A DNA stretch of 64,000 nucleotides from a virus. The position numbers were made by a program, and so were the translations under genes. The DNA lies in IMG/VR virus record IMGVR_UViG_3300045996_000607, positions 1 to 64,000 of that record; one strand, written 5' to 3'. A model generated the notes under the pieces. It saw only the letters and a program-made list of their open reading frames with translations, was not told where the DNA came from and searched no databases. Below are positions 1 through 64,000 of the stretch, piece by piece (the stretch's first letter is position 1; every line of letters begins with the position of its first letter).

Positions 1-473
1 GGCGTGTCCATGGCGATGATGCTGACCGAGCCGGGTGGCGCAAATGCCCTCGCCACCAGTCACCGCGTGATCAATCTCGGCTATTCGGGCAAGGGATGGC
101 AGACGCAGTACAACGCCACCGTCCGTCCGACCTCGCCCTATGGCTTCCTGCTGGGCGGCGGCAAGGATCGCGCGGTGTTCGGCGTCGGCCCCGGCGTGAA
201 CGACATGACTGCGGCGTCCGGCTGGCCCAAAACCAACGCAACTGCCGATCCCGGTGCCCTCACGGCTAACGATACCGTGGCGAGAGCGAACGAAGTATAC
301 GATACGGCGGGCACTCTGGACTCGGTTTTCACCGGCTCGATCAGCGCCGCGGTCCTCACCGTCACTGCCGTGACCAGCGGCGCTATCCGCGTGGGCATGT
401 CGCTCGATGTCAACGGAGGCACCCTGTTCATCAACTCGCTTGGCACGGGAACGGGCGGAACTGGAACCTACAA
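1..473 (+). repeat. Exact 473-bp repeat, left copy
   Basis: Identical base for base to 44772-45244. Identity stops abruptly at 473/474, after which the homologous reading frame diverges by about 6%. The repeat may extend left of the window. It lies inside the SGNH gene and is not bounded by inverted repeats or a transposase. Confidence 0.97.
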
Positions 474-894
474 TCTCAACACCTCCGCCACGGTGGCATC
501 GCAGACGATCACCGCGCGTCAGGGCGACGCGCGCCGAACGGTGACGAACCTGCTTACGCTCGGCTGGAAGGTGGCGGTTTCGGCAGAGATCAAGAACAAC
601 GGCGCGAACGACACCGGGAGCCCCTCACCCCTCGACACGCTGCGCGGCAAGCTGCTTGCCATGGCGGCTGATGTTCAGGCTGGCCCGGGTCAGACCTATG
701 ACGGCAAGTTCCGCGCGTTCGATAATCGGGAAATCGTGGTTGGCGGGCTGAAGATCTTCGGCACCGATGCCGTGTTCAGCACCGGCTATTACACCGATGG
801 CGTGCATCCGAACGACACGGGGCGCCCGTTCCTCGTGAGCGGCGGAACTACCCCGCAGCACGGCGTGAAGGCCAACATCGAGGCGCTTACCTGA
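1..894 (+). CDS. SGNH-hydrolase tail protein, 3' part only (genome 1)
   Basis: The reading frame is open from the first base, so the 5' part is missing. It carries two SGNH/GDSL hydrolase blocks: GVND (block III, near residue 66) and DGVHPN (block V, near the C-terminus, with the catalytic Asp-His pair). The nucleophile block GDS is absent here but present at the matching place of the complete copy at 43617-45665. Between the blocks sits a Gly/Thr-rich module containing GTGTGGTGTYNLN. The first 473 bases equal 44772-45244 exactly; the rest differs at about 27 of 420 positions, mostly silent. The likely role is a virion-bound carbohydrate esterase. If 1-44771 is circular, this is simply the end of the 43617 gene. 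Confidence 0.85.
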   Translation, partial: GVSMAMMLTEPGGANALATSHRVINLGYSGKGWQTQYNATVRPTSPYGFLLGGGKDRAVFGVGPGVNDMTAASGWPKTNATADPGALTANDTVARANEVYDTAGTLDSVFTGSISAAVLTVTAVTSGAIRVGMSLDVNGGTLFINSLGTGTGGTGTYNLNTSATVASQTITARQGDARRTVTNLLTLGWKVAVSAEIKNNGANDTGSPSPLDTLRGKLLAMAADVQAGPGQTYDGKFRAFDNREIVVGGLKIFGTDAVFSTGYYTDGVHPNDTGRPFLVSGGTTPQHGVKANIEALT

Positions 895-1178
895 TGGCCC
901 AGTCGTCATGGCATCGCTCGCAAGGTTTCGCATCGGTACAACCGGCGTCCGCGCAATGCTGCGATAATCTGATCTTTTCGAAGACCCAGCGTAACCAGAG
1001 CATTATTTATCTCCCGGCCGCGCAGGATGAACAAAAACCAGCAACTCGGCTATCAGGGAAAGACCTGAGTTCTATAACCGCGTCCCATTACGGGACCGCG
1101 TGCGGGCTCTCCTTCGCCATCCCGCTCTCGCTGATGCTGTGGGCGGGGATTGCCTTGCTTTTGTGGGGAGACCGGTAA
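894..1178 (+). CDS. Small membrane protein after SGNH gene
   Basis: 94 codons starting at the ATG that overlaps the SGNH stop (TGATG). Only the C-terminal 25 residues look protein-like: a hydrophobic stretch with LSLMLWAGIALLLWG. This matches the 27-residue protein right after the other SGNH gene (45665-45748; LSLVLWAGILGLMT). The first 65 residues have an odd composition (many Gln, Ser) and no counterpart, so they may be an insertion or the start may be wrong. Function unknown; its place ties it to the SGNH gene as a two-gene cassette. Confidence 0.5.
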   Translation: MAQSSWHRSQGFASVQPASAQCCDNLIFSKTQRNQSIIYLPAAQDEQKPATRLSGKDLSSITASHYGTACGLSFAIPLSLMLWAGIALLLWGDR

Positions 1179-1832
1179 ATGTCAGTAGCTCTCCGGGTCT
1201 CCGACGCCTACGCGATCGAGAATTACAACGACCTCAAGGCTACAATCGAGCGCTGGCTTGATCGCGACGACCTCACGGACAAGATCCCGCACTTCATCTT
1301 CCTCGCCGAAGCCAGCTTCAACCGTATTCTGCGCACGCCGGAGATGGAGACGGTCACCACCGTGGCCACCTCCGGTCAGACGTTCGTGCTCCCGACAGAC
1401 TTCCTGGAGCCGCGTTTCCTCTACCGAAACGGGGATTGCCCGGGTCCGCTGACTCCGCGCTCGGCAACTGATCTGATGGCTATGACGGGCTGCACCGACT
1501 GGCCGCCGCGGTTCTTCGCGATCATCGGCCGGCAGGTCTATCTCTTCCCCTACGCAACGGCTTCGATCCAGCTTCATTATATCCAGCGCATCCCGACGCT
1601 GACGGAGAACGTGCCCAACAACTGGCTGCTCGATGCCCATCCGGACGTGTATCTGCTTGGGGCGCTGGTGCAGGCAGAAGCCTATATCGATAATCCAGAG
1701 CAGGTCGGGCAATGGAAGGTGGGCCTCGAGGAAGCTCTTGGCCAGCTGATCGACCAAAGCGTGCGCAAGCGGTGGGGCAGCGGTCCCCTCGCGCCTGAAG
1801 GCGTCGTGCAGGTGGCGGGCGGGCGTGTTTAA
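1179..1832 (+). CDS. Head-tail adaptor, SU10-type
   Basis: 217 residues. The pattern is that of phage adaptor proteins of the SU10 type: an early LDRDDLTDKIPHFIFLAE segment, RILRTPEME, LPTDFLEPR, and the late NWLLDAHPDVYLLGALVQAE helix. Such proteins form the ring between portal and tail in short-tailed phages. A diverged homologue sits at 48556-49134 in the same neighbourhood. The start directly follows the preceding stop, and the 3' end overlaps the next gene by 8 bases. Confidence 0.8.
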   Translation: MSVALRVSDAYAIENYNDLKATIERWLDRDDLTDKIPHFIFLAEASFNRILRTPEMETVTTVATSGQTFVLPTDFLEPRFLYRNGDCPGPLTPRSATDLMAMTGCTDWPPRFFAIIGRQVYLFPYATASIQLHYIQRIPTLTENVPNNWLLDAHPDVYLLGALVQAEAYIDNPEQVGQWKVGLEEALGQLIDQSVRKRWGSGPLAPEGVVQVAGGRV

Positions 1833-3216
1833 GGGCTTCCCGTTCGGGGAACTGCTCCCCGATCAGGCGCCATCGGGTCAGCTGATTGTGGCAGACGGGT
1901 GCTACCCCACGCCCAACGGCTATGCACCGGTGGGCTCCTTCAACCCTTTCACCCCCGCCCTGCCCGGCTTCCTTGGCGGCGCTGCTTTCGTAAGCTCGGA
2001 CGGCACTGCTGCGCTGATCGCCGGAACCCCGACGAACCTCTATCGCTACTCAGGATCGGCATGGAGCAGCCTTCTCGGCTCGCTCTCCGCAACCGTGTGG
2101 CGGTTTGGCCAGTTTGGCGACAACATCATCTCGGTCAACGGCGGAGATCCGGTCTCGTTCGATATTGCAGGCGGCACTGCGGCGCTTCTGGCGGGGAGCC
2201 CGCCACCGAGCGACATGGTGGCGATCGTTCGCGATTTCGTGCTGCTGGCGGGAGACCCGGACAACATCCTGCGCGTCACCTGGTCGGGCTTCAACGACAG
2301 CACGGAATGGACGCCCGGCACGAACCAGTCGGACTATCAGGATATGCTCTCGGGCGGCGAGGTGACCGGCCTTGCGGGCGGCGAGTACGGCATTGTCCTC
2401 CAGCGGCAGGCCATCAAGCGGATGACCTATGTCGGCGGGGAAGTGATTTTTCAGTTCGATGAGATCGAGAGCAACATCGGCTGCATGGCTAAGGGCAGCG
2501 TCGCTCAGGCTGGCCGGCTGGTGTTCTTCCTGTCCGAACGCGGATTCATGCTTTGCGACGGTAACAGCGCAACCCCGATCGGGGCCGAAAAGATCGATCG
2601 CACCTTCTTCGGCAGCTATAGCCGCGAGGATATCGTAAACAGCCTCACTGCGGCGATAGACCCGCGTCGCTATATCGTCGCGTGGGCGATGCCGGGGCGC
2701 CTGTGGCTCTATAACTGGCAAATCCAGCGCTGGGCCACGGTGACACTGGACGTGCGCTACACCTTTTCGGGGTTCACCGCGAACATCGATCTCGACAGCC
2801 TGGACGCGATTTACGGCAACCTCGACGCTATTCCGGTGTCGCTGGACGACCCGATCTTTCAAGGCGGGAACCCGCTGTTTCTCGTGGTCGACAGTACCGG
2901 GCTCGTCGGAACGCTCACCGGCGCCCATGTGGAGGCGGGCTTCACGATTGCCATGCTGGACTTCGGCGACCGGGTGCGGATGCGCTCGGGCAAGTTCGAC
3001 AGCGACACAACCAGTGCGCAACTGACCCTTGATGGGCGTACGCGGGCCGGCGATGGCGAGAATGAGCGCAATGCAGGATCGATGCGGTCGAACGGCGAAT
3101 TGCCAATCCGCTTCAACGCCCGGTATTTCAAGCCGACAATTACCATTCCTGCCGGTGAGGCGTGGACCTACGCCAAAGGGCTCGGCTTCTATTTCGAAGG
3201 AGGCGGCCGCAAATGA
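1825..3216 (+). CDS. gp10-like tail / DNA-stabilisation protein
   Basis: 463 residues, GTG start. Repeated beta-rich Gly-Gly segments and a conserved core (TWSGFNDSTEWT, QSDYQDMLSGGEVTGLAGG, GIVLQRQAIKRMTYVGG, FQFDEIESNIGC) match the P22 gp10-like family that follows the adaptor in short-tailed phages and closes the tail channel. The homologue at 49131-50555 shares these segments in order (TRKSDYNDFPDGGEITGILGG, LILQRNAVRRMAYIGG). The family call rests on motif pattern and position. Confidence 0.7.
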   Translation: MFKGFPFGELLPDQAPSGQLIVADGCYPTPNGYAPVGSFNPFTPALPGFLGGAAFVSSDGTAALIAGTPTNLYRYSGSAWSSLLGSLSATVWRFGQFGDNIISVNGGDPVSFDIAGGTAALLAGSPPPSDMVAIVRDFVLLAGDPDNILRVTWSGFNDSTEWTPGTNQSDYQDMLSGGEVTGLAGGEYGIVLQRQAIKRMTYVGGEVIFQFDEIESNIGCMAKGSVAQAGRLVFFLSERGFMLCDGNSATPIGAEKIDRTFFGSYSREDIVNSLTAAIDPRRYIVAWAMPGRLWLYNWQIQRWATVTLDVRYTFSGFTANIDLDSLDAIYGNLDAIPVSLDDPIFQGGNPLFLVVDSTGLVGTLTGAHVEAGFTIAMLDFGDRVRMRSGKFDSDTTSAQLTLDGRTRAGDGENERNAGSMRSNGELPIRFNARYFKPTITIPAGEAWTYAKGLGFYFEGGGRK

Positions 3217-3389
3217 GCTATCCCCGCATACCCAACAACGAACGCGACCCCGTCCGTTTCTTCCGGCGCGCAGCGGAGGCTATCAACTGGCTGATCGGCA
3301 AGGTTGAAGACCCCTATATCGGACAGGTCCGCTATGAGGCGGGCGTGCTCGAGCATTACGACGGCAGCGCATGGCAGCCGGTTCCTTAA
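3213..3389 (+). CDS. Small virion-module protein (58 aa)
   Basis: ATG overlaps the preceding stop (ATGA). The sequence begins MSYPRIPNNERDPVRFFRR and ends in a beta segment VLEHYDGSAWQPVP. No known domain recognised. Genome 2 has an unrelated collar-domain protein (50552-51013) at the same place, so this slot has been exchanged between the two phages. Confidence 0.7.
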   Translation: MSYPRIPNNERDPVRFFRRAAEAINWLIGKVEDPYIGQVRYEAGVLEHYDGSAWQPVP

Positions 3390-3769
3390 GCATCGGCATC
3401 TGGCCGTATGAACTGACCGACGAAATTATGGACTTCCTGAGGCCGGCTGCTGAACTGGGGCTCTGCGGCATCGAGAAAGGGCCCGGATGGTCAGTATGGA
3501 CCGTCCATAGCGAGCGTATGTTGCTGGGCGCCGCGAATGTGAGACGCACGACGGAACCGGCTGTCGAAGTGGTTCTCGTCGGCGGACATGATTGCCGTTC
3601 ATGGATCGGTGAGCTGGACCGCAAAATCGGCCTTTGGGCGAAAGACGAAGGAGCGACCTGCCTGCGCGCCTTCGGGCGCCGCGGCTGGGTCCGCATTCTC
3701 TGCAAACAAGGCTGGGTTGCCGTACGCGAAAGCCGCGGCATCATCGAGTACAAGCGAGGATTGACCTGA
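3371..3769 (+). CDS. Conserved tail-module protein, acetyltransferase-like end
   Basis: 132 residues. The C-terminal pattern CLRAFGRRGWVRILCKQGW resembles a fold recurring in phage tail operons that looks like the GNAT acetyltransferase core. The homologue at 51010-51402 keeps IIGRKGWARVLRGYGW and the surrounding hydrophobic pattern. No catalytic assignment is possible. The start overlaps the previous gene by 19 bases; the stop overlaps the next ATG (TGATG). Confidence 0.65.
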   Translation: MAAGSLSIGIWPYELTDEIMDFLRPAAELGLCGIEKGPGWSVWTVHSERMLLGAANVRRTTEPAVEVVLVGGHDCRSWIGELDRKIGLWAKDEGATCLRAFGRRGWVRILCKQGWVAVRESRGIIEYKRGLT

Positions 3770-4638
3770 TGGGCAAGAAGTCGAAGCAGAAGACGACGAA
3801 TGAGCCGTCTGCTTACGCGAAGGGCTATATCACGCCCGCCGCGGGCGCCCTCGGTAGCGCCTATTCTGCCAACCAGCCCCAGATCCAGGGCAGTGCCGAT
3901 GCCCTCTGGAAGCAAATCCCAGGCATGATGGAAAAGGCATTCACACCGTCTGCAACGGTGCTCGGTGCGAACACCAACCTGCAGGATGTACTCGCCGGAA
4001 AGTACCTCAATGGCTCCCCGCACCTGCAGGGCATCATTGACGACACGGCGGGCGATGTCACTGATCGCGTGCAATCAGCCTTTGGCCGCGCAGGGCGCAC
4101 TGGCAGTGGGGCAAATGCAGGCGTGCTTACCAAGGAACTGGCAAGCGCGGAGAACGGTCTGCGCTATAGCAACTACAATGCGGAACGTCAGGCGCAGATG
4201 CAGGCTCTCGGGCTCGTCCCCTCGATCGAAGGCGCACAATATGCGGGCATTGCCCCCACGTTGGCGGCGATGCAGGCCGCTGCCGGCATCCCGTTGGATG
4301 CGGCAAATGCATATGCCGGCGGCACCGGCAATCTGTTGGGGCAGTACAATACATCGACCACGACCAAGATCCCCGGGCTCGGCGAGCAATTCTCAATGCT
4401 GATGCAGAATGTGGGCAAGGTGGGTCAGGCTGCCGCAGTGTTCTCCGATCGACGGCTGAAGGCGAATATCGAGCGCGTAGGTACGCTTTCGGACGGGCTA
4501 GGTGTCTATGACTACGATTATGTCTGGGGCGGCGAGCGCCAGCGCGGCGTGATGGCCGACGAAGTGGCGCAGCTGCGGCCTTGGGCTCTTGGTGAACCAG
4601 TCAACGGCTTCGCTACCGTGCGGATGGAGGCGCTGTGA
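3769..4638 (+). CDS. Virion protein with S74-type C-terminal chaperone
   Basis: 289 residues from MGKKSKQK. The N-terminal two thirds are Ala/Gly/Gln-rich helix (FGRAGRTGSGANAGVLTKELASAEN) like the genome 2 protein 51395-52048. The last 65 residues carry SDRRLKANIERVG and GVMADEVAQLRPWAL, the hallmark of S74-type intramolecular chaperone domains that trimerise and often cleave themselves from tail fibres. The genome 2 homologue ends before this domain. ATG 3769 is preferred because it overlaps the upstream stop; longer versions start with Arg-rich sequence that is antisense-like. Confidence 0.75.
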   Translation: MGKKSKQKTTNEPSAYAKGYITPAAGALGSAYSANQPQIQGSADALWKQIPGMMEKAFTPSATVLGANTNLQDVLAGKYLNGSPHLQGIIDDTAGDVTDRVQSAFGRAGRTGSGANAGVLTKELASAENGLRYSNYNAERQAQMQALGLVPSIEGAQYAGIAPTLAAMQAAAGIPLDAANAYAGGTGNLLGQYNTSTTTKIPGLGEQFSMLMQNVGKVGQAAAVFSDRRLKANIERVGTLSDGLGVYDYDYVWGGERQRGVMADEVAQLRPWALGEPVNGFATVRMEAL

Positions 4639-5600
4639 TGGGACCGATGCCCGGCGGCATGTTCGGCGCAAAACCTCGCAAGTCGTTCTTCGATGAGATG
4701 CTGCCGCCCGCCGCCCTCCCACAGGACACTTCCCTGCCCCAGGTGGCCCCAATGCCTCAGGCTCCGAAGCTGGGCTTTCTCGACAAGCTGGGACTGGTCG
4801 GTGATGTCTTCACGGGCGATCCGGTGACGCAGCAGCGCCTCATGCAGCAGCAAGTGATGCAGCAGAAGCAGATGGCGCGTTATGAGCCCCAGGAGGTGGG
4901 TGGCAGTATCGTTCGCCTCAACCCGCAGTCCGGCCAGTATGAAACACTCTTTAGCGCACCGCAAAAGGAGCGCGCCCCGTACCGCTGGGAAGCAAATGAT
5001 GGCTCTCTGATGGAAATCGGTGAGGATGGGGCGCCGCGAGCCGTATATAAAGACCCCACGCCCAAGGTGCAGATGATCGCGGTCGATAACGGGGACGGCA
5101 CCAAGACATTGATGCCGTTCGCGAACGGCGTTCCGCTCGGGCAAGGCGGCGCTGCTCCATCGGGCGCCGTCCCCGCGCTTCCAGAGGGCTACAAAGTGCG
5201 TCCGAGGGGAGGTGCGGGTTCCGGCCCGGCGACCTTTCAACCCTCGTCCGTGATGGATTCCCTGATAGAGCAGGAAAGCAGTGGTCGCCCGGGCGTGCTC
5301 GGCCCGAAGACCCGGTACGGGCAGGCGCAGGGACTTACCCAGATGCTGCCGGCGACCGCTGAGGCCGTGGCAAAGAAGCTGGGGGTCCCTTGGCGGCCTG
5401 ACCTGATGACCGGCACCAGCAAGGCGGCTGCGGAATACCAGCGCGCGCTCGGGCAAGCCTATCTGGAAGAAGGCTACGGCGCGACCGGCAACATCCGTGA
5501 CGCGCTTCATTACTACCACGGCGGCCCCAATCGCCGCCTGTGGGGCCCCAAGACCCGCGGCTATGCCGACAAGGTCATCTCTCGCCTCGGGAGCAATTGA
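4638..5600 (+). CDS. Virion lytic transglycosylase (SLT domain)
   Basis: About 320 residues. The N-terminal half is Gln/Met/Pro-rich; the C-terminal 110 residues are a family-1 transglycosylase domain: LIEQESSGRPG with the candidate catalytic Glu, YGQAQGLTQMLPATA, and a late ALHYYHGGPNRRLW segment. It probably opens the peptidoglycan during DNA entry, as its place among ejection-type genes suggests. GTG 4635 is an alternative start. Genome 2 has here a different protein (52048-52620) followed by an M15-like peptidase, so the enzyme type was swapped. Confidence 0.8.
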   Translation: MGPMPGGMFGAKPRKSFFDEMLPPAALPQDTSLPQVAPMPQAPKLGFLDKLGLVGDVFTGDPVTQQRLMQQQVMQQKQMARYEPQEVGGSIVRLNPQSGQYETLFSAPQKERAPYRWEANDGSLMEIGEDGAPRAVYKDPTPKVQMIAVDNGDGTKTLMPFANGVPLGQGGAAPSGAVPALPEGYKVRPRGGAGSGPATFQPSSVMDSLIEQESSGRPGVLGPKTRYGQAQGLTQMLPATAEAVAKKLGVPWRPDLMTGTSKAAAEYQRALGQAYLEEGYGATGNIRDALHYYHGGPNRRLWGPKTRGYADKVISRLGSN

Positions 5601-8581
5601 TGCAGGATTATCAGGAAGGCGATATCGCGGACGGCCCAAACGGGGCCCTTGTATTCCGCGGTGGCGCGTGGGTTCCGCTTGCCGCCACCCCGACACCTGT
5701 CCGCGTGGGGACGCCAAATCCTTATGCGCTGCCGAAGGCCGCCGCCGATCTCCAGAGCGCACAGTCGCGCGAGACGCGCGAGCAGGCCAAGGCAGACCGC
5801 GAGGCTCGCGAATGGGCAGCCACGCACAATCCTGATGGCTCCCCGAAGCCGAACGCACTTCAGGGCAGTGCCGAGATGACGGCAGCCACGCGTGCAGCCG
5901 CTATCAACGCCTTCACTGCCACCCGCCAGCTTGATCAGCTCATCACCGACATCGAAAAGCGCTATCGCACCGGCCCCGGCTCTACGTCTGGGCTGGGTGG
6001 TGTCTTCGACTACCTGCCGACGCCTTCCAATCGCGAGTTTGACGACGCCGGCAATGCCGTCAGGGGCGCGGCTATTACAGCGCTAGGCTTCACTTCCGGG
6101 CAGACCAACTCGCCCAAGGAAGTGGAAATGAATATCGGGCCGTACATCCCGAAGGCTGGCGACTACGATACACAGATCGAGGGGAAGATCGCCCGTCTGA
6201 AGGAGCTTCGTGACCGTGCGCGCGTGCAGGCGGTCACTGTCCTCGGCGGCGTTCCGGACGCAAGCGGCAAGATCACACCGCTCTCCCAGATCCCGCAGCA
6301 GAATCGTGAGCAGCTTTTCCCGCCCGGCACGCTGCAGCCCCTCGAGCCCGGCGCGCCGGGCGGCGGAGGCCCCACTTCCCCGCCTATCGACGGCAACGGC
6401 GTTCGCATGGGGAATTTCGGCGGGGGCCAAACCATCGCTTTTGGGGGTGACGCTGTTCCGGTTACCGGCGCCCGGATGACTCCGCAGCAAGAAGTTCAGG
6501 TGCTGGCGGCTATTCGCGCCGGGGATCAGGGGCAAGCGGCTGCGTTGCTCCAGCGTTTCGCAGGCGGCTCCCCTGAACAGGCGTCCGCAAATGTCGCGTC
6601 TGCTCTCGCCACCCTTCAGCGCGATCCGCGAGCCAAAGTGTCGTTCGACTACAGTGGCGTAGATCGGGCGGCGCAAAGCGCGGCTGACCGCGCGCGCTAC
6701 GGCGAAAATCTTGCACCCGCGATGCAGGAGCGGCAGGGCGCGGAGTGGGATACGGCCATCCGTTCTGCGGCGAATGCAGGCACCTTCAATCTGGCAGACC
6801 CGCTCGTCGCGGCGCTTTCGACACCGTTCAGCGGCAAGAGCTACAACGAAAATCTGCAGCGGGAACGCGCCTATACCGAGGCTGGCCAACGGGTAAATCC
6901 GGGGTATGCGTTCGGTGGCACGATCGGCGGGGGTGCCCTGACTGCGGGTCTCGGGGAAGTGGCGCTTGCCAAGGCGGCAGGCACGGGAACCGGGCTTTTG
7001 CCCAGCGTGATGCGCTCCCCTGTCACCGCCGACGCCGGTTTCGGAGCCCTCGCCAGCGGCGCCAACGGGGAGAATCCGATAACCGGCATGTTTGCTGGTG
7101 CGGGTGGTGGCGTTCTCGGCCGGACAGCAGCACGTCCAATTTCCGCTGCGGCCCGCGGTGTCGAGGGCATCGGAAGGCGCGTGCTCGGCGCCACCCCCTC
7201 GCCCGTCGCACCGAACACCGCCCAGAAAGCAATGCTCGGTGCCGCAGATCGTGTCGGGCAGCCCACGATTGACACCTTCCTTGAGGAGGCGGCTAATATG
7301 GATGTCCCGGCCGCTCTGGTCGACATCGCGCCGCAGTTTCGGTCGTTGGGTGGCGCCGTGGTTCGCCGCTCCCCCCAAGCCGCCCAGATCGCGGAGGGCG
7401 CGTTGCTCCCCCGCGCACGCGGACAGATCGACCGTCTTGGCTCAGCTATGGACACAGCCTTCGGGCCCGGAGCGAATATTCCCCAGCGCAGTGCGGATCT
7501 GATCAAGAAGGCGCGGCAGGAGGCGGGCCCGCTTTACGACAAGGCCTTTGCTAATCCGGGCGCGGCATCGGTCCCCTTGGACGACCTTGCAACGCGGCCC
7601 GGGTTCAAAGCCGCCCTTCAGCGGGCGCAAAGCCTCGCAGCGGAAGAGGGTGTGGACCCGACCAGCCTCGGATTTCAGCTGAGCGATGCCGGCGAAGTTA
7701 TTCTCGAGCGCGTCCCGTCGTTTCGCACGCTCGATTACGTCAAGCGCGGGCTGGACGATGAGATTGGTGCCAATCGTAACGCATTTGGCAACGTCGAGTG
7801 GACCGATCAGCTTCGCGCTGTCGAGGGCACGCGATCGGCGTTGGTCAAGCGGATGGACGAGGTGAACGGCGACTATAGCGCCGCACGCGCCGCTTATGCC
7901 GGGCCGGCCGGGGAGCGAGAGGCGTTTAATCAGGGCGTGGGTGCGATCAACCTTCGCCCTGATCAGCTTCGCTTCAATACGGCGACGATGCCCGCGAACA
8001 AGCTGGATCAGTACCGACTTGGGGCGCGATCGGCCTTGGGAGATCGCGCGGAAACGGTGCGGTTCTCTGGCAATCCGTGGGAAGGAGTGGCCGGCTCCCC
8101 TGCCGCGCAGGAGCGCCTGGGGACGCTATGGCCCGAAGGAACGCCGGGCTTCCTCAAGAAGTACGGAATGGAGCAGCAGCTCGCTCGCACCAATAATGCC
8201 ATCCTCGGTAATTCGATGACGGCAGAACGCCAGCTGGCCGATCAGGCTTTTGCTGGCTCGAACCTGCCAGCGCTCGCTCTTGATGCGGGTATGATGGCGG
8301 CTGGTCAGGTGCCGACAGCCACCATCGGGCGGAAACTTGGTGGCCAGTTCCTCGGCGACTCGCTCAAACTGGGCGTAGGCAAGCGGGCCGTCCAAAAGGC
8401 GGACGAGCTGGCGCCGATCCTGTTTAATACCAATCCGCAGGCGGCGGCATCAACCTTGTCCGAGCTAGTTAACTCGGCGCAGGCCTACAGGGATTTCGTC
8501 GGCCGCTACAATCGAACCCTTGGTCGGGCGGGCGGCATGTTTGGCGCGGGGCTCGCCGTCCCTAGTGTTGGGACGCAATAA
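5600..8581 (+). CDS. Large ejection-type internal virion protein
   Basis: 993 residues from MQDYQEGDIADG. A charged coiled stretch (REQAKADREAREWAATHNPD) leads into a block of about 170 residues very similar to genome 2 (AITALGFTSGQTNSPKEVEM, RARVQAVTVLGGV). The rest is Ala/Gly-rich with hydrophobic Gly runs (GTIGGGALTAGLGEVALAKA) that could contact membranes. Size, composition and place after the transglycosylase fit ejection proteins that form a channel for DNA. No enzyme motif seen. The homologue is 52895-55627. Confidence 0.7.
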   Translation: MQDYQEGDIADGPNGALVFRGGAWVPLAATPTPVRVGTPNPYALPKAAADLQSAQSRETREQAKADREAREWAATHNPDGSPKPNALQGSAEMTAATRAAAINAFTATRQLDQLITDIEKRYRTGPGSTSGLGGVFDYLPTPSNREFDDAGNAVRGAAITALGFTSGQTNSPKEVEMNIGPYIPKAGDYDTQIEGKIARLKELRDRARVQAVTVLGGVPDASGKITPLSQIPQQNREQLFPPGTLQPLEPGAPGGGGPTSPPIDGNGVRMGNFGGGQTIAFGGDAVPVTGARMTPQQEVQVLAAIRAGDQGQAAALLQRFAGGSPEQASANVASALATLQRDPRAKVSFDYSGVDRAAQSAADRARYGENLAPAMQERQGAEWDTAIRSAANAGTFNLADPLVAALSTPFSGKSYNENLQRERAYTEAGQRVNPGYAFGGTIGGGALTAGLGEVALAKAAGTGTGLLPSVMRSPVTADAGFGALASGANGENPITGMFAGAGGGVLGRTAARPISAAARGVEGIGRRVLGATPSPVAPNTAQKAMLGAADRVGQPTIDTFLEEAANMDVPAALVDIAPQFRSLGGAVVRRSPQAAQIAEGALLPRARGQIDRLGSAMDTAFGPGANIPQRSADLIKKARQEAGPLYDKAFANPGAASVPLDDLATRPGFKAALQRAQSLAAEEGVDPTSLGFQLSDAGEVILERVPSFRTLDYVKRGLDDEIGANRNAFGNVEWTDQLRAVEGTRSALVKRMDEVNGDYSAARAAYAGPAGEREAFNQGVGAINLRPDQLRFNTATMPANKLDQYRLGARSALGDRAETVRFSGNPWEGVAGSPAAQERLGTLWPEGTPGFLKKYGMEQQLARTNNAILGNSMTAERQLADQAFAGSNLPALALDAGMMAAGQVPTATIGRKLGGQFLGDSLKLGVGKRAVQKADELAPILFNTNPQAAASTLSELVNSAQAYRDFVGRYNRTLGRAGGMFGAGLAVPSVGTQ

Positions 8582-8749
8582 GGACCGGAGCCGCCTGCCT
8601 GCCCGATAAGGCAGCGCATCCGCATCGGCCCGGATCACTCTGGCCATCCGCCGTTTGGCTCGTGTTTCGGGATCACCTCGGATCGCGACAACGACGGCAA
8701 AGACAAAACCCTTAAGCGCGCAAGCCGCAGCAATTTCCAAAGGCGTCAT
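8465..8749 (-). CDS. Small antisense-strand protein in late operon
   Basis: 94 residues, opposite to all surrounding late genes, its 3' end overlapping the ejection gene by 117 bases. The start MTPLEIAAACALKGFVFAVVV is a hydrophobic helix followed by a basic region. At the matching spot of genome 2 (55514-55708) a minus-strand frame begins MTFIEIAVACALKGLVLELW. Conservation of place, strand and N-terminus argues for a real gene. The function is unknown; a small membrane protein is likely. Confidence 0.55.
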   Translation of the reverse strand: MTPLEIAAACALKGFVFAVVVAIRGDPETRAKRRMARVIRADADALPYRAGRRLRSLLRPNTRDGEPRAKHAARPTKGSIVAADEIPVGLRRVN

Positions 8750-8793
8750 TCCACCAACCTACCACGACCGATGGCCGCGGGAAAGGACCACCC

Positions 8794-9123
8794 ATGAGCG
8801 TTCAGGATTACTCGACAACCCCGGGTAGCAACACCAGCATCAGCGGAATCAACATCGGGGAAAACTGCCCCGCCGCGAACGTAAACGGCGCTATCCGGCA
8901 GTTCATGGCCGACGTGAAGGTCATGTACAACGCGCTGCCCGATGTTTCGGCTTATGTGACCAAGAGCGGCGGGGTTTTTATAGCTAATCCGACATTCAGT
9001 GGCCGTGGCGGCTACGTCCATATGAACGACGTGGCCAATACCTCGGGCCGGGTTTTCGTGCAGCCGGCTGGTGGTGCCGCTCCGAGTATGTCGAATGGCG
9101 ACTGGCTGCTGGAATATACGTGA
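8794..9123 (+). CDS. Tailspike anchor-like protein
   Basis: 109 residues. The start MSVQDYSTTPGSNTSISG resembles the N-terminus of the genome 2 tailspike (MSFSDYSGTPASNTTLGD, 55763), where it is fused to the beta-helix. This looks like the virion-binding anchor of a spike, here as a separate gene or as the remnant of one whose body was replaced. The stop overlaps the next GTG start. Confidence 0.65.
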   Translation: MSVQDYSTTPGSNTSISGINIGENCPAANVNGAIRQFMADVKVMYNALPDVSAYVTKSGGVFIANPTFSGRGGYVHMNDVANTSGRVFVQPAGGAAPSMSNGDWLLEYT

Positions 9124-9560
9124 TCACCATCATGCACGCGGGTGCGGCCCGCGCCGTCACATCCGGCAAGATCATGCTCGGAGGCGGGCTTCGCACGCTC
9201 CGCTCTATCAAGGTGATGCACGCGGGGTCGCTGCGCACCGTCGCGTCGTTTGTTGGCCCGCTGACGGCGGCTGCATCGCCGGACGACGCATACGGCTCAG
9301 GCAGCGGCCTGTCTGGTCAGGTCGTCAGTAGCTCGTACGTAACCGCCATCCCGAGCGGAGGCGCGGGTCCGTACACGTATTTCTGGACCCGCACCGGCAG
9401 CGCCACGCTGAGCAGCACGAATCTGGCCACCGTCAACGTCTCCCAATTTCTTCCGAAATTCGGGGCCTCGAGCGGGTCTCTTAGCTGCACCGTGACGGAC
9501 AGCCTTGGCAGTACCGCGATCTGCGGCGCTACCTACACTCTTGATAATGGCGGGTTCTGA
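9120..9560 (+). CDS. Ig-like tail-associated protein
   Basis: 146 residues, GTG start within the previous stop. The second half reads as an immunoglobulin-like beta sandwich (PYTYFWTRTGSATLSSTN, SGSLSCTVTDSLGSTAICG). Such domains decorate phage tails and help weak binding to cell-surface sugars. It lies between anchor and spike body and has no counterpart in genome 2. Confidence 0.65.
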   Translation: MITIMHAGAARAVTSGKIMLGGGLRTLRSIKVMHAGSLRTVASFVGPLTAAASPDDAYGSGSGLSGQVVSSSYVTAIPSGGAGPYTYFWTRTGSATLSSTNLATVNVSQFLPKFGASSGSLSCTVTDSLGSTAICGATYTLDNGGF

Positions 9561-11461
9561 TGTTCCATTACTTCAATAATCTCGTCAACGCCGCCAACGG
9601 CAACGCGCTCCCGGGCTACCTCATCTATGTGCTGGATGCTGGTGGCGCCATCATCCCGATCTACTCGGATGAGAGCGGCACCCCGATCCAGACTGTCTCC
9701 GAATATGAGAACGCGGCGATCACCGACACAGAGGGGAACTACGACTTCTACGTCGATGATGGCACCTACAGCCTCCAGTTCAGGACGGTTGCGGGCAGCA
9801 TACTCGACACGATCGTAAACGTGCCGATGATCAGCAACGTCGCACTGCTGGATCTGAGCGCGGATGACGGCGCCACACTGGTCGGCACTGCCGGTGGCGA
9901 CACGGTGCAGCAGGAGCTGGACGCGAAGGTTCCGATCGTGGGCCTCGCTGCCACCTCCGGCTCCTCCCTCGTCGGCTTCCTCCAGTCCGGCACCGGAGCC
10001 GTGGCGCGTACGGCACAAGACAAGGGCCGCGATGTCATCTCGGTCAACGACTTCGGGGCCGTGGGGGATGGCGTCACCGATAACACAGCGGCGATCAACA
10101 AGGCCGTACTCGCGGCAGCGCTGGCGGGTGGCGGTGAGGTAATCTTCGGGGCGGCGACGGGCGAATACAGGGTCGTTGGCCCGGTGATATTGCCCTCCAA
10201 TGTGGTGATAAACCTCAGCGGCCAGATCCTCTCCGCCGATGGGTACAATGACGGCAACGAAATGTTCGTCACAGGAACCGTTGAGGCCGGCGCGCTCGCT
10301 TCCAACTTGGGGAGCCCAGCCGAGACAAAGATCGTGGGATATTCTCGCGTCTACAACGGCATGATCAAGGACGTTGGTATGGCGTTTCACATGCGGAATT
10401 TCAATTTCGCGTGTTCGATCGATAACGTCAGCACTTTCGACGCTCTGCAATTCGGCGTCTTTGAGCGCTGTTTTTACATGTCGATGGATAATTGCTCGGC
10501 TCGGGGATCCAGCGACATTCCGTCCCCCACCTACCATTTTACCGAGCAGAATAACCTCATCAACTTGCGCCGGGTGAGCGCCACGGCCGCCTCTCCGTTC
10601 TGCTTTGAGGGCGGGTCTACCGGCGTCACCCTTACCAGTTGCTCCGGAGAGGGCGGCATCGGCAAAGGCGTGGAATTCAAGGACGACTGCCTCGGGTTCA
10701 CCGTGGATGCCGGTTACTGGGAGGCAATCCAGGGCACGCTTTTCGACTTCACCGCGGCCGGCGCTTGCTCGGTGCGGTTTACCAGCAATTATATCAACTA
10801 TGTGGACACCGTGTTTGACGACGGCGGCGTGAGTGCCACTGGCACGCTGTTCGGCTCTTTTGATGACTCCAACTACATCGCTAACGCCGGGAATACGCTC
10901 GAGGGTTTCACCTACGATGGCGCAATGAAGGTCTCCGGGGCGCGGAACTTCATCAAGTTCGAATTGCCCTATGCGAACGACGTAGCGGCCACGCTTCCTG
11001 CGAACTGGACGGTCGGGCAGAACACCCGCATCTCCCGCGAGATCGGCACTTCAGGGGCTACGTTGACGGACATTCGGGGGCGCAGCCAATTCTATCCGGT
11101 CGGCATCATCCCCATCCCGCGCGCGGGTGATGTGGGTGAGCCGCTCGCCGGACGAGTGACGGGATCCACCAGTGTGGCGAATGTTCCGATTCCCACCGGA
11201 GGCAGCGTTGTCGCGACAATCGACACCAAGCTGGTCTGGCGTCCGAAAACACTCAGGGCCACTTATGTGTTGTGGGCTCAGGACAATGCCGACCTCTACA
11301 AGCTCTATGGCGACATCTACGGCGATCAGGTCGTTGAGGGCGACTCCACGGTCAAGACGGTTACCGCGTCCGACAATGGCGGTTTCCTGCGCCTGACGAT
11401 CGCGAGCCTGGACAACACCAACGGCAGCGCGACTCTGACGGGTACGGTCCAGCTCGCATGA
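9560..11461 (+). CDS. Tailspike, right-handed beta-helix
   Basis: 633 residues. After about 150 residues of beta-rich anchor (DTEGNYDFYVDDGTYSLQF) comes VISVNDFGAVGDGVTDNTAA, the start of pectate-lyase-type beta-helices in tailspikes, then long Gly/Asn/Ser-rich strands. It probably binds and may degrade O-antigen or capsule; active residues cannot be assigned. The last 136 bases overlap the opposing acyltransferase frame. The N-terminal domain differs from that of the genome 2 spike. Confidence 0.85.
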   Translation: MFHYFNNLVNAANGNALPGYLIYVLDAGGAIIPIYSDESGTPIQTVSEYENAAITDTEGNYDFYVDDGTYSLQFRTVAGSILDTIVNVPMISNVALLDLSADDGATLVGTAGGDTVQQELDAKVPIVGLAATSGSSLVGFLQSGTGAVARTAQDKGRDVISVNDFGAVGDGVTDNTAAINKAVLAAALAGGGEVIFGAATGEYRVVGPVILPSNVVINLSGQILSADGYNDGNEMFVTGTVEAGALASNLGSPAETKIVGYSRVYNGMIKDVGMAFHMRNFNFACSIDNVSTFDALQFGVFERCFYMSMDNCSARGSSDIPSPTYHFTEQNNLINLRRVSATAASPFCFEGGSTGVTLTSCSGEGGIGKGVEFKDDCLGFTVDAGYWEAIQGTLFDFTAAGACSVRFTSNYINYVDTVFDDGGVSATGTLFGSFDDSNYIANAGNTLEGFTYDGAMKVSGARNFIKFELPYANDVAATLPANWTVGQNTRISREIGTSGATLTDIRGRSQFYPVGIIPIPRAGDVGEPLAGRVTGSTSVANVPIPTGGSVVATIDTKLVWRPKTLRATYVLWAQDNADLYKLYGDIYGDQVVEGDSTVKTVTASDNGGFLRLTIASLDNTNGSATLTGTVQLA

Positions 11462-12162
11462 CGCTCGATCAACCAGTAAGACGCAATGCCCACTGCGAGA
11501 CTGGCGGGCACCCCCAGCCACGGCACGCCAGCGCGGACGACAAGGGCAATGCACATCATCTGCCACACGTAGATGCTGTATCCCGCGCGTCCGATGCCAG
11601 CCAGCCACCGTGGCGTCGGCCATTGTGGCGCCTCATACTTCGCCAGCAAGCCTCCCGCCGCGAAGAAGCCTATGCTCCCCACCAGCGTCATAGGGGCGCC
11701 GGCGAGCAGCCAATAGCCAATGCCGACCGGAGCAAGGGCCCACAGCAGGCCACGCCTTTTCGCGACCGCGGGCCAAAGCGCGTAAGCCTGCATCTCGACG
11801 GCGATCGACCACAGGTGCCAGACGTGGCCGTGGGTGCCGACCATATCGCGGGCAATCAGCTGATCGGACAGGAACAGGAAGTGCCAGCCGTAGCCGGCCA
11901 TTCCTCTGCCCTGAGCGAGGTTCATCGCAAGATTGATGGCGAGATAAGCGAACAACAGCGGAATGATGCGGGTGGCTCTGCGCGCCCAGAAGGCGCCGAC
12001 ACCAACGCCGCCCGCCAGTTGCCTCGTAATGAAGTAGCCGGAAAGCGTGAAGAAGACCGGCACCCCGAGCCAGCCAACGGGAAACGCGCCCGCATGAAAC
12101 AGCAGCACGGCGAGAACAGCGAGGCCGCGCAGCGCGTCAAGTGTAGGCGCTCGGCCCTTCAT
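11326..12162 (-). CDS. Acyltransferase family 3 membrane protein (O-antigen type)
   Basis: 278 residues with many membrane helices. The start LDALRGLAVLAVLLFHAG is the family signature, with the conserved Arg and His; VPVFFTLSGYFI and the late YSIYVWQMM segment also fit. Related phage enzymes acetylate host O-antigen in the lysogen and change the receptor. It faces the tailspike tail-to-tail; the C-terminal residues inside the overlap may be dispensable. The start has a GAGGG site 5' of ATG. Genome 2 carries a different member at the same place (57424-58290). Confidence 0.85.
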   Translation of the reverse strand: MKGRAPTLDALRGLAVLAVLLFHAGAFPVGWLGVPVFFTLSGYFITRQLAGGVGVGAFWARRATRIIPLLFAYLAINLAMNLAQGRGMAGYGWHFLFLSDQLIARDMVGTHGHVWHLWSIAVEMQAYALWPAVAKRRGLLWALAPVGIGYWLLAGAPMTLVGSIGFFAAGGLLAKYEAPQWPTPRWLAGIGRAGYSIYVWQMMCIALVVRAGVPWLGVPASLAVGIASYWLIERHASWTVPVRVALPLVLSRLAIVRRRKPPLSDAVTVLTVESPSTT

Positions 12163-12209
12163 CCCTCAGACTTACCACACCCCGGACTCACCGCAAAGAG
12201 GGAAGCTGC

Positions 12210-12614
12210 GTGACCCTGACATCCGCTCTTGCCCTTCTGGGCGCTATCCTCGGGCCAGCGGGCATCGGCTTCCTGCTGAAGACGTGGCTCGACCATCAAC
12301 GCGGCAAACGCAAGCAGTCTGATGATGTCGCCATGGCGCTTGTCGAGAAGCTGGAAGCCCGCGTCGAGAAGCTGGAAGGCTCGCTCGAGCGGGAACAGGA
12401 GCGATGCGAGGCGATGCTCGGCGTCCACCGGCACCGCATCAACAATCAGCGGACGTTGATCTATTCGCTGCTGCACTTGTTCGACATGCCCGCTGCACGC
12501 CGGAAGGCGGCGCTGGTGATCGTGCGCGCCGAGCTTGCTTCAATGGAGCAGGCGGAGGCCGTCGAGAAGGGCATCGTTGCCGCAGCGCCTCTAGCCACCC
12601 CGGAGGCTGCATGA
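12210..12614 (+). CDS. Membrane-anchored coiled-coil protein, spanin-like
   Basis: 134 residues, GTG start with GAGGG upstream. One N-terminal membrane helix (ALALLGAILGPAGIGFLL) is followed by a charged coiled coil (EKLEARVEKLEGSLEREQER). This layout and its place directly before the endolysin suit an inner-membrane spanin (Rz-like). No matching outer-membrane lipoprotein was found. Homologue in genome 2 at 58907-59284. Confidence 0.5.
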   Translation: MTLTSALALLGAILGPAGIGFLLKTWLDHQRGKRKQSDDVAMALVEKLEARVEKLEGSLEREQERCEAMLGVHRHRINNQRTLIYSLLHLFDMPAARRKAALVIVRAELASMEQAEAVEKGIVAAAPLATPEAA

Positions 12615-13276
12615 CCATAGCCACCTTTCAGGCATGGCTGAACGCGCGCGGCGCTGACATCGCCGTTGATGGCGCGGGTGGGCCGAAGACCCGCGCTGCG
12701 ATCCTGGACGTATTCACCAACCTCCATGCGCCGGCAGTCGACAGCGTGGAGCTCGCCGGCTTCGCGGACGATCTCGGTGTGAGCCTGAAGCAGATGATGG
12801 CCGTGGCCAAGGTCGAGTCTGCTGGCGGTGGCTTCACCGATACCGGCCGCCCCAAGATCCTTTTTGAGCGACATTACTTCTGGCGCCTGACGCAAGGCGC
12901 CCATGGGTTGCAGCCGTGGAGCAATCCGCAAGGGGGCGGCTATGATCAGGACAGCTGGTCGAAGCTGTGCCTTGCCGCGTGCGTAGATCCCTCTGCCGCC
13001 TTTGCCTCATGCAGCTGGGGCAAGTTCCAGATCATGGGCGCGCACTGGCTCGCGCTCGATTATCTCTCGAGCTACGGCATGGCCTATACGATGGTCCACA
13101 GCGAGGCTGACCACTACGAGGCGCTGGTGCGGTTCGTGAAGGCGAACCGGCTGGTGGAGGAAATGCGGGCCATCTCGCGCGATCCCGAGACGTGCCGGGG
13201 TTTCGCGAAGGCGTATAATGGCCCGGGCTACGAGCGCTTCCGCTATCATCTCAAGCTGGCAGAGGCGATGCGATGA
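12611..13276 (+). CDS. Endolysin, N-acetylmuramidase type
   Basis: 221 residues, ATGA overlap with the preceding gene. Residues 1-40 resemble a peptidoglycan-binding repeat (FQAWLNARGADIAVDG); the rest is the phage muramidase family: MAVAKVESAGGGF with the likely catalytic Glu, KILFERHYFWRLT, and SWGKFQIMG. It would cut the glycan strands at the end of infection. Genome 2 has an unrelated lysozyme here (59281-59862). Confidence 0.85.
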   Translation: MTIATFQAWLNARGADIAVDGAGGPKTRAAILDVFTNLHAPAVDSVELAGFADDLGVSLKQMMAVAKVESAGGGFTDTGRPKILFERHYFWRLTQGAHGLQPWSNPQGGGYDQDSWSKLCLAACVDPSAAFASCSWGKFQIMGAHWLALDYLSSYGMAYTMVHSEADHYEALVRFVKANRLVEEMRAISRDPETCRGFAKAYNGPGYERFRYHLKLAEAMR

Positions 13277-13542
13277 ACCTCCCCCGCCTCTCCGATCACG
13301 GCAGCGAAATCGGCCTGCTCGCATGGCTCGGAAGCGGCGTCATCGCTATCCTGCTGGTCGCGGCATGGAAGGGCTGGCTCGCTGGCCAGAACGCGATCGA
13401 CGTCGCCGCATTCCTGCTCGTTCTGCAGCGCATCGTAGAGGCCGTACAGAAGCGCTGGGAGCAACGATCCATCGACCGCATGGGCCAGAGCCTCGCCAAC
13501 GCGCCTCCATCCGATCCGCCGTCGACCGGCGCGCAATCGTAG
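13273..13542 (+). CDS. Holin candidate, two membrane helices
   Basis: 89 residues, start overlapping the endolysin stop. Two hydrophobic segments (LLAWLGSGVIAILLVAAW and AIDVAAFLLVLQRIV) and a polar Pro/Ser-rich tail. Size and place after the endolysin fit a holin; no sequence family is recognised. Its stop lies within the 27-bp block shared with genome 2. Confidence 0.55.
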   Translation: MNLPRLSDHGSEIGLLAWLGSGVIAILLVAAWKGWLAGQNAIDVAAFLLVLQRIVEAVQKRWEQRSIDRMGQSLANAPPSDPPSTGAQS

Positions 13543-13562
13543 GCAGGTTTTGGGCGGGTTGG
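13536..13562 (+). repeat. 27-bp block shared with genome 2, copy 1
   Basis: Identical to 60214-60240, running from the holin stop into the intergenic space. In genome 1 it leads straight into the 3' end of the Zn-binding gene; in genome 2 a 190-bp insertion follows. It may be a homology point for exchange or a convergent transcription boundary. No hairpin seen. Confidence 0.7.
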
Positions 13563-13787
13563 CTAATTCCTGATAGCGCTGCTGGACGTGTCCCTGCGCG
13601 GGATCACATCACCGGGCCGCTCTCCGCACTTGCATCGCAGCCGGGCCTTGAGTTCATCCAGCGTGAGGTCGCCCAGCCGCTCGAGCAACTCCTTCGCGCT
13701 CATCACCCGGATACGCTTGCAGCCGGGCTTGTGGCAGCCGACGTGGACGTTCAGGCCGTCTGATATGAGGTGGGAGAGCTTTCTCAC
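13563..13787 (-). CDS. Small zinc-binding early protein
   Basis: About 74 residues from GTG 13787, chosen because it overlaps the upstream stop (GTGA) and matches the genome 2 start. Cysteines in CHKPGCKRIRV and LRCKCGE suggest one zinc site; the middle (AKELLERLGDLTLDELKARL) is helical. It is over 90% identical to 60431-60655, far closer than any tail gene pair, so it was exchanged recently or is strongly constrained. Confidence 0.75.
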   Translation of the reverse strand: MRKLSHLISDGLNVHVGCHKPGCKRIRVMSAKELLERLGDLTLDELKARLRCKCGERPGDVIPRRDTSSSAIRN

Positions 13788-13870
13788 CCCCACGCCATCC
13801 AGCAGGCGGCAAACACCAGCATACCGAAGAAGCCGCGGAGGAAGCGGCGGTCGGTGATTAGTGCGCGCAT
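13784..13870 (-). CDS. 28-residue membrane peptide
   Basis: ATG to TGA, overlapping the GTG of the zinc-protein gene. It ends GFFGMLVFAACWMAWG, a single hydrophobic helix. Genome 2 has the same peptide (60652-60738) ending MLVFAACWMALG with the same overlap, which supports translation. The genome 1 start lies where the TnpB element joins, so its upstream region differs. Confidence 0.65.
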   Translation of the reverse strand: MRALITDRRFLRGFFGMLVFAACWMAWG

Positions 13871-15200
13871 TCAGATGCTATAGCGTGGACAGAACGTTTG
13901 CGGAACGCTAGTGTTAGTCCGTGCTCGTCACCTACGTCTTCCGGGTTCGCCCAACCGCTGCGCAGTATGCGCGGCTTGACGAGATACTCCGAGACCAGCG
14001 CCATCTCTACAACGCCGCCCTACAAGAGCGGCAGGAAGGATGGCGCCGCGGTATCTCCATCTCCCAAAATGACCAGACCAAATCGCTGACCGAGATCCGG
14101 GCTTTCGATGAAGTATACGGCAGCCTGCCCTACAATCTCTCGAAATGGACACTTTGCCGACTTGAGGACGCCATGAGGGGCTTCTTCCGTCGCGTGAAGC
14201 GCGGCGCTCGCAGTGGCTTCCCTCGCTTCCGCGGCGCCGGTCGTTGGCGCAGCTTTGGGTTCTCTCAGAAGGATGGGCTCAGGCTTGTTGGTTCGACCCT
14301 CCGATTCAGCGGTGGGCTTGTCGGCGGACTGAAGATCAAGATGCACCGTCCCCTTCCTGAGGGGGCGCAAATCAAATCTGCGGTCTTTACCAAACAAAGC
14401 GGACGATGGCGGGCGGCACTGGCGATCGACATAGCGGTAGCCAGCAGGCATGAACTTCCGGGAACCGCAACAGGAATGGATGTGGGTATCGAAGCGATAG
14501 CCACGCTTTCGGATGGGAGTCGCTTTGCCAACCTTCGGGCCGGCACCCACCGTAAGGCCGCATTGCGTCGCGCCTCACGCGCTTTGGGTCGATGTAAGCG
14601 AGGTTCGCGGCGCCGCCTTAAGGCGCGCGCCCGTCTCGCTCGCCTCCAGCGGCTGGTTAGGCAGGCTCGAACCAACCACCTCCACCAAGTCTCTTCGGTA
14701 ATTGCGCGCGATTACGAATTGATTGTAGTCGAGGCTCTGAAGCTTCGGAATATGACCCGTTCCGCGTCCGGCACAGTTGACGCCCCGGGGAGCAACGTCC
14801 GGCAGAAGGCCGGTCTGAACCGCGCGCTGGCAGATGCCGCGCCGGGAAGGTTGATCGAGATGCTGCGCTACAAGGCTGAGAGGGCCGGTGGCGTGATGAT
14901 CGCGGTCGATCCGAAGCGGACATCGCAGGAATGCAGTTCCTGTGGTGAGATCGTAAAGAAGGCGCTGTCTGAGCGTCGTCACGTTTGCGCTTGTGGCGCA
15001 AACCTTCATCGCGATCACAATGCCGCGATCAACATATTAGCGCGCGGCCTTGCTGCGCACGGGGCTGTCAGGGGCCCCGGAGACGCCAACGTGGGACAAC
15101 AGTCCGTGCGTCGTCTCGGAACAGCGGAGCCGCTGGCGGCTTAGCCGCTAACGACCGTACCAAGATTGCCGCATCGATTCCGGCGCGTTGATCCCAATGA
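13871..15200 (+). mobile_element. TnpB-only IS200/IS605-type element
   Basis: Homology to genome 2 stops near 13857-13870, just before a hairpin TAGCGT...ACGCTA (13874-13903 approx.) typical of the left end of such elements, then tnpB. No tnpA is present. The right end is not fixed; a GCGGC-TTA-GCCGC hairpin spans the tnpB stop. In genome 2 the uninterrupted site continues with a 50-residue gene (60735-60887) that genome 1 lacks. Confidence 0.6.
13921..15144 (+). CDS. tnpB: TnpB RNA-guided nuclease
   Basis: 407 residues, GTG start. The RuvC triad is intact: Asp in GMDVGIEAIATL, Glu in IVVEALKLRNM, Asp in LHRDHNAAINI. A zinc ribbon has CSSC and CAC pairs near residues 340-365. The N-terminus is the usual wedge and helical part. 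TnpB cuts DNA guided by an RNA from the element's right end and helps the element persist. It sits against the leftward flow of neighbouring phage genes and is most likely a passenger. Confidence 0.9.
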   Translation: MLVTYVFRVRPTAAQYARLDEILRDQRHLYNAALQERQEGWRRGISISQNDQTKSLTEIRAFDEVYGSLPYNLSKWTLCRLEDAMRGFFRRVKRGARSGFPRFRGAGRWRSFGFSQKDGLRLVGSTLRFSGGLVGGLKIKMHRPLPEGAQIKSAVFTKQSGRWRAALAIDIAVASRHELPGTATGMDVGIEAIATLSDGSRFANLRAGTHRKAALRRASRALGRCKRGSRRRLKARARLARLQRLVRQARTNHLHQVSSVIARDYELIVVEALKLRNMTRSASGTVDAPGSNVRQKAGLNRALADAAPGRLIEMLRYKAERAGGVMIAVDPKRTSQECSSCGEIVKKALSERRHVCACGANLHRDHNAAINILARGLAAHGAVRGPGDANVGQQSVRRLGTAEPLAA

Positions 15201-15221
15201 CCATAATACAAACACCCCCGA

Positions 15222-15404
15222 TCAGCAGGGGCTATTGAGTTCGACGCCCAGAAAGCTGGCGAGGTTTGCGCGCGGAGTTCCGAAGCGCATGCATTCTTCG
15301 CACAGAGCAGACCAATGTTCCTTCTTGGCGCCGCAGTGCTCGCACATCGGCCGGTTGGCGATGATACGGTGTCGTAGGGTTGCGAGAGAGGGTTTGCCCG
15401 TCAT
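15222..15404 (-). CDS. Zinc-ribbon early protein (60 aa)
   Basis: Two CxxC pairs (MCEHCGAKKEHW and LCEECMRFG) form a zinc ribbon. The start overlaps the previous stop (ATGA). No family recognised; such ribbons are common in phage early operons and may bind nucleic acid. Confidence 0.7.
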   Translation of the reverse strand: MTGKPSLATLRHRIIANRPMCEHCGAKKEHWSALCEECMRFGTPRANLASFLGVELNSPC

Positions 15405-15856
15405 GATGAAGCTCCCATCCCTGCTATTTCAGCGTTGAGGGAGGGGGTGGAAGCGGCTCGGGCGCGTAGGGCGGCTGCGCAGATTGCGAGCGGGATTGTC
15501 GCGGCCCTCGCTCCGGCAGAGTACGGCTCCTCGGTCATCTCAAAGCCAGCACGTGGCGTTCGCTGATCTTCGCGAGAGTATCCGTAGGCAGCGGGGCTCA
15601 GCGGGGCACTGGCGCTCCACCACCAGTTCGGTTGCGCCAGAGTCATGGCGGCGTCGATAGAGCCGGTGAATGCGGGCAGCGTCCGTTTGTCCGCCACTAG
15701 AGGGCTTGCGTGGAACACCGTGGGTTCCTCGTCGCCGACAATGTAAATGCCGACATGCGCGTCAGGGTACAGCGCCTTGACGATCGCTGCATCAAGTTCC
15801 CGATCAGGCCCGGTCGCGGCCGTGCACAACTCAACCAATGCAAGAAGATCGCTCAT
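15401..15856 (-). CDS. Conserved early phage protein (151 aa)
   Basis: Contains ELCTAATGPDRELDAAI and FTGSIDAAMTL followed by ATIPLAICAAALRARA, a pattern frequent in early regions of alphaproteobacterial phages; function unknown. The first seven residues (MSDLLAL) and the end (TPSLNAEIAGM) are shared at DNA level with the otherwise unrelated protein 62502-62759 of genome 2, as if the middle had been swapped. Confidence 0.7.
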   Translation of the reverse strand: MSDLLALVELCTAATGPDRELDAAIVKALYPDAHVGIYIVGDEEPTVFHASPLVADKRTLPAFTGSIDAAMTLAQPNWWWSASAPLSPAAYGYSREDQRTPRAGFEMTEEPYSAGARAATIPLAICAAALRARAASTPSLNAEIAGMGASS

Positions 15857-16371
15857 GCTACACCTCCCAGGCGCGCTATCTCGGAAGAGGGGGTGGGGGC
15901 GTAGGATGCCTCCATAGCGGCTCGGAGTTCATCGTCGCTCAGGTCAGGCATTGCGCGGATGTGCTCCCACCTGATCAGACGAGCATCGGAAATGCTGTTG
16001 ATGTACGCTCGCAGATCATCCGTGAGGCGAAACCATTCGCCTTTTGGGCGGATGCGAGACTTCGCGAAATGACGGTGCAGTCGACCCTCTAGCCCTTCGT
16101 CCCCGGGGATCGTGGCGAGAACCTTGAGCTTCCCCGAGTTCGCGCATTGGAGTGTGCGAACGCGTGAAGCGAGATCACTCGTCCAGCCGATTTTGACCGT
16201 GCGCGAATTGCCAGCGCGGACGAAGTAGACGACGCCTGCCGCCGTTTCGTGTTTTCCACTCGCACCAAGAACGCCAGCCTTTTCAATGGCCGGTTTTCCA
16301 AGAACGGAAGGTGACTCTGGCGGATTTGCGTGCATGATGCCTATCGCAATTTTAAGTGGATATCGACGCAT
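15853..16371 (-). CDS. T5orf172 / GIY-YIG-like domain protein
   Basis: 172 residues. VVYFVRAGNSRTVKIGWTSD, TLQCANSGKLKVLATIPG and LEGRLHRHFAKSRIRPKGEW form the T5orf172 domain, related to GIY-YIG nucleases. The role is unknown; DNA binding or cutting is possible. ATG 16335 (MHANPPES) is an alternative start. The C-terminal SEIARLGGVA is reproduced in genome 2 as a 14-residue leftover frame (62971-63015). Confidence 0.75.
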   Translation of the reverse strand: MRRYPLKIAIGIMHANPPESPSVLGKPAIEKAGVLGASGKHETAAGVVYFVRAGNSRTVKIGWTSDLASRVRTLQCANSGKLKVLATIPGDEGLEGRLHRHFAKSRIRPKGEWFRLTDDLRAYINSISDARLIRWEHIRAMPDLSDDELRAAMEASYAPTPSSEIARLGGVA

Positions 16372-16374
16372 ATA

Positions 16375-17436
16375 CTAGGCAGATTTCGGGGTGTTTTCCA
16401 AGCGTTTTCGATGGACGCTCTTTGTTCCCTCCCATTTCAGGACTGCCGCAGAGCCAAGGCGCTTGTTGTTCCGGCGCCGCGCGTAGTGCTCGACCATCCC
16501 GAGGGATTGCCCTGTAATCGATGAAACCTCGCCCGTTGAGCAGCCGGCCTCGAGCAGGGCATTGACCGCATTCTTGCGGAGGCCGTGCGGCACCACCTCG
16601 TAGCTGAGCGTGCGGGCAAACCGCTGCAGGTGCTTGCGCAGCGTGTCGACCTTCATTGGGCGTCCATTGCGCCCGTAGAGAATCGTCAGGGCCTCGCGCG
16701 GGGTTGCGTCCAGCAGCGCCTTCAGGTCGCTGTGAAGCTGGATATCCAGCTCCTTGCCGGTCTTCTGCTGCTTCACATAGACGAAGCCATCGCGGATATC
16801 GGACCACCGCATCTTGCACACGTCGCCGATGCGCTGGCCGGTATAGTACAGCAGACCCACCGCGAGCCCGACGTTTGCATCAGAAAGAGCGGCCTCAATC
16901 AGATCCTCGGGCCATGGCTCATGCTCCTCCTCCGACTTCTCGCCGAAGTCGATACCATCGGTAGGGTCGATCTTGATCCATTCCCGCTTGATCGCGAACC
17001 TCATCAGGTTCTGCATCACGGCGAGCACCATCTTTGCGGCGCCGGGTGTAGCGGCCATCTTGTCCAGCAGCGCCACGATGTCGGAGCGCTCGACTTCAGC
17101 AAGCGGCGCATCCCCCATTTCCGCCTCGATCCGCCTGATGTAGATCAGGTAGGTGTGCTGCGTGCCGTTGCTGCGGCGGGTGAACTTCTCGCTCTTCTGG
17201 TATGCGCGACTCAGGTCGGCGACCGTGGTGTCGCTCTTGAGCGCAGCCCGCGACGTGCGAGCGGCCAGCAGCGAAGCATACACACCGCCATAGCTCGGGT
17301 CCGACTTCTTGGGCAGGCGCTTGTAGACGCGCTTGCCGGCAACCGTCTGGCCGGTGTCAAAATACTCGTAGTCATTGCCACGAGCGCGGACCTTCTTGAT
17401 GAAGTCGGGATATGAGGCGACCAGTTTACGCGGCAT
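16375..17436 (-). CDS. int: Tyrosine-recombinase integrase
   Basis: 353 residues from MPRKLVASYPDF; this start overlaps the excisionase gene by 11 bases. Catalytic residues are visible: Arg in TGQRIGDVC, Lys in KQQKTGKEL, HGLRKNAVNALLEAG (His and Arg), and Tyr in MVEHYARR. An N-terminal arm and a SAM-like core-binding domain precede it. It integrates and, with the next gene, excises the phage. No attachment site could be located. It marks genome 1 as temperate. Confidence 0.92.
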   Translation of the reverse strand: MPRKLVASYPDFIKKVRARGNDYEYFDTGQTVAGKRVYKRLPKKSDPSYGGVYASLLAARTSRAALKSDTTVADLSRAYQKSEKFTRRSNGTQHTYLIYIRRIEAEMGDAPLAEVERSDIVALLDKMAATPGAAKMVLAVMQNLMRFAIKREWIKIDPTDGIDFGEKSEEEHEPWPEDLIEAALSDANVGLAVGLLYYTGQRIGDVCKMRWSDIRDGFVYVKQQKTGKELDIQLHSDLKALLDATPREALTILYGRNGRPMKVDTLRKHLQRFARTLSYEVVPHGLRKNAVNALLEAGCSTGEVSSITGQSLGMVEHYARRRNNKRLGSAAVLKWEGTKSVHRKRLENTPKSA

Positions 17437-17659
17437 TGTAGAGCTTCGATTTGCTGCGCCAGTTCGGCGTGGTGTCATTGGTCAGGCGGTTCAGGTGCTC
17501 ATCGATCGCCACGCGGCTCCAATGCTCGCTGTTGCCCAACTTGATCGGCCCCGGCAGTCGAGCTGCGGCAACCTCGCGCTCGAACTCCGCCGCGGTCAAG
17601 TCGCAGTACAACGCAGCGGTGGCGCGTCGCATCATTCGGGGCCAGCCTGGTGCGGTCAT
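17426..17659 (-). CDS. Excisionase-like protein
   Basis: 77 residues. The pattern RRATAALYCDLTAAEFEREV, LPGPIKLG, HWSRVAIDEHLNRL is the AlpA/excisionase-type winged helix. It overlaps the integrase start, the usual place for a directionality factor. It would bend DNA at the attachment site and favour excision. Confidence 0.75.
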   Translation of the reverse strand: MTAPGWPRMMRRATAALYCDLTAAEFEREVAAARLPGPIKLGNSEHWSRVAIDEHLNRLTNDTTPNWRSKSKLYNAA

Positions 17660-18051
17660 GGCGTTCCCTCCCCCACCCCCGCGCTGCCGGTCTTGCCGGG
17701 GCTGAGGGCTTGCAGGATCTTGTGCAGGTCGCGGAGATCAAGGATCGCGCCGCCCAACAGGATGTTGATCTTTGCTTCAGCATGGCCGCGGCATTCGAGC
17801 ATGACGTTGAAGGCCCACGCATCCACCGTCTCTGGATCGAGCGTCGATGCGACCGGGCGGGTGTTCCATGCGGCGATTGCTTCGGCTTGCGTCGGCACCC
17901 TCTCATTCAAAGCGCATGTTTCGTTGTTGCAGACCACCTGCCAGCGCGAATTTCCGAGGAAATTGCTAACATCCTCAAGTAGAGCCTCCCCGTCGCAGAG
18001 CGGACACGGCTTGATCTGCACCACCTCTGCCGGCGCGCTTGTTTCAGTCAT
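17656..18051 (-). CDS. Lar-like restriction alleviation protein
   Basis: 131 residues. The N-terminal 65 residues have KPCPLCDG, then CNNETCAL and TQAEAIAAWNTR, which is the Lar zinc-binding family. Lar proteins moderate host type I restriction by stimulating modification. The C-terminal 65 residues are an unrelated helical extension. ATGA overlap with the excisionase gene. Confidence 0.75.
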   Translation of the reverse strand: MTETSAPAEVVQIKPCPLCDGEALLEDVSNFLGNSRWQVVCNNETCALNERVPTQAEAIAAWNTRPVASTLDPETVDAWAFNVMLECRGHAEAKINILLGGAILDLRDLHKILQALSPGKTGSAGVGEGTP

Positions 18052-18271
18052 GGCGGCGCTCCCCTATCTGCAAGCAGCGGGGACGCTCGCGTTTAGCCTG
18101 CGCACGTTCTGCGGCGCGGCGTTGCTGGCGCGTCATGGTGCCCTCGGGGATGGGTTTGCCGCTAGGCTTGAGGCGCGGCTTCGGCTTCGACACGCTCAGT
18201 GCAGGCGCCTCCGCCAAAGCCCCCAATGCGGCCAATCCGGCAAGGCCCGACAATCCGACCAAAGTACGCAT
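18044..18271 (-). CDS. Small membrane/basic protein (75 aa)
   Basis: Start at ATG 18271 behind a purine-rich GGAGG-type site. N-terminal hydrophobic helix (LVGLSGLAGLAALGALA), then a Lys/Arg/Pro-rich tail (MTRQQRRAAERAQAKRERPR). No family recognised. TGATG overlap with the upstream gene. Confidence 0.6.
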   Translation of the reverse strand: MRTLVGLSGLAGLAALGALAEAPALSVSKPKPRLKPSGKPIPEGTMTRQQRRAAERAQAKRERPRCLQIGERRHD

Positions 18272-18852
18272 CACCCCTCCTCCCTCTGTTCGTTGCTGGC
18301 ATCGTCCCGCCCTCCGTCGTTGGGGGTGGCTTTGAGGGCGTCCCTGCACATATCCGCCATTTCGCGGTTGCGATCGGCCTTCTCATCACCGTCGGCGGTG
18401 CACTTCAGCCGGTGGCACTGCTCGTAGAAATCGAACTTGTCGGCGCACTTGCCCAACGCCTCCCGAAGCCGCTCCAAAGCCTCCCCCGTCTCGCCGCTAT
18501 GGGAGGGGGAGAGTTCTTTCACCGCTCGACGCACAGGCCCGTCGTGCCCGAGCGCTTCAGCACGGCGCATCGCCTTCTTGAGAATTGCCGACCCGATTTC
18601 ATCGCGGATCGCGCGCGCCAATGCCTTGTCCATTTTACCGGCTGCGTGCATCGCGTCTGTGATCGCCGAAAGGAGATCCACACCCTCCAGTGATTGGGCC
18701 GGCATTGCGGCTGCGGGTTCGGTGAAGGCGGCGAGGATGGCATCGATCGCTACCTCAACCGGCACCAGCGGACCGGGTGTTTCCGGCCATGGCTGGGCCT
18801 CAAGAAGCGCCCGCGCTTTGCGAGCGCGTGTTTCCAGATCATCGGCTGACAT
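18271..18852 (-). CDS. Early helical protein, unknown function
   Basis: 193 residues, mostly charged helix, with short modules typical of phage early operons (IDAILAAFTEPAA; CRDALKATP). The segment VEVAIDAILAAF recalls the end of 24076-24741 (LADAILAAFTPD). No catalytic motif seen. Confidence 0.65.
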   Translation of the reverse strand: MSADDLETRARKARALLEAQPWPETPGPLVPVEVAIDAILAAFTEPAAAMPAQSLEGVDLLSAITDAMHAAGKMDKALARAIRDEIGSAILKKAMRRAEALGHDGPVRRAVKELSPSHSGETGEALERLREALGKCADKFDFYEQCHRLKCTADGDEKADRNREMADMCRDALKATPNDGGRDDASNEQREEG

Positions 18853-19333
18853 TTTTCCGGGGCCTCTTCTTCTCTGGAGGAATGGCGTTGTCGCGCACTC
18901 TGTTGTGGGTCATTGCCTTGCACACCTTGCACTGGCGCCATCCCTGCGGACGGATCTGCAAGTTGTCGTTCTCGAACGGATGCCCTCGCGCACAATGGGT
19001 TTTGCGGGCATTGACGGCGGTTGGGCCTATTCCGCGGAGCGTGTTCTCTTTTGGGGTGACGGCCTCCAAGTGCTGGGGATTGACGCATCCCCGATTGCGG
19101 CAGAGGTGATCGATATGCTTCCCCTCGGGGATCGGGCCGACGACCAACTCGTATGCGAAGCGGTGGGCCGGTACGTTAACCCCGGGCGACACTGCGAATG
19201 ATCCATAGCCATTCCCGTTGTCAGTGCCCGCCCACTGCCAGCACTGATAGGGGCCTGCCATAGTCACCTTGGACCAGAAACGAGCAGTTCGCTCCGCTGA
19301 CCCGCTCCGCGCCTCGGATCGGGAGTTGGTCAT
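18839..19333 (-). CDS. HNH homing endonuclease
   Basis: 164 residues. HRFAYELVVGPIPEGKHIDH, LCRNRGCVNPQHLEAV and KENTLRG form the HNH_3 homing-type nuclease; a zinc pair (HCARGHPFEN; CKVC) follows. Such genes spread by cutting alleles that lack them. A second one lies at 26821-27378; the two share the layout but little sequence. Confidence 0.85.
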   Translation of the reverse strand: MTNSRSEARSGSAERTARFWSKVTMAGPYQCWQWAGTDNGNGYGSFAVSPGVNVPAHRFAYELVVGPIPEGKHIDHLCRNRGCVNPQHLEAVTPKENTLRGIGPTAVNARKTHCARGHPFENDNLQIRPQGWRQCKVCKAMTHNRVRDNAIPPEKKRPRKNVSR

Positions 19334-19503
19334 AGGGAGGTGTCCTTGGTGGCGCGCAATGCGGCAGCTACGGCGGCATAGTTCGCGGCTTCGGTCAGAG
19401 CGCGGTCACGGCTCGTATTACCCGGCGGCAGTTTGTAGTGATGGCGGATCGCAAGCAGCATCGAATGATCGCACCGCTCGATTAGTGTCTCTCGCTCTGT
19501 CAC
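19330..19503 (-). CDS. Small early protein (57 aa)
   Basis: GTG start overlapping the previous stop (GTGA); its own stop overlaps the HNH start (ATGA). The sequence contains LIERCDHSMLLAIRHHY and ANYAAVAAALRATKD. Coupling on both sides supports it as a real gene. Function unknown. Confidence 0.6.
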   Translation of the reverse strand: MTERETLIERCDHSMLLAIRHHYKLPPGNTSRDRALTEAANYAAVAAALRATKDTSL

Positions 19504-20315
19504 TCCCCCTCCTCCGCTTCGGGCTGCGGGGTCGCGGGGGCGAGGGCTTTTCTGGCATCAGCGCGGGCGCTCAGCGTGTCGTACTGCCAGTCGCCAGCCC
19601 AATCAGCGTCGATCCCGCTCGCGTTGGCAGGATCAAACAGCGGCCAAGCCATATTCACATCATAGCTTTCGTCGCAGTATCCAGCGGCAGACGGCCCGGT
19701 TTCCTTTAGTTCTCGCGCGTCCCATCCGGCTTCGAAGGCCTCCCGAATCCTATCCACCAAATCCCCACCCGGCTGCACTGCCGGGGTAACGCGGCCCGAT
19801 CCTCCGCACCGCATGCAGGGATGATCGCCGTCATCAATGTCTCCGACGCCAGCGCAGTGCCCACATTCGATATCGGGCACGGACGGCTGCACTGCCGGGG
19901 CGGAGATAAGGGCGGCTTCAAGGGTGTCTCGCACCTTGTTGATCCAGTGCTCGGCGAAATCGAGATGGTCGGTGATAAATCCGCCGTCTGGGCCTTCCTC
20001 GCCCTTGGCCTCCTGAATGAGCGCCGTTGCCTGATCGAGATCGCCGATCAACGCCCGCAAATCCTGCCCGGAGGATGCTGCTGGCGGGGTCTTCGGGGTG
20101 TAGGCGACAACCTTGTAGTCGCCAGCGAAGCCTAGCCAGCGCTCATCTCCAGCGCGGTCTGGTGACGCCATGGTACGCCAGCCGCTCACACTCTCCATGA
20201 GCACCGGACCGCCGTTCCAATCCGCGGGCGCCCTGTCGTCGCCGTGCCAAGGCTTCATGCCAGCCGGAATATCCTCCCCCGAGGATGCGATGGGGGGCGT
20301 TTGGGGAGCGGTCAT
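19500..20315 (-). CDS. Early protein with DnaJ-type zinc motif
   Basis: 271 residues from ATG 20315. Residues 15-75 (IPAGMKPW ... YKVVAYTP) match a stretch of the genome 2 protein 62502-62759 (IPVGMKAY ... RVAYTP). The centre has CGHCAGVGDIDDGDH and CMRCGGSG, a zinc site like that of DnaJ. The segment TPPIASSGED recurs as TPPAASSGQD, so the N-terminal part may have grown by duplication. Function unknown. Confidence 0.65.
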   Translation of the reverse strand: MTAPQTPPIASSGEDIPAGMKPWHGDDRAPADWNGGPVLMESVSGWRTMASPDRAGDERWLGFAGDYKVVAYTPKTPPAASSGQDLRALIGDLDQATALIQEAKGEEGPDGGFITDHLDFAEHWINKVRDTLEAALISAPAVQPSVPDIECGHCAGVGDIDDGDHPCMRCGGSGRVTPAVQPGGDLVDRIREAFEAGWDARELKETGPSAAGYCDESYDVNMAWPLFDPANASGIDADWAGDWQYDTLSARADARKALAPATPQPEAEEGE

Positions 20316-20488
20316 GCTGCCAGACTCCAGCGCGCCGGCGAGAAGCCATGCCGCGGTCCCGTGCTGATCTCCAGCGTCGTGCCGCAGAAAGCGCACTCAG
20401 CCGAAAAACGGCCCATGTGCCAGTGCGAACGGGTGCAGCCGGGGCAGTGGTTCTGCTGGCCGAGATGGTATTGCGGACGGTAGCTCAT
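20312..20488 (-). CDS. Zinc-ribbon protein (58 aa)
   Basis: Start at ATG 20488. CPGCTRSHWHMG and CAFCGTTLE form one zinc ribbon. The stop overlaps the next start. Function unknown. Upstream lies an 11-bp perfect inverted repeat, so its translation may be set by RNA structure. Confidence 0.65.
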   Translation of the reverse strand: MSYRPQYHLGQQNHCPGCTRSHWHMGRFSAECAFCGTTLEISTGPRHGFSPARWSLAA

Positions 20489-20503
20489 CGTTTCAGCCTT
20501 TCT

Positions 20504-20545
20504 GGAGTGGGCTGCCCGTCTAGGGGCGACCAGACAGCCCACTCC
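20504..20545 (-). promoter_or_regulatory. 11-bp perfect inverted repeat between early genes
   Basis: GGAGTGGGCTG at 20504-20514 pairs with CAGCCCACTCC at 20535-20545 around a 20-base loop. Read leftward, it lies between two early genes, 16 bases before the start of 20312-20488, and is not followed by a U run. It may be an RNA processing or attenuation structure, or an operator. Confidence 0.55.
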
Positions 20546-20568
20546 GTTGCGCGCTCGGGGCGCGGGTC

Positions 20569-20895
20569 TCAGTGGCGGGCCGCCTCGTGAGCCGAGGGCG
20601 TCGGGTTCTTGAACTGACGCAGGTTCAGCTTCGCCTTGGCCCGCTGGGCGCGGTAGCGTTCGGCATCCGGCCGGAGATCGTCGCACTCGGCAACCTTCTC
20701 GTGCAGAGCCTTGCCGAGCAGCTGGTTATTCCGCTGCACCCGGGCGTGTGCTCCTTCAGCGTTCAGGGCGCGCCGTTCGTAGGTGTCGCAGCGATCCTGC
20801 AGGCCAGCGATCTTCGCGTTGGCAATGGCCAGCGGGTCCACGGGCGCCTCTTCCTTGGTGCCGGCGCTGAAGATCTTCTTCCAGTTGCTGATCAT
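20569..20895 (-). CDS. Coiled-coil early protein (108 aa)
   Basis: Almost entirely helical: DPLAIANAKIAGLQDRC, NNQLLGKALHEKVAEC, YRAQRAKAKLNLRQF. Heptad-like spacing suggests a coiled coil. No family recognised. It precedes the hairpin at 20504-20545. Confidence 0.65.
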   Translation of the reverse strand: MISNWKKIFSAGTKEEAPVDPLAIANAKIAGLQDRCDTYERRALNAEGAHARVQRNNQLLGKALHEKVAECDDLRPDAERYRAQRAKAKLNLRQFKNPTPSAHEAARH

Positions 20896-20909
20896 GGTCG
20901 TTCTCCTCT

Positions 20910-21308
20910 CTATGCTGCGTGTTGTTGGGGGTCGGACCAGCGCACGTCATGCTTGGCTCCGAAGGCGTAGATCAGCTCCACCAGGCCGCTGAACTGCGCG
21001 ACCGTGAGCGTTGAGGTCTTCATCCCGACCGGAAACATGCCCTGCCCTTCCAGTTCGGGCAGGAACCGCATCTCGGTCCCCAGCGCGTTCATGAAGCGGT
21101 GCTTGATGTCTTCGGTTGTGAAGGCGTCGAAGCCGGGGACTTGTTGCTGAATGTCCTTGAGCATCGGCCAGAGCTTGCGGTTCTGGACATCGCGGCGGGT
21201 CTCGGCCCCAAGGCGCATGACGTAGCCAGCATCGGCGCCGTCGATCAGGCGCTTGGCGTAGGCGCGCTGCGTCTCCCCGATGAGCCGGACGGCGATCGGA
21301 TTAGGCAT
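20910..21308 (-). CDS. ninB: NinB recombination protein
   Basis: 132 residues from MPNPIAVRLIGETQ. LWPMLKDIQQQVPG, FTTEDIKHRFMNALG, MRFLPELEGQGMFPVGMKTS and FSGLVELIYAFGAKHDVRW are NinB signatures. Lambda NinB (Orf) helps annealing proteins load onto SSB-coated DNA; the Rad52-type protein two genes upstream fits. Confidence 0.88.
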   Translation of the reverse strand: MPNPIAVRLIGETQRAYAKRLIDGADAGYVMRLGAETRRDVQNRKLWPMLKDIQQQVPGFDAFTTEDIKHRFMNALGTEMRFLPELEGQGMFPVGMKTSTLTVAQFSGLVELIYAFGAKHDVRWSDPQQHAA

Positions 21309-21648
21309 TTTCGATCTCCTGAGATTTCGCCCACAGCCAGTCCGCGGTAACAAGCAAGTCAATGCCGTAGGTCGCCTTGAAGCCAGCATGGCCCAGCGCC
21401 TCGACGCTCTCGCGCGGACCAAACTGGATCATGTGGTGGACGGGGCAGAGAGGCGCGACACGCTCATGCGTGCGGGTCAGGCGCTGGAAGCCGTCGCTGG
21501 TGACGTGATGCACCGTGGACGGCTCGCCGCACACCAGACAGCCCATAGCGGCTACGCGGTGCAGGTGCCGCCGCTCGACAGCCGTAGCTGGCTTGCGGGG
21601 CCTGACCTTCATCGGGGAGCGCTTAAGAGGCGTGGTGCGGGCCAGCAT
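21301..21648 (-). CDS. Ref-like HNH nuclease
   Basis: 115 residues. RRHLHRVAAMGCLVCGEPS, VHHVTSDGF and PLCPVHHMIQFGPRESVEAL match the small phage HNH family related to P1 Ref (RecA-dependent nuclease). The His-His and Cys pairs of the metal site are present. It overlaps NinB by 8 bases and belongs to the recombination cluster. Confidence 0.75.
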   Translation of the reverse strand: MLARTTPLKRSPMKVRPRKPATAVERRHLHRVAAMGCLVCGEPSTVHHVTSDGFQRLTRTHERVAPLCPVHHMIQFGPRESVEALGHAGFKATYGIDLLVTADWLWAKSQEIENA

Positions 21649-22305
21649 CTAGCCGCTCCCCAGATTGGCGACTTGCTGGAGACCGTCGCGGCGGCTCTGC
21701 CACTCAGCGACGATCAACCCGCCGAAGCCGGTGGCATTTGCCGCCTTCGCATTGGCAACCCGCCATTCGTCCAGCGCCTGTACCGACTGGCAAGCCTTAA
21801 TCATCGTAAGCAGCCGCTCGACTGCTGGGGGCAAAGCTTCCGGCGCGTCAGCTACGTCCCGCTGCTCCTTGTCGTAGAGAGCCTGCCCGAAGGGATTGCC
21901 GAAGGTCTTGAGCGCGCGCTTTTCAGCATCGGTCTCAGCTTCCTTGACGGCGCTCTCGTGTGCCTGGCCCGGATCTGCATCTATACCGTGCCCAGCACCG
22001 ACGCCTTCGCGCACCACAGTGCGGTCGCCGGCAATGACGGTGACGCGGACCTTGGCGATATAGGACACGCCAAATCCGTCCTTTTCGTACTGACCCTTGC
22101 CGATCTTGCGCGGCCTCTCGGCAACGCACTTCAGGTCAATCGTTTCGCGCGACCAAGCGTCGAAGCCAAAAATCCGGTTGGCCTCGTTCTCGGCGTGATA
22201 GCCTTCGATGTACGAAACCTCAGAGTTTCCCTGCTTGCGCGTCTTCACGCTATCCCGATTCAGCGGTGCCTTGAGCTGTTCGATCTGGTCAGGAGTGAAG
22301 GTCAT
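21649..22305 (-). CDS. Rad52/22-family single-strand annealing protein
   Basis: 218 residues. NRDSVKTRKQGNSEVSYIEG followed by EANRIFGFDAWSRET is the Rad52/22 core; EAETDAEKRALKTFGNPFG is its second helix. The C-terminal third is a variable helical tail. It would anneal single strands and, with NinB and the Ref-like nuclease, carry out phage recombination. Confidence 0.88.
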   Translation of the reverse strand: MTFTPDQIEQLKAPLNRDSVKTRKQGNSEVSYIEGYHAENEANRIFGFDAWSRETIDLKCVAERPRKIGKGQYEKDGFGVSYIAKVRVTVIAGDRTVVREGVGAGHGIDADPGQAHESAVKEAETDAEKRALKTFGNPFGQALYDKEQRDVADAPEALPPAVERLLTMIKACQSVQALDEWRVANAKAANATGFGGLIVAEWQSRRDGLQQVANLGSG

Positions 22306-22976
22306 GCTGCCTTCCTTTCGGTATGCACGATCATGCCGGGGATGGTGACGGGACCGCGCTTGCCTTCGAGGGCCGCGAGTTCGTCAAAGAACCGCTGGCA
22401 TTCGTCACGGCGCTGCGCCCACGCCCAGCGGGCGAATGCGGTATAGTCGGTGACTTCAGCGCGGTAGCTGGTGCGCAGTCCCGTAGCCGAGCGGTCAATC
22501 TTGTTGGCGACAGCCGTGAGCTTTTTGGCGGTTGCAAGGTCCTGCTCCGCGGAAAATCTCTCCTGAAGATCATCGGAGGATTGCAGCGCGGCCAGCGCCG
22601 CCTGCTGGCGGGCATCGGCTTCCTCACGAGCCACGCGCGCGGCCTCATCCTTCGCCTTCTGCCTGGCCGTGCGGTACGGTGTCAGCAGCCGCTTGATCGT
22701 TTCGGCCGCCATATCGCAGCGATCCAGAAGCGGCTTGTATTTCGCCTGCACAGCCTTGGCGGCGTCATCATGCGGGCGCTTCTCCTCGACACGATCGGCA
22801 TCCGCCGCCTTGCGGGCTTCCCGAACATCGTCCAGCAGCTTGTCGAGGGTGGCCTCCTGTTCGTCGTTCGACACCTCGCCTCCGGCAACGGTGTCCGAAA
22901 TGAGAGCGAACAGGTCCTCGATGTGGATGGCGTGCCCCTCCGCTTTCGGGGGGTGGTTGTGACCAATGCCGGTCAT
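22302..22976 (-). CDS. Coiled-coil protein of recombination cluster
   Basis: 224 residues starting MTGIGHNHPP. Long charged helices (EKRPHDDAAKAVQAKY; KDEAARVAREEADARQ) form a coiled coil. Proteins starting GHN.PP are common next to phage annealing or nuclease genes; the function is not established. ATGA overlap with the Rad52-type gene. Confidence 0.7.
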   Translation of the reverse strand: MTGIGHNHPPKAEGHAIHIEDLFALISDTVAGGEVSNDEQEATLDKLLDDVREARKAADADRVEEKRPHDDAAKAVQAKYKPLLDRCDMAAETIKRLLTPYRTARQKAKDEAARVAREEADARQQAALAALQSSDDLQERFSAEQDLATAKKLTAVANKIDRSATGLRTSYRAEVTDYTAFARWAWAQRRDECQRFFDELAALEGKRGPVTIPGMIVHTERKAA

Positions 22977-23164
22977 GCGGTCCTCCAGTATCCAAGGCGG
23001 CGCTCAAGCATCTCGATCGCGCGTTCCGTCGTTTTGCCGGCGCCGAGCTGGACCGGGTGAAGCCGGCTCAACTGGCACTCGGCTTCGAACCAGCCATCGG
23101 GCAGCTGCCGAGTGGTGATCGCGCCGAACGCAGGCGCCGTGTCGAAGCGTGCCGGCGCGTTCAC
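22973..23164 (-). CDS. Small early protein (63 aa)
   Basis: ATGA overlap with the next gene. Contains LPDGWFEAECQLSRLHPVQL and TERAIEMLERRLGYW, a short beta then helix. No family recognised. Confidence 0.6.
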   Translation of the reverse strand: MNAPARFDTAPAFGAITTRQLPDGWFEAECQLSRLHPVQLGAGKTTERAIEMLERRLGYWRTA

Positions 23165-23343
23165 GACGCAGGCCTTTCGATTGCGGTGTCGACCCGCGCC
23201 CGAAACGCAGCCAGGTCGCGCTCCATTTCCTCGATGCAGCGGCGCTGCCAGTCATCGAACACGAAGCCGGGACCGTCGCTGGCATAGGTGCCAAGCGTGC
23301 GCGCAGTGTCGCGGGCGTGGGCGATTGCGGGGTCGACAGGCAT
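23161..23343 (-). CDS. Small early protein (60 aa)
   Basis: Start at ATG 23343. Contains GPGFVFDDWQRRCIEEME, an amphipathic helix. Its stop overlaps the next start. Function unknown. Confidence 0.6.
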   Translation of the reverse strand: MPVDPAIAHARDTARTLGTYASDGPGFVFDDWQRRCIEEMERDLAAFRARVDTAIERPAS

Positions 23344-23459
23344 TAGAAGCCTCCAATCCAGCGAAGGATGAGATAGACGGGAACCGCTACGACAATGCCG
23401 AGACCAGCAAGCTCTCCAGCGCTCCATTGCGGTGCGGCGTTTGCGCGAGCGGCGGTCAC
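23343..23459 (-). CDS. 38-residue membrane protein
   Basis: GTG start overlapping the upstream stop (GTGA). A single membrane helix, AGLGIVVAVPVYLILRWIGG. Close coupling on both sides supports translation. Function unknown. Confidence 0.55.
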   Translation of the reverse strand: MTAARANAAPQWSAGELAGLGIVVAVPVYLILRWIGGF

Positions 23460-23701
23460 GAGACGCGCTCCTGCTGAGCCGGATACACACCCGTCTCGAG
23501 CCAGATGCGGGCAGCACGTTCGGCACGGTCCTTCTGCGAATACCGGCTCTCGGAACCCTCTGCCGGCGCGTATCCGCCGACACCCTGCCCCCAGATGCGC
23601 AGACGCCAGTTGAGCGGGGTCTTGAGCCATGACTGCGCATGGTCGACCACTGCGAACCGGGTTGGCTTGGCTTCAGCCTGTACGATGGGCTGCTCAAGCA
23701 T
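23456..23701 (-). CDS. Early protein (81 aa)
   Basis: Start at ATG 23701, GTG 23707 possible. Contains WLKTPLNWRLRIWGQGVGG and RAERAARIWLETG. No family recognised. Overlaps its neighbours at both ends. Confidence 0.6.
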   Translation of the reverse strand: MLEQPIVQAEAKPTRFAVVDHAQSWLKTPLNWRLRIWGQGVGGYAPAEGSESRYSQKDRAERAARIWLETGVYPAQQERVS

Positions 23702-24083
23702 CGTCACCTCCCGCGTTGGATGCGGGGGTGCGGGCGCTTCGGAGGTAAGCGGCGTGGCTACGATAGGTGTTTGCCGTGCGCTCGTAATGCTCCTGCAGGC
23801 CGCGCAACGCCCTCGCCAATGTCACGTCGCCGTTCTCATGAAGGAACCGTGCGCGGGTGCCGTATCCAGCGCTCTTTGCCTTATACCAAGGCTGATCGCG
23901 CACCATGGATCGCTCAACACACAAGGTTGAGAGGCGATTGAACCCGCTCGATTGAATGCCAGTAGCGAAGAGCTTCACGGCATCTTTCGATGCGCGATGC
24001 ACGGTCCAGTTATAACCCGGCATGATCTTGACCAGTTCGGCCCGGAAATCGTCCGCGGTGAACGGCTTGTCCTGCTTAGCCAT
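23694..24083 (-). CDS. Early protein (129 aa)
   Basis: Start MAKQDKPFTADDFRAELVKI. Followed by YNWTVHRASKDAVKLFATG and FLHENGDVTLARALRGLQEHYER, a mixed alpha/beta protein. No catalytic pattern. Start and stop overlap neighbouring genes. Confidence 0.65.
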   Translation of the reverse strand: MAKQDKPFTADDFRAELVKIMPGYNWTVHRASKDAVKLFATGIQSSGFNRLSTLCVERSMVRDQPWYKAKSAGYGTRARFLHENGDVTLARALRGLQEHYERTANTYRSHAAYLRSARTPASNAGGDDA

Positions 24084-24741
24084 GGTCCACCCCCTGCCCG
24101 GCGTCGGGCGTGAAGGCGGCGAGGATGGCGTCGGCAAGTTCAAAGCACTGCTGCTCGACGCGCTCAGGCACACATTCGAGGATGCGCTTTTCCCATTCGG
24201 CTTGCGTCCACGAGGCATTTGGAGGCCCACGGTGATCTAGACCGCTGCAAGTACCGAGGCCGTGCAGCGCGGCTATACGAGCAATCGCCTCCCGCCTGTC
24301 CGACGCGCTGGACGGTTGCGGGGCTGCGAGGGCTGCGCTGTTGCTTTCGCCCCAAGTATCAGCCTTGCCCTGCGTCGCGATGCGGACGACGCCATTGGTC
24401 GGCACGTCAGCAGGACGCCAGATGCATCCGCAACCATGGCACAGGTGCGAACGATGCGGCGGGTTCGACCCATCAGGCGTGCGCTCGTCGGGCTCGTCAA
24501 TATGTTGGAGCCCACACTTCGGGCAGAACAGCAGCATATCGACCGGCGGAACCTCACTCCGGGGCGCGGCGGCGAAGGCGAGGGCGTCAGCGGCTTGCTT
24601 CACGATCGCCACCGCATCCTCGATCACATGCGGCTCGCTCTCGCATTGGAGGACGGCAACGACGTGCTCCCGCAACACCATGGGAAGGCGCTCAGGCTCT
24701 ACATGCGCACGCTCGCGCGCATCGCTGTTATTGGTCGGCAT
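24076..24741 (-). CDS. Conserved early zinc protein (221 aa)
   Basis: The central part LLFCPKCGLQHIDEPD, NPPHRSHLCHGCGCIWRPAD and VPTNGV is a block seen in many phage early proteins, with two Cys pairs for zinc. The end is a short acidic helix (ELADAILAAFTPD). Function unknown. Confidence 0.7.
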   Translation of the reverse strand: MPTNNSDARERAHVEPERLPMVLREHVVAVLQCESEPHVIEDAVAIVKQAADALAFAAAPRSEVPPVDMLLFCPKCGLQHIDEPDERTPDGSNPPHRSHLCHGCGCIWRPADVPTNGVVRIATQGKADTWGESNSAALAAPQPSSASDRREAIARIAALHGLGTCSGLDHRGPPNASWTQAEWEKRILECVPERVEQQCFELADAILAAFTPDAGQGVDHG

Positions 24742-25210
24742 GGTCAGCGTCCTTCATGAAGACGATCCAGTGCGTCTTGGCCGCGCTTCCCGACCGGTGT
24801 CCGAACAACGGCTTCTCGGGCGTCATCGAAAGCACGGTCTTCACCGACACCCGATGCTCGTTCCATTTGAAGATCAGCGTTCCACCGGGGCGCAGGACGC
24901 GGAAGCATTCGGCAAATCCGGCCGTGATCTGCTCGCGCCAGCCGGGTTCTAGCCGCCCGTACTTCTGCGCCATTGCGCTATTCACACCATTGAAGGTGTG
25001 CGGCGGATCGAACACGACGAGAGAGAATGCGTCGTCTTCGAACGGCAGGTCAGTGAAGTCGCCGAGCACGTCGGGATTGACCACCACTTCGCGTCCGCGT
25101 GGATCGGTGCAGACCTCCCGCCGCTTGTCGAGAAAGAGTGCGCGCGCATCCTCCTTGTCGAACCAGAACATGCGCGAACCGCAGCAGGCGTCTAGAACAC
25201 GCGCGCTCAT
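24728..25210 (-). CDS. SAM-dependent methyltransferase
   Basis: 160 residues. Motif I-like VLDACCGSRMFWF, an acidic loop, then LVVFDPPHTF (DPPH, resembling the DPPY of DNA amino-methyltransferases) and AECFRVLRPGGTLIFKWNEH. No target-recognition domain, so the target is unknown. It may modify phage DNA against restriction; two other methylases lie in the rightward operon. Confidence 0.75.
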   Translation of the reverse strand: MSARVLDACCGSRMFWFDKEDARALFLDKRREVCTDPRGREVVVNPDVLGDFTDLPFEDDAFSLVVFDPPHTFNGVNSAMAQKYGRLEPGWREQITAGFAECFRVLRPGGTLIFKWNEHRVSVKTVLSMTPEKPLFGHRSGSAAKTHWIVFMKDADHADQ

Positions 25211-25737
25211 CGCTCCCCCTCCCCGTTAGCGGCGGACAGGGCGGCGAGGGCCTGGGAAGCTATCTCCGCCTCTTCGCTGACCTCTTCAAAGTCGACGTAT
25301 CCGCCCTCAAGATCGTACATGTCGCCGACGCGCTCGGTGCGCTTGCGTGTGCCGACCTCAACGATCCGCTCCAAGGCCTCCACAAGCTGCGCGTTATCCG
25401 GCACAGACGATGCCGGGGCTGCGAGGGCGTGTTGCGCCTCAAGCACCAACTCGGCCAGCCGATCGTGATTGATCGAAAGCGTGTTGCGCCGGTTCTTGCC
25501 GCCATCGGTCAAGGCAATGACGAAATCCTGCAACAGCCGACGCTCGACCCCCGCCGCCTGCTCTTTGGCGTGGGCGAGGCGGTGGCGGGCGAAGGCTTGA
25601 ACCTCATCCTGATTATCGCACCGACCGGCCAAGATTGACGCGCACCAACCAGCAGCCAGTGAACCGTTCTGCGCGTACACCAGCTTTTCAGCGGCTTCGC
25701 GGTCGGCTTGGATTACGGATGCTAGTTCGCGTGTCAT
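25207..25737 (-). CDS. Early helical protein (176 aa)
   Basis: Start at ATG 25737 (MTRELASVIQAD) because it overlaps the upstream stop. Helical, with LVYAQNGSLAAGWCASI and VERRLLQDFVIALTDGG. No family recognised. Confidence 0.6.
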   Translation of the reverse strand: MTRELASVIQADREAAEKLVYAQNGSLAAGWCASILAGRCDNQDEVQAFARHRLAHAKEQAAGVERRLLQDFVIALTDGGKNRRNTLSINHDRLAELVLEAQHALAAPASSVPDNAQLVEALERIVEVGTRKRTERVGDMYDLEGGYVDFEEVSEEAEIASQALAALSAANGEGER

Positions 25738-26042
25738 GCGCCGCGCTCTGACGCTCTGAGGATCGCCCGCCATTGATGCGTGCAGGTGCCGCCAGCCGTG
25801 CAGTTGACGAGAACTGCGGCAGGGGTGTCAGCGCCGAACGCTGGTGGAACGGGCTTTCTTGTGTGGTGCAGAACGTGGTGCCTGCATCGCGGGCAAGTTC
25901 GCGCGATCATGGTATCTCGCTCGCCCGCCGGGGTCGCGGTCTGCGGATCGGGGGTGTGAGCGGTGGGCGATGGGTAGCCGTGCTCCATCCAAAGGCGGCA
26001 ATCTTCGTCACCGCAAATGCAGGGCGATGTTTGCTCCCCCAT
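25734..26042 (-). CDS. Zinc-binding early protein (102 aa)
   Basis: Start at ATG 26042; GTG 26045 possible. CICGDEDC, CPRCRHHVLHH and CTAGGTCTHQW give three Cys clusters, with RTCPRCRHHVLHHTRKP like a zinc ribbon. Function unknown. Confidence 0.65.
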   Translation of the reverse strand: MGEQTSPCICGDEDCRLWMEHGYPSPTAHTPDPQTATPAGERDTMIARTCPRCRHHVLHHTRKPVPPAFGADTPAAVLVNCTAGGTCTHQWRAILRASERGA

Positions 26043-26569
26043 CACTCGGCCTCCGATTGCTGGAGGGCGGCGCGGGCTGCGTCCCGATAAGTCACCACCG
26101 GATCGCGGCGACGACGCAGGCGGAACAGGCGCGCGATGGCCCTAAGCCAGAAGCCACCAGCGTCCTCATCGACCGACTGGCCCTTGCGTAGCTCATCCTG
26201 AAAGGCGTTGATCTCGGGCCATCCCATGCGGTCAATCGCGTCGGCGATTACCCGCTGCTCGAAGGTCATCGACTTGTGCCGACGCTCACCTTCGAACCGC
26301 TCGCGTTCGCAGCATTCGACCTGGAATACACTGCTGTCGAATGAGGGGTTGTCGGTCCAGATGCCAGATGGGCGATCACCGATGCCAGCCGGCCACATGA
26401 CCCGATCCTCATGCTCAGCCTCGTAGGCGTCGCAGATTTCGGCAATCAGACTGACAAGGCGCTGCTGGTGCTCGCTCGATAGCTGGACGGGCTCGGGGAA
26501 TATGACCTCGATCAGCGAGACGCCCTGAGGCCCACCCGCTTGCTGGCTCAATGCGGGGGTGGCGCTCAT
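26042..26569 (-). CDS. Early protein (175 aa)
   Basis: Contains LSSEHQQRLVSLIAEICDAY, DRPSGIWTDNPSFDSS and a basic end ARLFRLRRRRDPVVTYRDA. No catalytic motif recognised. Overlaps both neighbours. Confidence 0.6.
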   Translation of the reverse strand: MSATPALSQQAGGPQGVSLIEVIFPEPVQLSSEHQQRLVSLIAEICDAYEAEHEDRVMWPAGIGDRPSGIWTDNPSFDSSVFQVECCERERFEGERRHKSMTFEQRVIADAIDRMGWPEINAFQDELRKGQSVDEDAGGFWLRAIARLFRLRRRRDPVVTYRDAARAALQQSEAE

Positions 26570-26784
26570 TGCGACACCACGCGGTAGGCGATGATGTCGT
26601 GATCGGGTTTGAAGCCGTTCGGAGCGCGACCCTGCGACAGGTGCTGCCAGTGATAGACATGCGCCTCATTGTTCAGGCCGATGTGTTCGACGCCATCGCG
26701 GAAGCGGACATCGACACGCGCATCCAGAGCAACCGGGCATTCCCCGCCCGCCCACTCGATCCACTCGTTTTCGGAATTCGACAT
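26566..26784 (-). CDS. Small early protein (72 aa)
   Basis: WIEWAGGECPVALDARVDVR, then HVYHWQHLSQG and DHDIIAYRVVSQ: a beta-rich small domain widespread in phage early operons. Function unknown. Confidence 0.65.
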   Translation of the reverse strand: MSNSENEWIEWAGGECPVALDARVDVRFRDGVEHIGLNNEAHVYHWQHLSQGRAPNGFKPDHDIIAYRVVSQ

Positions 26785-26820
26785 GTTTGCCTCCGCAGCG
26801 GGTGTCGCTGTTGATTTGAG

Positions 26821-27378
26821 TTAGTTGCTTGATCGAGAGCGGCGGGCTTGGACCCGCTCGTTGTGGCAAGTGATGCAGCGGCGGCGCCCATGGTCGCTTT
26901 TCCAGCGCGGCTGACCCTCGTAAGCGTGGCCGCGGCTGCAGAGGTCCGGGCTCGCCCCGTGGCCGGTCCCGCGCGGCGAGCGATACGCTGGCATCAGGTC
27001 GCGAAGAGCAACCCGCAGCAAGGCGAGCGCAGTCGCATGAAGGCGGCTGGCATCGATGTTCTGCGAGCGACCCTTCGCAACCCGATCGGCAGTGTTGCCG
27101 GCGTGCGTTCCGAGCCAAAGGTGATCAGGATTGACGCATGCCGGATTGTCGCAGGAGTGGCAGACAATCATGCCCTCGGGCACGGGAGAGCCGTTTGAGA
27201 GCTCCCAAGCCACTCGGTGAGCGAGCGTGCTTTTCCGGCGCCTCTCGATGACGCCGTAGCCCCACGCGTTCACGCGGCCGACCCAGACATGGCACTCGAT
27301 GCCAGTGTCGCGGCAAACGTGGAGTTGGAAGTCTTCGGGGGTTACCGACTGTAACACGATATGCCTCCCGCCGGTCAT
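26821..27378 (-). CDS. HNH homing endonuclease, first gene of leftward operon
   Basis: 185 residues from ATG 27378. [40 protein letters not shown] and [10 protein letters not shown] are HNH_3 homing signatures; a C-terminal CSRGH/CITCH zinc pair follows. A longer frame from ATG 27393 exists, but that codon overlaps the -10 box of the leftward promoter and could not be transcribed from it, so 27378 is preferred. The gene probably inserted just behind the promoter. Confidence 0.82.
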
Positions 27379-27391
27379 CGGCGTTGAAGGC

Positions 27392-27420
27392 ATATTGCGA
27401 CTATCGCAACTTTAGGTCAA
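27392..27420 (-). promoter_or_regulatory. Leftward early promoter (PL)
   Basis: Read leftward: TTGACC (27420-27415), 17-base spacer, CAATAT (27397-27392). A 15-bp operator fills the spacer from its sixth base and runs into the -10 box. The arrangement mirrors the rightward promoter at 28073-28101. Confidence 0.75.
27395..27409. promoter_or_regulatory. Operator OL1
   Basis: TTGCGA-CTA-TCGCAA, a perfect 6+6 palindrome, inside the spacer and -10 of the leftward promoter. The repressor encoded at 27449-28015 is the obvious ligand. Confidence 0.8.
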
Positions 27421-27428
27421 GCGGGAAA

Positions 27429-27443
27429 TTGCGATTGTCGCAA
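27429..27443. promoter_or_regulatory. Operator OL2
   Basis: TTGCGA-TTG-TCGCAA, perfect palindrome, identical to OR1 at 28084-28098. It lies upstream of the leftward -35 box and 5 bases from the repressor stop. Confidence 0.8.
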
Positions 27444-27448
27444 TTATT

Positions 27449-28015
27449 TTAGAGGTCGGTCACTTTTTTGCGGACTCGACCGATTACCTCGATGGGTTCT
27501 TCGCCAAGGTAGATCGCCTTATGCTCGTCGCTGGTCGAGCAGGGCTCAAGGCGCGCGGGCGCTTCCATGTACCGCTTGAAGGTGGTTTCCCCCTCGCTGT
27601 TGCGGATCACATAGAGCTTGCCTGCGACCAGGTGCCGATCGCGCGGCTCAACGATGATGTCCTCGCCCTCGCGCGCAATCAGATCCATGGAGTTGCCCGA
27701 CACGCGAACGACAAAAGCGTCCTCGCTTAGACCGGCGTCCGGGCTGGGCATCCAGCCAATCACGCTTTCGAAGCCTTCGCGCCATGCGCCCGCAGCGACC
27801 AATCCGACGATCGGAAGCCGCCGCGAAGGCGGCAGTGCCGCAGGGTCGGTGACGCCCAGAAACCGGCGCAACAGATCCGTCTCCGCGGCCGTAAGCTTGC
27901 GGGTTCCCTTGAGCACCTTGGAGAACTTGTCAGGCGTGAGGCCAAGCACCTCCGCAGCATCCTTCTGCTTGGTGCCTCGCTCTTTGAGGAGCGCCCTAAT
28001 GCCTTCGCCGTCCAT
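27449..28015 (-). CDS. CI-like repressor, helix-turn-helix plus S24 peptidase
   Basis: 188 residues from ATG 28015. HTH: KQKDAAEVLGLTPDKFSKVL. C-terminal LexA/S24 fold: cleavage-site region VGLVAAGAWREG (Ala-Gly), nucleophile Ser in RVSGNSMDLI, Lys in ETTFKRYME. Repressors of this kind cleave themselves when RecA is activated, so the prophage should be inducible by DNA damage. Longer frames reach 28078 or 28258 but run through the operators and the rightward promoter; a TATGAT box at 28045-28040 (read leftward) supports 28015. Confidence 0.88.
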   Translation of the reverse strand: MDGEGIRALLKERGTKQKDAAEVLGLTPDKFSKVLKGTRKLTAAETDLLRRFLGVTDPAALPPSRRLPIVGLVAAGAWREGFESVIGWMPSPDAGLSEDAFVVRVSGNSMDLIAREGEDIIVEPRDRHLVAGKLYVIRNSEGETTFKRYMEAPARLEPCSTSDEHKAIYLGEEPIEVIGRVRKKVTDL

Positions 28016-28034
28016 AGCGGCATCAAAATCAAAC

Positions 28035-28049
28035 TCGCGATCATAGCAA
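28035..28049. promoter_or_regulatory. Operator OR3 (imperfect), with PRM -10
   Basis: TCGCGA-TCA-TAGCAA, one mismatch per half-site to the consensus TTGCGA/TCGCAA. A TATGAT box for the repressor promoter (28040-28045, minus strand) lies within it, so repressor bound here would shut off its own gene. Confidence 0.55.
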
Positions 28050-28064
28050 TTGCCGATATCGCAA
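28050..28064. promoter_or_regulatory. Operator OR2 (imperfect)
   Basis: TTGCCG-ATA-TCGCAA, one perfect and one degenerate half-site, directly abutting OR3. Confidence 0.55.
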
Positions 28065-28072
28065 GTTTTTCC

Positions 28073-28101
28073 TTGCATTGAAATTGCGATTGTCGCAACT
28101 T
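28073..28101 (+). promoter_or_regulatory. Rightward early promoter (PR)
   Basis: TTGCAT (28073-28078), 17-base spacer, CAACTT (28096-28101), with OR1 in the spacer in the same register as at PL. The Cro ATG is 7 bases past the -10, so the transcript should start at or next to the start codon. Confidence 0.7.
28084..28098. promoter_or_regulatory. Operator OR1
   Basis: TTGCGA-TTG-TCGCAA, perfect palindrome, identical to OL2, overlapping the spacer and -10 of the rightward promoter. Confidence 0.8.
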
Positions 28102-28108
28102 GCGGGGT

Positions 28109-28336
28109 ATGGAAACCCGCGCCGCTGATCTGATCGACGCCCTTGGGGGCACGTCCGCCGTAGCTCGAATGACGGAGGCACCAACCTCCACCGTCCATAG
28201 CTGGCGGAAGAACGGGATACCGCAATCCCGGCTCGCGCATCTGAGGCTGGTAGCTCAAGTTGCGAAACCCGAGCTGGATTTTGACGCACTCGCGGTTGGC
28301 GTTCTGCCAACTGATATTGAAGCGAGAGCGGCATGA
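28109..28336 (+). CDS. cro: Cro-like repressor (YdaS-type HTH)
   Basis: 75 residues from METRAADLIDALGG. TSAVARMTEAPTSTVHSWRKN and GIPQSRLAHLRLVAQ match the Cro/YdaS helix-turn-helix pattern. First gene right of PR, divergent from the CI-like gene, so it is the expected Cro. The mRNA is probably leaderless: no ribosome-binding site precedes the ATG. Confidence 0.78.
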   Translation: METRAADLIDALGGTSAVARMTEAPTSTVHSWRKNGIPQSRLAHLRLVAQVAKPELDFDALAVGVLPTDIEARAA

Positions 28337-28590
28337 TCCGCATTCGAGTGAGCGCCTTTCATCTCGACCGCACTCCCAAATGTGGGCACGGGCGCGTGTA
28401 CTGCGCGGCTTGCGGGTTTAACCCTTTTGAGCAGAGCCGGGGCAATATTGAGCGCTCGACAATAACCCATGTCAATGGGCCAGCGACAACAAATGATGGT
28501 TGTTCAGTAGTTTCCCTTACCGACCTGAGAGACTGCAACTCAAACAGCGCTGTCATCTGCGACGAGCATTCAAAGGCGGTGCTGTCGTGA
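28333..28590 (+). CDS. Zinc-binding early protein (85 aa)
   Basis: Start ATG 28333 in the last codons of cro. CGHGRVYCAACGF forms a zinc knuckle; the rest is polar (Thr, Asn, Ser) and contains CDEHSKAVL. Function unknown. GTGA overlap with the next gene. Confidence 0.55.
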   Translation: MIRIRVSAFHLDRTPKCGHGRVYCAACGFNPFEQSRGNIERSTITHVNGPATTNDGCSVVSLTDLRDCNSNSAVICDEHSKAVLS

Positions 28591-28742
28591 CGTACCCCGG
28601 CCAGCGCCCCACCCCCTACGTCGCCCCCCGTCATCGCCGCCGCCGCGTGCCGTGGCTCGCGATCATCTGGCTGTCTGCGTTGGTTGCATGGCCGGTCGTG
28701 GAGATCGCGGTGGACTGGTTCTCGCGCGGTGGTGCGCTGTGA
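28587..28742 (+). CDS. Small membrane protein (51 aa)
   Basis: GTG start within the previous stop. A basic stretch (PRHRRRRVP) is followed by one membrane helix (LAIIWLSALVAWPVVEIAV). Its own stop overlaps the next GTG. Function unknown. Confidence 0.55.
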   Translation: MTYPGQRPTPYVAPRHRRRRVPWLAIIWLSALVAWPVVEIAVDWFSRGGAL

Positions 28743-29353
28743 GCGCTTGGGAAGCCCCCGGCGCCACTGACGAGTGGTATACGCCCAAGGCCGTCTTCGA
28801 CGCGCTCGGGTGCGACTTCGACATGGATGTCGCTGCGCCCATGTGCATCCCCAGCTACATCGGCGATCGACTGCGCTGCACGACGCCGAGCGGTGGTCGC
28901 CGCTGGCTGTGGAAAGACAGCCTCGGAACCGAGTGGTCGGGCTTCGTCTGGATGAACCCACCCTTCGGCGGTCGCAACGGTCTGGTCCCGTGGCTCGACA
29001 AGTTCTTCCAGCACGCCAACGGCATCGCGCTCGTTCCGGACCGCACCAGTGCGCTGTGGTTCTGGGATGCATGGCTCAAGGCCGATGCTGTCCTGTTCAC
29101 CCGCAAGATCCGCTTCCTCCGCCCCGACGGCACGGAAGGCAGACAGCCCAGCTGCGGCACCGCATTGCTCGCTGTCGGTCCTCAGGGTGTCCGCGCTCTC
29201 AACCGTGCCGCCGATTCCGGTTTCGGCATCCTCGCAACACCCTGCCCGCCAATGCGCCACGACACCACCGACCACCGCCTCCACACGGGCGGCAACTTCC
29301 TCGGGGCTGATCAGGGCGGCGGGTTCATTCATCTTGGGAGTGCTTGTAAGTGA
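28739..29353 (+). CDS. dam: Phage Dam-type adenine methyltransferase
   Basis: 204 residues, GTG start within the previous stop. TDEWYTPKAVFDALGCDFDM with DVAAP, then FVWMNPPFGGRNGLVPWLDK (NPPF catalytic motif) and IALVPDRTSALWF match the phage DNA N6-adenine methyltransferase family. It would methylate phage DNA early and protect it from restriction. Confidence 0.85.
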   Translation: MSAWEAPGATDEWYTPKAVFDALGCDFDMDVAAPMCIPSYIGDRLRCTTPSGGRRWLWKDSLGTEWSGFVWMNPPFGGRNGLVPWLDKFFQHANGIALVPDRTSALWFWDAWLKADAVLFTRKIRFLRPDGTEGRQPSCGTALLAVGPQGVRALNRAADSGFGILATPCPPMRHDTTDHRLHTGGNFLGADQGGGFIHLGSACK

Positions 29354-29826
29354 GCAACTGCAGCAATGATGTCCAAAGCTCGCCCGTCGTGTCGGACGAA
29401 CGTTTGCGGGACATTCTCCGCAAGGATCTCCACCGCGCGTTCAACGTGGACCACACGTTCACGCGCAAATCGTTGGCCGAAGATAGCGGCGTAAACATCT
29501 ACCAGATCGACCAGATCATGTCGCGCGACGCTGGGAAAAAGCGTCGGGTCGCCATTGAGGACGCGTTCTCGCTGGCCCTCTCTCTGGGAGATCGCACGAT
29601 CGGGAAACTGATCGCGGCGCTAGGTTATGTCGGCCAGCCCGCAGACGAAGTCGTTCACAGCCAGCCGATGCAAATCGTGGCGAACGGCATGAAGCACTTC
29701 GCTATCATCGCCAACGCTGCCGCTGACAACCGCATCGACCACACGGAAGAGCGCATCACCACGGAAGCAGCGGATGCGCTGATTGCGGAGATCCTGCCGC
29801 TGTCGAGCGCGGGGAAGTCGGCATGA
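29350..29826 (+). CDS. HTH regulator, CII-like position
   Basis: 158 residues, GTG start overlapping the Dam stop. FTRKSLAEDSGVNIYQIDQI is a DNA-recognition helix pair, followed by an all-helical C-terminus. Its place in the cro operon suggests a role like CII or a replication regulator. Function not established. Confidence 0.5.
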   Translation: MSNCSNDVQSSPVVSDERLRDILRKDLHRAFNVDHTFTRKSLAEDSGVNIYQIDQIMSRDAGKKRRVAIEDAFSLALSLGDRTIGKLIAALGYVGQPADEVVHSQPMQIVANGMKHFAIIANAAADNRIDHTEERITTEAADALIAEILPLSSAGKSA

Positions 29827-30518
29827 GCGGCGTTGTCCTCTCACTGTTCCCGGGAATAGGCCTGTTGGATCAAGCCTTCGAGGAAGAGGGCTTTTGCGTC
29901 GTTCGCGGTCCCGATCTGCTGTGGGGCGGCGATATATGCGCCTTCCATCCCCCTGCGGGGGTCTTCGCCGGCATTATCGGCGGACCTCCCTGCCAAAGCT
30001 GGTCGGGGCTCGGGAACGTCAATCGTGCCCGGTGGGGCGACCAATGCATGATGCCCGACCGCATCCCGGAGTTCGCCCGGTGTGTGAATGAGGCCCAGCC
30101 TTACTGGTATCTCATGGAGAACGTCGCGGCTGCACCGGCTCCGGACACCCCGGGCTATTCGTCGGTGCAGCGTCTTTGCAACAACCGGTGGTGTGGCGGC
30201 GAGCAAAACCGCGAGAGGAAGTTCACCTTCGGCGCTCGCGTAGCCGTGGACGCCTTCCACATCGACGGAGAGGCCCTGCTCCCGGGGAATTACAAGCCGG
30301 CCGTCATCAGCAGCGGGCAAGCCGGGAAAGGCGGCCACCGTGCCTCGATCGCCGACATGGCGAGGGACCAAGGATTAGACGCAGGCCGGTTCGTCAACAG
30401 CCCGTTCACGACCACAGAGCTTCGCCGCGCGATAGCGAACGGGGTGCCGATTCCGATGGGCCGCGCCGTTGCCCGAGCCGTCAATCGCTCATTGGCTCAG
30501 CATAGGGCCGCAGCATGA
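29823..30518 (+). CDS. dcm: C5-cytosine methyltransferase, short form
   Basis: 231 residues. VVLSLFPGIGLLDQAF (motif I), GGPPCQSWSG (motif IV, catalytic Cys), MENV (motif VI), EQNRERKFTFG (motif VIII) and VPIPMGRAVARAV (motif X) are in order. The target-recognition region is very short, below usual for the family, so specificity is unclear. Start overlaps the previous stop. Confidence 0.85.
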   Translation: MSGVVLSLFPGIGLLDQAFEEEGFCVVRGPDLLWGGDICAFHPPAGVFAGIIGGPPCQSWSGLGNVNRARWGDQCMMPDRIPEFARCVNEAQPYWYLMENVAAAPAPDTPGYSSVQRLCNNRWCGGEQNRERKFTFGARVAVDAFHIDGEALLPGNYKPAVISSGQAGKGGHRASIADMARDQGLDAGRFVNSPFTTTELRRAIANGVPIPMGRAVARAVNRSLAQHRAAA

Positions 30519-30679
30519 CCGCCTCACCAGACTGGCGGGTCTACCACGCCCACATGCTCCACTGCGCCCGTCAGGCGAAGAAGCCCGTAGTCAAGGCGAT
30601 GTGGCTGAACGGTGCCGCTCGAGCACGTCGCGAGATGCAGAAGGCCAAGACGCCGGTGCAGGGGAGCTTGTTCGCATGA
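30515..30679 (+). CDS. Small early protein (54 aa)
   Basis: ATGA-coupled on both sides. Contains WRVYHAHMLHCARQAKKPVV and ARREMQKAKTPVQGSLF. The reading frame is tight with its neighbours. Function unknown. Confidence 0.6.
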   Translation: MTASPDWRVYHAHMLHCARQAKKPVVKAMWLNGAARARREMQKAKTPVQGSLFA

Positions 30680-30882
30680 GCCCCGTCGCAGCACCCGGCA
30701 TCTACGCGCGCACGGCGGAGCGCTTTCCGTACCTCTCGCACCGCACGGTTGACGAGACCGGATACAGCTCCGGCGACCTGTTCTGCACCCCTGATCACGT
30801 CAGCACCGTCCCTATCCTGATCGGCTTCGGGGCGCCTGACTGCTGGGAATTCCGCTTCATCATTCCGGGAGATGGCCGATGA
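30676..30882 (+). CDS. Small early protein (68 aa)
   Basis: Starts MSPVAAPGIYARTAERFPYL; contains DHVSTVPILIGFGAPDCWEF, beta-rich. Coupled to both neighbours by ATGA overlaps. Function unknown. Confidence 0.6.
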   Translation: MSPVAAPGIYARTAERFPYLSHRTVDETGYSSGDLFCTPDHVSTVPILIGFGAPDCWEFRFIIPGDGR

Positions 30883-31049
30883 GCCCTGACCTTGGCCGCC
30901 GTGAACGGATGGTGGCGATGTACCGCCGCGGTCTCGGCACGGAAGAAATCGCCGAGCAATTCAGTGTCCGGACGCCAGCCGTTCGACAGGCTCTGATCCG
31001 CGCCGGCGTCTACCAAACACCCTGCATCGCACAACGGAGGAAGGGATGA
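30879..31049 (+). CDS. Small helix-turn-helix protein (56 aa)
   Basis: RRERMVAMYRRGLGTEEIAE then VRTPAVRQALIRAG is a compact homeodomain-like HTH as in resolvase C-termini. It could be a DNA-binding regulator. ATGA overlaps at both ends. Confidence 0.6.
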   Translation: MSPDLGRRERMVAMYRRGLGTEEIAEQFSVRTPAVRQALIRAGVYQTPCIAQRRKG

Positions 31050-31609
31050 CGCGCACCTGTCTCGATTGCTCGGGCACGATCAGTACGCGCAACCAGTCTG
31101 GGCGCTGCAGACGGTGCGTGATGCTGCACATGCAAGCCGATGCCGCCGTAGCTGCGCGTCGCCTTGCGAAGCTCAAATCCCCGGAAACGCGCGCGAAGAA
31201 GTCGGCTGCGGCCAGGCGAGCTGTGGCTGAAGGCAGGAACAATCCCGCTTGGGTAGAGAAGAAGCGGGCGTCCGGGGTCGGGCTCCAAAAGCTTCTCCAC
31301 GGTTCCCCTGAGGCTAGGGCGCGGTGGCTGTCTGCGCGCGCGCGCCGGCTAGACTGGTGCCCCGCAGACCGGATGGAAGAGTATCGCGCCCTGCGCAAGA
31401 AGATCGGGGCGGGCGAGGCAAAGCGCCTGATCCTCGCCGACGTTGCCGCGAAGATCGCCGCGACCGAAGCCCGCCGCGTAGATGCGCTAACACCGCTTCA
31501 ACGTCAGCTTGAGCGCCTACATGCAGGCGCGGCCCTTATCGAGAGGCCAAGCTTCCGCCGTGCTGACCACGCTTTCACACTAGGCGGTATCGCCTCGGGG
31601 TTGCTGTGA
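31046..31609 (+). CDS. Zinc-ribbon/helical protein (187 aa)
   Basis: CLDCSGTISTRNQSGRCRRC is an N-terminal zinc ribbon; a basic helical middle and RMEEYRALRKKIGAGEAKRL follow. Proteins with this last segment are common in alphaproteobacterial phages. Probably DNA-binding; function unknown. Confidence 0.65.
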   Translation: MTRTCLDCSGTISTRNQSGRCRRCVMLHMQADAAVAARRLAKLKSPETRAKKSAAARRAVAEGRNNPAWVEKKRASGVGLQKLLHGSPEARARWLSARARRLDWCPADRMEEYRALRKKIGAGEAKRLILADVAAKIAATEARRVDALTPLQRQLERLHAGAALIERPSFRRADHAFTLGGIASGLL

Positions 31610-31743
31610 TGGCTACGCTCGAGCTCACCACCGATCATATCGCGGCGTACATCGACGCACGCCTCGCGGCGCGCAAGCTGCTTCGTGAGGACCGCCAGCG
31701 TGCAGCTCGCAAGGGCGTCGAGACGCGGAGGGCGCACGCATGA
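31609..31743 (+). CDS. Small helical protein (44 aa)
   Basis: TGATG overlap with the previous stop; ATGA overlap with RusA. One long basic helix (AYIDARLAARKLLREDRQRA). Coupling suggests translation. Function unknown. Confidence 0.55.
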   Translation: MATLELTTDHIAAYIDARLAARKLLREDRQRAARKGVETRRAHA

Positions 31744-32192
31744 ACGCGCCGTGGCCCTTGCTCGAGGCGGGCATCATCACGCTCACCGTACCCGGTGTGC
31801 CGGTCGCCAAGGGTCGCCCGAAGCTGACGACACGTGGCAAGTTCGCCCGTGCCTACACGCCGGCCAAGACGCGCCGCTACGAGGATCTGATCAAGATCGC
31901 CGCAGCGGATGTGATGCAGGACTGTCCGCCGATCGAAGGCGCGCTGCTGCTCACCGTCACCGCCTATGTCCCCATGCCCAAGTCGCTGTCCAAGAAGGCA
32001 CGTCTGGAGGCTCTGGAGGGCATCAGGAAGCCGGTCACCCGCCCCGATGCCGACAACTACGCCAAGGCCGCGCTGGATGGCTGCAACGGCGTCCTGTTCC
32101 GCGATGACAGCCAGGTCACCGACCTGATCGTCCGCAAGCGGTATTCCGAGCGTCCGCGGCTCGTCATCACACTGGAGCTCGATGCGCAATGA
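31740..32192 (+). CDS. rusA: RusA-type Holliday-junction resolvase
   Basis: 150 residues. VPVAKGRPKLT at the N-terminus and RPDADNYAKAALDGCNGVLF followed by RDDSQVTDL carry the catalytic Asp residues of RusA. It resolves four-way junctions from recombination and replication before packaging. ATGA overlap with the replication gene. Confidence 0.88.
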   Translation: MNAPWPLLEAGIITLTVPGVPVAKGRPKLTTRGKFARAYTPAKTRRYEDLIKIAAADVMQDCPPIEGALLLTVTAYVPMPKSLSKKARLEALEGIRKPVTRPDADNYAKAALDGCNGVLFRDDSQVTDLIVRKRYSERPRLVITLELDAQ

Positions 32193-32863
32193 GCCGCTGG
32201 TTTCGCCATTATGCCGGGCTCGCCCGCGACGACAAGCTGGTCCGTGTTTCGATCAAATCGAAGCAATCCGTCGAGCGCGTCGTGTGGGTCTGGATCGCAA
32301 TTTTGGAGAGCGCAGCCGAGATTGATGACGGTGGGCGCTTCGAGGTCGAAAAAGAGGAAATCGCCCGCTTCCTTCGATGCCCTGCCAGCAAGGTTGCCGC
32401 CGTTATTTCCGGTTTGGAGGACATCGGACGCCTCTCGGAGGGGAAAGTGGCAAAATGGGCGTCACGCCAGTTCCAAAGTGACCGTTCCGCAGCACGCACC
32501 AAGGCGTATCGCGAACGTCACCGTGACGGCGATGTGACGTCACAAGAACGTCGCAGTGACGCACCAGATAACAGAGACAGAGTACAGAGTTCCGAAGATA
32601 AATCTTCGGGCACGGTCGTGCCGCTTGTCGATCCTGAAAAGGTGATGTTCGACACTGGCCTTCGCTATCTCGCCGGCTGCGGCATTCCCGAAAGCAAGGC
32701 GCGTCCACAGCTCGGCAAATGGCGGCGGGATCATGGCGCCGGCGCGGTCATCGAGGCCCTCGGCGCAGCGCAGCGGCAGGGCGTGGTCGACCCCATGGGC
32801 TGGATCGAAGGGCGGTGGCGGACCGAGAGGCAGAGCGCGCGGCAGCCGGTGGTCCCCCTATGA
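32189..32863 (+). CDS. Replication protein, O-like
   Basis: 224 residues. An N-terminal winged-helix-like part (WFRHYAGLARDDKLVRVS; VVWVWIAILESAAEIDDGG; EEIARFLRCP), a charged linker, and a C-terminal domain (ESKARPQLGKWRRDHGAGAV) resemble phage origin-binding proteins lying before the helicase gene. A cluster of short palindromes inside the linker-coding part is a candidate origin, as in lambda O. Confidence 0.6.
   Translation: MSRWFRHYAGLARDDKLVRVSIKSKQSVERVVWVWIAILESAAEIDDGGRFEVEKEEIARFLRCPASKVAAVISGLEDIGRLSEGKVAKWASRQFQSDRSAARTKAYRERHRDGDVTSQERRSDAPDNRDRVQSSEDKSSGTVVPLVDPEKVMFDTGLRYLAGCGIPESKARPQLGKWRRDHGAGAVIEALGAAQRQGVVDPMGWIEGRWRTERQSARQPVVPL
32516..32609. other. Candidate replication origin: palindrome cluster
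   Basis: GTGACG or its complement occurs five times between 32516 and 32561: CGTCAC-C-GTGACG (32516-32528), GTGACGTCAC (32534-32543) and GTGACG (32556-32561). Then comes a less GC-rich stretch and a perfect hairpin CCGAAGAT-AA-ATCTTCGG (32592-32609). All lies within the O-like gene, where lambdoid phages keep their origins. Inference only. Confidence 0.45.
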
Positions 32864-33375
32864 TCCACTGGAACCCGACGCGAGAGGGCAAGCAAACGTG
32901 CCCCGAATGCAGCGACAAGCGGAAACACAAGAAAGACAGGTGCTTGAGTGTCACACGAACCGACGAGGGATATGTCTGGTACTGCCACCACTGCCAGTTC
33001 GCAGGCGGCACCGGCAATGCATCCGAAGCACGCGGCATGGATCGAAGCCCGCGGGATTTCCGCCGGGCTGGCAGCAAAGCTTGGGCTGGAGACAGTCGAC
33101 CGATCCGGCGCGAAGTGGTTGGCGGTTCCCTACGTGGAGCACGGCCGGACGGTGAACCACAAGTATCGGCTCACCTCCGAGAAGCGCCACATGATGGACC
33201 CGGACGCGCCGCTGGTGCTCTGGAACCTCGACGGGCTGGAACGGGCAGCCGAGACTGGTCAACCATGGGTTCTCTGCGAGGGCGAGTGGGATGCGATGGT
33301 GGCGCTCGATCTGGGCTGGGACGCCAGCTCGGTTCCCAACGGGGCGCCCTCCACGGAGAGCGACGACCCGGCTAA
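32860..33375 (+). CDS. Primase zinc-ribbon frame, out of frame with helicase
   Basis: From ATG 32860 the first 50 residues are a primase-type zinc ribbon: CPECSDKRKHKKDRC then GYVWYCHHCQFAGG. After about 33015 the frame becomes Arg/Gly-rich without pattern up to its stop at 33375, while the sequence expected to follow lies in the next (+1) frame from ATG 33017. Either the two parts are made separately, a +1 frameshift joins them, or one base is wrong. Confidence 0.65.
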   Translation: MIHWNPTREGKQTCPECSDKRKHKKDRCLSVTRTDEGYVWYCHHCQFAGGTGNASEARGMDRSPRDFRRAGSKAWAGDSRPIRREVVGGSLRGARPDGEPQVSAHLREAPHDGPGRAAGALEPRRAGTGSRDWSTMGSLRGRVGCDGGARSGLGRQLGSQRGALHGERRPG

Positions 33376-34453
33376 TGCCAAGCGCTACGAGTTTCTGTGG
33401 CGGGCTCGCGACCAGATAAACCGGGTATCGCGGATCGTTCTCGCGGTCGATGACGACGCAGCCGGCAAGGCACTGCGCGCGGACCTGATTGCGCTGCTCG
33501 GCGCCGATCGCTGCAGCTTCGTGGAGTACCCGTTCCCTGCCAAGGATCTGAACGAAGTCCTGCTCGAGCATGGCGCCGATGCGGTTCACAAGGCGCTGCG
33601 CGAAGCCAAGCCGGTCCCGGTCGAAGGCCTTTATCGGCTCAGCGACTTCCCCGACATGCCCGAGGTTCGCGGTATCCCGCTCGGCATCGACGCGCTGGAT
33701 GGCAAGATCGAGATCGTGGCCGGCACCCTCACGGTGTTCACCGGCTATGCCAACATGGGCAAGACGACCGTGACGAACACGATTGTAGCCCATGCCATCA
33801 TGCGCGGGTTCAACGTGTGCCTTGGCAGCTTCGAAACGCTTCCCAAGCCGATCCTTCGCGACCAGCTCGCACAGGCGCTCATCGGCTGCTCGCGCTACGA
33901 GTTCGCCGGGCATCCTCAACGCAAGGCGGCATACGAGACGCTGGAGAGGCAGATCCGCATCATCAGCAATTCGCTGAACGAGGATCTGGAGATCGACATC
34001 AACGGCCTGCTTGAGCTCGCTCGCACTGCCGCAGTTCGCGACGGGTGCAAGCTGTTCATCTTCGACCCCTGGAACGAGGTCGAGCACAAGCGCCGCGGCG
34101 ATGAGACTGTTACCGAGTATGTCGGCCGCGCCATTCGCGCAGTGAAGCGCTTTGCCCGGATGCACAACGTCGCGGTCTGGATCGTGGCGCACCCGACCAA
34201 GCCGCAGAAGGGCGTCAACCAGATGCCCAGCCTGTACGACGTCTCGGACTCCGCGAATTGGTCGAACAAGGCCGATTACGGGCTGGTCTATCACCGCAAG
34301 GACAAGACCAGGAACGAGGCCCAGCTTGCCGTCGTGAAGGTCCGCATGGGCCTCCCGGGCGAGTGCTGCTGCGAGACGGTGTTTCTGGATCAGCGCACGG
34401 GCCGGATTGCCGGTTCGCACCCCCTCCCCGACAGCATGAAGGAACAGGCATGA
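33017..34453 (+). CDS. Primase-helicase, Toprim and DnaB-like domains
   Basis: 478 residues from MHPKHAAWIEARG. Toprim part: WVLCEGEWDAMVALDL and RIVLAVDDDAAGKALRADL. Helicase part: Walker A in TVFTGYANMGKTTVTN, Walker B in CKLFIFDPWNE, and WIVAHPTKPQKG. This is the T7 gp4/Twinkle layout with the zinc domain in the preceding frame. It would unwind DNA and, if the zinc part is supplied, prime synthesis. The frame extends upstream to 32948. Confidence 0.85.
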   Translation: MHPKHAAWIEARGISAGLAAKLGLETVDRSGAKWLAVPYVEHGRTVNHKYRLTSEKRHMMDPDAPLVLWNLDGLERAAETGQPWVLCEGEWDAMVALDLGWDASSVPNGAPSTESDDPANAKRYEFLWRARDQINRVSRIVLAVDDDAAGKALRADLIALLGADRCSFVEYPFPAKDLNEVLLEHGADAVHKALREAKPVPVEGLYRLSDFPDMPEVRGIPLGIDALDGKIEIVAGTLTVFTGYANMGKTTVTNTIVAHAIMRGFNVCLGSFETLPKPILRDQLAQALIGCSRYEFAGHPQRKAAYETLERQIRIISNSLNEDLEIDINGLLELARTAAVRDGCKLFIFDPWNEVEHKRRGDETVTEYVGRAIRAVKRFARMHNVAVWIVAHPTKPQKGVNQMPSLYDVSDSANWSNKADYGLVYHRKDKTRNEAQLAVVKVRMGLPGECCCETVFLDQRTGRIAGSHPLPDSMKEQA

Positions 34454-34788
34454 GCGAACTAGCTTCAGCCGAGTGGCCGTTTAGCGGTCTGACAAACGCG
34501 GAGATCGAGCGCCTCGACATGCTTTCGGAGGAGGCCGCGGAAATCATCGTGGCGGTGTCCAAGATCAAACGGCACGGTCCGTACAGCTACAACCCGGACA
34601 AGCCCGACGATGGCGACAACGCGGCCCAGCTGAACAGCGAGATATCAGACTTGTTCGGGGTGTTGCTCGGAATGGCAGAGGCCGGGGACCCATTTCATGT
34701 CGGCAGCATCGCCCAGCATCGCGCAGCTTGGACGAAAAAACTTCGGTACTCACACCATCAGGAGAACGCCCGTGCCCATGTATCGTAA
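34450..34788 (+). CDS. MazG-like nucleotide pyrophosphohydrolase
   Basis: 112 residues from ATG 34450. LDMLSEEAAEIIVAVSKIKR, then SEISDLFGVLLGM give the Glu/Asp pattern of all-alpha NTP pyrophosphatases found in phages. It might clean nucleotide pools or lower alarmones. Start overlaps the helicase stop. Confidence 0.65.
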   Translation: MSELASAEWPFSGLTNAEIERLDMLSEEAAEIIVAVSKIKRHGPYSYNPDKPDDGDNAAQLNSEISDLFGVLLGMAEAGDPFHVGSIAQHRAAWTKKLRYSHHQENARAHVS

Positions 34789-35035
34789 AACCGCGCTCGT
34801 TGAAGCTGAGCAGTTCTTGCCGAGCGAAGGCAAAATCCCCGCTGGTGTTATCTCTGACGGCCTCGGCGACCCACTCAAGGACAACCGCTTTTCGTTCGTG
34901 CTCCAAACGCTGGAAGGTCAACACACCCTCCGCAACGGGGATTACATCTGCACCGGGCCCGCTGGCGAAAAGTGGAACGTCGAGCGCAGCATCTTCGAGG
35001 CGACCTATGAGCTAGCTGCGGACACCCCCGCATGA
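34772..35035 (+). CDS. PGDYG-type small protein
   Basis: 87 residues from GTG 34772, placed 7 bases after AGGAG; ATG 34778 is the alternative. ALVEAEQFLPSE, HTLRNGDYICTGPAGEKW and IFEATYEL match the PGDYG phage domain, of unknown function. Confidence 0.7.
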   Translation: MPMYRKTALVEAEQFLPSEGKIPAGVISDGLGDPLKDNRFSFVLQTLEGQHTLRNGDYICTGPAGEKWNVERSIFEATYELAADTPA

Positions 35036-35073
35036 CCGCCATCATCGCAGCAATCGTGGCGAGAGTAGCATGA
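35032..35073 (+). CDS. 13-residue coupled mini-frame
   Basis: Encodes MTAIIAAIVARVA, ATGA-coupled to both neighbours. It may be a genuine hydrophobic micropeptide or only a bridge that keeps ribosomes coupled between 34772-35035 and 35070-35264. Confidence 0.35.
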   Translation: MTAIIAAIVARVA

Positions 35074-35264
35074 GCATCCTCTGCCGCTTCGGCATCCATC
35101 GCTACGGCGAGCCCACCTACGACGGCCCGTACAACCTTGGCGACGGCTTCGAGCGGACATTCGGAAACATGCTCATGATCGAGAAGTGCACGCGCTGCCC
35201 GAAGAAGCGGACCACGCGGTTCTATCTGCCGGTGCTGGCTTCATGGAACAGGAGGAAGGGGTGA
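35070..35264 (+). CDS. Small zinc protein (64 aa)
   Basis: MSILCRFGIHRYGEPTYDGP with CTRCPKKRTTRFYLPVL: a His/Cys ribbon typical of short phage proteins. Function unknown. GTGA overlap with the next gene. Confidence 0.6.
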   Translation: MSILCRFGIHRYGEPTYDGPYNLGDGFERTFGNMLMIEKCTRCPKKRTTRFYLPVLASWNRRKG

Positions 35265-35509
35265 GCGAGATGGAGTGGTTCTTCGACTGCCCGCAATGTG
35301 GGCACATCGGCACCATGGCAGACATGCGCGAGCACCCTACTCGCCCAGTCGCAATGGACCTTGGCTTCTGCCCGAAATGCGGAGGCGAGATCGAGGAGTT
35401 GATCTCTGAGGATCAGGTTCGCGCGCTGATGATCGAGTATGGCGACGATCCTGATGCCGAGATGGCCGCGATCAAAGCCAACCCCCGCAAACCACCGGCG
35501 CAGGAGTGA
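35261..35509 (+). CDS. Zinc-ribbon protein (82 aa)
   Basis: GTG start in the previous stop. FFDCPQCGHIGTMADM and LGFCPKCGGEIEEL form a four-Cys ribbon; an acidic helix follows. Function unknown. Confidence 0.65.
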   Translation: MSEMEWFFDCPQCGHIGTMADMREHPTRPVAMDLGFCPKCGGEIEELISEDQVRALMIEYGDDPDAEMAAIKANPRKPPAQE

Positions 35510-35512
35510 GTG

Positions 35513-35653
35513 ATGGCGCGTAAACTAGGCGGCTCTAGGCCGGTCACGCTCCGAAATGCCTCAAAACTGCCCAACGCAGGCCACTGGACGCGATTTGAGG
35601 GTGAAGTGGGACAATCCCTCACAATCAGCGCGAACACGCCACACGGGCTTTAA
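35513..35653 (+). CDS. Small basic protein (46 aa)
   Basis: ATG 35513 to TAA 35653. Starts MARKLGGSRPVTLRNASKL and ends in a beta-like QSLTISANTPHG. No family recognised; codon use fits its neighbours. Confidence 0.45.
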   Translation: MARKLGGSRPVTLRNASKLPNAGHWTRFEGEVGQSLTISANTPHGL

Positions 35654-35670
35654 AATCGAAAGGACGGGAT

Positions 35671-36216
35671 ATGGGTCGCCACGCAAAGCGCAAGCCGATG
35701 AAAGCCAAGGGTCCGCCCGTTGTCATGGTGACGGGTATCGACGCGACTCCGGAACGCCTCGCCAAGGACCCGGACAACGACATCGTGCCGGCCGGCATCG
35801 AGAAGCTTGGCGAGCGGCAGGGCAAGGCGCGGCAGTTCCGCGCCACGCACCTCGATCGCCTGCACAAGTCGGGCAACCTGAGCTACCTGCAGTGGTACGC
35901 CGGCAACGTGTACCGCGAGACGCATGCCCGCTGCCATTTCGCGCTGTCGGTGGTCGCCAGCTACGGCGAGCGCTCCGGGGCAGCCGAACACCCGGGCAAC
36001 TTCGGCTTCGGGTTGCCACGGCAGGAAGCGCAGGTCAGGGCACGCGACCAGATGCGGCTGATGCGCAGCGAGTTTCCCCGTGAGCTGCAGGGGTTCATGG
36101 ACCGTCTGCTGATCCATGACAGCATGCCGCGCTATGCCGGACGGGCCGCAATGCGGAACATGGCCGAGATCCGCAAAGGGCTGGATGCACTCGCGTTGTA
36201 TCTGCGCTTGACGTGA
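35671..36216 (+). CDS. Candidate late-gene regulator (181 aa)
   Basis: Basic N-terminus (MGRHAKRKPMKAKG), then a helical domain with LHKSGNLSYLQWYAGNVYRE and a C-terminal helix MAEIRKGLDALALYL. AAGGA site upstream. As the last early gene, ahead of a strong terminator and the terminase genes, it sits where Q-like antiterminators or late activators lie. No family proof. Confidence 0.4.
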   Translation: MGRHAKRKPMKAKGPPVVMVTGIDATPERLAKDPDNDIVPAGIEKLGERQGKARQFRATHLDRLHKSGNLSYLQWYAGNVYRETHARCHFALSVVASYGERSGAAEHPGNFGFGLPRQEAQVRARDQMRLMRSEFPRELQGFMDRLLIHDSMPRYAGRAAMRNMAEIRKGLDALALYLRLT

Positions 36217-36266
36217 CCGGAAAATTCGGGCATGGAATCCCACAAGTTGGCGAATTGCGCCAATAA

Positions 36267-36291
36267 GGGCTCGCTTCGGCGGGCCTTTTTC
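36267..36291 (+). terminator. Intrinsic terminator with UUCG loop
   Basis: GGGCTCGC-TTCG-GCGGGCC followed by TTTTT: a 7-pair stem with a very stable tetraloop. It separates early and late genes. A second hairpin (TTGGCG-AATTG-CGCCAA, 36247-36263) precedes it. Confidence 0.85.
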
Positions 36292-36401
36292 GTTTCAGCG
36301 CGCGTCCCCTGCGCTGACCCCGCCCGACCCCGATCCGCAGACGCACTGATGCACCAGCTGCGCGAAGGCCGTCGGGCGGGACATATTCGAGGAGCATTGG
36401 C

Positions 36402-36566
36402 ATGGTTAGCCTTCTGATCACGCTGCTGGTCGCAATCCTCATCGTGGCCGTGCTGTTCTACGCCGTCGACTTGCTCGGCATGGACGGGCGCCTGTCGAAC
36501 CTGCTGAAGCTTGTCGTGATCGTGCTCGCACTGGTCGTCGTGCTTCAGCGGAGCGGTGTGGTCTGA
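36402..36566 (+). CDS. Small two-helix membrane protein (54 aa)
   Basis: Two hydrophobic segments (LLITLLVAILIVAVLFYAV and LLKLVVIVLALVVVL) joined by LLGMDGRLSN. GAGGAG site upstream. Resembles short phage membrane proteins lying just before terminase genes. Function unknown; 185 bases without other genes lie upstream. Confidence 0.65.
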   Translation: MVSLLITLLVAILIVAVLFYAVDLLGMDGRLSNLLKLVVIVLALVVVLQRSGVV

Positions 36567-36569
36567 GCC

Positions 36570-36881
36570 ATGCCTGTCTTCGATGCGGACAACCAGCCTG
36601 AGAACAAGGGAAATGCCGGCAAAGGCCGCCCCAAGGGCTCGGTCAACAAGGCCACCAAGGCGATCAAGGAGATGATCCTTCAGGCGCTGGACGAGGCGCA
36701 CCCTGATGGTGGCGTCGCGTACCTGAAGAAGCAGGCCAACGAGCAGCCGGTCGCGTTTATGGGTTTGCTCGCCAAGGTGATGCCGACGCAGGTTGAGGGC
36801 GCGGGAGAAAACGGCGAACACCTCATCCATACGATCGTGCGCGAAGTTGTCCGGCCGAACGCTCAGCATACCGACAGCTGA
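36570..36881 (+). CDS. terS: Terminase small subunit
   Basis: 103 residues. GKGRPKGSVNKATKAIKEMI and YLKKQANEQPVAFMGLLAKV match the small-terminase type of many alphaproteobacterial phages. It would recognise the packaging site. Overlaps the large subunit by 35 bases. Confidence 0.75.
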   Translation: MPVFDADNQPENKGNAGKGRPKGSVNKATKAIKEMILQALDEAHPDGGVAYLKKQANEQPVAFMGLLAKVMPTQVEGAGENGEHLIHTIVREVVRPNAQHTDS

Positions 36882-38151
36882 GGTCTTCGAACCGCTTCTC
36901 GCCGATGCGCGGGACAAGGCGGCATACGGGGGCCGCGGCTCAGGGAAGTCGCATTTCTTCGGCGGGCTAATGGTTGAGGACTGCCTTGCCGAGCCCGGAC
37001 AGGCAGCGGGCGAGGGCCTGAGGTGTGTTTGTATCCGCGAGGTGCAGAAGGATCTGGCGCAGTCGAGCAAGGCGCTGATCGAGCAGAAATTGAGCGACTT
37101 CAGGCTGACCCAAGCGGATGGGTTCAAGGTGTTCCGGGACGTGATCACCACCCCGGGTGATGGCATTATCATCTTCAAGGGCATGCAGGACTACACCGCT
37201 GACAGCATCAAGTCGCTGGAAGGGTTCAAGCGGGCATGGTGGGAAGAGGCCCAAGGCGCCACGCAGCATTCGATCAACCTGCTTCGCCCGACCATTCGTG
37301 CGCCTGGCTCCCAGCGGTGGTGGAGCTGGAACCCGCGACGGCCGATTGATCCCGTCGACCAGATGTTTCGCGGTGCGGAGAAACCAACCGGCGCCGTCGT
37401 GGTGCAGGCGAACTGGCGGGACAATCCGTGGTTCACCTCGGAGCTTGAGCAGGAGCGCGTTGATGGTCTCCGGATGCAGCCCGACCAGTACGGGCACATC
37501 TGGGACGGCGAGTACGTGACGGTTGTGGAAGGCGCATACTTCGCCAAGGAACTGAATGCAGCGAAGGCCGCAGGCCGGATTGCCAACGTCGCGCCGGACC
37601 CGCTGATGACCTACCGCGCGTTTTGGGACATCGGCGGCACGGGCGCACGGGCCGATTCCTGCTCGATCTGGATAGCCCAGTATGTGGGCCGCGAGATCCG
37701 CGTGCTGGATTATTACGAAGCGCAGGGACAGCCACTTGCTACCCACGTTCAGTGGTTGCGCGAGGAAGGCTATGGTAAGGCCCTTTGTGTGTTGCCGCAC
37801 GATGGTGAGACTAACGATCGGGTCCACGATGTCAGCTTCGAAAGCGCATTGAAGGCTGCCGGGTTTGATGTCGTCGTAATACCCAATCAGGGCAAGGGCG
37901 CGGCCAAGATGCGGGTTGAATCGGCACGCAGGCTATTCCCGTCGATCTGGTTCAACAGGGCAACCACCGAGGGCGGCCGACAGGCGCTTGGCTGGTATCA
38001 CGAGAAGAAGGACGAGGCGCGCAACATCGGCCTCGGCCCGGAGCACGACTGGTCCAGCCACGGGGCTGATGCCTTCGGCCTGATGTGCGTCGCCTATGAG
38101 GCGCCGAAGCAGGCACAGACAATCAATTACGAGAAGAGGGGCATCGCATGA
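36847..38151 (+). CDS. terL: Terminase large subunit
   Basis: 434 residues from TTG 36847, chosen because the family starts about eight residues before PTAEVFEPLL; ATG 36793 is the nearest ATG. Walker A: AAYGGRGSGKSHFF. Walker B: RAWWEEAQGA. Nuclease: FWDIGGTGARADSCSIWIAQ and LPHDGETNDR. It packages DNA into the prohead with the portal encoded next. Confidence 0.9.
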   Translation: MSGRTLSIPTAEVFEPLLADARDKAAYGGRGSGKSHFFGGLMVEDCLAEPGQAAGEGLRCVCIREVQKDLAQSSKALIEQKLSDFRLTQADGFKVFRDVITTPGDGIIIFKGMQDYTADSIKSLEGFKRAWWEEAQGATQHSINLLRPTIRAPGSQRWWSWNPRRPIDPVDQMFRGAEKPTGAVVVQANWRDNPWFTSELEQERVDGLRMQPDQYGHIWDGEYVTVVEGAYFAKELNAAKAAGRIANVAPDPLMTYRAFWDIGGTGARADSCSIWIAQYVGREIRVLDYYEAQGQPLATHVQWLREEGYGKALCVLPHDGETNDRVHDVSFESALKAAGFDVVVIPNQGKGAAKMRVESARRLFPSIWFNRATTEGGRQALGWYHEKKDEARNIGLGPEHDWSSHGADAFGLMCVAYEAPKQAQTINYEKRGIA

Positions 38152-40232
38152 GGGAGGACGCCCCCGATCTGCTCGCATACCTGCAGTCCGAGGCCGAGCG
38201 CGCCAAGGATACATCGCTGGACGATCAGCGGGCCGTCGCCCTCGATTATTACAACGGCGAGCTATTCGGTGATGAGCTTGAGGGGCGCTCGCAGCTGGTG
38301 ACGCGCGATGTTGCCGAAGTGGTCGACCAGCAGGTTATCGAAGTCCTGCGCACGATGGTGTCCGGCGATCATGTCGTTGAGTTCGACGGCGAAGGCGAAG
38401 ATGGCGAGGACTTCGGCCAGCACGCGACAGAGGCGGTCCAATACCAGTTCATGCGCAAGCAGAACGGCTATCGGGTGCTTCACGACAGCCTGAAGGCAGG
38501 CCTGCTCGAGAAGACCGGGATCGTAAAGAGCTGGGTGCAGCGCAAGTTCAAGATCGAGACGGGCGAAGTGCCGATCGACATGCTGCTCGAGGTGCAGGCC
38601 AACCCGGAGTTTGGGGAGGTGCTGGCCGCCGAACCAATCGATGAGCTGGACGAGTTCGAAGGGCTGTGGAAGGTCCGTGTCCGCGTTGAGCAGCCGCCGC
38701 AGTTTCGCGATATGGCCGTTCCGAACGAGGAGTTCCGGATTGCGCCGGATGCGCGGTCACTCGATGATGCTGCCTACATTGCCCATGTGACGGAAAAGAG
38801 CCTGTCCGAACTGATCGAGATGGGCTTCCCGATTGACAAGGTGAATGAGCTGTGGGGCGACAACCCCTCCTCTACCACTCTTGCAAACGCTCGCGATGCC
38901 GGCGCTACGAGCCGTGAGGTAGCGCGGCCCGGCAACCAGCGCCGCCTGTGGCTCTATGAAGAATATGTCCGCTACGATGCCAATGGCGACGGCTACGATG
39001 AGTTGCTGTGCGTGCATCGCATCGGCACGACGATCCTTTCGGTCGAGGAAGTAGAGGAGCAGCCATTCTCGGGATGGACCCCCTTCCCGATGCAGCACCG
39101 GTTCATTGGCCAGTCATCTGCCGACAAGACCATGGACATCCAGCGCACGCGATCGGTGATGTTGCGCCAGGCGATGGACAATCTGTACCTGTCCAACTCG
39201 CCGCGGGTAGCTGTCGATGAAGTGGGCATGACGGCGGATACGATAAGCGACCTCCTGACCGTCCGTCCCGGCGCGCTGGTGCGCTACAAGGGTGGTCAGG
39301 CGCCCGTACCCTTTGCGGTTCCGTTCGTTGCCGGCCACGCCTTTGAGGCCATGGAGATGATGACCGCCGAGCGCGAGTCCCGCACGGGCGTCACGCGGCA
39401 CAATCAGGGGCTGAACCCCGACACGCTGAACAAGACGGCTTCGGGCATGGCGATGCTGCAGCAGGCCGGCGATCAGGTGGGCGAATATGTCGCTCGCAAC
39501 TTCGCGGAAGATCTGGTCGCCCCGATGTTCGCCAAGCGCTACCGGCTGATGCGCAAGTTCGGGCAACCGTTCAGCATGAAGATCGACGGTACGCGGGTGG
39601 AGATCGACCCGCGCACATGGCCCGAAGAGATCGACATGCTGATCAACGTTGGGCTCGGCACCGGCCGCAAGGATCAGCGCCTCGCCTACCGTGTCCAGCT
39701 GCTCGACTTCCAGAAGGAGGCCTATGCTGCCGGCTCACCGCTGGTGAATGAGGACAAGATCTTCAACAATGTCCGCGGCATGATCAAGGATGCGTCGCTG
39801 GGCAGCCCCTCCGACTATCTGGTCGACCCAGAAACGCTGAAGGACCCTGAAACCGGCGAGATGCCGCAGCGTCCTGACCCGCAGGCGGCACAGGCGGAGG
39901 CGCAGGCAGCGATTGAGGCCCAGAAGCTGGCAGGCGAGCAAGCCGAACAGGAGCGGCAGGCGCAGATCAAGATGCGGTCGGTCGAGATTGACGGCGAGAT
40001 CCGCACCATTGGTGCGCAGGCGGACGCGGAGACCAAGCGGGCATCGGCCGAACTGGACGCACAGCTGCGCCGCGACAAGGCGGCGGAAGAGGCGCGGCTT
40101 GCTCAGGACAAGATGATATTCGAGATGGGAATGGCCGAGGAGCGGTTCGAGTTCGAGAAGACCTTGAAGCAGGCACCGCAAGAGGGTTCGGGCGTTAACG
40201 GCTTCAGGCCGGGCGGAGATCTCGCGCAATGA
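38148..40232 (+). CDS. Portal protein
   Basis: 694 residues. SQLVTRDVAEVVDQQVIEVL, the stretch VPNEEFRIAPDARSLDDAAY, HRFIGQSSADKTMDIQRTRS and ESRTGVTRHNQGLNPDTLNK are portal hallmarks of short-tailed phages. The last 130 residues form a long Gln/Ala/Glu coiled coil, as in the P22 barrel. ATGA overlaps at both ends. Confidence 0.9.
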   Translation: MREDAPDLLAYLQSEAERAKDTSLDDQRAVALDYYNGELFGDELEGRSQLVTRDVAEVVDQQVIEVLRTMVSGDHVVEFDGEGEDGEDFGQHATEAVQYQFMRKQNGYRVLHDSLKAGLLEKTGIVKSWVQRKFKIETGEVPIDMLLEVQANPEFGEVLAAEPIDELDEFEGLWKVRVRVEQPPQFRDMAVPNEEFRIAPDARSLDDAAYIAHVTEKSLSELIEMGFPIDKVNELWGDNPSSTTLANARDAGATSREVARPGNQRRLWLYEEYVRYDANGDGYDELLCVHRIGTTILSVEEVEEQPFSGWTPFPMQHRFIGQSSADKTMDIQRTRSVMLRQAMDNLYLSNSPRVAVDEVGMTADTISDLLTVRPGALVRYKGGQAPVPFAVPFVAGHAFEAMEMMTAERESRTGVTRHNQGLNPDTLNKTASGMAMLQQAGDQVGEYVARNFAEDLVAPMFAKRYRLMRKFGQPFSMKIDGTRVEIDPRTWPEEIDMLINVGLGTGRKDQRLAYRVQLLDFQKEAYAAGSPLVNEDKIFNNVRGMIKDASLGSPSDYLVDPETLKDPETGEMPQRPDPQAAQAEAQAAIEAQKLAGEQAEQERQAQIKMRSVEIDGEIRTIGAQADAETKRASAELDAQLRRDKAAEEARLAQDKMIFEMGMAEERFEFEKTLKQAPQEGSGVNGFRPGGDLAQ

Positions 40233-40537
40233 CCGACGCTGTTGCATCTGAGCGCATCGATCGCGGTCAGCGGGCCACATCGGCGCTGCGTGAGTTCCTC
40301 GATCCGGCGTTCGATGTGGTGATTACCGACTATATGTCCCGCCTGACGCAGATTGCCGCCGAGACGCCGTGGGATACGGGTAAAATCATCAAGCTGGCGT
40401 CGGCCGCGAAGATCGCCGAGCAGGTGCGGGTGCAGATCAAGTCGCTCGTTGCTGACGGTGAGGTAGCGCTGGATGGTGTGCAGCGCGCCCGGCAGATCGA
40501 GGGCATGTCGACCGAGCGGAGGAAGTGGCTCGGGTGA
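40229..40537 (+). CDS. Small head-module protein (102 aa)
   Basis: Helical; LREFLDPAFDVVITDYMSRL and RVQIKSLVADGEVALDGVQR. The genome 2 protein 45745-45993 has a similar pattern (RQLLDNPLLAEAF; VVDRIVGELESVIVNGKIA) and also stands before a scaffold gene, so they are probably equivalents. Function unknown. Confidence 0.65.
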   Translation: MTDAVASERIDRGQRATSALREFLDPAFDVVITDYMSRLTQIAAETPWDTGKIIKLASAAKIAEQVRVQIKSLVADGEVALDGVQRARQIEGMSTERRKWLG

Positions 40538-40728
40538 CCATCCGCGAGGACATCTCCGACGCGGGGCTGATGCTGTTCGATGGCCAGCCGACTGATGGGC
40601 AATCAGGCAAGAGCTTGATCCTCACGGACGGCAAGCACTTCGAGATTGTCGAGTTCGATCCTGACAGGGAAAATGAGGAAGCGGTGCTGGCCGACATGCT
40701 GGCGCGGTTCCGGCAACAGCTGAACTAG
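40534..40728 (+). CDS. Small head-module protein (64 aa)
   Basis: GTG start within the previous stop. MLFDGQPTDGQSGKSLILTD and AVLADMLARFRQQLN; beta then helix. Function unknown; a terminator follows. Confidence 0.6.
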   Translation: MTIREDISDAGLMLFDGQPTDGQSGKSLILTDGKHFEIVEFDPDRENEEAVLADMLARFRQQLN

Positions 40729-40753
40729 ATTCCCGCACCAGCGGGTGACGCAA

Positions 40754-40776
40754 GGGCTGCTTCTGCGGCCCTTTTT
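40754..40776 (+). terminator. Intrinsic terminator before scaffold gene
   Basis: GGGCTGC-TTCT-GCGGCCC followed by TTTTTC: a 7-pair stem with one G-U pair. It lies 17 bases before the scaffold start and may lower read-through or process the capsid transcript. Confidence 0.8.
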
Positions 40777-40792
40777 CTTTGGAGCAACACAG

Positions 40793-41734
40793 GTGACCCA
40801 GCTTGCAGAAGCAGTCGCCGACGCTCCCGTTCTCGATGATGCGAACGGTGCGACGGCTGATCAGACGAACGCGCCCCTCGATCCCGCATCGATGTATCCC
40901 GAGGATGCGAAGGAACCAGATGCCGGTGATGAGCCGGAGCAGTCGGACGATGAGCCCGTCGATGACGACCAGACCGACGAAGTGGACGAACCGGAAGCGG
41001 CCATTGATCCACCCGTTAGCTGGGACAAGGAAGCCAAGGCGAAGTTCGCCCAGCTACCTCCTGACATGCAGGCCTTTCTCGCGGAGCAGGACGCCCACCG
41101 CAATCGGCAGGTCACCGATGTCACCACCCGCGCAGCGGAGGCCCAGAGGCAGGCGCAAGCCGAACTTCAGGCCAATGTCGCGGAGAGTCAGCAGTACTAC
41201 GCCCAGCAAGTTGAGTTGGTCGCACAGCAGTTCCTGCCGCCTGAGCCGAACCCGGCCCAGTTTCAGGACATGCAAAGCTACCTGTACGCCAAGGACCAGT
41301 ATGGGCAGGCGCTCGCCCAGCATCAGCAACTGATGCAGCACGCCAGCCAGATCCGTTCACAGGCGGAGCAGCAGCTTCAGCAGCAGCAAATCCAGATGCT
41401 CCAGCAGGATGCAAAGCGCGTCTCGATCGAGCTGCCAGAGCTGAACGACCAGACCCAATACCAGCAGCTGGTACAGGACCTGACGCCGATCGCCAAAGAG
41501 CTTGGCTACGACGACGAACGCATTGCCCAGGCATGGCCTTCCGACATCCTCGCGATGAAGCGGGTGAAGGGCTGGAAGGACAAGGCCAGCAAGTGGGACT
41601 CGCTCCAGGCTCGCAAGATGGAAGGCGTTCGCTCGGCGAAAGCCCTTCCGAAAGTGTCCGCGCCCGGCGCCGCGGGGACAGCAGCGAGAGCCGCACCAGT
41701 CCCCATCGCCAGGCAGCTTTACCCGAACGACTAA
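40793..41734 (+). CDS. Scaffolding protein (genome 1)
   Basis: 313 residues, GTG start. An acidic N-terminus (EPEQSDDEPVDDDQTDEVDE), Gln-rich helical centre and basic C-terminus are typical scaffold features. Position before the capsid gene agrees. It would guide prohead assembly. Confidence 0.75.
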   Translation: MTQLAEAVADAPVLDDANGATADQTNAPLDPASMYPEDAKEPDAGDEPEQSDDEPVDDDQTDEVDEPEAAIDPPVSWDKEAKAKFAQLPPDMQAFLAEQDAHRNRQVTDVTTRAAEAQRQAQAELQANVAESQQYYAQQVELVAQQFLPPEPNPAQFQDMQSYLYAKDQYGQALAQHQQLMQHASQIRSQAEQQLQQQQIQMLQQDAKRVSIELPELNDQTQYQQLVQDLTPIAKELGYDDERIAQAWPSDILAMKRVKGWKDKASKWDSLQARKMEGVRSAKALPKVSAPGAAGTAARAAPVPIARQLYPND

Positions 41735-41746
41735 CAGGAGGCCGCA

Positions 41747-42778
41747 ATGGCGACCATTGGCAATTCCTTTCTGGGAATCATCGACCACTACAAGCGGGTA
41801 GACCGCAACGGCAACATCATGCCGATCATCGAGGCGCTGCATCAGCTCAATCCGCTCATGCAGGACGCCCACGTCATCGAGGCGAATAACGGCTCGAGCC
41901 ACCGTTCCACGATCCGCACGGGGCTTGGTTCCGTTGCGTGGGGCAAGCTCTATCAGGGCATCCTGCAGAGCAAGTCGACCACCCAGCAGGTGGAAGACAC
42001 GACCGGCTTTGTCGAGCGCTTGTCGACCATCGACACCCGCTTCCTGAAGCTGGTGAAGGACCCCGCCGGCGAGCGCATGGCGGAAGCCAACGCGGCGCTG
42101 GAAGCCATCTCGCAGGATGTGCAGTCCAACTTCTTCTACGCGGACTCGAACATCACGCCTGAGCGCTTCAAGGGCCTGGCTGCACGCTACAACGCGATTG
42201 CGGCGGGCGGTGCAGCCGCTGCCCAGATCGTGGACGGCGGCGGTGTCGGCTCTGACAACACGTCCGTCTGGCTCGTGGGCTGGGGCGCTCCCGGCACGTC
42301 GCTGATCTACCCCGAGGGTACGACCGGCGGCATCCAGCGCGAAGACAAGGGCGAGCAGCGCACGCTCGATGACAACGGCATGCCGTACTTCGTGAAGGAG
42401 GAATATTTCTCCCAGCACGTCGGCGTGAAAGTCGGCGACTGGCGCTACAACGTCCGCATCGCCAACATCGACGTGTCCAACATGCTCGCCGGCACGGTCG
42501 ACGTGTATGCGTTGCTGCGGCAGGCCTATTACAAGGCCCATGAGCGCCGCAACACGCGGATGCAGAACGGTGGCATGGTGCAGGGCGTCAAGCCCGTCAT
42601 CTACGCAAACCGCGACTTCTTGCAGGCGCTCGATGCGCAGGCGACTAACGACGGGGCGAGCGACAACTTCGTTCGCATGACCCCGGACGAGATCGCCGGC
42701 AAGGAAATCCCGACCTACCGCGGCATCCCGATCCGCGAGACGGACGCCCTGATCAACGCGGAAGCCCGCGTGGTCTGA
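41747..42778 (+). CDS. Major capsid protein, BPP-1 (Bbp17) type
   Basis: 343 residues, AGGAGG site upstream. Segments HYKRVDRNGNIMPIIEALHQ, VWLVGWGAPGTSLIYPEGTT, DWRYNVRIANIDVSNM and IPTYRGIPIRETDALINAE match capsid proteins of the Bordetella phage BPP-1 group (HK97 fold). The cement protein following it fits. It is unrelated in sequence to the second capsid protein at 47194-48150. Confidence 0.88.
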   Translation: MATIGNSFLGIIDHYKRVDRNGNIMPIIEALHQLNPLMQDAHVIEANNGSSHRSTIRTGLGSVAWGKLYQGILQSKSTTQQVEDTTGFVERLSTIDTRFLKLVKDPAGERMAEANAALEAISQDVQSNFFYADSNITPERFKGLAARYNAIAAGGAAAAQIVDGGGVGSDNTSVWLVGWGAPGTSLIYPEGTTGGIQREDKGEQRTLDDNGMPYFVKEEYFSQHVGVKVGDWRYNVRIANIDVSNMLAGTVDVYALLRQAYYKAHERRNTRMQNGGMVQGVKPVIYANRDFLQALDAQATNDGASDNFVRMTPDEIAGKEIPTYRGIPIRETDALINAEARVV

Positions 42779-42802
42779 TCCGGAAAACAGGAGAATATCG
42801 AC

Positions 42803-43234
42803 ATGATTATGGATCGCACGGGCCTGTTTTCCGAGAACCAGGCCGTCACCGCAACCGCCGTATCCACCAATATCATCGATCTTGGTGCGACCGGCACTCC
42901 CTACGGCTCGTCGTCGGCTCTCGCCCGCGACATCGGCAAGGGTGAAGACGTTCCGCTTTACTGCGGCGTCACCGCTTCGTTCAACAACCTGACTTCGCTG
43001 ACCATCTCGATCGAGACGGACGACAACGCCGGGTTCGCGAGCGCCACCACCGTCTGGACCTCGCCGGCATACACGCTGGCCCAGCTGGCAACGGGCGCGC
43101 GCTACCTGCTCCCGGATCATCTGCCGGTGGGCGTGAACGAGCGCTACGTCCGGCTTCGGTACACCGTCGCCGGCACCGCCCCCACCTTGGGCACCATCAC
43201 GGCCGGCGTCGTGATGTCGCGCCAGTCCAACTAA
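42803..43234 (+). CDS. Capsid cement protein, Bbp16 type
   Basis: 143 residues. SSALARDIGKGEDVPLYCGV, LTSLTISIETDDNAGF and YVRLRYTVAGTAPTLGTITA are the Bbp16 beta-sandwich that decorates BPP-1-like heads. AGGAG site 10 bases upstream. No equivalent accompanies the genome 2 capsid gene. Confidence 0.85.
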   Translation: MIMDRTGLFSENQAVTATAVSTNIIDLGATGTPYGSSSALARDIGKGEDVPLYCGVTASFNNLTSLTISIETDDNAGFASATTVWTSPAYTLAQLATGARYLLPDHLPVGVNERYVRLRYTVAGTAPTLGTITAGVVMSRQSN

Positions 43235-43246
43235 GGAGTGAATGAC

Positions 43247-43549
43247 ATGGCAAAGCAGCCAAAGACCTATGTCGCTCCGCACGCGGTCTACACCGGGGGC
43301 AAGATGTATGCTCCCGGGGAGCCGTTTGTGACTGCCGATACCCCGGGCGAGCAGTGGGAGACGGTCACCAAGGGCGAGGCAGCCGCAGCGGAGGCCGCGC
43401 AGAAGGGCCCGCCCAACGACGTGCCGCTCGACTCCCTCTCGGGTGCTGCTCTTCAGGCCTATGCGGCCACGAAGAACATTAATCCGAAGGGTCTCAGCGA
43501 CAAGGAACTTCGCACGGCGATTGCCGCAGCGGACGAACCCGCCCTCTGA
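43247..43549 (+). CDS. Small head-module protein with HeH-like end
   Basis: 100 residues from ATG 43247, AGGAG 8 bases upstream. A beta N-terminus (AVYTGGKMYAPGEPFVTAD) and PKGLSDKELRTAIAAADE, a HeH/LEM-like helix-extended-helix. Function unknown; similar proteins follow capsid genes elsewhere. Confidence 0.65.
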   Translation: MAKQPKTYVAPHAVYTGGKMYAPGEPFVTADTPGEQWETVTKGEAAAAEAAQKGPPNDVPLDSLSGAALQAYAATKNINPKGLSDKELRTAIAAADEPAL

Positions 43550-43558
43550 GGCAATACC

Positions 43559-43590
43559 GGGGCGACCCGTCAGGGCCGCCCCACCTTTTC
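43559..43590 (+). terminator. Intrinsic terminator after capsid genes
   Basis: GGGGCG-a-CCC-GTCA-GGG-c-CGCCCC, nine pairs with one mismatch, followed by ACCTTTTC. It closes the capsid transcript before the SGNH gene. Confidence 0.75.
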
Positions 43591-43616
43591 CCGAGCAGCC
43601 GAGAGGATCGCGCCTG

Positions 43617-45665
43617 ATGAATGTGCCCGATCTGCGCGCTGCTGTGTCTGTAAATGGCGGAACCCCCACCCGCTATGATATCGTCGGGCTGTTTCGTCAG
43701 CTGGTCACAGCCTATGGTGGGACACCGACGAAATGGTCCATCCGTGAACTTCTGCGGGAGGCGGTGACCGCAGCCGGCGGCACGCCGACGCAGTGGTCAC
43801 AGGTTGGGCTCATGCGCGAGCTGGCGGCGGCCTTGGGGGTTGATCCGGGCGAGTATGCCGGGCGCACTCTTTCAGAGATTATCGCAGAGACTGCGAAGGG
43901 CGGCACCCCCACGCCTACGCCCACTCCCGGCGTGGCTGCTCCGAACTATGCGACGGTCGCCAGCGCCCCGAACGTCGAAGTCTTCCCGCACCTGACGACG
44001 TTCACCGAGAGCGGCGGGCGCGTGACCGGGTTCACCGATCAGAAGGGCCTGCCCTTCACCTCGCCCGACACAAACGGCCCCGTACTGATGACGGATCTGC
44101 TGGGCCGCAAGTTCCTGCGCTTCACGGTGTTCACCGGCATTCAGGGAGCATGGTTGCGCAACGCCACGCTTGCGGCGCTGGACACCTATTGCGCGACATG
44201 GATGCTCGTTGGGCGCGTCCACCTTGCCTACAAGCAGGCATTCGTCAGTCACGGCAACAACGGCGCGACGCCGGCCACGAACGGATCTGCACAGCTCGGC
44301 TGCTCGGGCGGGACCAACGTCATCCCGGGCGCCCCGATGGTCTCGGGCATGACGCCGCTGATCAACACCGCTGTCGCCAACGCTGCCAAACTGGAGACCG
44401 GCTGCCAGCTTCAGGTCATCGGCAACGCGATCATGGCGAGCGACGGTGTGGGCGGGGCGACCACCTCGGGCACGCTGCACCACTGGCTCAACAACGAGGT
44501 CGCAAGCCTCGCGATCAGCGGGCAACGCAATGTCGGCCGCACTGGCTTTGAAGTCGGGCGGCGGGCGAATGGCTCGGGCTCGACGTTCGAGTACGCGTAT
44601 CTGGACCTCTACTACCTCGCTGGCTGGACGACGGGGCAGTTCACCAATGCGAACGTGCTGGCGCAGTCGACACTGATCGCAGGCATTCTGACCAGCAACT
44701 GGGCGATCCCGGCGATCACCGATAGCACTATCCTCGGAGGCGATAGCCGCACCGAGCAGAACCAGACCAATGGCGTGTCCATGGCGATGATGCTGACCGA
44801 GCCGGGTGGCGCAAATGCCCTCGCCACCAGTCACCGCGTGATCAATCTCGGCTATTCGGGCAAGGGATGGCAGACGCAGTACAACGCCACCGTCCGTCCG
44901 ACCTCGCCCTATGGCTTCCTGCTGGGCGGCGGCAAGGATCGCGCGGTGTTCGGCGTCGGCCCCGGCGTGAACGACATGACTGCGGCGTCCGGCTGGCCCA
45001 AAACCAACGCAACTGCCGATCCCGGTGCCCTCACGGCTAACGATACCGTGGCGAGAGCGAACGAAGTATACGATACGGCGGGCACTCTGGACTCGGTTTT
45101 CACCGGCTCGATCAGCGCCGCGGTCCTCACCGTCACTGCCGTGACCAGCGGCGCTATCCGCGTGGGCATGTCGCTCGATGTCAACGGAGGCACCCTGTTC
45201 ATCAACTCGCTTGGCACGGGAACGGGCGGAACTGGAACCTACAACCTGAACACTTCCGCCACGGTGGCATCGCAGACGATCACCGCGCGCCAGGGTGATG
45301 CACGTCGCACCGTGACCAACCTGCTTACGCTCGGCTGGAAGGTAGCGGTTTCGGCAGAGATCAAGAACAACGGCGCGAACGACGCCGGGAGCCCCTCACC
45401 CCTCGACACGCTGCGCGGCAAGCTCCTTGCCATGGCGGCTGATGTTCAGGCCGGCCCGGGTCAGACCTATGACGGCAAGTTCCGCGCGTTCGACAATCGC
45501 GAAATCGTGGTCGGCGGGCTGAAGATCTTCGGCACCGATGCTGTATTCAGCACCGGCTATTACACCGATGGCGTGCATCCGAACGACACGGGGCGTCCGT
45601 TCCTCGTGAGCGGCGGAACCACCCCGCAGCACGGCATCAAGGCCAACATCGAGGCGCTCGTCTGA
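43617..45665 (+). CDS. SGNH-hydrolase tail protein, complete
   Basis: 682 residues from ATG 43617. Residues 10-85 hold three repeats of about 24 residues (GGTPTRYDIVGLFRQLV; GGTPTKWSIRELLREAV; GGTPTQWSQVGLMRELA), then a PTPTPTPG linker, a lectin-like beta domain, and the SGNH hydrolase: ILGGDSRTEQ (nucleophile Ser), GVGPGVNDM and DGVHPNDTG. It probably removes acyl groups from host polysaccharide. If an assembly join lies near 45244, its last 140 residues belong to genome 2. Confidence 0.85.
   Translation: MNVPDLRAAVSVNGGTPTRYDIVGLFRQLVTAYGGTPTKWSIRELLREAVTAAGGTPTQWSQVGLMRELAAALGVDPGEYAGRTLSEIIAETAKGGTPTPTPTPGVAAPNYATVASAPNVEVFPHLTTFTESGGRVTGFTDQKGLPFTSPDTNGPVLMTDLLGRKFLRFTVFTGIQGAWLRNATLAALDTYCATWMLVGRVHLAYKQAFVSHGNNGATPATNGSAQLGCSGGTNVIPGAPMVSGMTPLINTAVANAAKLETGCQLQVIGNAIMASDGVGGATTSGTLHHWLNNEVASLAISGQRNVGRTGFEVGRRANGSGSTFEYAYLDLYYLAGWTTGQFTNANVLAQSTLIAGILTSNWAIPAITDSTILGGDSRTEQNQTNGVSMAMMLTEPGGANALATSHRVINLGYSGKGWQTQYNATVRPTSPYGFLLGGGKDRAVFGVGPGVNDMTAASGWPKTNATADPGALTANDTVARANEVYDTAGTLDSVFTGSISAAVLTVTAVTSGAIRVGMSLDVNGGTLFINSLGTGTGGTGTYNLNTSATVASQTITARQGDARRTVTNLLTLGWKVAVSAEIKNNGANDAGSPSPLDTLRGKLLAMAADVQAGPGQTYDGKFRAFDNREIVVGGLKIFGTDAVFSTGYYTDGVHPNDTGRPFLVSGGTTPQHGIKANIEALV
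44772..45244 (+). repeat. Exact 473-bp repeat, right copy
   Basis: Equals 1-473. The bases before it (for example the GDS codons at 44740-44750) cannot be compared because the window starts at the left copy. Downstream the copies diverge at once. Confidence 0.97.
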
Positions 45666-45748
45666 TGCACTTCTATCGCTCTCCGCCCTTCATCATCACT
45701 GAGCTCTCGCTGGTGCTGTGGGCGGGGATATTGGGACTGATGACATGA
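45665..45748 (+). CDS. 27-residue membrane protein after SGNH gene
   Basis: TGATG overlap with the SGNH stop and ATGA overlap with the next gene. A single membrane helix with LSLVLWAGILGLMT, matching the end of 894-1178 in genome 1. Conserved linkage suggests it serves the SGNH protein or is a lysis or exclusion peptide. Confidence 0.6.
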   Translation: MHFYRSPPFIITELSLVLWAGILGLMT

Positions 45749-45993
45749 GCGACACCGAAGCCCGCGCAGCCGCAGCCCGTCAGCTGCTGGACAATCCCCT
45801 GCTGGCCGAGGCGTTCGCCAACGTGCGGGCCGCAGCGATCGAGGCATGGACCGAAACGAGCGTCATCGACGCCCAGAAGCGCGAGATCGCATGGCTGACG
45901 GTGAAGGTGGTCGACCGGATCGTCGGTGAACTCGAGAGCGTCATCGTAAACGGCAAGATCGCCGCCCGTCGGGTGCAGGCGCCAGTTCGATAG
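45745..45993 (+). CDS. Small head-module protein (82 aa, genome 2)
   Basis: Start MSDTEARAAAARQLL from ATG 45745. All-helical, similar in pattern to 40229-40537. It stands before the scaffold gene as there. A 178-base stretch without a gene follows, holding only a short hairpin (GTTGG...CCAAC near 46000) and the AAGG site of the scaffold gene. Confidence 0.65.
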   Translation: MSDTEARAAAARQLLDNPLLAEAFANVRAAAIEAWTETSVIDAQKREIAWLTVKVVDRIVGELESVIVNGKIAARRVQAPVR

Positions 45994-46171
45994 GTGTTGG
46001 CCTCTCACCAACTTGGACGTTTCCTTACTGCTCGTGGGCGTAACGTGCGGCTGACGCCGCCGGCCCGTTTCCACTCAAGCGCAGCCTGACCGCTAGGATG
46101 CAACGTCTAAGCAGACACCTCGCGAACTGAGCGCTGAGACTACCACTCTCACCCCTGAGAAGGAACCCAAA

Positions 46172-47188
46172 ATGACAGATACGGCGACCCCGGAAACGGG
46201 ACCCGTTGACGCGCCCGCGTCGGCTGAAAGCATTGCTGCCGAACTGATGTCGGGAAACACGGAAGCCCCTGCGAACGAGCTGGAAAGCGTCACGCAGGAA
46301 CTGGTCAATGAGGCCGAAGGGAAAGGCGAAGCCGACGAGGCACCCGCTACCGAGGACGATGCGACCGAACCCGTCGAAGAGGCTGAGAACCCCGAGGAAA
46401 GCTCCCCCGAACAACAGCAGATGGTGACCGTCAAGGTCAACGGCGAGGACCGCGAGGTCCCGCTGGCCGAAGCTCTGGCGGGCTATAGCCGACTGGAGGA
46501 TTACAAAGCGAAAACGGCGGAAGTGGCCGAGCAGCGCCGACAGATCGAGGCCAAGGCTTCGACCATCGAGGCGGACATCAAGGCCCATTACGCGAGCCAA
46601 CTTGAAGAAGCGACCAACCTGTTTGCCCAGTTCGACCCCGTGCTGGCGGAAGCCCGTACGATCAACTGGGAGGCCCTGAAAGCCGCCGACCCCGCTGCCT
46701 TCGTCGCTGCCCAGGATGCCGTCAACGCACGGCTGACTGCCATCCAGCAGATGCAACAGCAGGTCGAGAGCAACCGGACCGCCGCACAACAGCGACAACA
46801 GCAAGAGGCCGAGCAGGAGCGCGCACAGCGCTTCGACAAGGCCGCCGATGCAATCGTGAAGGAAATGCCCGAGCTGGCCGATGAGGCGAAGTTTCAGGCG
46901 TTTGCGACCGACGCTGTCTCTGCACTGCGGGAAAGCGGGTTCAACGATGCCGAAATCGCGGAATCTCTGGACGATCGCGTCCTGAAGCTCGCGAACGAGG
47001 CCCGTCAGTGGCGCGCCCATGTGGCCGCCCAAAAATCGCTCCCTGAAAAGCGTGTCGTTCCCAAGTCCGCGGTGAAGCCGCTGACCACGGACGGCTCCGG
47101 CTCGCGCGCAAACCCTCCCCGGTTTCCCGGCAACGCTTCGCGCGATCGCAAGGTGGACTGGGTCACCTCCCAACTCCTTGAAGGATAG
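46172..47188 (+). CDS. Scaffolding protein (genome 2)
   Basis: 338 residues. Strongly acidic N-terminal 80 residues (EGKGEADEAPATEDDATEPV), a VTVKVNGEDREVPLAEALAG segment, Gln-rich helices (QQRQQQEAEQERAQRF) and a basic end. Typical scaffold, but not recognisably homologous to 40793-41734. Five bases separate it from the capsid gene. Confidence 0.75.
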   Translation: MTDTATPETGPVDAPASAESIAAELMSGNTEAPANELESVTQELVNEAEGKGEADEAPATEDDATEPVEEAENPEESSPEQQQMVTVKVNGEDREVPLAEALAGYSRLEDYKAKTAEVAEQRRQIEAKASTIEADIKAHYASQLEEATNLFAQFDPVLAEARTINWEALKAADPAAFVAAQDAVNARLTAIQQMQQQVESNRTAAQQRQQQEAEQERAQRFDKAADAIVKEMPELADEAKFQAFATDAVSALRESGFNDAEIAESLDDRVLKLANEARQWRAHVAAQKSLPEKRVVPKSAVKPLTTDGSGSRANPPRFPGNASRDRKVDWVTSQLLEG

Positions 47189-47193
47189 TACCC

Positions 47194-48150
47194 ATGGCTG
47201 TTCCCACGAACACGTTCCTGACGTTCTCCGCCGTCGGCAATCGCGAAGATCTGCTCGACAAGATCACCAACATCTCGCCGGTCGACGTGCCGTTCACCAC
47301 CATGGCGGACAGCGCGACGACCAATGGCGTGCTGCACGAGTGGCAGACCGACGCACTCGCTGCCGCCGCCGGTAACGCCCAGCTTCAGGGCGACGACGTG
47401 ACGTTCGCGGCGGCAACCCCGACCGCGCGTGTCAGCAACCGCACGCAGATTGCCCGCAAGGAAGTCATCGTGTCGGGCACGCAGGAAGCCGTCGACAAGG
47501 CGGGTCGCAACAGCGAAATCGTCTACCAGATGAGCAAGAAGCGTGACGAGCTGAAGCGCGACAAGGAGTTCATCCTCCTGTCGAACCAGGCGCCCGTCAC
47601 CGGCAACTCGTCCACCGCGCCGCAGCTTCGCCCGCTGTGCGGCTGGATCACGACCAACGACTATCGCGGCGCCGGCGGTGCGGACGGCACCTCGTCGGCC
47701 GCAGCAACGGACGGCACCCAGCGGGCACTCACGCTCGCCATGGTGACGACCGCCCAGCAGGCGGCATGGACGCAGGGCGGCAAGCCCACGTTCCTGCTTT
47801 GCGGCCCGGTGCAGCGCGGCAATCTGACCACCGTCATGGGCGGCGCGGCGACCAAGTTCTACGCCGTGGAAGACAAGAAGATGACGGCGACGATTCAGGC
47901 GTTCGAAGGCGACTTTGGGCTGGTCAAGATCGTCACCGATCGCTTTGTCCGCGGCGGCCAGACCGGCGCCGATCGTGAGATCTTCCTGCTTGACCCCGAT
48001 ATGTGGGCAGTCGCCTACCTGAAGGGCCGCAAGATGGTCACGCTGGACCTCGCCAAGACCGGCGATTCCGAGAAGGGCGCGGTTCTCACCGAGTTCACGC
48101 TCGAGAGCCGTCAGGAAGCTGCTTCGGCGGCGGTGTTCGACCTCACCTGA
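47194..48150 (+). CDS. Major capsid protein, SU10 (DUF5309) type
   Basis: 318 residues. GNREDLLDKITNISPVDVPF, LHEWQTDALAAA, RVSNRTQIARKEVIVSGTQE, GRNSEIVYQMSKKRDELKRD and LLDPDMWAVAYLKGR are signatures of the SU10-type capsid family (HK97 fold). It is a different family from the BPP-1-type capsid protein at 41747-42778. Confidence 0.9.
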   Translation: MAVPTNTFLTFSAVGNREDLLDKITNISPVDVPFTTMADSATTNGVLHEWQTDALAAAAGNAQLQGDDVTFAAATPTARVSNRTQIARKEVIVSGTQEAVDKAGRNSEIVYQMSKKRDELKRDKEFILLSNQAPVTGNSSTAPQLRPLCGWITTNDYRGAGGADGTSSAAATDGTQRALTLAMVTTAQQAAWTQGGKPTFLLCGPVQRGNLTTVMGGAATKFYAVEDKKMTATIQAFEGDFGLVKIVTDRFVRGGQTGADREIFLLDPDMWAVAYLKGRKMVTLDLAKTGDSEKGAVLTEFTLESRQEAASAAVFDLT

Positions 48151-48172
48151 TAGGCCGCACTTCAACGACAAC

Positions 48173-48206
48173 GGGGCGGGGGAGCAATTCTCCGCCCCCT
48201 TTCTTT
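48173..48206 (+). terminator. Terminator after second capsid gene
   Basis: GGGGC and GGAG pair with CTCC and GCCCC around a CAATT loop with a 3-base bulge, followed by CTTTCTTT. Imperfect but well placed. Confidence 0.6.
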
Positions 48207-48217
48207 GGGAGACGCCG

Positions 48218-48556
48218 ATGCGCCGGATGATCGGACAGCATTGGGAAAACGACGTGCGCGTCACGTGGTGGGGCGATCCCGTCACGCACGAAGTCACGAT
48301 CGAGCGCTGGCAGGACAATGAGCTTGCCCTCCGCAAGGTCGCCGACATCAATTCCGAAGGTGCGCCAAGTGTCGACGGGCTGGGTCACGCCGTGATCGAG
48401 CTGCCCGTCACCGTCGCTCAGGAATATTGCGCCAAGCGCGGCATTCCTTGGGAAAAGTTCATGTACGGCAACCAGTACGATGCGGAGTACAAGCGGCTTG
48501 CTTCGGAATACAGCCGGCTGACCTATTCCAATCACCGCGCCGTGAAGGCGTCCTGA
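48218..48556 (+). CDS. Head-module protein (112 aa, genome 2)
   Basis: GGGAG site upstream. EVTIERWQDNELALRKVADI, HAVIELPVTVAQEYCAKRG and IPWEKFMYGNQYDAEYKRL; mixed alpha/beta. It lies between capsid and adaptor genes. No family recognised; TGATG overlap with the adaptor gene. Confidence 0.65.
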   Translation: MRRMIGQHWENDVRVTWWGDPVTHEVTIERWQDNELALRKVADINSEGAPSVDGLGHAVIELPVTVAQEYCAKRGIPWEKFMYGNQYDAEYKRLASEYSRLTYSNHRAVKAS

Positions 48557-49134
48557 TGGCTTATGCGGACCTCCTCGAAGACGTTGAGGACACCCTTGAC
48601 CGCGACGATGTAGCCACTCGCCTGCCCCGCTGGCTCAAGCTCGTGGAATCGCGCCTCAACCGCCTGCTCGATGATCCTGATATGGAGGTCTCGACCACGC
48701 TGACGGGCGACGGGGCGAGCCTCCCCGCCGATTTCGGCGCGATGGTCTCGATCGGCACGGCGGACGGCAATCGGATTCTGCCGATGGGTTCTTCCGAATA
48801 TGCGGCGATCCTGCCAGCCTCGGGCATCTCGCGCTATTACACGATCCGCGAGGGCAAGGTCTATTACACGCCGGGATCGGCAAATGTGACGCTGGTTTAT
48901 CGTCGGTCGATCCCGCCGCTGACGGAAGCCGATGACAGCAACTGGCTGCTCGAGCGCGCGCCGGATCTCTATCTTTACGGTGTCCTTTTGCAGGCGGAAG
49001 CATGGGACGCGAACAACGAGCAGGCCGTTGGCTGGAAGTCTCTGTTCGATGAGGCGATTGACGAGCTTCGCGGGGATGGTGCCCGTCGCAAATGGGGAGT
49101 GGGGCCGATCTCGCCCCGCCTGCGTCGCGCATGA
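48556..49134 (+). CDS. Head-tail adaptor, SU10-type (genome 2)
   Basis: 192 residues from MAYADLLEDVEDTLDRDD. LVESRLNRLLDDPDMEVSTT, SRYYTIREGKVYYTPG and NWLLERAPDLYLYGVLLQAE parallel the genome 1 adaptor at 1179-1832. The start is at ATG 48556, coupled to the preceding stop. Confidence 0.8.
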   Translation: MAYADLLEDVEDTLDRDDVATRLPRWLKLVESRLNRLLDDPDMEVSTTLTGDGASLPADFGAMVSIGTADGNRILPMGSSEYAAILPASGISRYYTIREGKVYYTPGSANVTLVYRRSIPPLTEADDSNWLLERAPDLYLYGVLLQAEAWDANNEQAVGWKSLFDEAIDELRGDGARRKWGVGPISPRLRRA

Positions 49135-50555
49135 AGCTGGCCTACGGGGATTTCCTGCCGGACCTCCCTGACCACGCCTCCCCGGGGATTTCCGAGGCGA
49201 TCAACGTCTATCCGAGCTCGGCGGGCTATCGTCCGGTTGGGGACTTCCTTGCGCATACCGACGCCCTGCCCGGCACCTGCCGCGGCGCCGCGGCGTTCGT
49301 AGCGCCAAGCGGGCGTGTCGTGTTCCTGGCAGGCACAGAGACGAAGCTCTACCGGCAGGACGGTGTTGAGTGGGTCGAGATCGGCACAGGCTACGCGACC
49401 CCGGAGGGCGGGCGCTGGCGCTTCGTCCAGTTCGGCGAACTGGCGGTTGTCAGCAATGCCTTTGATGTCCCGATCAAGGTCAATCTGGAGACCGACGCCG
49501 TCGCAGTCCTTGGCGGAACCCCGCCCAAGATGCAGGCGATGGCGGTGGTGTCGAACTTCCTCGTGGGCACGCAGATCAACGGACTGGTCAACGAGGTGGC
49601 GTGGTCCGGTGAGAACGATGCCGAGTGGTGGACCTTCGCTACTCGCAAGTCGGACTACAACGATTTCCCAGATGGCGGAGAGATTACCGGCATTCTGGGT
49701 GGAGAGGTTGGGCTGATCCTTCAGCGCAACGCCGTTCGCCGGATGGCCTATATCGGCGGCAACGTCCTGTTCCGCTTCGACAAGATCAGCAGCAACGTCG
49801 GCTGCGCAACCATCCATTCGGTCGCGCAGCATGGCGAACTTGGCTTCTGGTACTCAGATACGGGCTTCAAGATGTGGGACGGCTCGCAAATCCGCTCCAT
49901 CGGTTTCGAGCGGGTCGATACGGCTTTCAACCAGCTGTACGGCATCGTGGACTTCAACGCGATGTCGACGGCCGTGGATGGGCAGCGCAGTACGGTCGTC
50001 TGGTCCACCGGGCAGCGGATGTGGATCTACAACTGGCTGCTCGACAAGTGGTCAGTGGTCGATTTCGCCGCGGAAATCGTGACATCGCGGCTTACTCGCG
50101 CGCCCTCGCTGGACGAGCAGGACCCGGCAGTAGGCGAGGATGACGACAACGTCGATTTTGTGGGCCTAGACCCCTTTGATGCAGCGCGCTTCGGTGCCGG
50201 CGATCCGCGGTTCTATGTGTTCGAGAGCGGCCTGCTCGGCACGTTTGCCGGGGATAACATGGCGGCCAAACTTACAGGACGATCGATAGAGTTGATCGCG
50301 GGCCGTAGCGCCCGCATCCGGCGTGTCCGCCCGATGACCGATGCAGTGGGCGGGATTACGCTCCGTATCGACACGCGGCAGAGGCTGGGGGACGCGCCGC
50401 GACGTGCGGACTTCACCACCCTGCAGGCGAGCGGAGAGATGCCGGTTCGTGCTCGCGGTCGATTTGCAAAGACCCGGATTACGATCGCAGCCGGCGAGGT
50501 GTGGACATACGTCCAAGGCATCGACGCGACGGTTGAAGCGGCCGGAAGCCGATGA
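49131..50555 (+). CDS. gp10-like tail protein (genome 2)
   Basis: 474 residues from ATG 49131 (MKLAYGDFLPDLPDH), overlapping the adaptor stop. Same order of segments as 1825-3216: WSGENDAEWWTFATRKSDYN, GEITGILGGEVGLILQRNAV, RMAYIGGNVLFRFDKISSNV. It contains an acidic insertion (DEQDPAVGEDDDNVDF) that genome 1 lacks. Confidence 0.72.
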   Translation: MKLAYGDFLPDLPDHASPGISEAINVYPSSAGYRPVGDFLAHTDALPGTCRGAAAFVAPSGRVVFLAGTETKLYRQDGVEWVEIGTGYATPEGGRWRFVQFGELAVVSNAFDVPIKVNLETDAVAVLGGTPPKMQAMAVVSNFLVGTQINGLVNEVAWSGENDAEWWTFATRKSDYNDFPDGGEITGILGGEVGLILQRNAVRRMAYIGGNVLFRFDKISSNVGCATIHSVAQHGELGFWYSDTGFKMWDGSQIRSIGFERVDTAFNQLYGIVDFNAMSTAVDGQRSTVVWSTGQRMWIYNWLLDKWSVVDFAAEIVTSRLTRAPSLDEQDPAVGEDDDNVDFVGLDPFDAARFGAGDPRFYVFESGLLGTFAGDNMAAKLTGRSIELIAGRSARIRRVRPMTDAVGGITLRIDTRQRLGDAPRRADFTTLQASGEMPVRARGRFAKTRITIAAGEVWTYVQGIDATVEAAGSR

Positions 50556-51013
50556 GCGAGGTTTTCGCCTACATCTGCACCCGGCAGACGGCGGACCCCT
50601 ATGTTCCGGGTATGTCGCGCGATCTAGCGACGCTTTCACGCGACGTGTCGGACGGGTTTCAGGCGCTGGTCGGTGGCTATCTGAGGATCGGGCAAATCAG
50701 CTTCTTCCCGATCCAGAAGGCCATCCCTTTCCATCTGCTCTGTGACGGACACGAGGAGCCGCAAGAGCGATTCCCGGAGCTATATGCCTATCTCGGGAGC
50801 AGTCAGGGCACGCCGGCTGACCCGCTCAACTTTGTCCTGCCGAACTACATCGGCACCCTCGCCCCGGCCGCCACTGCTGATCCGGAAGTTATCGCAGGCG
50901 GGACTGTCACGTCCACTACCCCGTCGCCTGGAACCGGCAATTCGGGCGGCTCGATCAATCCTCCGGTGGATAGCGGCGGACGCGTGCCTCGGTTGCGGGC
51001 ACTGGAAGAATGA
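50552..51013 (+). CDS. Tail-collar-domain protein
   Basis: 153 residues. IQKAIPFHLLCDGHEEPQE, FPELYAYLGSSQG and NFVLPNYIG fit the phage tail-collar fold (LCDG and LP motifs). The C-terminus is Thr/Pro/Gly-rich. Genome 1 has an unrelated 58-residue protein in this slot. Confidence 0.75.
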   Translation: MSEVFAYICTRQTADPYVPGMSRDLATLSRDVSDGFQALVGGYLRIGQISFFPIQKAIPFHLLCDGHEEPQERFPELYAYLGSSQGTPADPLNFVLPNYIGTLAPAATADPEVIAGGTVTSTTPSPGTGNSGGSINPPVDSGGRVPRLRALEE

Positions 51014-51402
51014 CCTTCGGCTACGTGGCACCTCCTTACGGTGCCTTGTGGCCCTCGATAGTGGCGTTGCTGGGCAAAGCCGTGGAGCGAGGTGGTAACG
51101 ACTGGACCGAGATCGAGGCGACCCTCGAGAATGGCCGTTCGCAGCTCTGGCTCACGGTTGAGGACAAGCCCGTCGCTGCGATGGTGACGCGGATCGACGG
51201 TGACACGCTGGAGGTCTGGCTTGCCGGCGGTGCTGTTCTCGCAGGCTCAGTGCCATTCCTTGAGACGGCGATCGAGGCTTCGAAAGCGGCAGGAACGACG
51301 AACGGCAGGATCATCGGCCGCAAAGGCTGGGCCCGCGTGTTGCGCGGCTATGGCTGGCGGACAGACGGCGAGCATTTGGTGAAGGATTGGGCGGATGGGT
51401 AA
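51010..51402 (+). CDS. Conserved tail-module protein (genome 2)
   Basis: 130 residues. YGALWPSIVALLGKAVERG, PVAAMVTRIDGDTLEVWLAG and IIGRKGWARVLRGYGW; homologue of 3371-3769 with an acetyltransferase-like end. Catalysis unproven. Overlaps the next gene by 8 bases. Confidence 0.65.
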   Translation: MTFGYVAPPYGALWPSIVALLGKAVERGGNDWTEIEATLENGRSQLWLTVEDKPVAAMVTRIDGDTLEVWLAGGAVLAGSVPFLETAIEASKAAGTTNGRIIGRKGWARVLRGYGWRTDGEHLVKDWADG

Positions 51403-52048
51403 AACCAAGACGGTTCAGAAGAATGATCCATGGGCGCCGGCACAGCCGTACATTCTCAAGAACCTGCAGCAGCAGGACGATGTTTTCACGTCCTCGCAGC
51501 CGGATCTGATGAACTATGCGAACCAGCAGCGCGATACCTACGGGCGGGTCGCGCCGGGTGCCGAGAAGGGCATCACGGGCGCGCAGGATCTCGTGAACCG
51601 CAACCTGTCGGGCGCCAATATGCAGGGCAACCCGTACCTTGACGCCATCCTGACCAAAACCCGCGAGAATGTGGCCGGCTCCGTGAATGACCAGTTCGGC
51701 CCGGCTGGGCGGTATGGATCGGGCCAGCACGCCGCCATTCTCGCCCGCGAGCTGGCATCGGCCGAAAATCAGGCTCGGTATCAGGATTACGGCGTTGAGC
51801 GCGGCTATCAGCAGGACGCCATCGGACAGGCGCAGAGCCTCATGGGCGGCTCGCAATCGCTGCTCAACAATGCCGCGGAATTGCCGTGGATCGGCGTGCA
51901 GGCGGCGAACGGCGCGGTTCGGCAGGCGTCGGGCGGGTACGGAACCAGCACCACGACGCAGAGTGGAGGCATCGGGCAGATGCTCGCAGGCATCGCGGGT
52001 GCCGGCTTGTCCGGATGGGCAGGCGGCGGCTTTAAGGGGATCAAGTAA
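51395..52048 (+). CDS. Virion protein, homologue lacking S74 domain
   Basis: 217 residues. FGPAGRYGSGQHAAILAREL and ASAENQARYQDYGVERGYQQ align with 3769-4638 of genome 1, but the protein ends with a Gly-rich stretch (LSGWAGGGFKGIK) and lacks the SDRRLK chaperone. Probably an ejection or tail-core protein. Confidence 0.7.
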   Translation: MGKTKTVQKNDPWAPAQPYILKNLQQQDDVFTSSQPDLMNYANQQRDTYGRVAPGAEKGITGAQDLVNRNLSGANMQGNPYLDAILTKTRENVAGSVNDQFGPAGRYGSGQHAAILARELASAENQARYQDYGVERGYQQDAIGQAQSLMGGSQSLLNNAAELPWIGVQAANGAVRQASGGYGTSTTTQSGGIGQMLAGIAGAGLSGWAGGGFKGIK

Positions 52049-52620
52049 TGGCAGTTGGCCTCACTCCTGGGCGTCTCGGCCTCGGGTTGCAAAACCTGCT
52101 TGCGGTCGACCAGCAACCAACCCCGCCGGCGCAGTCGAAGCCTTCCTTCTTCCAGGAGGGGGGTATGGGCCGACATCTCGCCGGAGCCATTGGAGACGCG
52201 CTCCTCAATTATGGCGGAATGCAGCCGGTCTACGCGCCAATGCAACAGCAGCAACGTCAGCAGGCGCAGGAAGAAGCGCAGTGGTCGCGCCGGCAGCAGG
52301 CGGAGGACGATCAGTGGGTGCGGCGCGAGCAGTTCAAGCTGGCGAACCCCGACCCTTCGCCGATGATGCGCGATGTGCAGGCGTGGCAGGCGATGGGCCC
52401 CGATCAACGCGCCGCATATGAGCAGATCCGCAAGGCGCAGATGGGAGACCCCGACGTCACTGTCTCGCTGCCGAACGGCCAGTTCTATGCCGGCCCCCGT
52501 TCGGGCCTGAGCGCGGCGCTGACGGGCGGCATGGCGCCGTCCGAAACGCCCACCGCACCTGTCGGCAAGCTCCGTCCGATCGGAGGTGCGACGCCCCGTG
52601 CGTCGGGCAACTTTCGCTAG
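52048..52620 (+). CDS. Gln-rich virion protein (190 aa)
   Basis: Starts MAVGLTPGRLGLGLQNLL. The centre is Gln/Arg/Glu-rich helix (QQQQRQQAQEEAQWSRRQQA), like the N-terminal half of the genome 1 transglycosylase protein. No enzyme domain. The M15-like peptidase follows as a separate frame. Confidence 0.65.
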   Translation: MAVGLTPGRLGLGLQNLLAVDQQPTPPAQSKPSFFQEGGMGRHLAGAIGDALLNYGGMQPVYAPMQQQQRQQAQEEAQWSRRQQAEDDQWVRREQFKLANPDPSPMMRDVQAWQAMGPDQRAAYEQIRKAQMGDPDVTVSLPNGQFYAGPRSGLSAALTGGMAPSETPTAPVGKLRPIGGATPRASGNFR

Positions 52621-52627
52621 CCCTCCC

Positions 52628-52891
52628 ATGCGCCTGAAAAGCGGTGTGATGACGAGCGGTCGCCGGACGCCGGAAGGAAATCGTCTTGTCGGTGGCGTGC
52701 CGGGCTCTTGGCACCCTGACGGCAATGCGATCGACTATGACGGGCCGAACCTTCCCGCCCTCCTTCAGGAGGTGCAGGCGACGTTCCCCGGCGCCAAGGC
52801 TTTCATCCACAAGAACCACGTCCACACGCAAGATCGGCGCATCCGCGCGCCCTACTTCGGTCAGCGCGGCACCACCGGATTGAAGAGGTAA
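52628..52891 (+). CDS. M15-like peptidase
   Basis: 87 residues from ATG 52628; GTG 52586 would add 14. TSGRRTPEGNRLVGG, GSWHPDGNAIDYDG (SxHxxGxAxD zinc site) and FIHKNHVHTQ fit the M15 peptidase fold of phage endopeptidases. It takes the place of the transglycosylase in genome 1 and probably cleaves peptidoglycan cross-links. Confidence 0.65.
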   Translation: MRLKSGVMTSGRRTPEGNRLVGGVPGSWHPDGNAIDYDGPNLPALLQEVQATFPGAKAFIHKNHVHTQDRRIRAPYFGQRGTTGLKR

Positions 52892-52894
52892 AGA

Positions 52895-55627
52895 ATGGCT
52901 CAGCAGCAAGCGCAGGACGATGCCGGCAACATCTGGGAAGTCGACGCGCAGGGAAACCCGGTGCGCCTTGTCCGGCCTGCGCCTTCGATGCAGCGTGGCC
53001 GGGTTTTCAGTCTCGCCCCCTCTCCGAAAGAGCAGAGGCAGGAATCGCGTCAGGACGTTCAGGACAGCCGCGCTGCCGCAGCCGATGCGCGGGCAGCCGC
53101 TGCGGCTGAACGCGAAGCGCGCGAATGGGCCGCCACCCACAACCCGGACGGCTCCCCCAAACCAACCGCGAACAGCAACGGCAGCGCTGAACTGACGGCG
53201 GCAACTCGAGCGAACGCTATCAATGCGTTCACGGCAACTCGCCAGCTCGATAACCTTATCTCGGACATCGAGGACCGCTATCGGCGCGGTCCGGGTTCTA
53301 CGAGGGGACTTAAAGGCGCACTTGACTGGCTCCCCACTCCGGGCAACCGCGCCTTTGACGCTGCGGGCAATGCGGTCCGAGGCGCGGCCATCACAGCATT
53401 GGGCTTCACTTCAGGGCAGACCAACTCGCCCAAGGAAGTCGAGATGAATATCGGGCCCTATATCCCGGCGGCGGGAGATTACGATGAGGTGATCACGGAC
53501 AAGATCGCGCGGCTTAAGGAGCTTCGTGATCGTGCCCGGGTGCAGGCCGTTACGGTGCTGGGGGGCGTTCCTTCCGCTGATGGTCGAATCAACCCGCTCT
53601 CCCAGATCCCGCGAGAGGAACGTGATCGCCTGTTCCCGCCCGGCACGATGCAGCCGACTGGTTTTGACGGCGGTACGCCATCTGGCCCGCCGCCTGCGAG
53701 CCCTTCGGCTGGCGGCCCTACGCTCGGCGGCGATGGCCCTACGCTCGGCGGCCCGGGCAGGCGCCTTGCTCCCGACGAAATGCTGCAGTTCAACGGCGAT
53801 GGCGCCCCCGTCACCGGCAAGCGCCTTGCTCCCGATCAGGAGGCGCAAATTGTCAGTGCCATCCGCAGTGGCGACGAGGGGCAGGCATTGGCCCTGCTCG
53901 GCCGCTTTAGCGGAGCTGCGCCGGGTGAAGGTGAGGTGGCATCCATTCGCGCGGCAATTTCGCAGGTTCGCAAGGACCCACGGACGCCGATCGGTCTGAA
54001 CTACGGCAAGGTCGACGCCTTCGCGCAAACGCAGGCCGATCGCGAACGGTTCGGCAATGCACTTGCTCCGGCGATGGAGGAGCGCTCAACGGCTGGCGGG
54101 CTCGACGTGTCTGCCCGCGCCGGCATCAATGGCCTTACCGCCGGGCTAGCGGACTATGCGGCGGCCGCAGGTGGCATGCTGGGAGGTGGTAGCTACACCG
54201 AAAACCTGCAGCGTCAAAAGGCGCTCTCGGAAGCCGACGCGCGACTGAACCCCGGCAACACGATGATCAGCAACATCGTGGGAGGAGCAGCGGGCGCAGC
54301 TTTGACCGAAGGGGCCGCGTCGGCCCTGCTTCCGGCGCGAGCGGCTGCATGGGCGCCGCGGGTGGGCGACGCGTTCTATGGCACCGTCGCAGGGGCCACA
54401 GGAACGGCTCCGGGCAATGAGGCAACCGGGGCTGCGACAGGCGGGCTCGGCGGCGTTCTGGGCGGCATTCTCGGGCGTAACGTCGTCCGAGGGGCTGGCA
54501 ACGTCGCCCGCGGTGCGCGTGACGCCAGCGCCGATATGCTGCGCGATCGCGGTGTGCCCCTCACGGTCGGGCAACTCGTCGGGCAAGGAGGTCGTGTCGG
54601 GCAGGCGGTGAAGGGCGTCGAGGACCGCCTGACCGGCGTTCCGATCCTCGGGGACATGATCAATGCTCGCCGTCGGGAAGGGCTGGAGGAGTTCAACCGC
54701 GCGGCCTTCACGGAAGGTTTGGGTCCAATCGGTGCGGTCGGGCCACGGGACATCGCCGAGCAAGGCATCGAGCAGGGTCAGCAATCGGTATCGGACGCGT
54801 ACTCGAGCGCGCTGAACGGGGTGAACGTCGCCCCTGACGCGCAGTTCTCAACGGATTTCGGTGCGGCCCGGAGCGCGGGGCAGGCCATCCCTCGTATGGG
54901 GGAAGATTTCGACTATGTCGTGCGTGATCGCATCGACCCGTTCTTGCAGCAGGGGTCTTTCAACGGCCCGGCCATTCAGGACGCTCTCCAGGGTCTACGG
55001 GCGGCGAGGTTCAGCAATGACTCCATGGGCGATGCGGCAAAGGGGGCCACTGGGCAGGTAGAGGATGCCCTGACGGGCCTTGTCTCCCGGCAGGCGCCAG
55101 ATGTTATGCCGCAACTGGACGCCGCCAATGGCGCCTATCGCAACCTGTCGGTGCTCGCTGATGCAGTCGGGAGAGGCGCGAACGCTGGCGGCGTGTTCAC
55201 CCCGGCGCAACTCGGCATGGCCGCTCGATCCAACGCGACGAAATACACCGGCAAAATGAACGCAGCCACGACGCGGCGCCCATTTTTCGATCTGCAGCGT
55301 GCCGGGCAGGACGTGTTGCCGTCTGCGGTCCCTGACAGCGGGACAGCGGGTCGCCTTGCCACACTGGCCCTTCCGGGGATGCTCGGTGGTGCCGGGGCTG
55401 GCGCCGGCTATCTTACGGGAGACGCGGGCGGCGGCACTACAGCCGGCCTAGCACTTGGTTCGCTGCTGGCGGCTGGTGGCACCCGGAACGGTCAGCGCTT
55501 GCTAGCCGCCATTCTAGCGGATCGTCCAGACGCCCTTGTTGCCATCGGGGAACAGCTCAACCGTCGTGCCGGCATAGGCGGCGCTATCGGGGCGCCGCTG
55601 CTCGCCGGCGCTGGCGCCGGCCAATAG
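52895..55627 (+). CDS. Large ejection-type internal virion protein (genome 2)
   Basis: 910 residues, GAGGTAAAG site upstream. Residues 65-230 are close to genome 1 (AREWAATHNPDGSPKP; AITALGFTSGQTNSPKEVEM), later parts diverge. A repeated GPTLGG motif (two copies) and a repeated GRRLAPDE/GKRLAPDQ stretch occur near residues 270-310. Hydrophobic Gly runs suggest membrane contact. Confidence 0.7.
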   Translation: MAQQQAQDDAGNIWEVDAQGNPVRLVRPAPSMQRGRVFSLAPSPKEQRQESRQDVQDSRAAAADARAAAAAEREAREWAATHNPDGSPKPTANSNGSAELTAATRANAINAFTATRQLDNLISDIEDRYRRGPGSTRGLKGALDWLPTPGNRAFDAAGNAVRGAAITALGFTSGQTNSPKEVEMNIGPYIPAAGDYDEVITDKIARLKELRDRARVQAVTVLGGVPSADGRINPLSQIPREERDRLFPPGTMQPTGFDGGTPSGPPPASPSAGGPTLGGDGPTLGGPGRRLAPDEMLQFNGDGAPVTGKRLAPDQEAQIVSAIRSGDEGQALALLGRFSGAAPGEGEVASIRAAISQVRKDPRTPIGLNYGKVDAFAQTQADRERFGNALAPAMEERSTAGGLDVSARAGINGLTAGLADYAAAAGGMLGGGSYTENLQRQKALSEADARLNPGNTMISNIVGGAAGAALTEGAASALLPARAAAWAPRVGDAFYGTVAGATGTAPGNEATGAATGGLGGVLGGILGRNVVRGAGNVARGARDASADMLRDRGVPLTVGQLVGQGGRVGQAVKGVEDRLTGVPILGDMINARRREGLEEFNRAAFTEGLGPIGAVGPRDIAEQGIEQGQQSVSDAYSSALNGVNVAPDAQFSTDFGAARSAGQAIPRMGEDFDYVVRDRIDPFLQQGSFNGPAIQDALQGLRAARFSNDSMGDAAKGATGQVEDALTGLVSRQAPDVMPQLDAANGAYRNLSVLADAVGRGANAGGVFTPAQLGMAARSNATKYTGKMNAATTRRPFFDLQRAGQDVLPSAVPDSGTAGRLATLALPGMLGGAGAGAGYLTGDAGGGTTAGLALGSLLAAGGTRNGQRLLAAILADRPDALVAIGEQLNRRAGIGGAIGAPLLAGAGAGQ

Positions 55628-55708
55628 CTTACGTTCCGAGCGGCGATGCCACAATTCGAGGACTAGCCCCTTCAGCGCGCAAGCGACGGCTATTTCGATG
55701 AACGTCAT
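55514..55708 (-). CDS. Small antisense-strand protein (genome 2)
   Basis: 64 residues from MTFIEIAVACALKGLVLELW. Counterpart of 8465-8749: same strand, same overlap (114 bases) with the ejection gene end, same N-terminus. The C-terminal halves differ. Probably a small membrane protein. Confidence 0.55.
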   Translation of the reverse strand: MTFIEIAVACALKGLVLELWHRRSERKLLAGASAGEQRRPDSAAYAGTTVELFPDGNKGVWTIR

Positions 55709-55762
55709 ATAGCCCGCGACCATACGCCCTTCCCCAGACTTTCGCAAATTGGAGCCACGCTA

Positions 55763-57511
55763 ATGAGTTTTAGCGATTATTCCGGCACGCCTGCGTCCAA
55801 CACGACGCTCGGCGACAGCATCTTCATCGGCCCCAACATGGAGCGCGGCAAGGTGCGCCCTGCCCTCCAGCAGCTCGCCGCGGACGGGCGTGAGTTGTAC
55901 GACGAGATGATCGCGCGCGGGTTCGGCGACTTGCCGGAGTTCATCGCGGCGGGAGCCGGGGCCACTGCGCGGCCAGTGAATGACAAGCTGCGGGAAACGC
56001 TGTCAGTCAAGGACTTCGAGGCTGTAGGTGACGGAGCGGCCGATGACAGCGCGCCCCTCCTTGCGACAGCGGTCGCGGCGCGCATAGCCTTGACTGACGG
56101 CATCCGCGCCTTGGCCGGCGAGGTGAAGCTCCCCCCCGGCCGCTATCGGATCACCGGCCCTCTGGATCTGGCAGCCGTGGGAGGCGTGAGCGGCCTGACC
56201 ATCTCGGGCAGCGGCGGCACCGAGATCGTTTTCGATGGCCCAACTGCGACGCTAAAATGCACCTCGTCGCGCACCATCACCTTCCGCAACATCGTGTTCC
56301 GCTCAACGGAAGCGACCGATGTAAGCCCCGGCGATCCTTACGGCATTGACCTCGGCCAATCTGCCTTCACGATCGCACAGAGCGGCAATCCGCTGCGATC
56401 GTGGCGTTTCGAGCGGTGCCATTTCTACTTCTTCGACAAATGCTTCACCGTCACCGGCGCGACGATGTGCAGCGAGTTCTATTTCGACGGCTGCATCTTC
56501 GGAAACTGCTATTACCTGATGGACAATAGCAACGATCAGGCGGTGAACTGGAACTTCGTCAACTGCGATTGGGAAAACCCAGAACTCGACACGGTGAAGG
56601 CCAAAAGCAGCTCCACGATCTTCAAGCTGCAAAAAGGCATTTCCTGCAAATGGACGGGCGGCTCGGTCATAAGCTACGGCACGCTGGTCTATTTTAACCT
56701 GACCGCCACGTCTTCCTTCGTGGCGAACAGCCATGCCATCACGTTCGACGGCATCCGCATCGAGCGCATGGACGACGGCGGCACCTGCACGCCGCTCTAC
56801 GATCGCGTTTCGAGCGGTTATATCAGCCCCGGCAACGCGCCCACGGTCGCGCTCCTGAACGCTGCGATGATCTCGCGCGGCACGATCCCATCGACGGTCA
56901 CGCACTTCAAGGTGTGGGACAACGTCAACTTCCTGGTCGACAATTGCGACATCGAGACCGGCAAGATCGTGGGCGTCTATGGATCGCTCTCGGGTGCCAA
57001 CACTGGCGAGTTCACGCTGCGCAATTCTACAGCCCTGCTCTACGAAGATGACGCCACCGGCAAGATCAGCGACCACATCAAGCACAGCATCACGATCGAG
57101 CCGCAGACGCGCGGGGGTACATTGGGCCTGACGTTTCATCAGCGCTCTGATTCGTTGAGCGTGCCTTACTCGCTGGCGCCCAACGAGATTCGGTTTCGAG
57201 GTCCGACAGGTAGCCTACCGGAAGGCGGCACCACCGTGAACGTCCCCCCTCTGCCGAAGTATACCGTGCTGGAACGGCTGGTCGTTCGAAGATTCTCGGC
57301 CGCTACGTATGGCCTCACAGTTCAGCTTCGCGACCAAGCAGACACGACGACTTATGCTGAGGTTGTCTTGGCGGCTGGTACGGATCGCTTCGCGGAGGCG
57401 CAGATCAATCTTGAGCTAGGCTTTCAGCTCCTGACTACAACCCCGTTGATGCTCAAGGTCATCGGCACGCCTGAATCCGTCAAAGGCTTGGTCGGGCTAG
57501 GGTATTCGTGA
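55763..57511 (+). CDS. Tailspike, beta-helix (genome 2)
   Basis: 582 residues, GGAG site upstream. Anchor-like start MSFSDYSGTPASNTTLGD, then LSVKDFEAVGDGAADDSAPL, the beta-helix entry, and RYRITGPLDLAAVGG. The C-terminal 100 residues form a separate beta domain (VPPLPKYTVLERLVVRRFSA). Binds and may cut host polysaccharide. The last 88 bases overlap the opposing acyltransferase. Confidence 0.82.
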   Translation: MSFSDYSGTPASNTTLGDSIFIGPNMERGKVRPALQQLAADGRELYDEMIARGFGDLPEFIAAGAGATARPVNDKLRETLSVKDFEAVGDGAADDSAPLLATAVAARIALTDGIRALAGEVKLPPGRYRITGPLDLAAVGGVSGLTISGSGGTEIVFDGPTATLKCTSSRTITFRNIVFRSTEATDVSPGDPYGIDLGQSAFTIAQSGNPLRSWRFERCHFYFFDKCFTVTGATMCSEFYFDGCIFGNCYYLMDNSNDQAVNWNFVNCDWENPELDTVKAKSSSTIFKLQKGISCKWTGGSVISYGTLVYFNLTATSSFVANSHAITFDGIRIERMDDGGTCTPLYDRVSSGYISPGNAPTVALLNAAMISRGTIPSTVTHFKVWDNVNFLVDNCDIETGKIVGVYGSLSGANTGEFTLRNSTALLYEDDATGKISDHIKHSITIEPQTRGGTLGLTFHQRSDSLSVPYSLAPNEIRFRGPTGSLPEGGTTVNVPPLPKYTVLERLVVRRFSAATYGLTVQLRDQADTTTYAEVVLAAGTDRFAEAQINLELGFQLLTTTPLMLKVIGTPESVKGLVGLGYS

Positions 57512-58290
57512 TGCACGAGCCTCGAAACCCGCACCCGCTCAAGCCGCGGACCTACCAAGGCCGCAAAGCCGAACGCGATCGCCGCCGCCATCAACATCGG
57601 CACGCCCGCGCCGTAGCAGAACAGCAGGATCGGAAAGTGCGTGAGGTACAAAGTGTAGGAGAAGCTCCCCGATATCGCGAGCAGCCCGCCCGCTTGCCTG
57701 CTGGGGCGTTCGGCGCCTCGCCACCCCGCCACGAAGCCAGCTACGAACGCCAGCCCCTTGATCGCGAACCAAGGCTGCAGGATGGTCAGCACCACCAGCA
57801 ACAGCACCGCTATGGCCCGCTGCCGATACACCGCCAGCGCGGCAATCGCGTAGTACCACACCTCGTAGGACAGCGACCAAAGCGGACCGTTGCTATCGAG
57901 CGTCGGGCCAGCAAAGCCGTTCAGGAACAGCAGGGTCGGCAGCAGGCCGTCCATACTGAAAGCCGCCCGGGCGGTTCCGTTCAGCGCGTGGGAGCTGGTT
58001 GTGAACACGAGCGGCGCCAGTGCCCACAAGACGGCGCACAAGGCGACGCTGAACAGGAACGGCGGAAGCAACCGATCGGCGCGTCGGATCGCGAATTGCC
58101 GCCAGTCGTGCGCCTTCAGCGATTTGGCGATCACGAAGCCGCTGATTGCGAAGAACCCGAGCACCGCAGCGTAGGCGAGCCATCCATATGCCGGGTGTGC
58201 AGCCGGGTCGTAGATCTGCGCGAGATGCCCCACCGCTACTACCAAGGCCAGCCCGCCGCGAGACGCGTCCAGATATCGAAGCGGGTTCAC
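57424..58290 (-). CDS. Acyltransferase family 3 membrane protein (genome 2)
   Basis: 288 residues, GTG start. YLDASRGGLALVVAVGHLAQ (Arg and His signature), AVLGFFAISGFVIAKSL, RRADRLLPPFLFSVAL and LYLTHFPILLF with about nine membrane helices. A different subgroup from 11326-12162. Likely O-antigen or capsule acetylation in the lysogen. The C-terminal 30 residues lie in the spike overlap. Confidence 0.85.
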   Translation of the reverse strand: MNPLRYLDASRGGLALVVAVGHLAQIYDPAAHPAYGWLAYAAVLGFFAISGFVIAKSLKAHDWRQFAIRRADRLLPPFLFSVALCAVLWALAPLVFTTSSHALNGTARAAFSMDGLLPTLLFLNGFAGPTLDSNGPLWSLSYEVWYYAIAALAVYRQRAIAVLLLVVLTILQPWFAIKGLAFVAGFVAGWRGAERPSRQAGGLLAISGSFSYTLYLTHFPILLFCYGAGVPMLMAAAIAFGFAALVGPRLERVRVSRLVHHEYPSPTKPLTDSGVPMTLSINGVVVRS

Positions 58291-58365
58291 GGATTACTTG
58301 TCCACCTCCCCACGCCGCCCGTCAAGGCCCGCCAAATACCGCCCACGACCAAGAGGAGAACGCAG

Positions 58366-58464
58366 ATGCCAGGTGAAGAGAACGAGAGCGAGCAGCACAC
58401 GAAGAAGCCGCCGCAGCCTACGCCCACCCCGACACCCACGCCTACTCCGACGTTGAGCTGGTAG
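58366..58464 (+). CDS. 32-residue Thr-Pro-repeat protein
   Basis: ATG 58366 lies 7 bases after GAGGAG, one of the best ribosome sites in the window. MPGEENESEQHTKKPPQ is followed by six Thr-Pro pairs and ends TLSW. Short, charged then extended. It begins the lysis operon; the stop abuts the next GTG. Function unknown. Confidence 0.6.
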   Translation: MPGEENESEQHTKKPPQPTPTPTPTPTPTLSW

Positions 58465-58902
58465 GTGCTACCCGGCGACATCTATGTGATGCTGCTCGTG
58501 CTGACGGCGGTATTCGTCGCGCCGTTCAGCCGGCTGGCGTTCGTCGTCGTCGTTGCGTGGACGATCGGCCACTTCGCATTTATCGCCGGGGCTCACGAAC
58601 ATTGGGTCAATCTGCTGCAGCATCTCGGTGCAGCGGCGTTCGGCATGCGATATGCCCGACAGACCGCCTACGCATTCGCGTGGGCTTTGTTCGCACCGCT
58701 GGTGACGATCGACCTGATCGTGCTCTTCGCCGGGTATGATCCGGATCATGGCTGGTGGCTGGTCCTCGGGCTGGCGACCTTGCAGCTATTCGCCATGCCG
58801 TTCGGGATCGACCGCGGCCGGGCCCGCGCTCTCTTCAAGGCGTGGAAAGAGAATGTCTGCTGGCAACGCACATTCGGGGAGCCGGGCTTTGTGGCTATCT
58901 AG
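58465..58902 (+). CDS. Multi-helix membrane protein, holin candidate
   Basis: 145 residues, GTG start directly after the previous stop. Four hydrophobic segments (YVMLLVLTAVFVAPF; LAFVVVVAWTIGHFAFIAG; AYAFAWALFAPLVTIDLIVL; WWLVLGLATLQLFAM). Class-like holin or membrane accessory; no counterpart in genome 1. Confidence 0.55.
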   Translation: MLPGDIYVMLLVLTAVFVAPFSRLAFVVVVAWTIGHFAFIAGAHEHWVNLLQHLGAAAFGMRYARQTAYAFAWALFAPLVTIDLIVLFAGYDPDHGWWLVLGLATLQLFAMPFGIDRGRARALFKAWKENVCWQRTFGEPGFVAI

Positions 58903-58906
58903 CTTC

Positions 58907-59284
58907 GTGGCGCAGACCGCGGTCCCGGTCACCGTCAACAACCTGACTCCGACGTTCTATGTCATGTGCGTTGCGGTCGTTGGCCTGTTCGGCATCCTCG
59001 TGCGCCAGTGGGTGCCCTACAAGAAGCTGCTGGTTGAAGAAGACGCGAGCCTGCGGGCGGATCTTCTCAAGCGCATCTCCGAGCTTGAGGCCGAGCTTAG
59101 CGAGGAGCGCCGGCGCTGCGACGAGAAGATGTCCAAACTTCAGGCGCAGTTCGACGGTCTACAACGCATGGTGATCCAGTGGCAGGTTTCGTCTGGTCGC
59201 GCATTCGAGCTCGGCGGGTCCAGCGAGGCCGCCAAAACAATACCGCGCGTGGAAGAGCATCTTGCGAAACGAGGTCAGGAATGA
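58907..59284 (+). CDS. Membrane-anchored coiled-coil protein, spanin-like (genome 2)
   Basis: About 125 residues from GTG 58907; TTG 58889 is possible. One membrane helix (FYVMCVAVVGLFGILV) then a coiled coil (LLKRISELEAELSEERRRCD). Same layout as 12210-12614 and also before the endolysin gene. Confidence 0.5.
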   Translation: MAQTAVPVTVNNLTPTFYVMCVAVVGLFGILVRQWVPYKKLLVEEDASLRADLLKRISELEAELSEERRRCDEKMSKLQAQFDGLQRMVIQWQVSSGRAFELGGSSEAAKTIPRVEEHLAKRGQE

Positions 59285-59862
59285 ACCGCAAACCCATCTT
59301 CGACGCAGTTCGCGCACAAGGTGTCGACTTCAACCGTCCCGGCGCCGTGGAGATCCTCGACAATGCCCTGTCGTTACTCGGGATGCCGAGGGAGGATGCG
59401 TTAGCGCCCTCCTCCGTCGCCGTGGCACTGATCCAGCGTTTCGAAGGTTGCCGGCTGCAGGCATATCCGGACCCCGGCACGGGCCGGGATCCATGGACGA
59501 TCGGCTGGGGCAGCACGACCGACGAGCTTGGACAGGCGATCAAGCCGGGCACCATCTGGACGCAGGAGCGCGCTGATAGCCGCCTGAAGGATCAGGTGCG
59601 CGACTTCGGCAACAAGGTCGCCGCGGTGCTGGACGGCGTGCCGACGACGCAGCACCAGTTCGATGCCATGGTGAGCCTGGCATACAACATCGGCATTCGG
59701 GCGTTCGCCGATTCCACGCTGGTCAAGCGCCACAAGGAGGGCGCCTATGCGGGTGCAGCGCTCGAGTTCCTTCGCTGGAACAAGGCCGGCGGAAAGGTGC
59801 TTGCGGGCCTTACGAAGCGTCGGGACGCGGAAAGCTGGCTGTACAAGGGGTTGACGGCATGA
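59281..59862 (+). CDS. Endolysin, GH24 lysozyme
   Basis: 193 residues from MNRKPIFDAVRAQG. RFEGCRLQAYPDPGTGRDPW and TIGWGSTTDELG hold the Glu-Asp-Thr triad of T4/P21-type lysozymes; FDAMVSLAYNIG follows. An N-terminal extension of about 45 residues precedes the domain, without a clear signal-anchor. Start overlaps the spanin-like gene. Confidence 0.88.
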   Translation: MNRKPIFDAVRAQGVDFNRPGAVEILDNALSLLGMPREDALAPSSVAVALIQRFEGCRLQAYPDPGTGRDPWTIGWGSTTDELGQAIKPGTIWTQERADSRLKDQVRDFGNKVAAVLDGVPTTQHQFDAMVSLAYNIGIRAFADSTLVKRHKEGAYAGAALEFLRWNKAGGKVLAGLTKRRDAESWLYKGLTA

Positions 59863-60119
59863 ACACCGGCATTCCCCACCTGCGCATCGTGGTAGCCGCC
59901 TGCGTCGCAGCGATCGTCGGTTACGCGATCTTCAGCGCCTATGTCGTGATCGTACTCCGGGACGCCACGATGACGGGCGACACGATCGGCACGTGGAAGA
60001 GCTTCGCGGTGCTCGCTTTTGGATTTTGGCTGGGATCGAGTTCGGCCGGCAAGACCCGCACCGATGCGCCCACCGGCAAGCCTAACGATCCTGTGAGCGT
60101 CGAGGAAGTGAAGCCCTGA
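59859..60119 (+). CDS. Two-helix membrane protein, holin candidate (genome 2)
   Basis: 86 residues. IVVAACVAAIVGYAIFSAYV and KSFAVLAFGFWLGSS are two membrane segments; the tail is polar. It follows the lysozyme as 13273-13542 does in genome 1. ATGA overlap. Confidence 0.55.
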   Translation: MNTGIPHLRIVVAACVAAIVGYAIFSAYVVIVLRDATMTGDTIGTWKSFAVLAFGFWLGSSSAGKTRTDAPTGKPNDPVSVEEVKP

Positions 60120-60207
60120 CCGCTCGCCACAGCCATAGCACCGGCCCCGCGACGATAGCCATGCACCCCGGCTCGGGAGAGTGCTGATCCTTGCGTGATT
60201 CGCTCAT
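60082..60207 (-). CDS. Possible 41-residue minus-strand protein
   Basis: ATG 60207 to TAG 60082, convergent with the holin candidate and overlapping its last 38 bases. Starts MSESRKDQHSPEPGC with a short hydrophobic stretch MAIVAGPVLWLWRAV. No equivalent in genome 1. Weak support. Confidence 0.25.
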   Translation of the reverse strand: MSESRKDQHSPEPGCMAIVAGPVLWLWRAVRASLPRRSQDR

Positions 60208-60213
60208 CCCGCG

Positions 60214-60240
60214 ATCGTAGGCAGGTTTTGGGCGGGTTGG
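60214..60240 (+). repeat. 27-bp block shared with genome 1, copy 2
   Basis: Identical to 13536-13562. Here the shared sequence is interrupted directly afterwards by 190 bases holding a promoter and a 42-residue gene. Confidence 0.7.
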
Positions 60241-60263
60241 GTAGCGTATCGCGGGGCCGATGC

Positions 60264-60291
60264 TTGATAACCCTCACCAACCTGCTAGCAT
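60264..60291 (+). promoter_or_regulatory. Promoter of the inserted small gene
   Basis: TTGATA (60264-60269), 16-base spacer, TAGCAT (60286-60291). The ATG at 60298 is 6 bases later, so the transcript would be leaderless, as predicted for cro in genome 1. Confidence 0.55.
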
Positions 60292-60297
60292 TCTCCC

Positions 60298-60426
60298 ATG
60301 GATCTACGCGAGATTATAGCCGCCGCAATTGCTCTACTGCTGTTTGCAGGCGCGGGTTTCGGCGTCTGGTCTTTCCGCCGCATGGTTTATCATCGGCGTC
60401 ATGGGCGGTATCCGAAGAAGGGGTAG
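60298..60426 (+). CDS. 42-residue membrane protein, moron-like
   Basis: One membrane helix (IIAAAIALLLFAGAGFGVWS) and a basic end (RRMVYHRRHGRYPKKG). It has its own promoter and lies in a 190-bp block (60241-60430) absent from the otherwise near-identical genome 1 stretch, pointing to a cargo gene (moron) expressed in the lysogen. Function unknown. Confidence 0.6.
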   Translation: MDLREIIAAAIALLLFAGAGFGVWSFRRMVYHRRHGRYPKKG

Positions 60427-60430
60427 CAAC

Positions 60431-60655
60431 CTAATTCCTGATAGCGCTGCTGGACGTGTCCCTGCGCGGGATCACATCGACGGGCCGCTCTCCGCACTTG
60501 CATCGCAGCCGGGCCTTGAGCTCGTCCAGCGTCAGGTCGCCCAACCGCTCGAGCAGTTCCTTCGCGCTCATCACCCGGATACGCTTGCAGCCGGGCTTGT
60601 GGCAGCCGACGTGGACGTTCAGGCCGTCTGATACGAGCGTCGAAAGCTTCCTCAC
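60431..60655 (-). CDS. Small zinc-binding early protein (genome 2)
   Basis: 74 residues, GTG start. GCHKPGCKRIRVMSAKELLE and LRCKCGERPVDV; over 90% identical to 13563-13787. Stop lies at the end of the inserted block. Function unknown. Confidence 0.75.
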   Translation of the reverse strand: MRKLSTLVSDGLNVHVGCHKPGCKRIRVMSAKELLERLGDLTLDELKARLRCKCGERPVDVIPRRDTSSSAIRN

Positions 60656-60738
60656 CCCAACGCCATCCAGCAGGCGGCAAACACCAGCATGCCGAAGAAG
60701 CCGCGGAGGGTGCGGCGGTCGGTTAGCAGGCGGGTCAC
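60652..60738 (-). CDS. 28-residue membrane peptide (genome 2)
   Basis: GTG start overlapping the upstream stop (GTGA), stop overlapping the next GTG. Ends FFGMLVFAACWMALG. Equivalent of 13784-13870. Confidence 0.62.
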   Translation of the reverse strand: MTRLLTDRRTLRGFFGMLVFAACWMALG

Positions 60739-60887
60739 CGTTTCAGCCGAGCCTTGATCCGTTCCGTGCGAGCATCAGCGAAAATCGCGTCGATCTTGGC
60801 CGTGACCCGCGCAACAGCATCGGCGGCATAATCACGCCGCGGCCGGAAGTGGTAGTTGATCTCGGCGGGCTCCTGATCCCAAGGCAT
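60735..60887 (-). CDS. Small early protein (50 aa)
   Basis: CAGGAG site 7-8 bases before ATG. Starts MPWDQEPAEINYHFRPRRDY, then a basic helix (ARVTAKIDAIFADARTERI). Genome 1 lacks it: the TnpB element lies at this point. Confidence 0.6.
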   Translation of the reverse strand: MPWDQEPAEINYHFRPRRDYAADAVARVTAKIDAIFADARTERIKARLKR

Positions 60888-60900
60888 CCTCAATCTCCTG

Positions 60901-61176
60901 TCACAAGGTGCGGTCGGGGTTCAGGGCGGCGGTTATTGCCGAGCAGATTTCCTGTATGAGCGGAGGTCTTTTTCCTTCTGCCAAACCGTACTCGGACCAA
61001 TCCTGCCCGGGGGGCGCGGCCACGACGCAAACAACAAAGCTATCCTTAGTCGGGCCGTAACCTTCCGGGAGCCACGTAATATGCCATGGATCCCGACAGC
61101 CAGCATCTAGCCCACTCGACGGGATTCGATATTCGCCGCCATATCCTACAGCACACCGACCTTTCCGCTCCACCAT
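60901..61176 (-). CDS. Early protein (91 aa)
   Basis: Start taken at ATG 61176 (MVERKGRCAVGYG). DPWHITWLPEGYGPTKDSFV and EICSAITAALNPD. No family recognised. The frame is open to 61206. Confidence 0.5.
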   Translation of the reverse strand: MVERKGRCAVGYGGEYRIPSSGLDAGCRDPWHITWLPEGYGPTKDSFVVCVVAAPPGQDWSEYGLAEGKRPPLIQEICSAITAALNPDRTL

Positions 61177-61177
61177 C

Positions 61178-61294
61178 TCACTTGCCACCGAACATCTCCT
61201 TCGCAATCTTGCGGCGCTCGCTCAGCGCTCCAGCCATGTGACCAGATAGAAAAGCAAGGATGATAAACAGGTCGCCGATGACCATATCACTCAC
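61178..61294 (-). CDS. 38-residue membrane protein
   Basis: GTG 61294 to TGA 61178. MSDMVIGDLFIILAFLSGHM is one membrane helix; ERRKIAKEMFGGK is a basic end. Tight spacing with both neighbours supports it. Function unknown. Confidence 0.45.
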   Translation of the reverse strand: MSDMVIGDLFIILAFLSGHMAGALSERRKIAKEMFGGK

Positions 61295-61295
61295 A

Positions 61296-61523
61296 TCATT
61301 CTCCCTTACCGGAGGGGGTTAGCTTGGCGTACAGGGCGCAGGCTTTGTACACTTCCGCAGGGTAGGTTAGAGGGTTCCTCGGAGTCGCCAAGAGCCCAGC
61401 CAAAGCCGCCTGAGCCTCCTCGATCAGTGCGGCGGCTTCCTGAATGATCGCGTACGTCGTGGCAGGCGCTTGATACATTGCCTCCTCATCGATCTCGCGC
61501 AACCGCTCCACAATATCCATCAT
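61296..61523 (-). CDS. Small early helical protein (75 aa)
   Basis: MDIVERLREIDEEAMYQAP and IIQEAAALIEEAQAALAG. Proteins opening with DIVERLR are common in phage early operons. Function unknown. The start overlaps the upstream stop. Confidence 0.65.
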   Translation of the reverse strand: MMDIVERLREIDEEAMYQAPATTYAIIQEAAALIEEAQAALAGLLATPRNPLTYPAEVYKACALYAKLTPSGKGE

Positions 61524-61873
61524 CTCTCCCCTTGGGCGCGTTGAAGGTGGGCTGCCCCTACCCGTTTCCGATAAGCGAGGGGCAAGCTCGACCAGTCGAA
61601 GTCATCGACAAACTCTCCGCAATGATGCTGGCGCGGGGTGAACGGGTGCCCTGCACCAACCGGAGCGCTTATACCGCTCATCCCCAACATGCTGGCGCGC
61701 TGATCTCCCGACATCGGTGCGGCCTTTCGGCATTCACCCACTATCGATGTGACCGAATGCCAATGGTCGCAGCCTGCGCAGCAAGGACCGTGCTGCCAAT
61801 AAAAGATGTCAAGCACGGCCTGCCTCTCGGCCACTCCCGCTATCTCAGCCTCTTGGGGGGTTGGCGGGGTCAT
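61520..61873 (-). CDS. Cys-rich early protein (117 aa)
   Basis: Start at ATG 61873. PTPQEAEIAGVAERQAVLDI, then GPCCAGCDHWHS and GECRKAAPMSGDQRASM, a likely zinc site. The end has DDFDWSSLPLAYRKRVG. Function unknown. Confidence 0.6.
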   Translation of the reverse strand: MTPPTPQEAEIAGVAERQAVLDIFYWQHGPCCAGCDHWHSVTSIVGECRKAAPMSGDQRASMLGMSGISAPVGAGHPFTPRQHHCGEFVDDFDWSSLPLAYRKRVGAAHLQRAQGER

Positions 61874-62505
61874 TGCGGCCGTTCCTTGGCGATGCCTTCG
61901 GCCCCGGCTGTCGCGGCTGCGCCGTCGAGCTGCTGCGCATCTCGCCCCTTCGGGCTTCCATCCGTATCGTGGAGCGCACGGCAAGCCGCGAAGTACGCCC
62001 ACGCGGTTGGCGGGAGCCATGTGTTGCCGTCCTCGTCGGTGAAAGCCTCAACCCGCAACAGGTCTTGGACACTCGCATATGCGACCCCGACCGACTTGCC
62101 ATCTTGGTTGTAGATGCCCCGCGCCACCGCCTCTGGCGTGCTGATGATGCGGTCGATAAGCACCCACTGCTCCAAGGTCAGCCGAGCGTCTATCTGACAC
62201 CGGAACCCACTATCGGCCTTGAGCGTGACCTTCACCGTCGACGTGTCGAACGGCAGCCAGCCCCCTTGACCGGGGCACCACTTGCTTTGGTGCCACTCGG
62301 TTTCATCGATCTGTCCGCAAGCCACGCATCGAGGCGTTCCATCGCGCACCTTCTTGCTGAGCGGGTGAAAGCGAAGGACCTCCTTGCCGCCGATGTCGAT
62401 CGTATCCTCCCGCGAGGGATTGAAGCCGCTTGCGGCCGAGACCGCAGGGCTCGGTTCACGAAAGCCCGTACCCGTCAGGGGCGCGCCTAAATCTCCATCA
62501 TTCAC
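61870..62505 (-). CDS. Early protein with zinc motif (211 aa)
   Basis: GTG start overlapping the upstream stop. VLRFHPLSKKVRDGTPRCVA with CVACGQIDE and CPGQGGW, then a helical part (RLTLEQWVLIDRIISTP) and QDLLRVEAFTDEDGNTWLPP. No family recognised. Confidence 0.6.
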   Translation of the reverse strand: MNDGDLGAPLTGTGFREPSPAVSAASGFNPSREDTIDIGGKEVLRFHPLSKKVRDGTPRCVACGQIDETEWHQSKWCPGQGGWLPFDTSTVKVTLKADSGFRCQIDARLTLEQWVLIDRIISTPEAVARGIYNQDGKSVGVAYASVQDLLRVEAFTDEDGNTWLPPTAWAYFAACRALHDTDGSPKGRDAQQLDGAAATAGAEGIAKERPQ

Positions 62506-62759
62506 GCGGTATCTCCTTGATTCATCCCTGCTATTTCAGCGTTGAGGGAGGGGGTGTAGGCGACGCGATCCCAATCCGACGTAGGGTTGGTGCAGAACTC
62601 CCCGTGCTTCCATCCGTAGCCGCGCATGTGATACATTCCGCCGTCACGACACAGGTAGGGGCCGTTATCCCAATCACGCGGGGCGTTCGGATAGTCGGGA
62701 TGATCGGGGCCGTATGCCTTCATCCCGACAGGAATCGTCAATGCAAGAAGATCGCTCAT
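62502..62759 (-). CDS. Early protein with shuffled middle (85 aa)
   Basis: MSDLLAL start and TPSLNAEIAGM end are shared at DNA level with 15401-15856. The middle (IPVGMKAYGPDHPDYPNAPR ... DRVAYTP) is instead related to part of 19500-20315. It looks like a domain placed between conserved gene ends. Function unknown. Confidence 0.65.
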   Translation of the reverse strand: MSDLLALTIPVGMKAYGPDHPDYPNAPRDWDNGPYLCRDGGMYHMRGYGWKHGEFCTNPTSDWDRVAYTPSLNAEIAGMNQGDTA

Positions 62760-62974
62760 CAGAAGCCTCCCGTCTTGGCGTGCTGAAAGCAGAACAGGTT
62801 GCCCAGCCCATGACCGTCGCGACGCTTGCAGCGGTAAAGATGCAGAGCCATCGACCCGCGCCCCGCGTACCCGGCGCATCGCCCCGGAGACCAAGCCAAC
62901 GGCTCGTGATCCTCTATGAAGCACTCGTATCGGCGCGCCTTGACGCGATCGATTTCAACAGCATCCTCGCTCAT
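62759..62974 (-). CDS. Early protein (71 aa)
   Basis: MSEDAVEIDRVKARRYECFI, then GRCAGYAGRGSMALHLYRC and GNLFCFQHAK with Cys/His pairs for a zinc site. Coupled at both ends. Function unknown. Confidence 0.6.
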   Translation of the reverse strand: MSEDAVEIDRVKARRYECFIEDHEPLAWSPGRCAGYAGRGSMALHLYRCKRRDGHGLGNLFCFQHAKTGGF

Positions 62975-63015
62975 GCTACACCTCCCAGGCGCGCTATCTC
63001 GGATTCGGGGGTCAT
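62971..63015 (-). CDS. 14-residue leftover frame (MTPESEIARLGGVA)
   Basis: ATGA-coupled to both neighbours. The last ten residues and their DNA equal the C-terminus of the T5orf172 protein of genome 1 (15853). Most simply, the T5orf172 gene was deleted in genome 2 but its coupling end survived. Confidence 0.5.
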   Translation of the reverse strand: MTPESEIARLGGVA

Positions 63016-63254
63016 TTGGCATTCTCGTGTTGAGCCGGCCACCGCTCCGGGTGCTCGAGCGCGTCGCGAAGGTCCGCCGCCATCTGCGGGTTCTCGTGCT
63101 GAATACTGGCGGCATAAGTCTCGATGGCGCGCCAAGCGTGAATGTCGCCGGCAAAGTCGAGCACGATGTAGCGGGCCTCGGGTCGGCAGGGTTTTCCGTC
63201 CGTGCGGGTGACGTTGAAGCGAGCCTCGAACCCGCCGTTGGTTTCGCGTGTCAT
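63012..63254 (-). CDS. Early protein (80 aa)
   Basis: Start at ATG 63254. FEARFNVTRTDGKPCRPEAR and ADLRDALEHPERW; contains YIVLDFAGDIHAWRAIETYA. No family recognised. Confidence 0.6.
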   Translation of the reverse strand: MTRETNGGFEARFNVTRTDGKPCRPEARYIVLDFAGDIHAWRAIETYAASIQHENPQMAADLRDALEHPERWPAQHENAK

Positions 63255-63967
63255 GCTGCCATAGCCTCCAGTCTGTCGGCGTAGTTTCGGCGCCCGCGCC
63301 ACGCGGCATGGGCTTCAACGAACAGGTCCGCCTGCCTGTCCTGCCAGTCGTATCGGTGACCGTTCTGCGCGAGGCTGGTGCTGTCACAGCTCACAAACGG
63401 ATAGTCGCTCCCGACCAGCACGCCGCGCAGCATGTGCAGCGGGTGCCAGCGGTTGCCCATCAGGGCCGCAACTTCGTCCATTTTCCAGCGGTATGCATCG
63501 CAGCCGACCGGCTCGAGTTTGGGGTCGCCAATCCAACCAAGGCAAACCCTGTCGTAGCGCTCGCAGAGACGGCCTAGACGATCAATGGGGCCGTCCATAT
63601 GCCAGACCGGCGCACCCCGTGACGTGCCGTGCGGCCACTCGTTCAGCAGCCCATCGTTGAGCTGGGACGGAGCGGCGGGTTTGTCGGGGATGATGGCCCA
63701 GCGACCGGGTTGCCAGAGCCGTTGATCGAGCCACGCGTAATATGCTGACCAATCCTGCCGCCCCGCATCCATAGGATCGGCACCAGCCCGAACGGCCTGC
63801 ATCCAGTAGGAGAACGCGCCGTTGTCGTACATCAGGAACGCGCAAAGCTGCTCCGCCAGCGTCGTCTGATCGGGCCGGAAGAAGCTGACGCACGCGGCCC
63901 GCTGGCGCATAACCTGCTCGAACGCCGCGTTTGGCGTCATGGGAGTGCCGTGGTAGCAGAGCGCCAT
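63251..63967 (-). CDS. DpdA-like TIM-barrel protein
   Basis: 238 residues from ATG 63967. CYHGTPMTPNAAFEQVM, FLMYDNGAFSYWM, WSAYYAWLDQRL, WAIIPDKP, APVWHMDGPIDRLGRL, LHMLRGVLVGSDYPF and CDSTSLAQNGHRYD form the pattern of phage proteins related to tRNA-guanine transglycosylase, such as DpdA, which puts 7-deazaguanines into DNA. No preQ0-synthesis gene lies in the window; the host could supply it. Family assignment is by eye. Confidence 0.5.
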   Translation of the reverse strand: MALCYHGTPMTPNAAFEQVMRQRAACVSFFRPDQTTLAEQLCAFLMYDNGAFSYWMQAVRAGADPMDAGRQDWSAYYAWLDQRLWQPGRWAIIPDKPAAPSQLNDGLLNEWPHGTSRGAPVWHMDGPIDRLGRLCERYDRVCLGWIGDPKLEPVGCDAYRWKMDEVAALMGNRWHPLHMLRGVLVGSDYPFVSCDSTSLAQNGHRYDWQDRQADLFVEAHAAWRGRRNYADRLEAMAA

Positions 63968-64000
63968 CACCGCAGCGCCTCCGGGACGGGCCACTCTGCG
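63967..64000 (-). CDS. 3' end of an early gene, partial
   Basis: A minus-strand frame entering from the right edge and ending at TGA 63967-63969, overlapping the next ATG. Only about ten codons are visible (AEWPVPEALR). Confidence 0.45.
   Translation of the reverse strand, partial: AEWPVPEALR

What the first reader, a model, noticed from the sequence alone, without database searches (positions are those of the whole stretch)
13871..15200. Intact TnpB element in a phage, replacing an early gene
TnpB keeps its whole RuvC triad and zinc ribbon, without tnpA. A hairpin marks the left end at the exact point where homology to genome 2 breaks; the gene present there in genome 2 (60735-60887) is missing. 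The guide sequence after the right end would show which allele it targets, perhaps the empty site of related phages.
Basis: partly seen in the sequence, partly recalled or inferred. Interest (0 to 1): 0.6.

Follow-up and report, generated by a model that had tools for sequence, protein, structure and literature searches.

The report
SOS-box TnpB element in a phage
A phage genome carries a seemingly working RNA-guided DNA-cutting gene whose relatives sit inside small transposons of an unexpected type and behind DNA-damage (SOS) switches, suggesting that the cutter is turned on when the host's DNA is damaged.

Summary
The TnpB gene is real (13921-15144, +) and intact: D187/E271/D365, zinc ribbon, no tnpA in the contig. 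The claimed left-end hairpin is not above chance, and 'replacing an early gene' overstates ordinary mosaicism between two phages. Alignment to relatives (58-62% identical: Bosea plasmids, Sphingomonas) plus a strongly covarying omega-RNA fold, whose pseudoknot pairs a fixed loop with the element's last bases, puts the right end at 15202. The predicted guide is ATAATACAAACACCCCCGAT; it does not match genome 2, and no empty site was found in IMG/VR. Two things were not in the finding. (1) Intact relatives lack IS605/IS607 ends: they have GG-starting terminal inverted repeats and exact 8-bp target duplications, like DDE-type non-autonomous elements. The window copy's right terminus resembles them; its left end is degenerate, without duplication. 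(2) An alphaproteobacterial LexA box (GAACN7GAAC) lies between the -35 and -10 sites of tnpB. Six of the 14 nearest relatives also have one (0.06 expected), often differing in sequence, position or orientation. Best reading: an SOS-inducible, guide-carrying TnpB element moved in trans by an unidentified transposase. Whether it cuts its own empty site is untested; no shared TAM was seen.

The parts
13865..15202 (+). TnpB element, best estimate of its extent (1338 bp); right end well defined, left end approximate
   Evidence: Right end from alignment to relatives and pseudoknot. Left end from position and 8/12 match to the Sphingomonadaceae terminal repeat, weak
13865..13876 (+). candidate left terminal repeat GCGCATTCAGAT (uncertain)
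   Evidence: 8/12 to GGCTATTCGGAT, 27 bp before the LexA box as against 26 in L176; its match to the window's own right end is reached by 12% of random pairs
13886..13891 (+). -35-like hexamer TGGACA
   Evidence: sequence, 17-bp spacing to TAGTGT
13892..13906 (+). LexA-type box GAACGTTTGCGGAAC
   Evidence: conserved in relatives; form matched by recA boxes in relatives' host genomes
13909..13914 (+). -10-like hexamer TAGTGT
   Evidence: sequence
13921..15144 (+). tnpB, 407 aa, GTG start; D187, E271, D365 and zinc ribbon present
15045..15150 (+). structured part of the predicted omega RNA, overlapping the 3' end of tnpB
   Evidence: covariation
15067..15070 (+). pseudoknot loop GTCA, pairing with TGAC at 15198-15201
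   Evidence: the same loop is complementary to the last bases in seven other elements
15191..15202 (+). right terminus ATCCCAATGACC (complement GGTCATTGGGAT, 9/12 to the sphingomonad repeat)
15203..15222 (+). predicted guide segment (16-20 nt) ATAATACAAACACCCCCGAT
   Evidence: inference from the right end; unique in the window
13784..13870 (-). flanking phage microprotein gene, 28 aa
   Evidence: conserved with genome 2
15222..15404 (-). flanking phage gene of 60 aa, no counterpart at this place in genome 2

Best explanation
The window holds a non-autonomous mobile element that encodes an intact RNA-guided nuclease (TnpB) and, overlapping the 3' end of its gene, the omega RNA whose guide is read from the DNA next to the element. 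Transcription of tnpB is repressed by the host's LexA and released by DNA damage, which is also when a prophage is induced. Elements of this lineage move as TIR units making 8-bp target duplications, so an unidentified DDE-type transposase acting in trans (not TnpA) moves them. Once expressed, TnpB would cut DNA matching the flank, for instance an allele lacking the element, so that repair copies the element in. Shown by sequence: intact protein, RNA fold and right end, LexA-box motif, TIR and duplication in relatives. Inferred: LexA repression, transcription, cutting, homing, mobilisation in trans, and that the window copy once had the same ends.
For: Protein intact. Omega RNA: 35 pairs, 96.1% of cells paired, 15 pairs with change on both sides, covariation 0.450 against 0.172 shuffled, 0/500; slid versions at most 0.114. 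Pseudoknot: the loop 21-22 nt before AACGT is complementary to the last element bases in eight elements, with different base sets (GGCTA/TAGCC, GGTCA/TGACC, GTACTG/CAGTAC, and GTCA/TGAC in the window). LexA box: 8 of 195 non-redundant TnpB loci have it within 120 bp upstream of the start (0.84 expected); excluding the window, 6 of the 14 nearest have it (0.06 expected), in both orientations and at -27 to -60. recA of two sphingomonads and a Phenylobacterium has the same box form nearby. GTTCN7GTTC is the published Caulobacter LexA motif (PMC12700426). TIR plus exact 8-bp duplication in L167 (CTTTGTTA), L168 (CTTACAGC), L169 (GAAATGTC), L013 (AAACACAA), L226 (CTCCCTAA), against 9 of 1329 mismatched pairs.
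Against: The window copy has no target duplication and a weak left repeat, so it may be a stranded, end-decayed copy. Its host is not known. No autonomous transposase with these repeats was found. The bases before the duplication differ at each insertion (gtgg, tcga, tgtg, ggag, cccg), so no shared TAM is seen, which weakens the homing step. The nearest relative, L082, has only a degenerate box. Box-bearing members are partly related by descent. All is sequence inference.
Confidence: 0.68

Rival explanations
1. An ordinary IS1341-type (tnpB-only) remnant of an IS200/IS605 element, once moved by Y1 TnpA and now passively carried by the phage; the box and repeats are coincidences.
For: No tnpA in the contig; TnpB of the general IS605 kind, similar to ISDra2 TnpB; weak ends in the window copy.
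Against: Intact close relatives have TIRs and 8-bp duplications, which Y1 elements do not make; LexA boxes in 6 of the 14 nearest relatives.
Confidence: 0.17
2. A phage-domesticated TnpB, no longer mobile, kept as an SOS-induced weapon against rival phages or as a regulator, with the guide in the phage flank or inside the element.
For: Intact nuclease in a phage that has an integrase; LexA-type box; no target duplication; prophage-borne TnpB derivatives (TldR) are known to be domesticated (PMC13418256).
Against: The RuvC site is intact, unlike TldR; relatives sit on plasmids and chromosomes as mobile elements; the guide has no match in genome 2; no sibling phage keeps the locus.
Confidence: 0.1
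3. The GAACN7GAAC motif is another promoter feature rather than a LexA site: the element is real but not SOS-controlled.
For: Motif seen by sequence only; part of the conservation among the window, Bosea and sphingomonad copies can be common descent.
Against: The spaced 4-mers are kept while the seven bases between them differ; L169, L220 and L221 carry the complementary form, two of them at other distances; the spacer of the promoter is filled by the box; recA in related hosts has the same form.
Confidence: 0.15

Closest known systems
TnpB of IS200/IS605 elements (ISDra2 TnpB, PDB 8bf8/8ex9/8h1j)
   Same: Protein domains, RuvC triad, zinc ribbon; predicted omega RNA overlapping the gene's 3' end and ending at the element boundary, guide from the flank
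   Different: Relatives' ends are TIRs with 8-bp target duplication; no tnpA; LexA-type box in the promoter
IS1341-type tnpB-only elements (PMC9956272)
   Same: About 1.3 kb, tnpB only, no transposase
   Different: IS1341 is filed by IS605-like ends without target duplication; intact relatives here have TIR and duplication
Fanzor1 and Fanzor2* in eukaryotic TIR transposons (PMC10711439)
   Same: TnpB-type nuclease as the only gene of a non-autonomous TIR element with target duplications; RNA scaffold tied to the transposon end
   Different: Bacterial; unrelated repeats; 8-bp duplication; LexA-type box
TldR, prophage-borne TnpB-like repressors (PMC13418256)
   Same: TnpB lineage in a temperate phage
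   Different: TldR has a dead RuvC; here it is intact

Membership tests
RNA-guided TnpB nucleases | TnpB domain architecture over curated cut-offs | tested here: met
RNA-guided TnpB nucleases | RuvC D-E-D triad and zinc ribbon | tested here: met
   D187, E271, D365 invariant; C338/C341/C356/C358
RNA-guided TnpB nucleases | omega RNA over the gene's 3' end | tested here: met
   covarying fold and pseudoknot; transcription itself not testable here
RNA-guided TnpB nucleases | guide-dependent DNA cleavage with a TAM | not testable with these tools
   needs an assay; no TAM apparent at five insertions
IS200/IS605 (and IS1341) elements | Y1 transposase tnpA | tested here: not met
   none in the contig; IS1341 lacks it by definition
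IS200/IS605 (and IS1341) elements | hairpin ends, no TIR, no target duplication | tested here: not met
   relatives have TIR and 8-bp duplication; no significant left hairpin in the window
DDE-type non-autonomous (MITE-like) elements | TIR and fixed-length target duplication | tested here: inconclusive
   met in L167, L168, L169, L013, L226; the window copy has a right terminus only and no duplication
DDE-type non-autonomous (MITE-like) elements | an autonomous partner with the same TIR | tested here: inconclusive
   ISL3 transposases and repeat searches found no partner
LexA/SOS regulon | host-type LexA box overlapping the promoter | tested here: met
   the phage's actual host is not known
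LexA/SOS regulon | LexA binding and damage induction | not testable with these tools
   needs experiment
TldR | inactivated RuvC | tested here: not met
   triad intact

The most novel reading that the evidence does not exclude
A lineage of bacterial TnpB elements has left the IS605/IS607 way of life: it spreads as TIR elements with 8-bp target duplications, its omega-RNA pseudoknot doubles as the transposon terminus, and its nuclease is under host SOS control, so that RNA-guided cutting is coupled to DNA damage and prophage induction.
Probability: 0.5. Interest if true: 0.75.

Novelty: new variant of a known kind. Interest (0 to 1): 0.56.

Why it matters
How TnpB nucleases survive outside Y1 or serine-recombinase transposons, and how their cutting is timed, are open questions. 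This lineage offers a bacterial parallel to Fanzor capture by cut-and-paste transposons, and a simple, testable switch (LexA) that would make an RNA-guided nuclease damage-inducible. Full-text searches of the held library found no paper that links TnpB to LexA control.

Tried and rejected
Hairpin at the left end: not above shuffles. Rfam: nothing relevant. ISL3 as the mobilising family: suggested by resemblance of the repeats, but there is no ISL3 gene in the relatives' replicons except one broken fragment, and ISL3 loci sampled from the class carry no matching repeats. Repeat searches in plasmids and 385 genomes found only the TnpB copies, a solo repeat and weak matches without an identified autonomous element. 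A first estimate of the right end at 15208-15209, with an apparent 8-bp repeat CAAACACC, was dropped: that repeat also lies in genome 2, which has no element, and alignment and pseudoknot place the end at 15202. The guide in sibling phages: none. Flanking genes in IMG/VR: none. Flank DNA in plasmids and phages: none. DNA of the region in phages: none. Structure prediction was not run: the sequence evidence for the fold was already strong.

Full report
What is there. The window is the first 64 kb of an 86,291-base IMG/VR record. At 13921-15144 (+) lies a 407-aa ORF that matches the three TnpB domains of Pfam above cut-off and NCBIfam's RNA-guided TnpB model at 244 bits against a cut-off of 100. 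It aligns over nearly its whole length with the ISDra2 TnpB structures. The catalytic residues D187, E271 and D365 are invariant among its closest relatives, and the window protein keeps a C338/C341/C356/C358 zinc ribbon. No Y1 transposase lies in the contig. The left-end hairpin is not: DNA folds of the region are no better than shuffles.

Context. The contig joins two related phages. Bases 1-127 repeat at its end, and 1-887 is 97% identical to 44772-45658, so 'genome 1' (1-44771) and 'genome 2' (44772-86164) are probably two phages fused by assembly through a shared stretch of about 2 kb. Homology of genome 1 to genome 2 runs through 13563-13855 and includes a 28-aa membrane-like microprotein whose start codon (13868-13870) abuts the element. 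To the right, a 60-aa phage gene ends at 15222. This is mosaic module exchange rather than the replacement of one gene, and it lies between lysozyme and integrase.

Relatives. The nearest TnpBs are on two Bosea plasmids (61% and 60%; L167, L168), in Sphingomonas pituitosa (59%, L082; sister in the tree with support 100/97) and split over two contigs in another sphingomonad (L175, L176). Most viral relatives are 46% identical or less over their length; annotated phage records are all under 60%, the best-placed one 37%.

Ends. A scan for inverted termini flanked by an exact 8-bp direct repeat picked out L167 (CTTTGTTA, splitting a nucleoside-monophosphate-kinase gene), L168 (CTTACAGC) and L169 of Methylobacterium aquaticum (GAAATGTC), plus the viral loci L013 (AAACACAA) and L226 (CTCCCTAA). 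Pairing each upstream region with another locus's downstream region gave hits in 9 of 1329 trials. All five begin with GG and the repeats extend about 20 bp. The sphingomonad copies have GGCTATTCGGAT at the left and its exact complement at the right. Such ends with fixed-length duplications point to a DDE-type transposase working in trans; none was identified. L013 and L226 share nearly the same terminal repeat although they lie in distant parts of the TnpB tree, which suggests repeated capture of TnpB genes by such ends.

The window copy. Its right end...CCAATGACC at 15202, aligns with these termini. Its left end is only suggestive: GCGCATTCAGAT at 13865 matches 8 of 12 bases of the sphingomonad repeat at the expected distance from the promoter, but 12% of random pairs match each other as well as its own two ends do, and there is no target duplication. 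It may be a stranded copy.

Omega RNA. The end of the gene and the following region form a shared RNA fold in six elements: 35 pairs, 96.1% of cells paired, 15 pairs with change on both sides. None of 500 shuffles reaches the percentage paired, the number of double changes or the covariation score (0.450 against 0.172), and sliding the partners destroys it. In window coordinates the fold covers 15045-15150. In eight elements the loop 21-22 nt before a conserved AACGT is complementary to the last bases of the element, with different letters in different elements (GGCTA/TAGCC, GGTCA/TGACC, GTACTG/CAGTAC; four pairs, GTCA/TGAC, in the window). This pseudoknot resembles the one shown experimentally in ISXfa1 (PMC10711439). 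It gives the RNA scaffold and the transposon the same last base, and fixes the right end at 15202 independently of the repeats.

Guide. The predicted guide is therefore ATAATACAAACACCCCCGAT (15203-15222). It is unique in the window and matches genome 2 at no more than 13 of 20 bases. The 21 exact 16-mer matches in IMG/VR are, by my estimate, about what chance gives, and share neither extension nor left flank with the window. The bases before the five duplications (gtgg, tcga, tgtg, ggag, cccg) show no common TAM.

SOS box. GAACGTTTGCGGAAC (13892-13906) lies in the 17-bp spacer between TGGACA and TAGTGT just before the start codon. GAACN7GAAC, read from the other strand GTTCN7GTTC, is the LexA motif of Caulobacter (PMC12700426), and the same form lies near recA in the relatives' host genomes G001 and G562 and in a Phenylobacterium. 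In 195 non-redundant TnpB loci the box occurs within 120 bp upstream of the start in 8, against 0.84 expected from its frequency in the same loci. Leaving out the window, where it was first seen, 6 of the 14 nearest relatives have it against 0.06 expected. L167, L168 and L176 carry the GAAC form and could have inherited it; L169, L220 and L221 carry the GTTC form, the last two at other distances, so it was probably kept or gained more than once. L082 keeps only a degenerate version.

Mechanism. Shown by sequence: an intact nuclease, its omega RNA fold, a defined right end, a host-type LexA box over the promoter, and TIR-type mobility of the lineage. Inferred: repression by LexA, expression on DNA damage and prophage induction, guide-dependent cutting, and copying of the element into cut alleles. 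The homing step is the weakest because no TAM is seen.

Known and new. The protein is an ordinary TnpB and the RNA an ordinary omega RNA. TIR elements carrying a TnpB-type nuclease alone are described for eukaryotic Fanzors (PMC10711439). Searches of the held library found no bacterial counterpart with 8-bp duplications and no paper tying TnpB to LexA. That library is incomplete, so this is a new variant of a known kind and not proof of priority.

Noticed in passing
window 1-887, 44772-45658; contig 86165-86291: The 86-kb record seems to be two related phages (about 44.8 and 41.4 kb) fused in a circle by assembly through a shared stretch of about 2 kb; bases 1-127 repeat exactly at the contig end.
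   Followed up: partly
window 13784-13870 and 60655-60729 (minus strand): A 28-aa, probably membrane-spanning microprotein (MRALITDRRFLRGFFGMLVFAACWMAWG) conserved between the two phages beside a conserved 74-76-aa gene.
   Followed up: partly
window 15416-15449, 15849-15885, 17826-19786, 30674-30720, 34422-34457, 35482-35542 and their counterparts in 62.5-79.5 kb: Islands of about 30-60 bp, mostly 100% identical between the two phages, amid unlike sequence; at 15.4 and 15.85 kb they encode shared C-terminal tails (TPSLNAEIAGM, SEIARLGGVA). Possibly recombination boundary sequences.
   Followed up: partly
window 25836-25850: A second LexA-type box, GAACGCTGGTGGAAC, about 60 bp upstream of the minus-strand ORF 25207-25773.
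   Followed up: no
L013 around 4001-5127 and L226 around 3001-4160: Two TnpB genes from distant parts of the tree sit between nearly the same terminal repeats (GGGATTTATATACATGAC), each with its own 8-bp duplication: the same ends carrying different nucleases.
   Followed up: partly
L191 around 1501-1525 (Bosea RAC05 plasmid, 526997-527021): A solo copy of the element's terminal repeat (GGCTCTTCGTCATTCGAGGTTGACG) next to an AbiEii-type gene, without tnpB.
   Followed up: partly
L190 (Methylobacterium aquaticum plasmid around 1186162): A second, degraded copy of the TnpB element with exactly the same right terminus as L169.
   Followed up: partly
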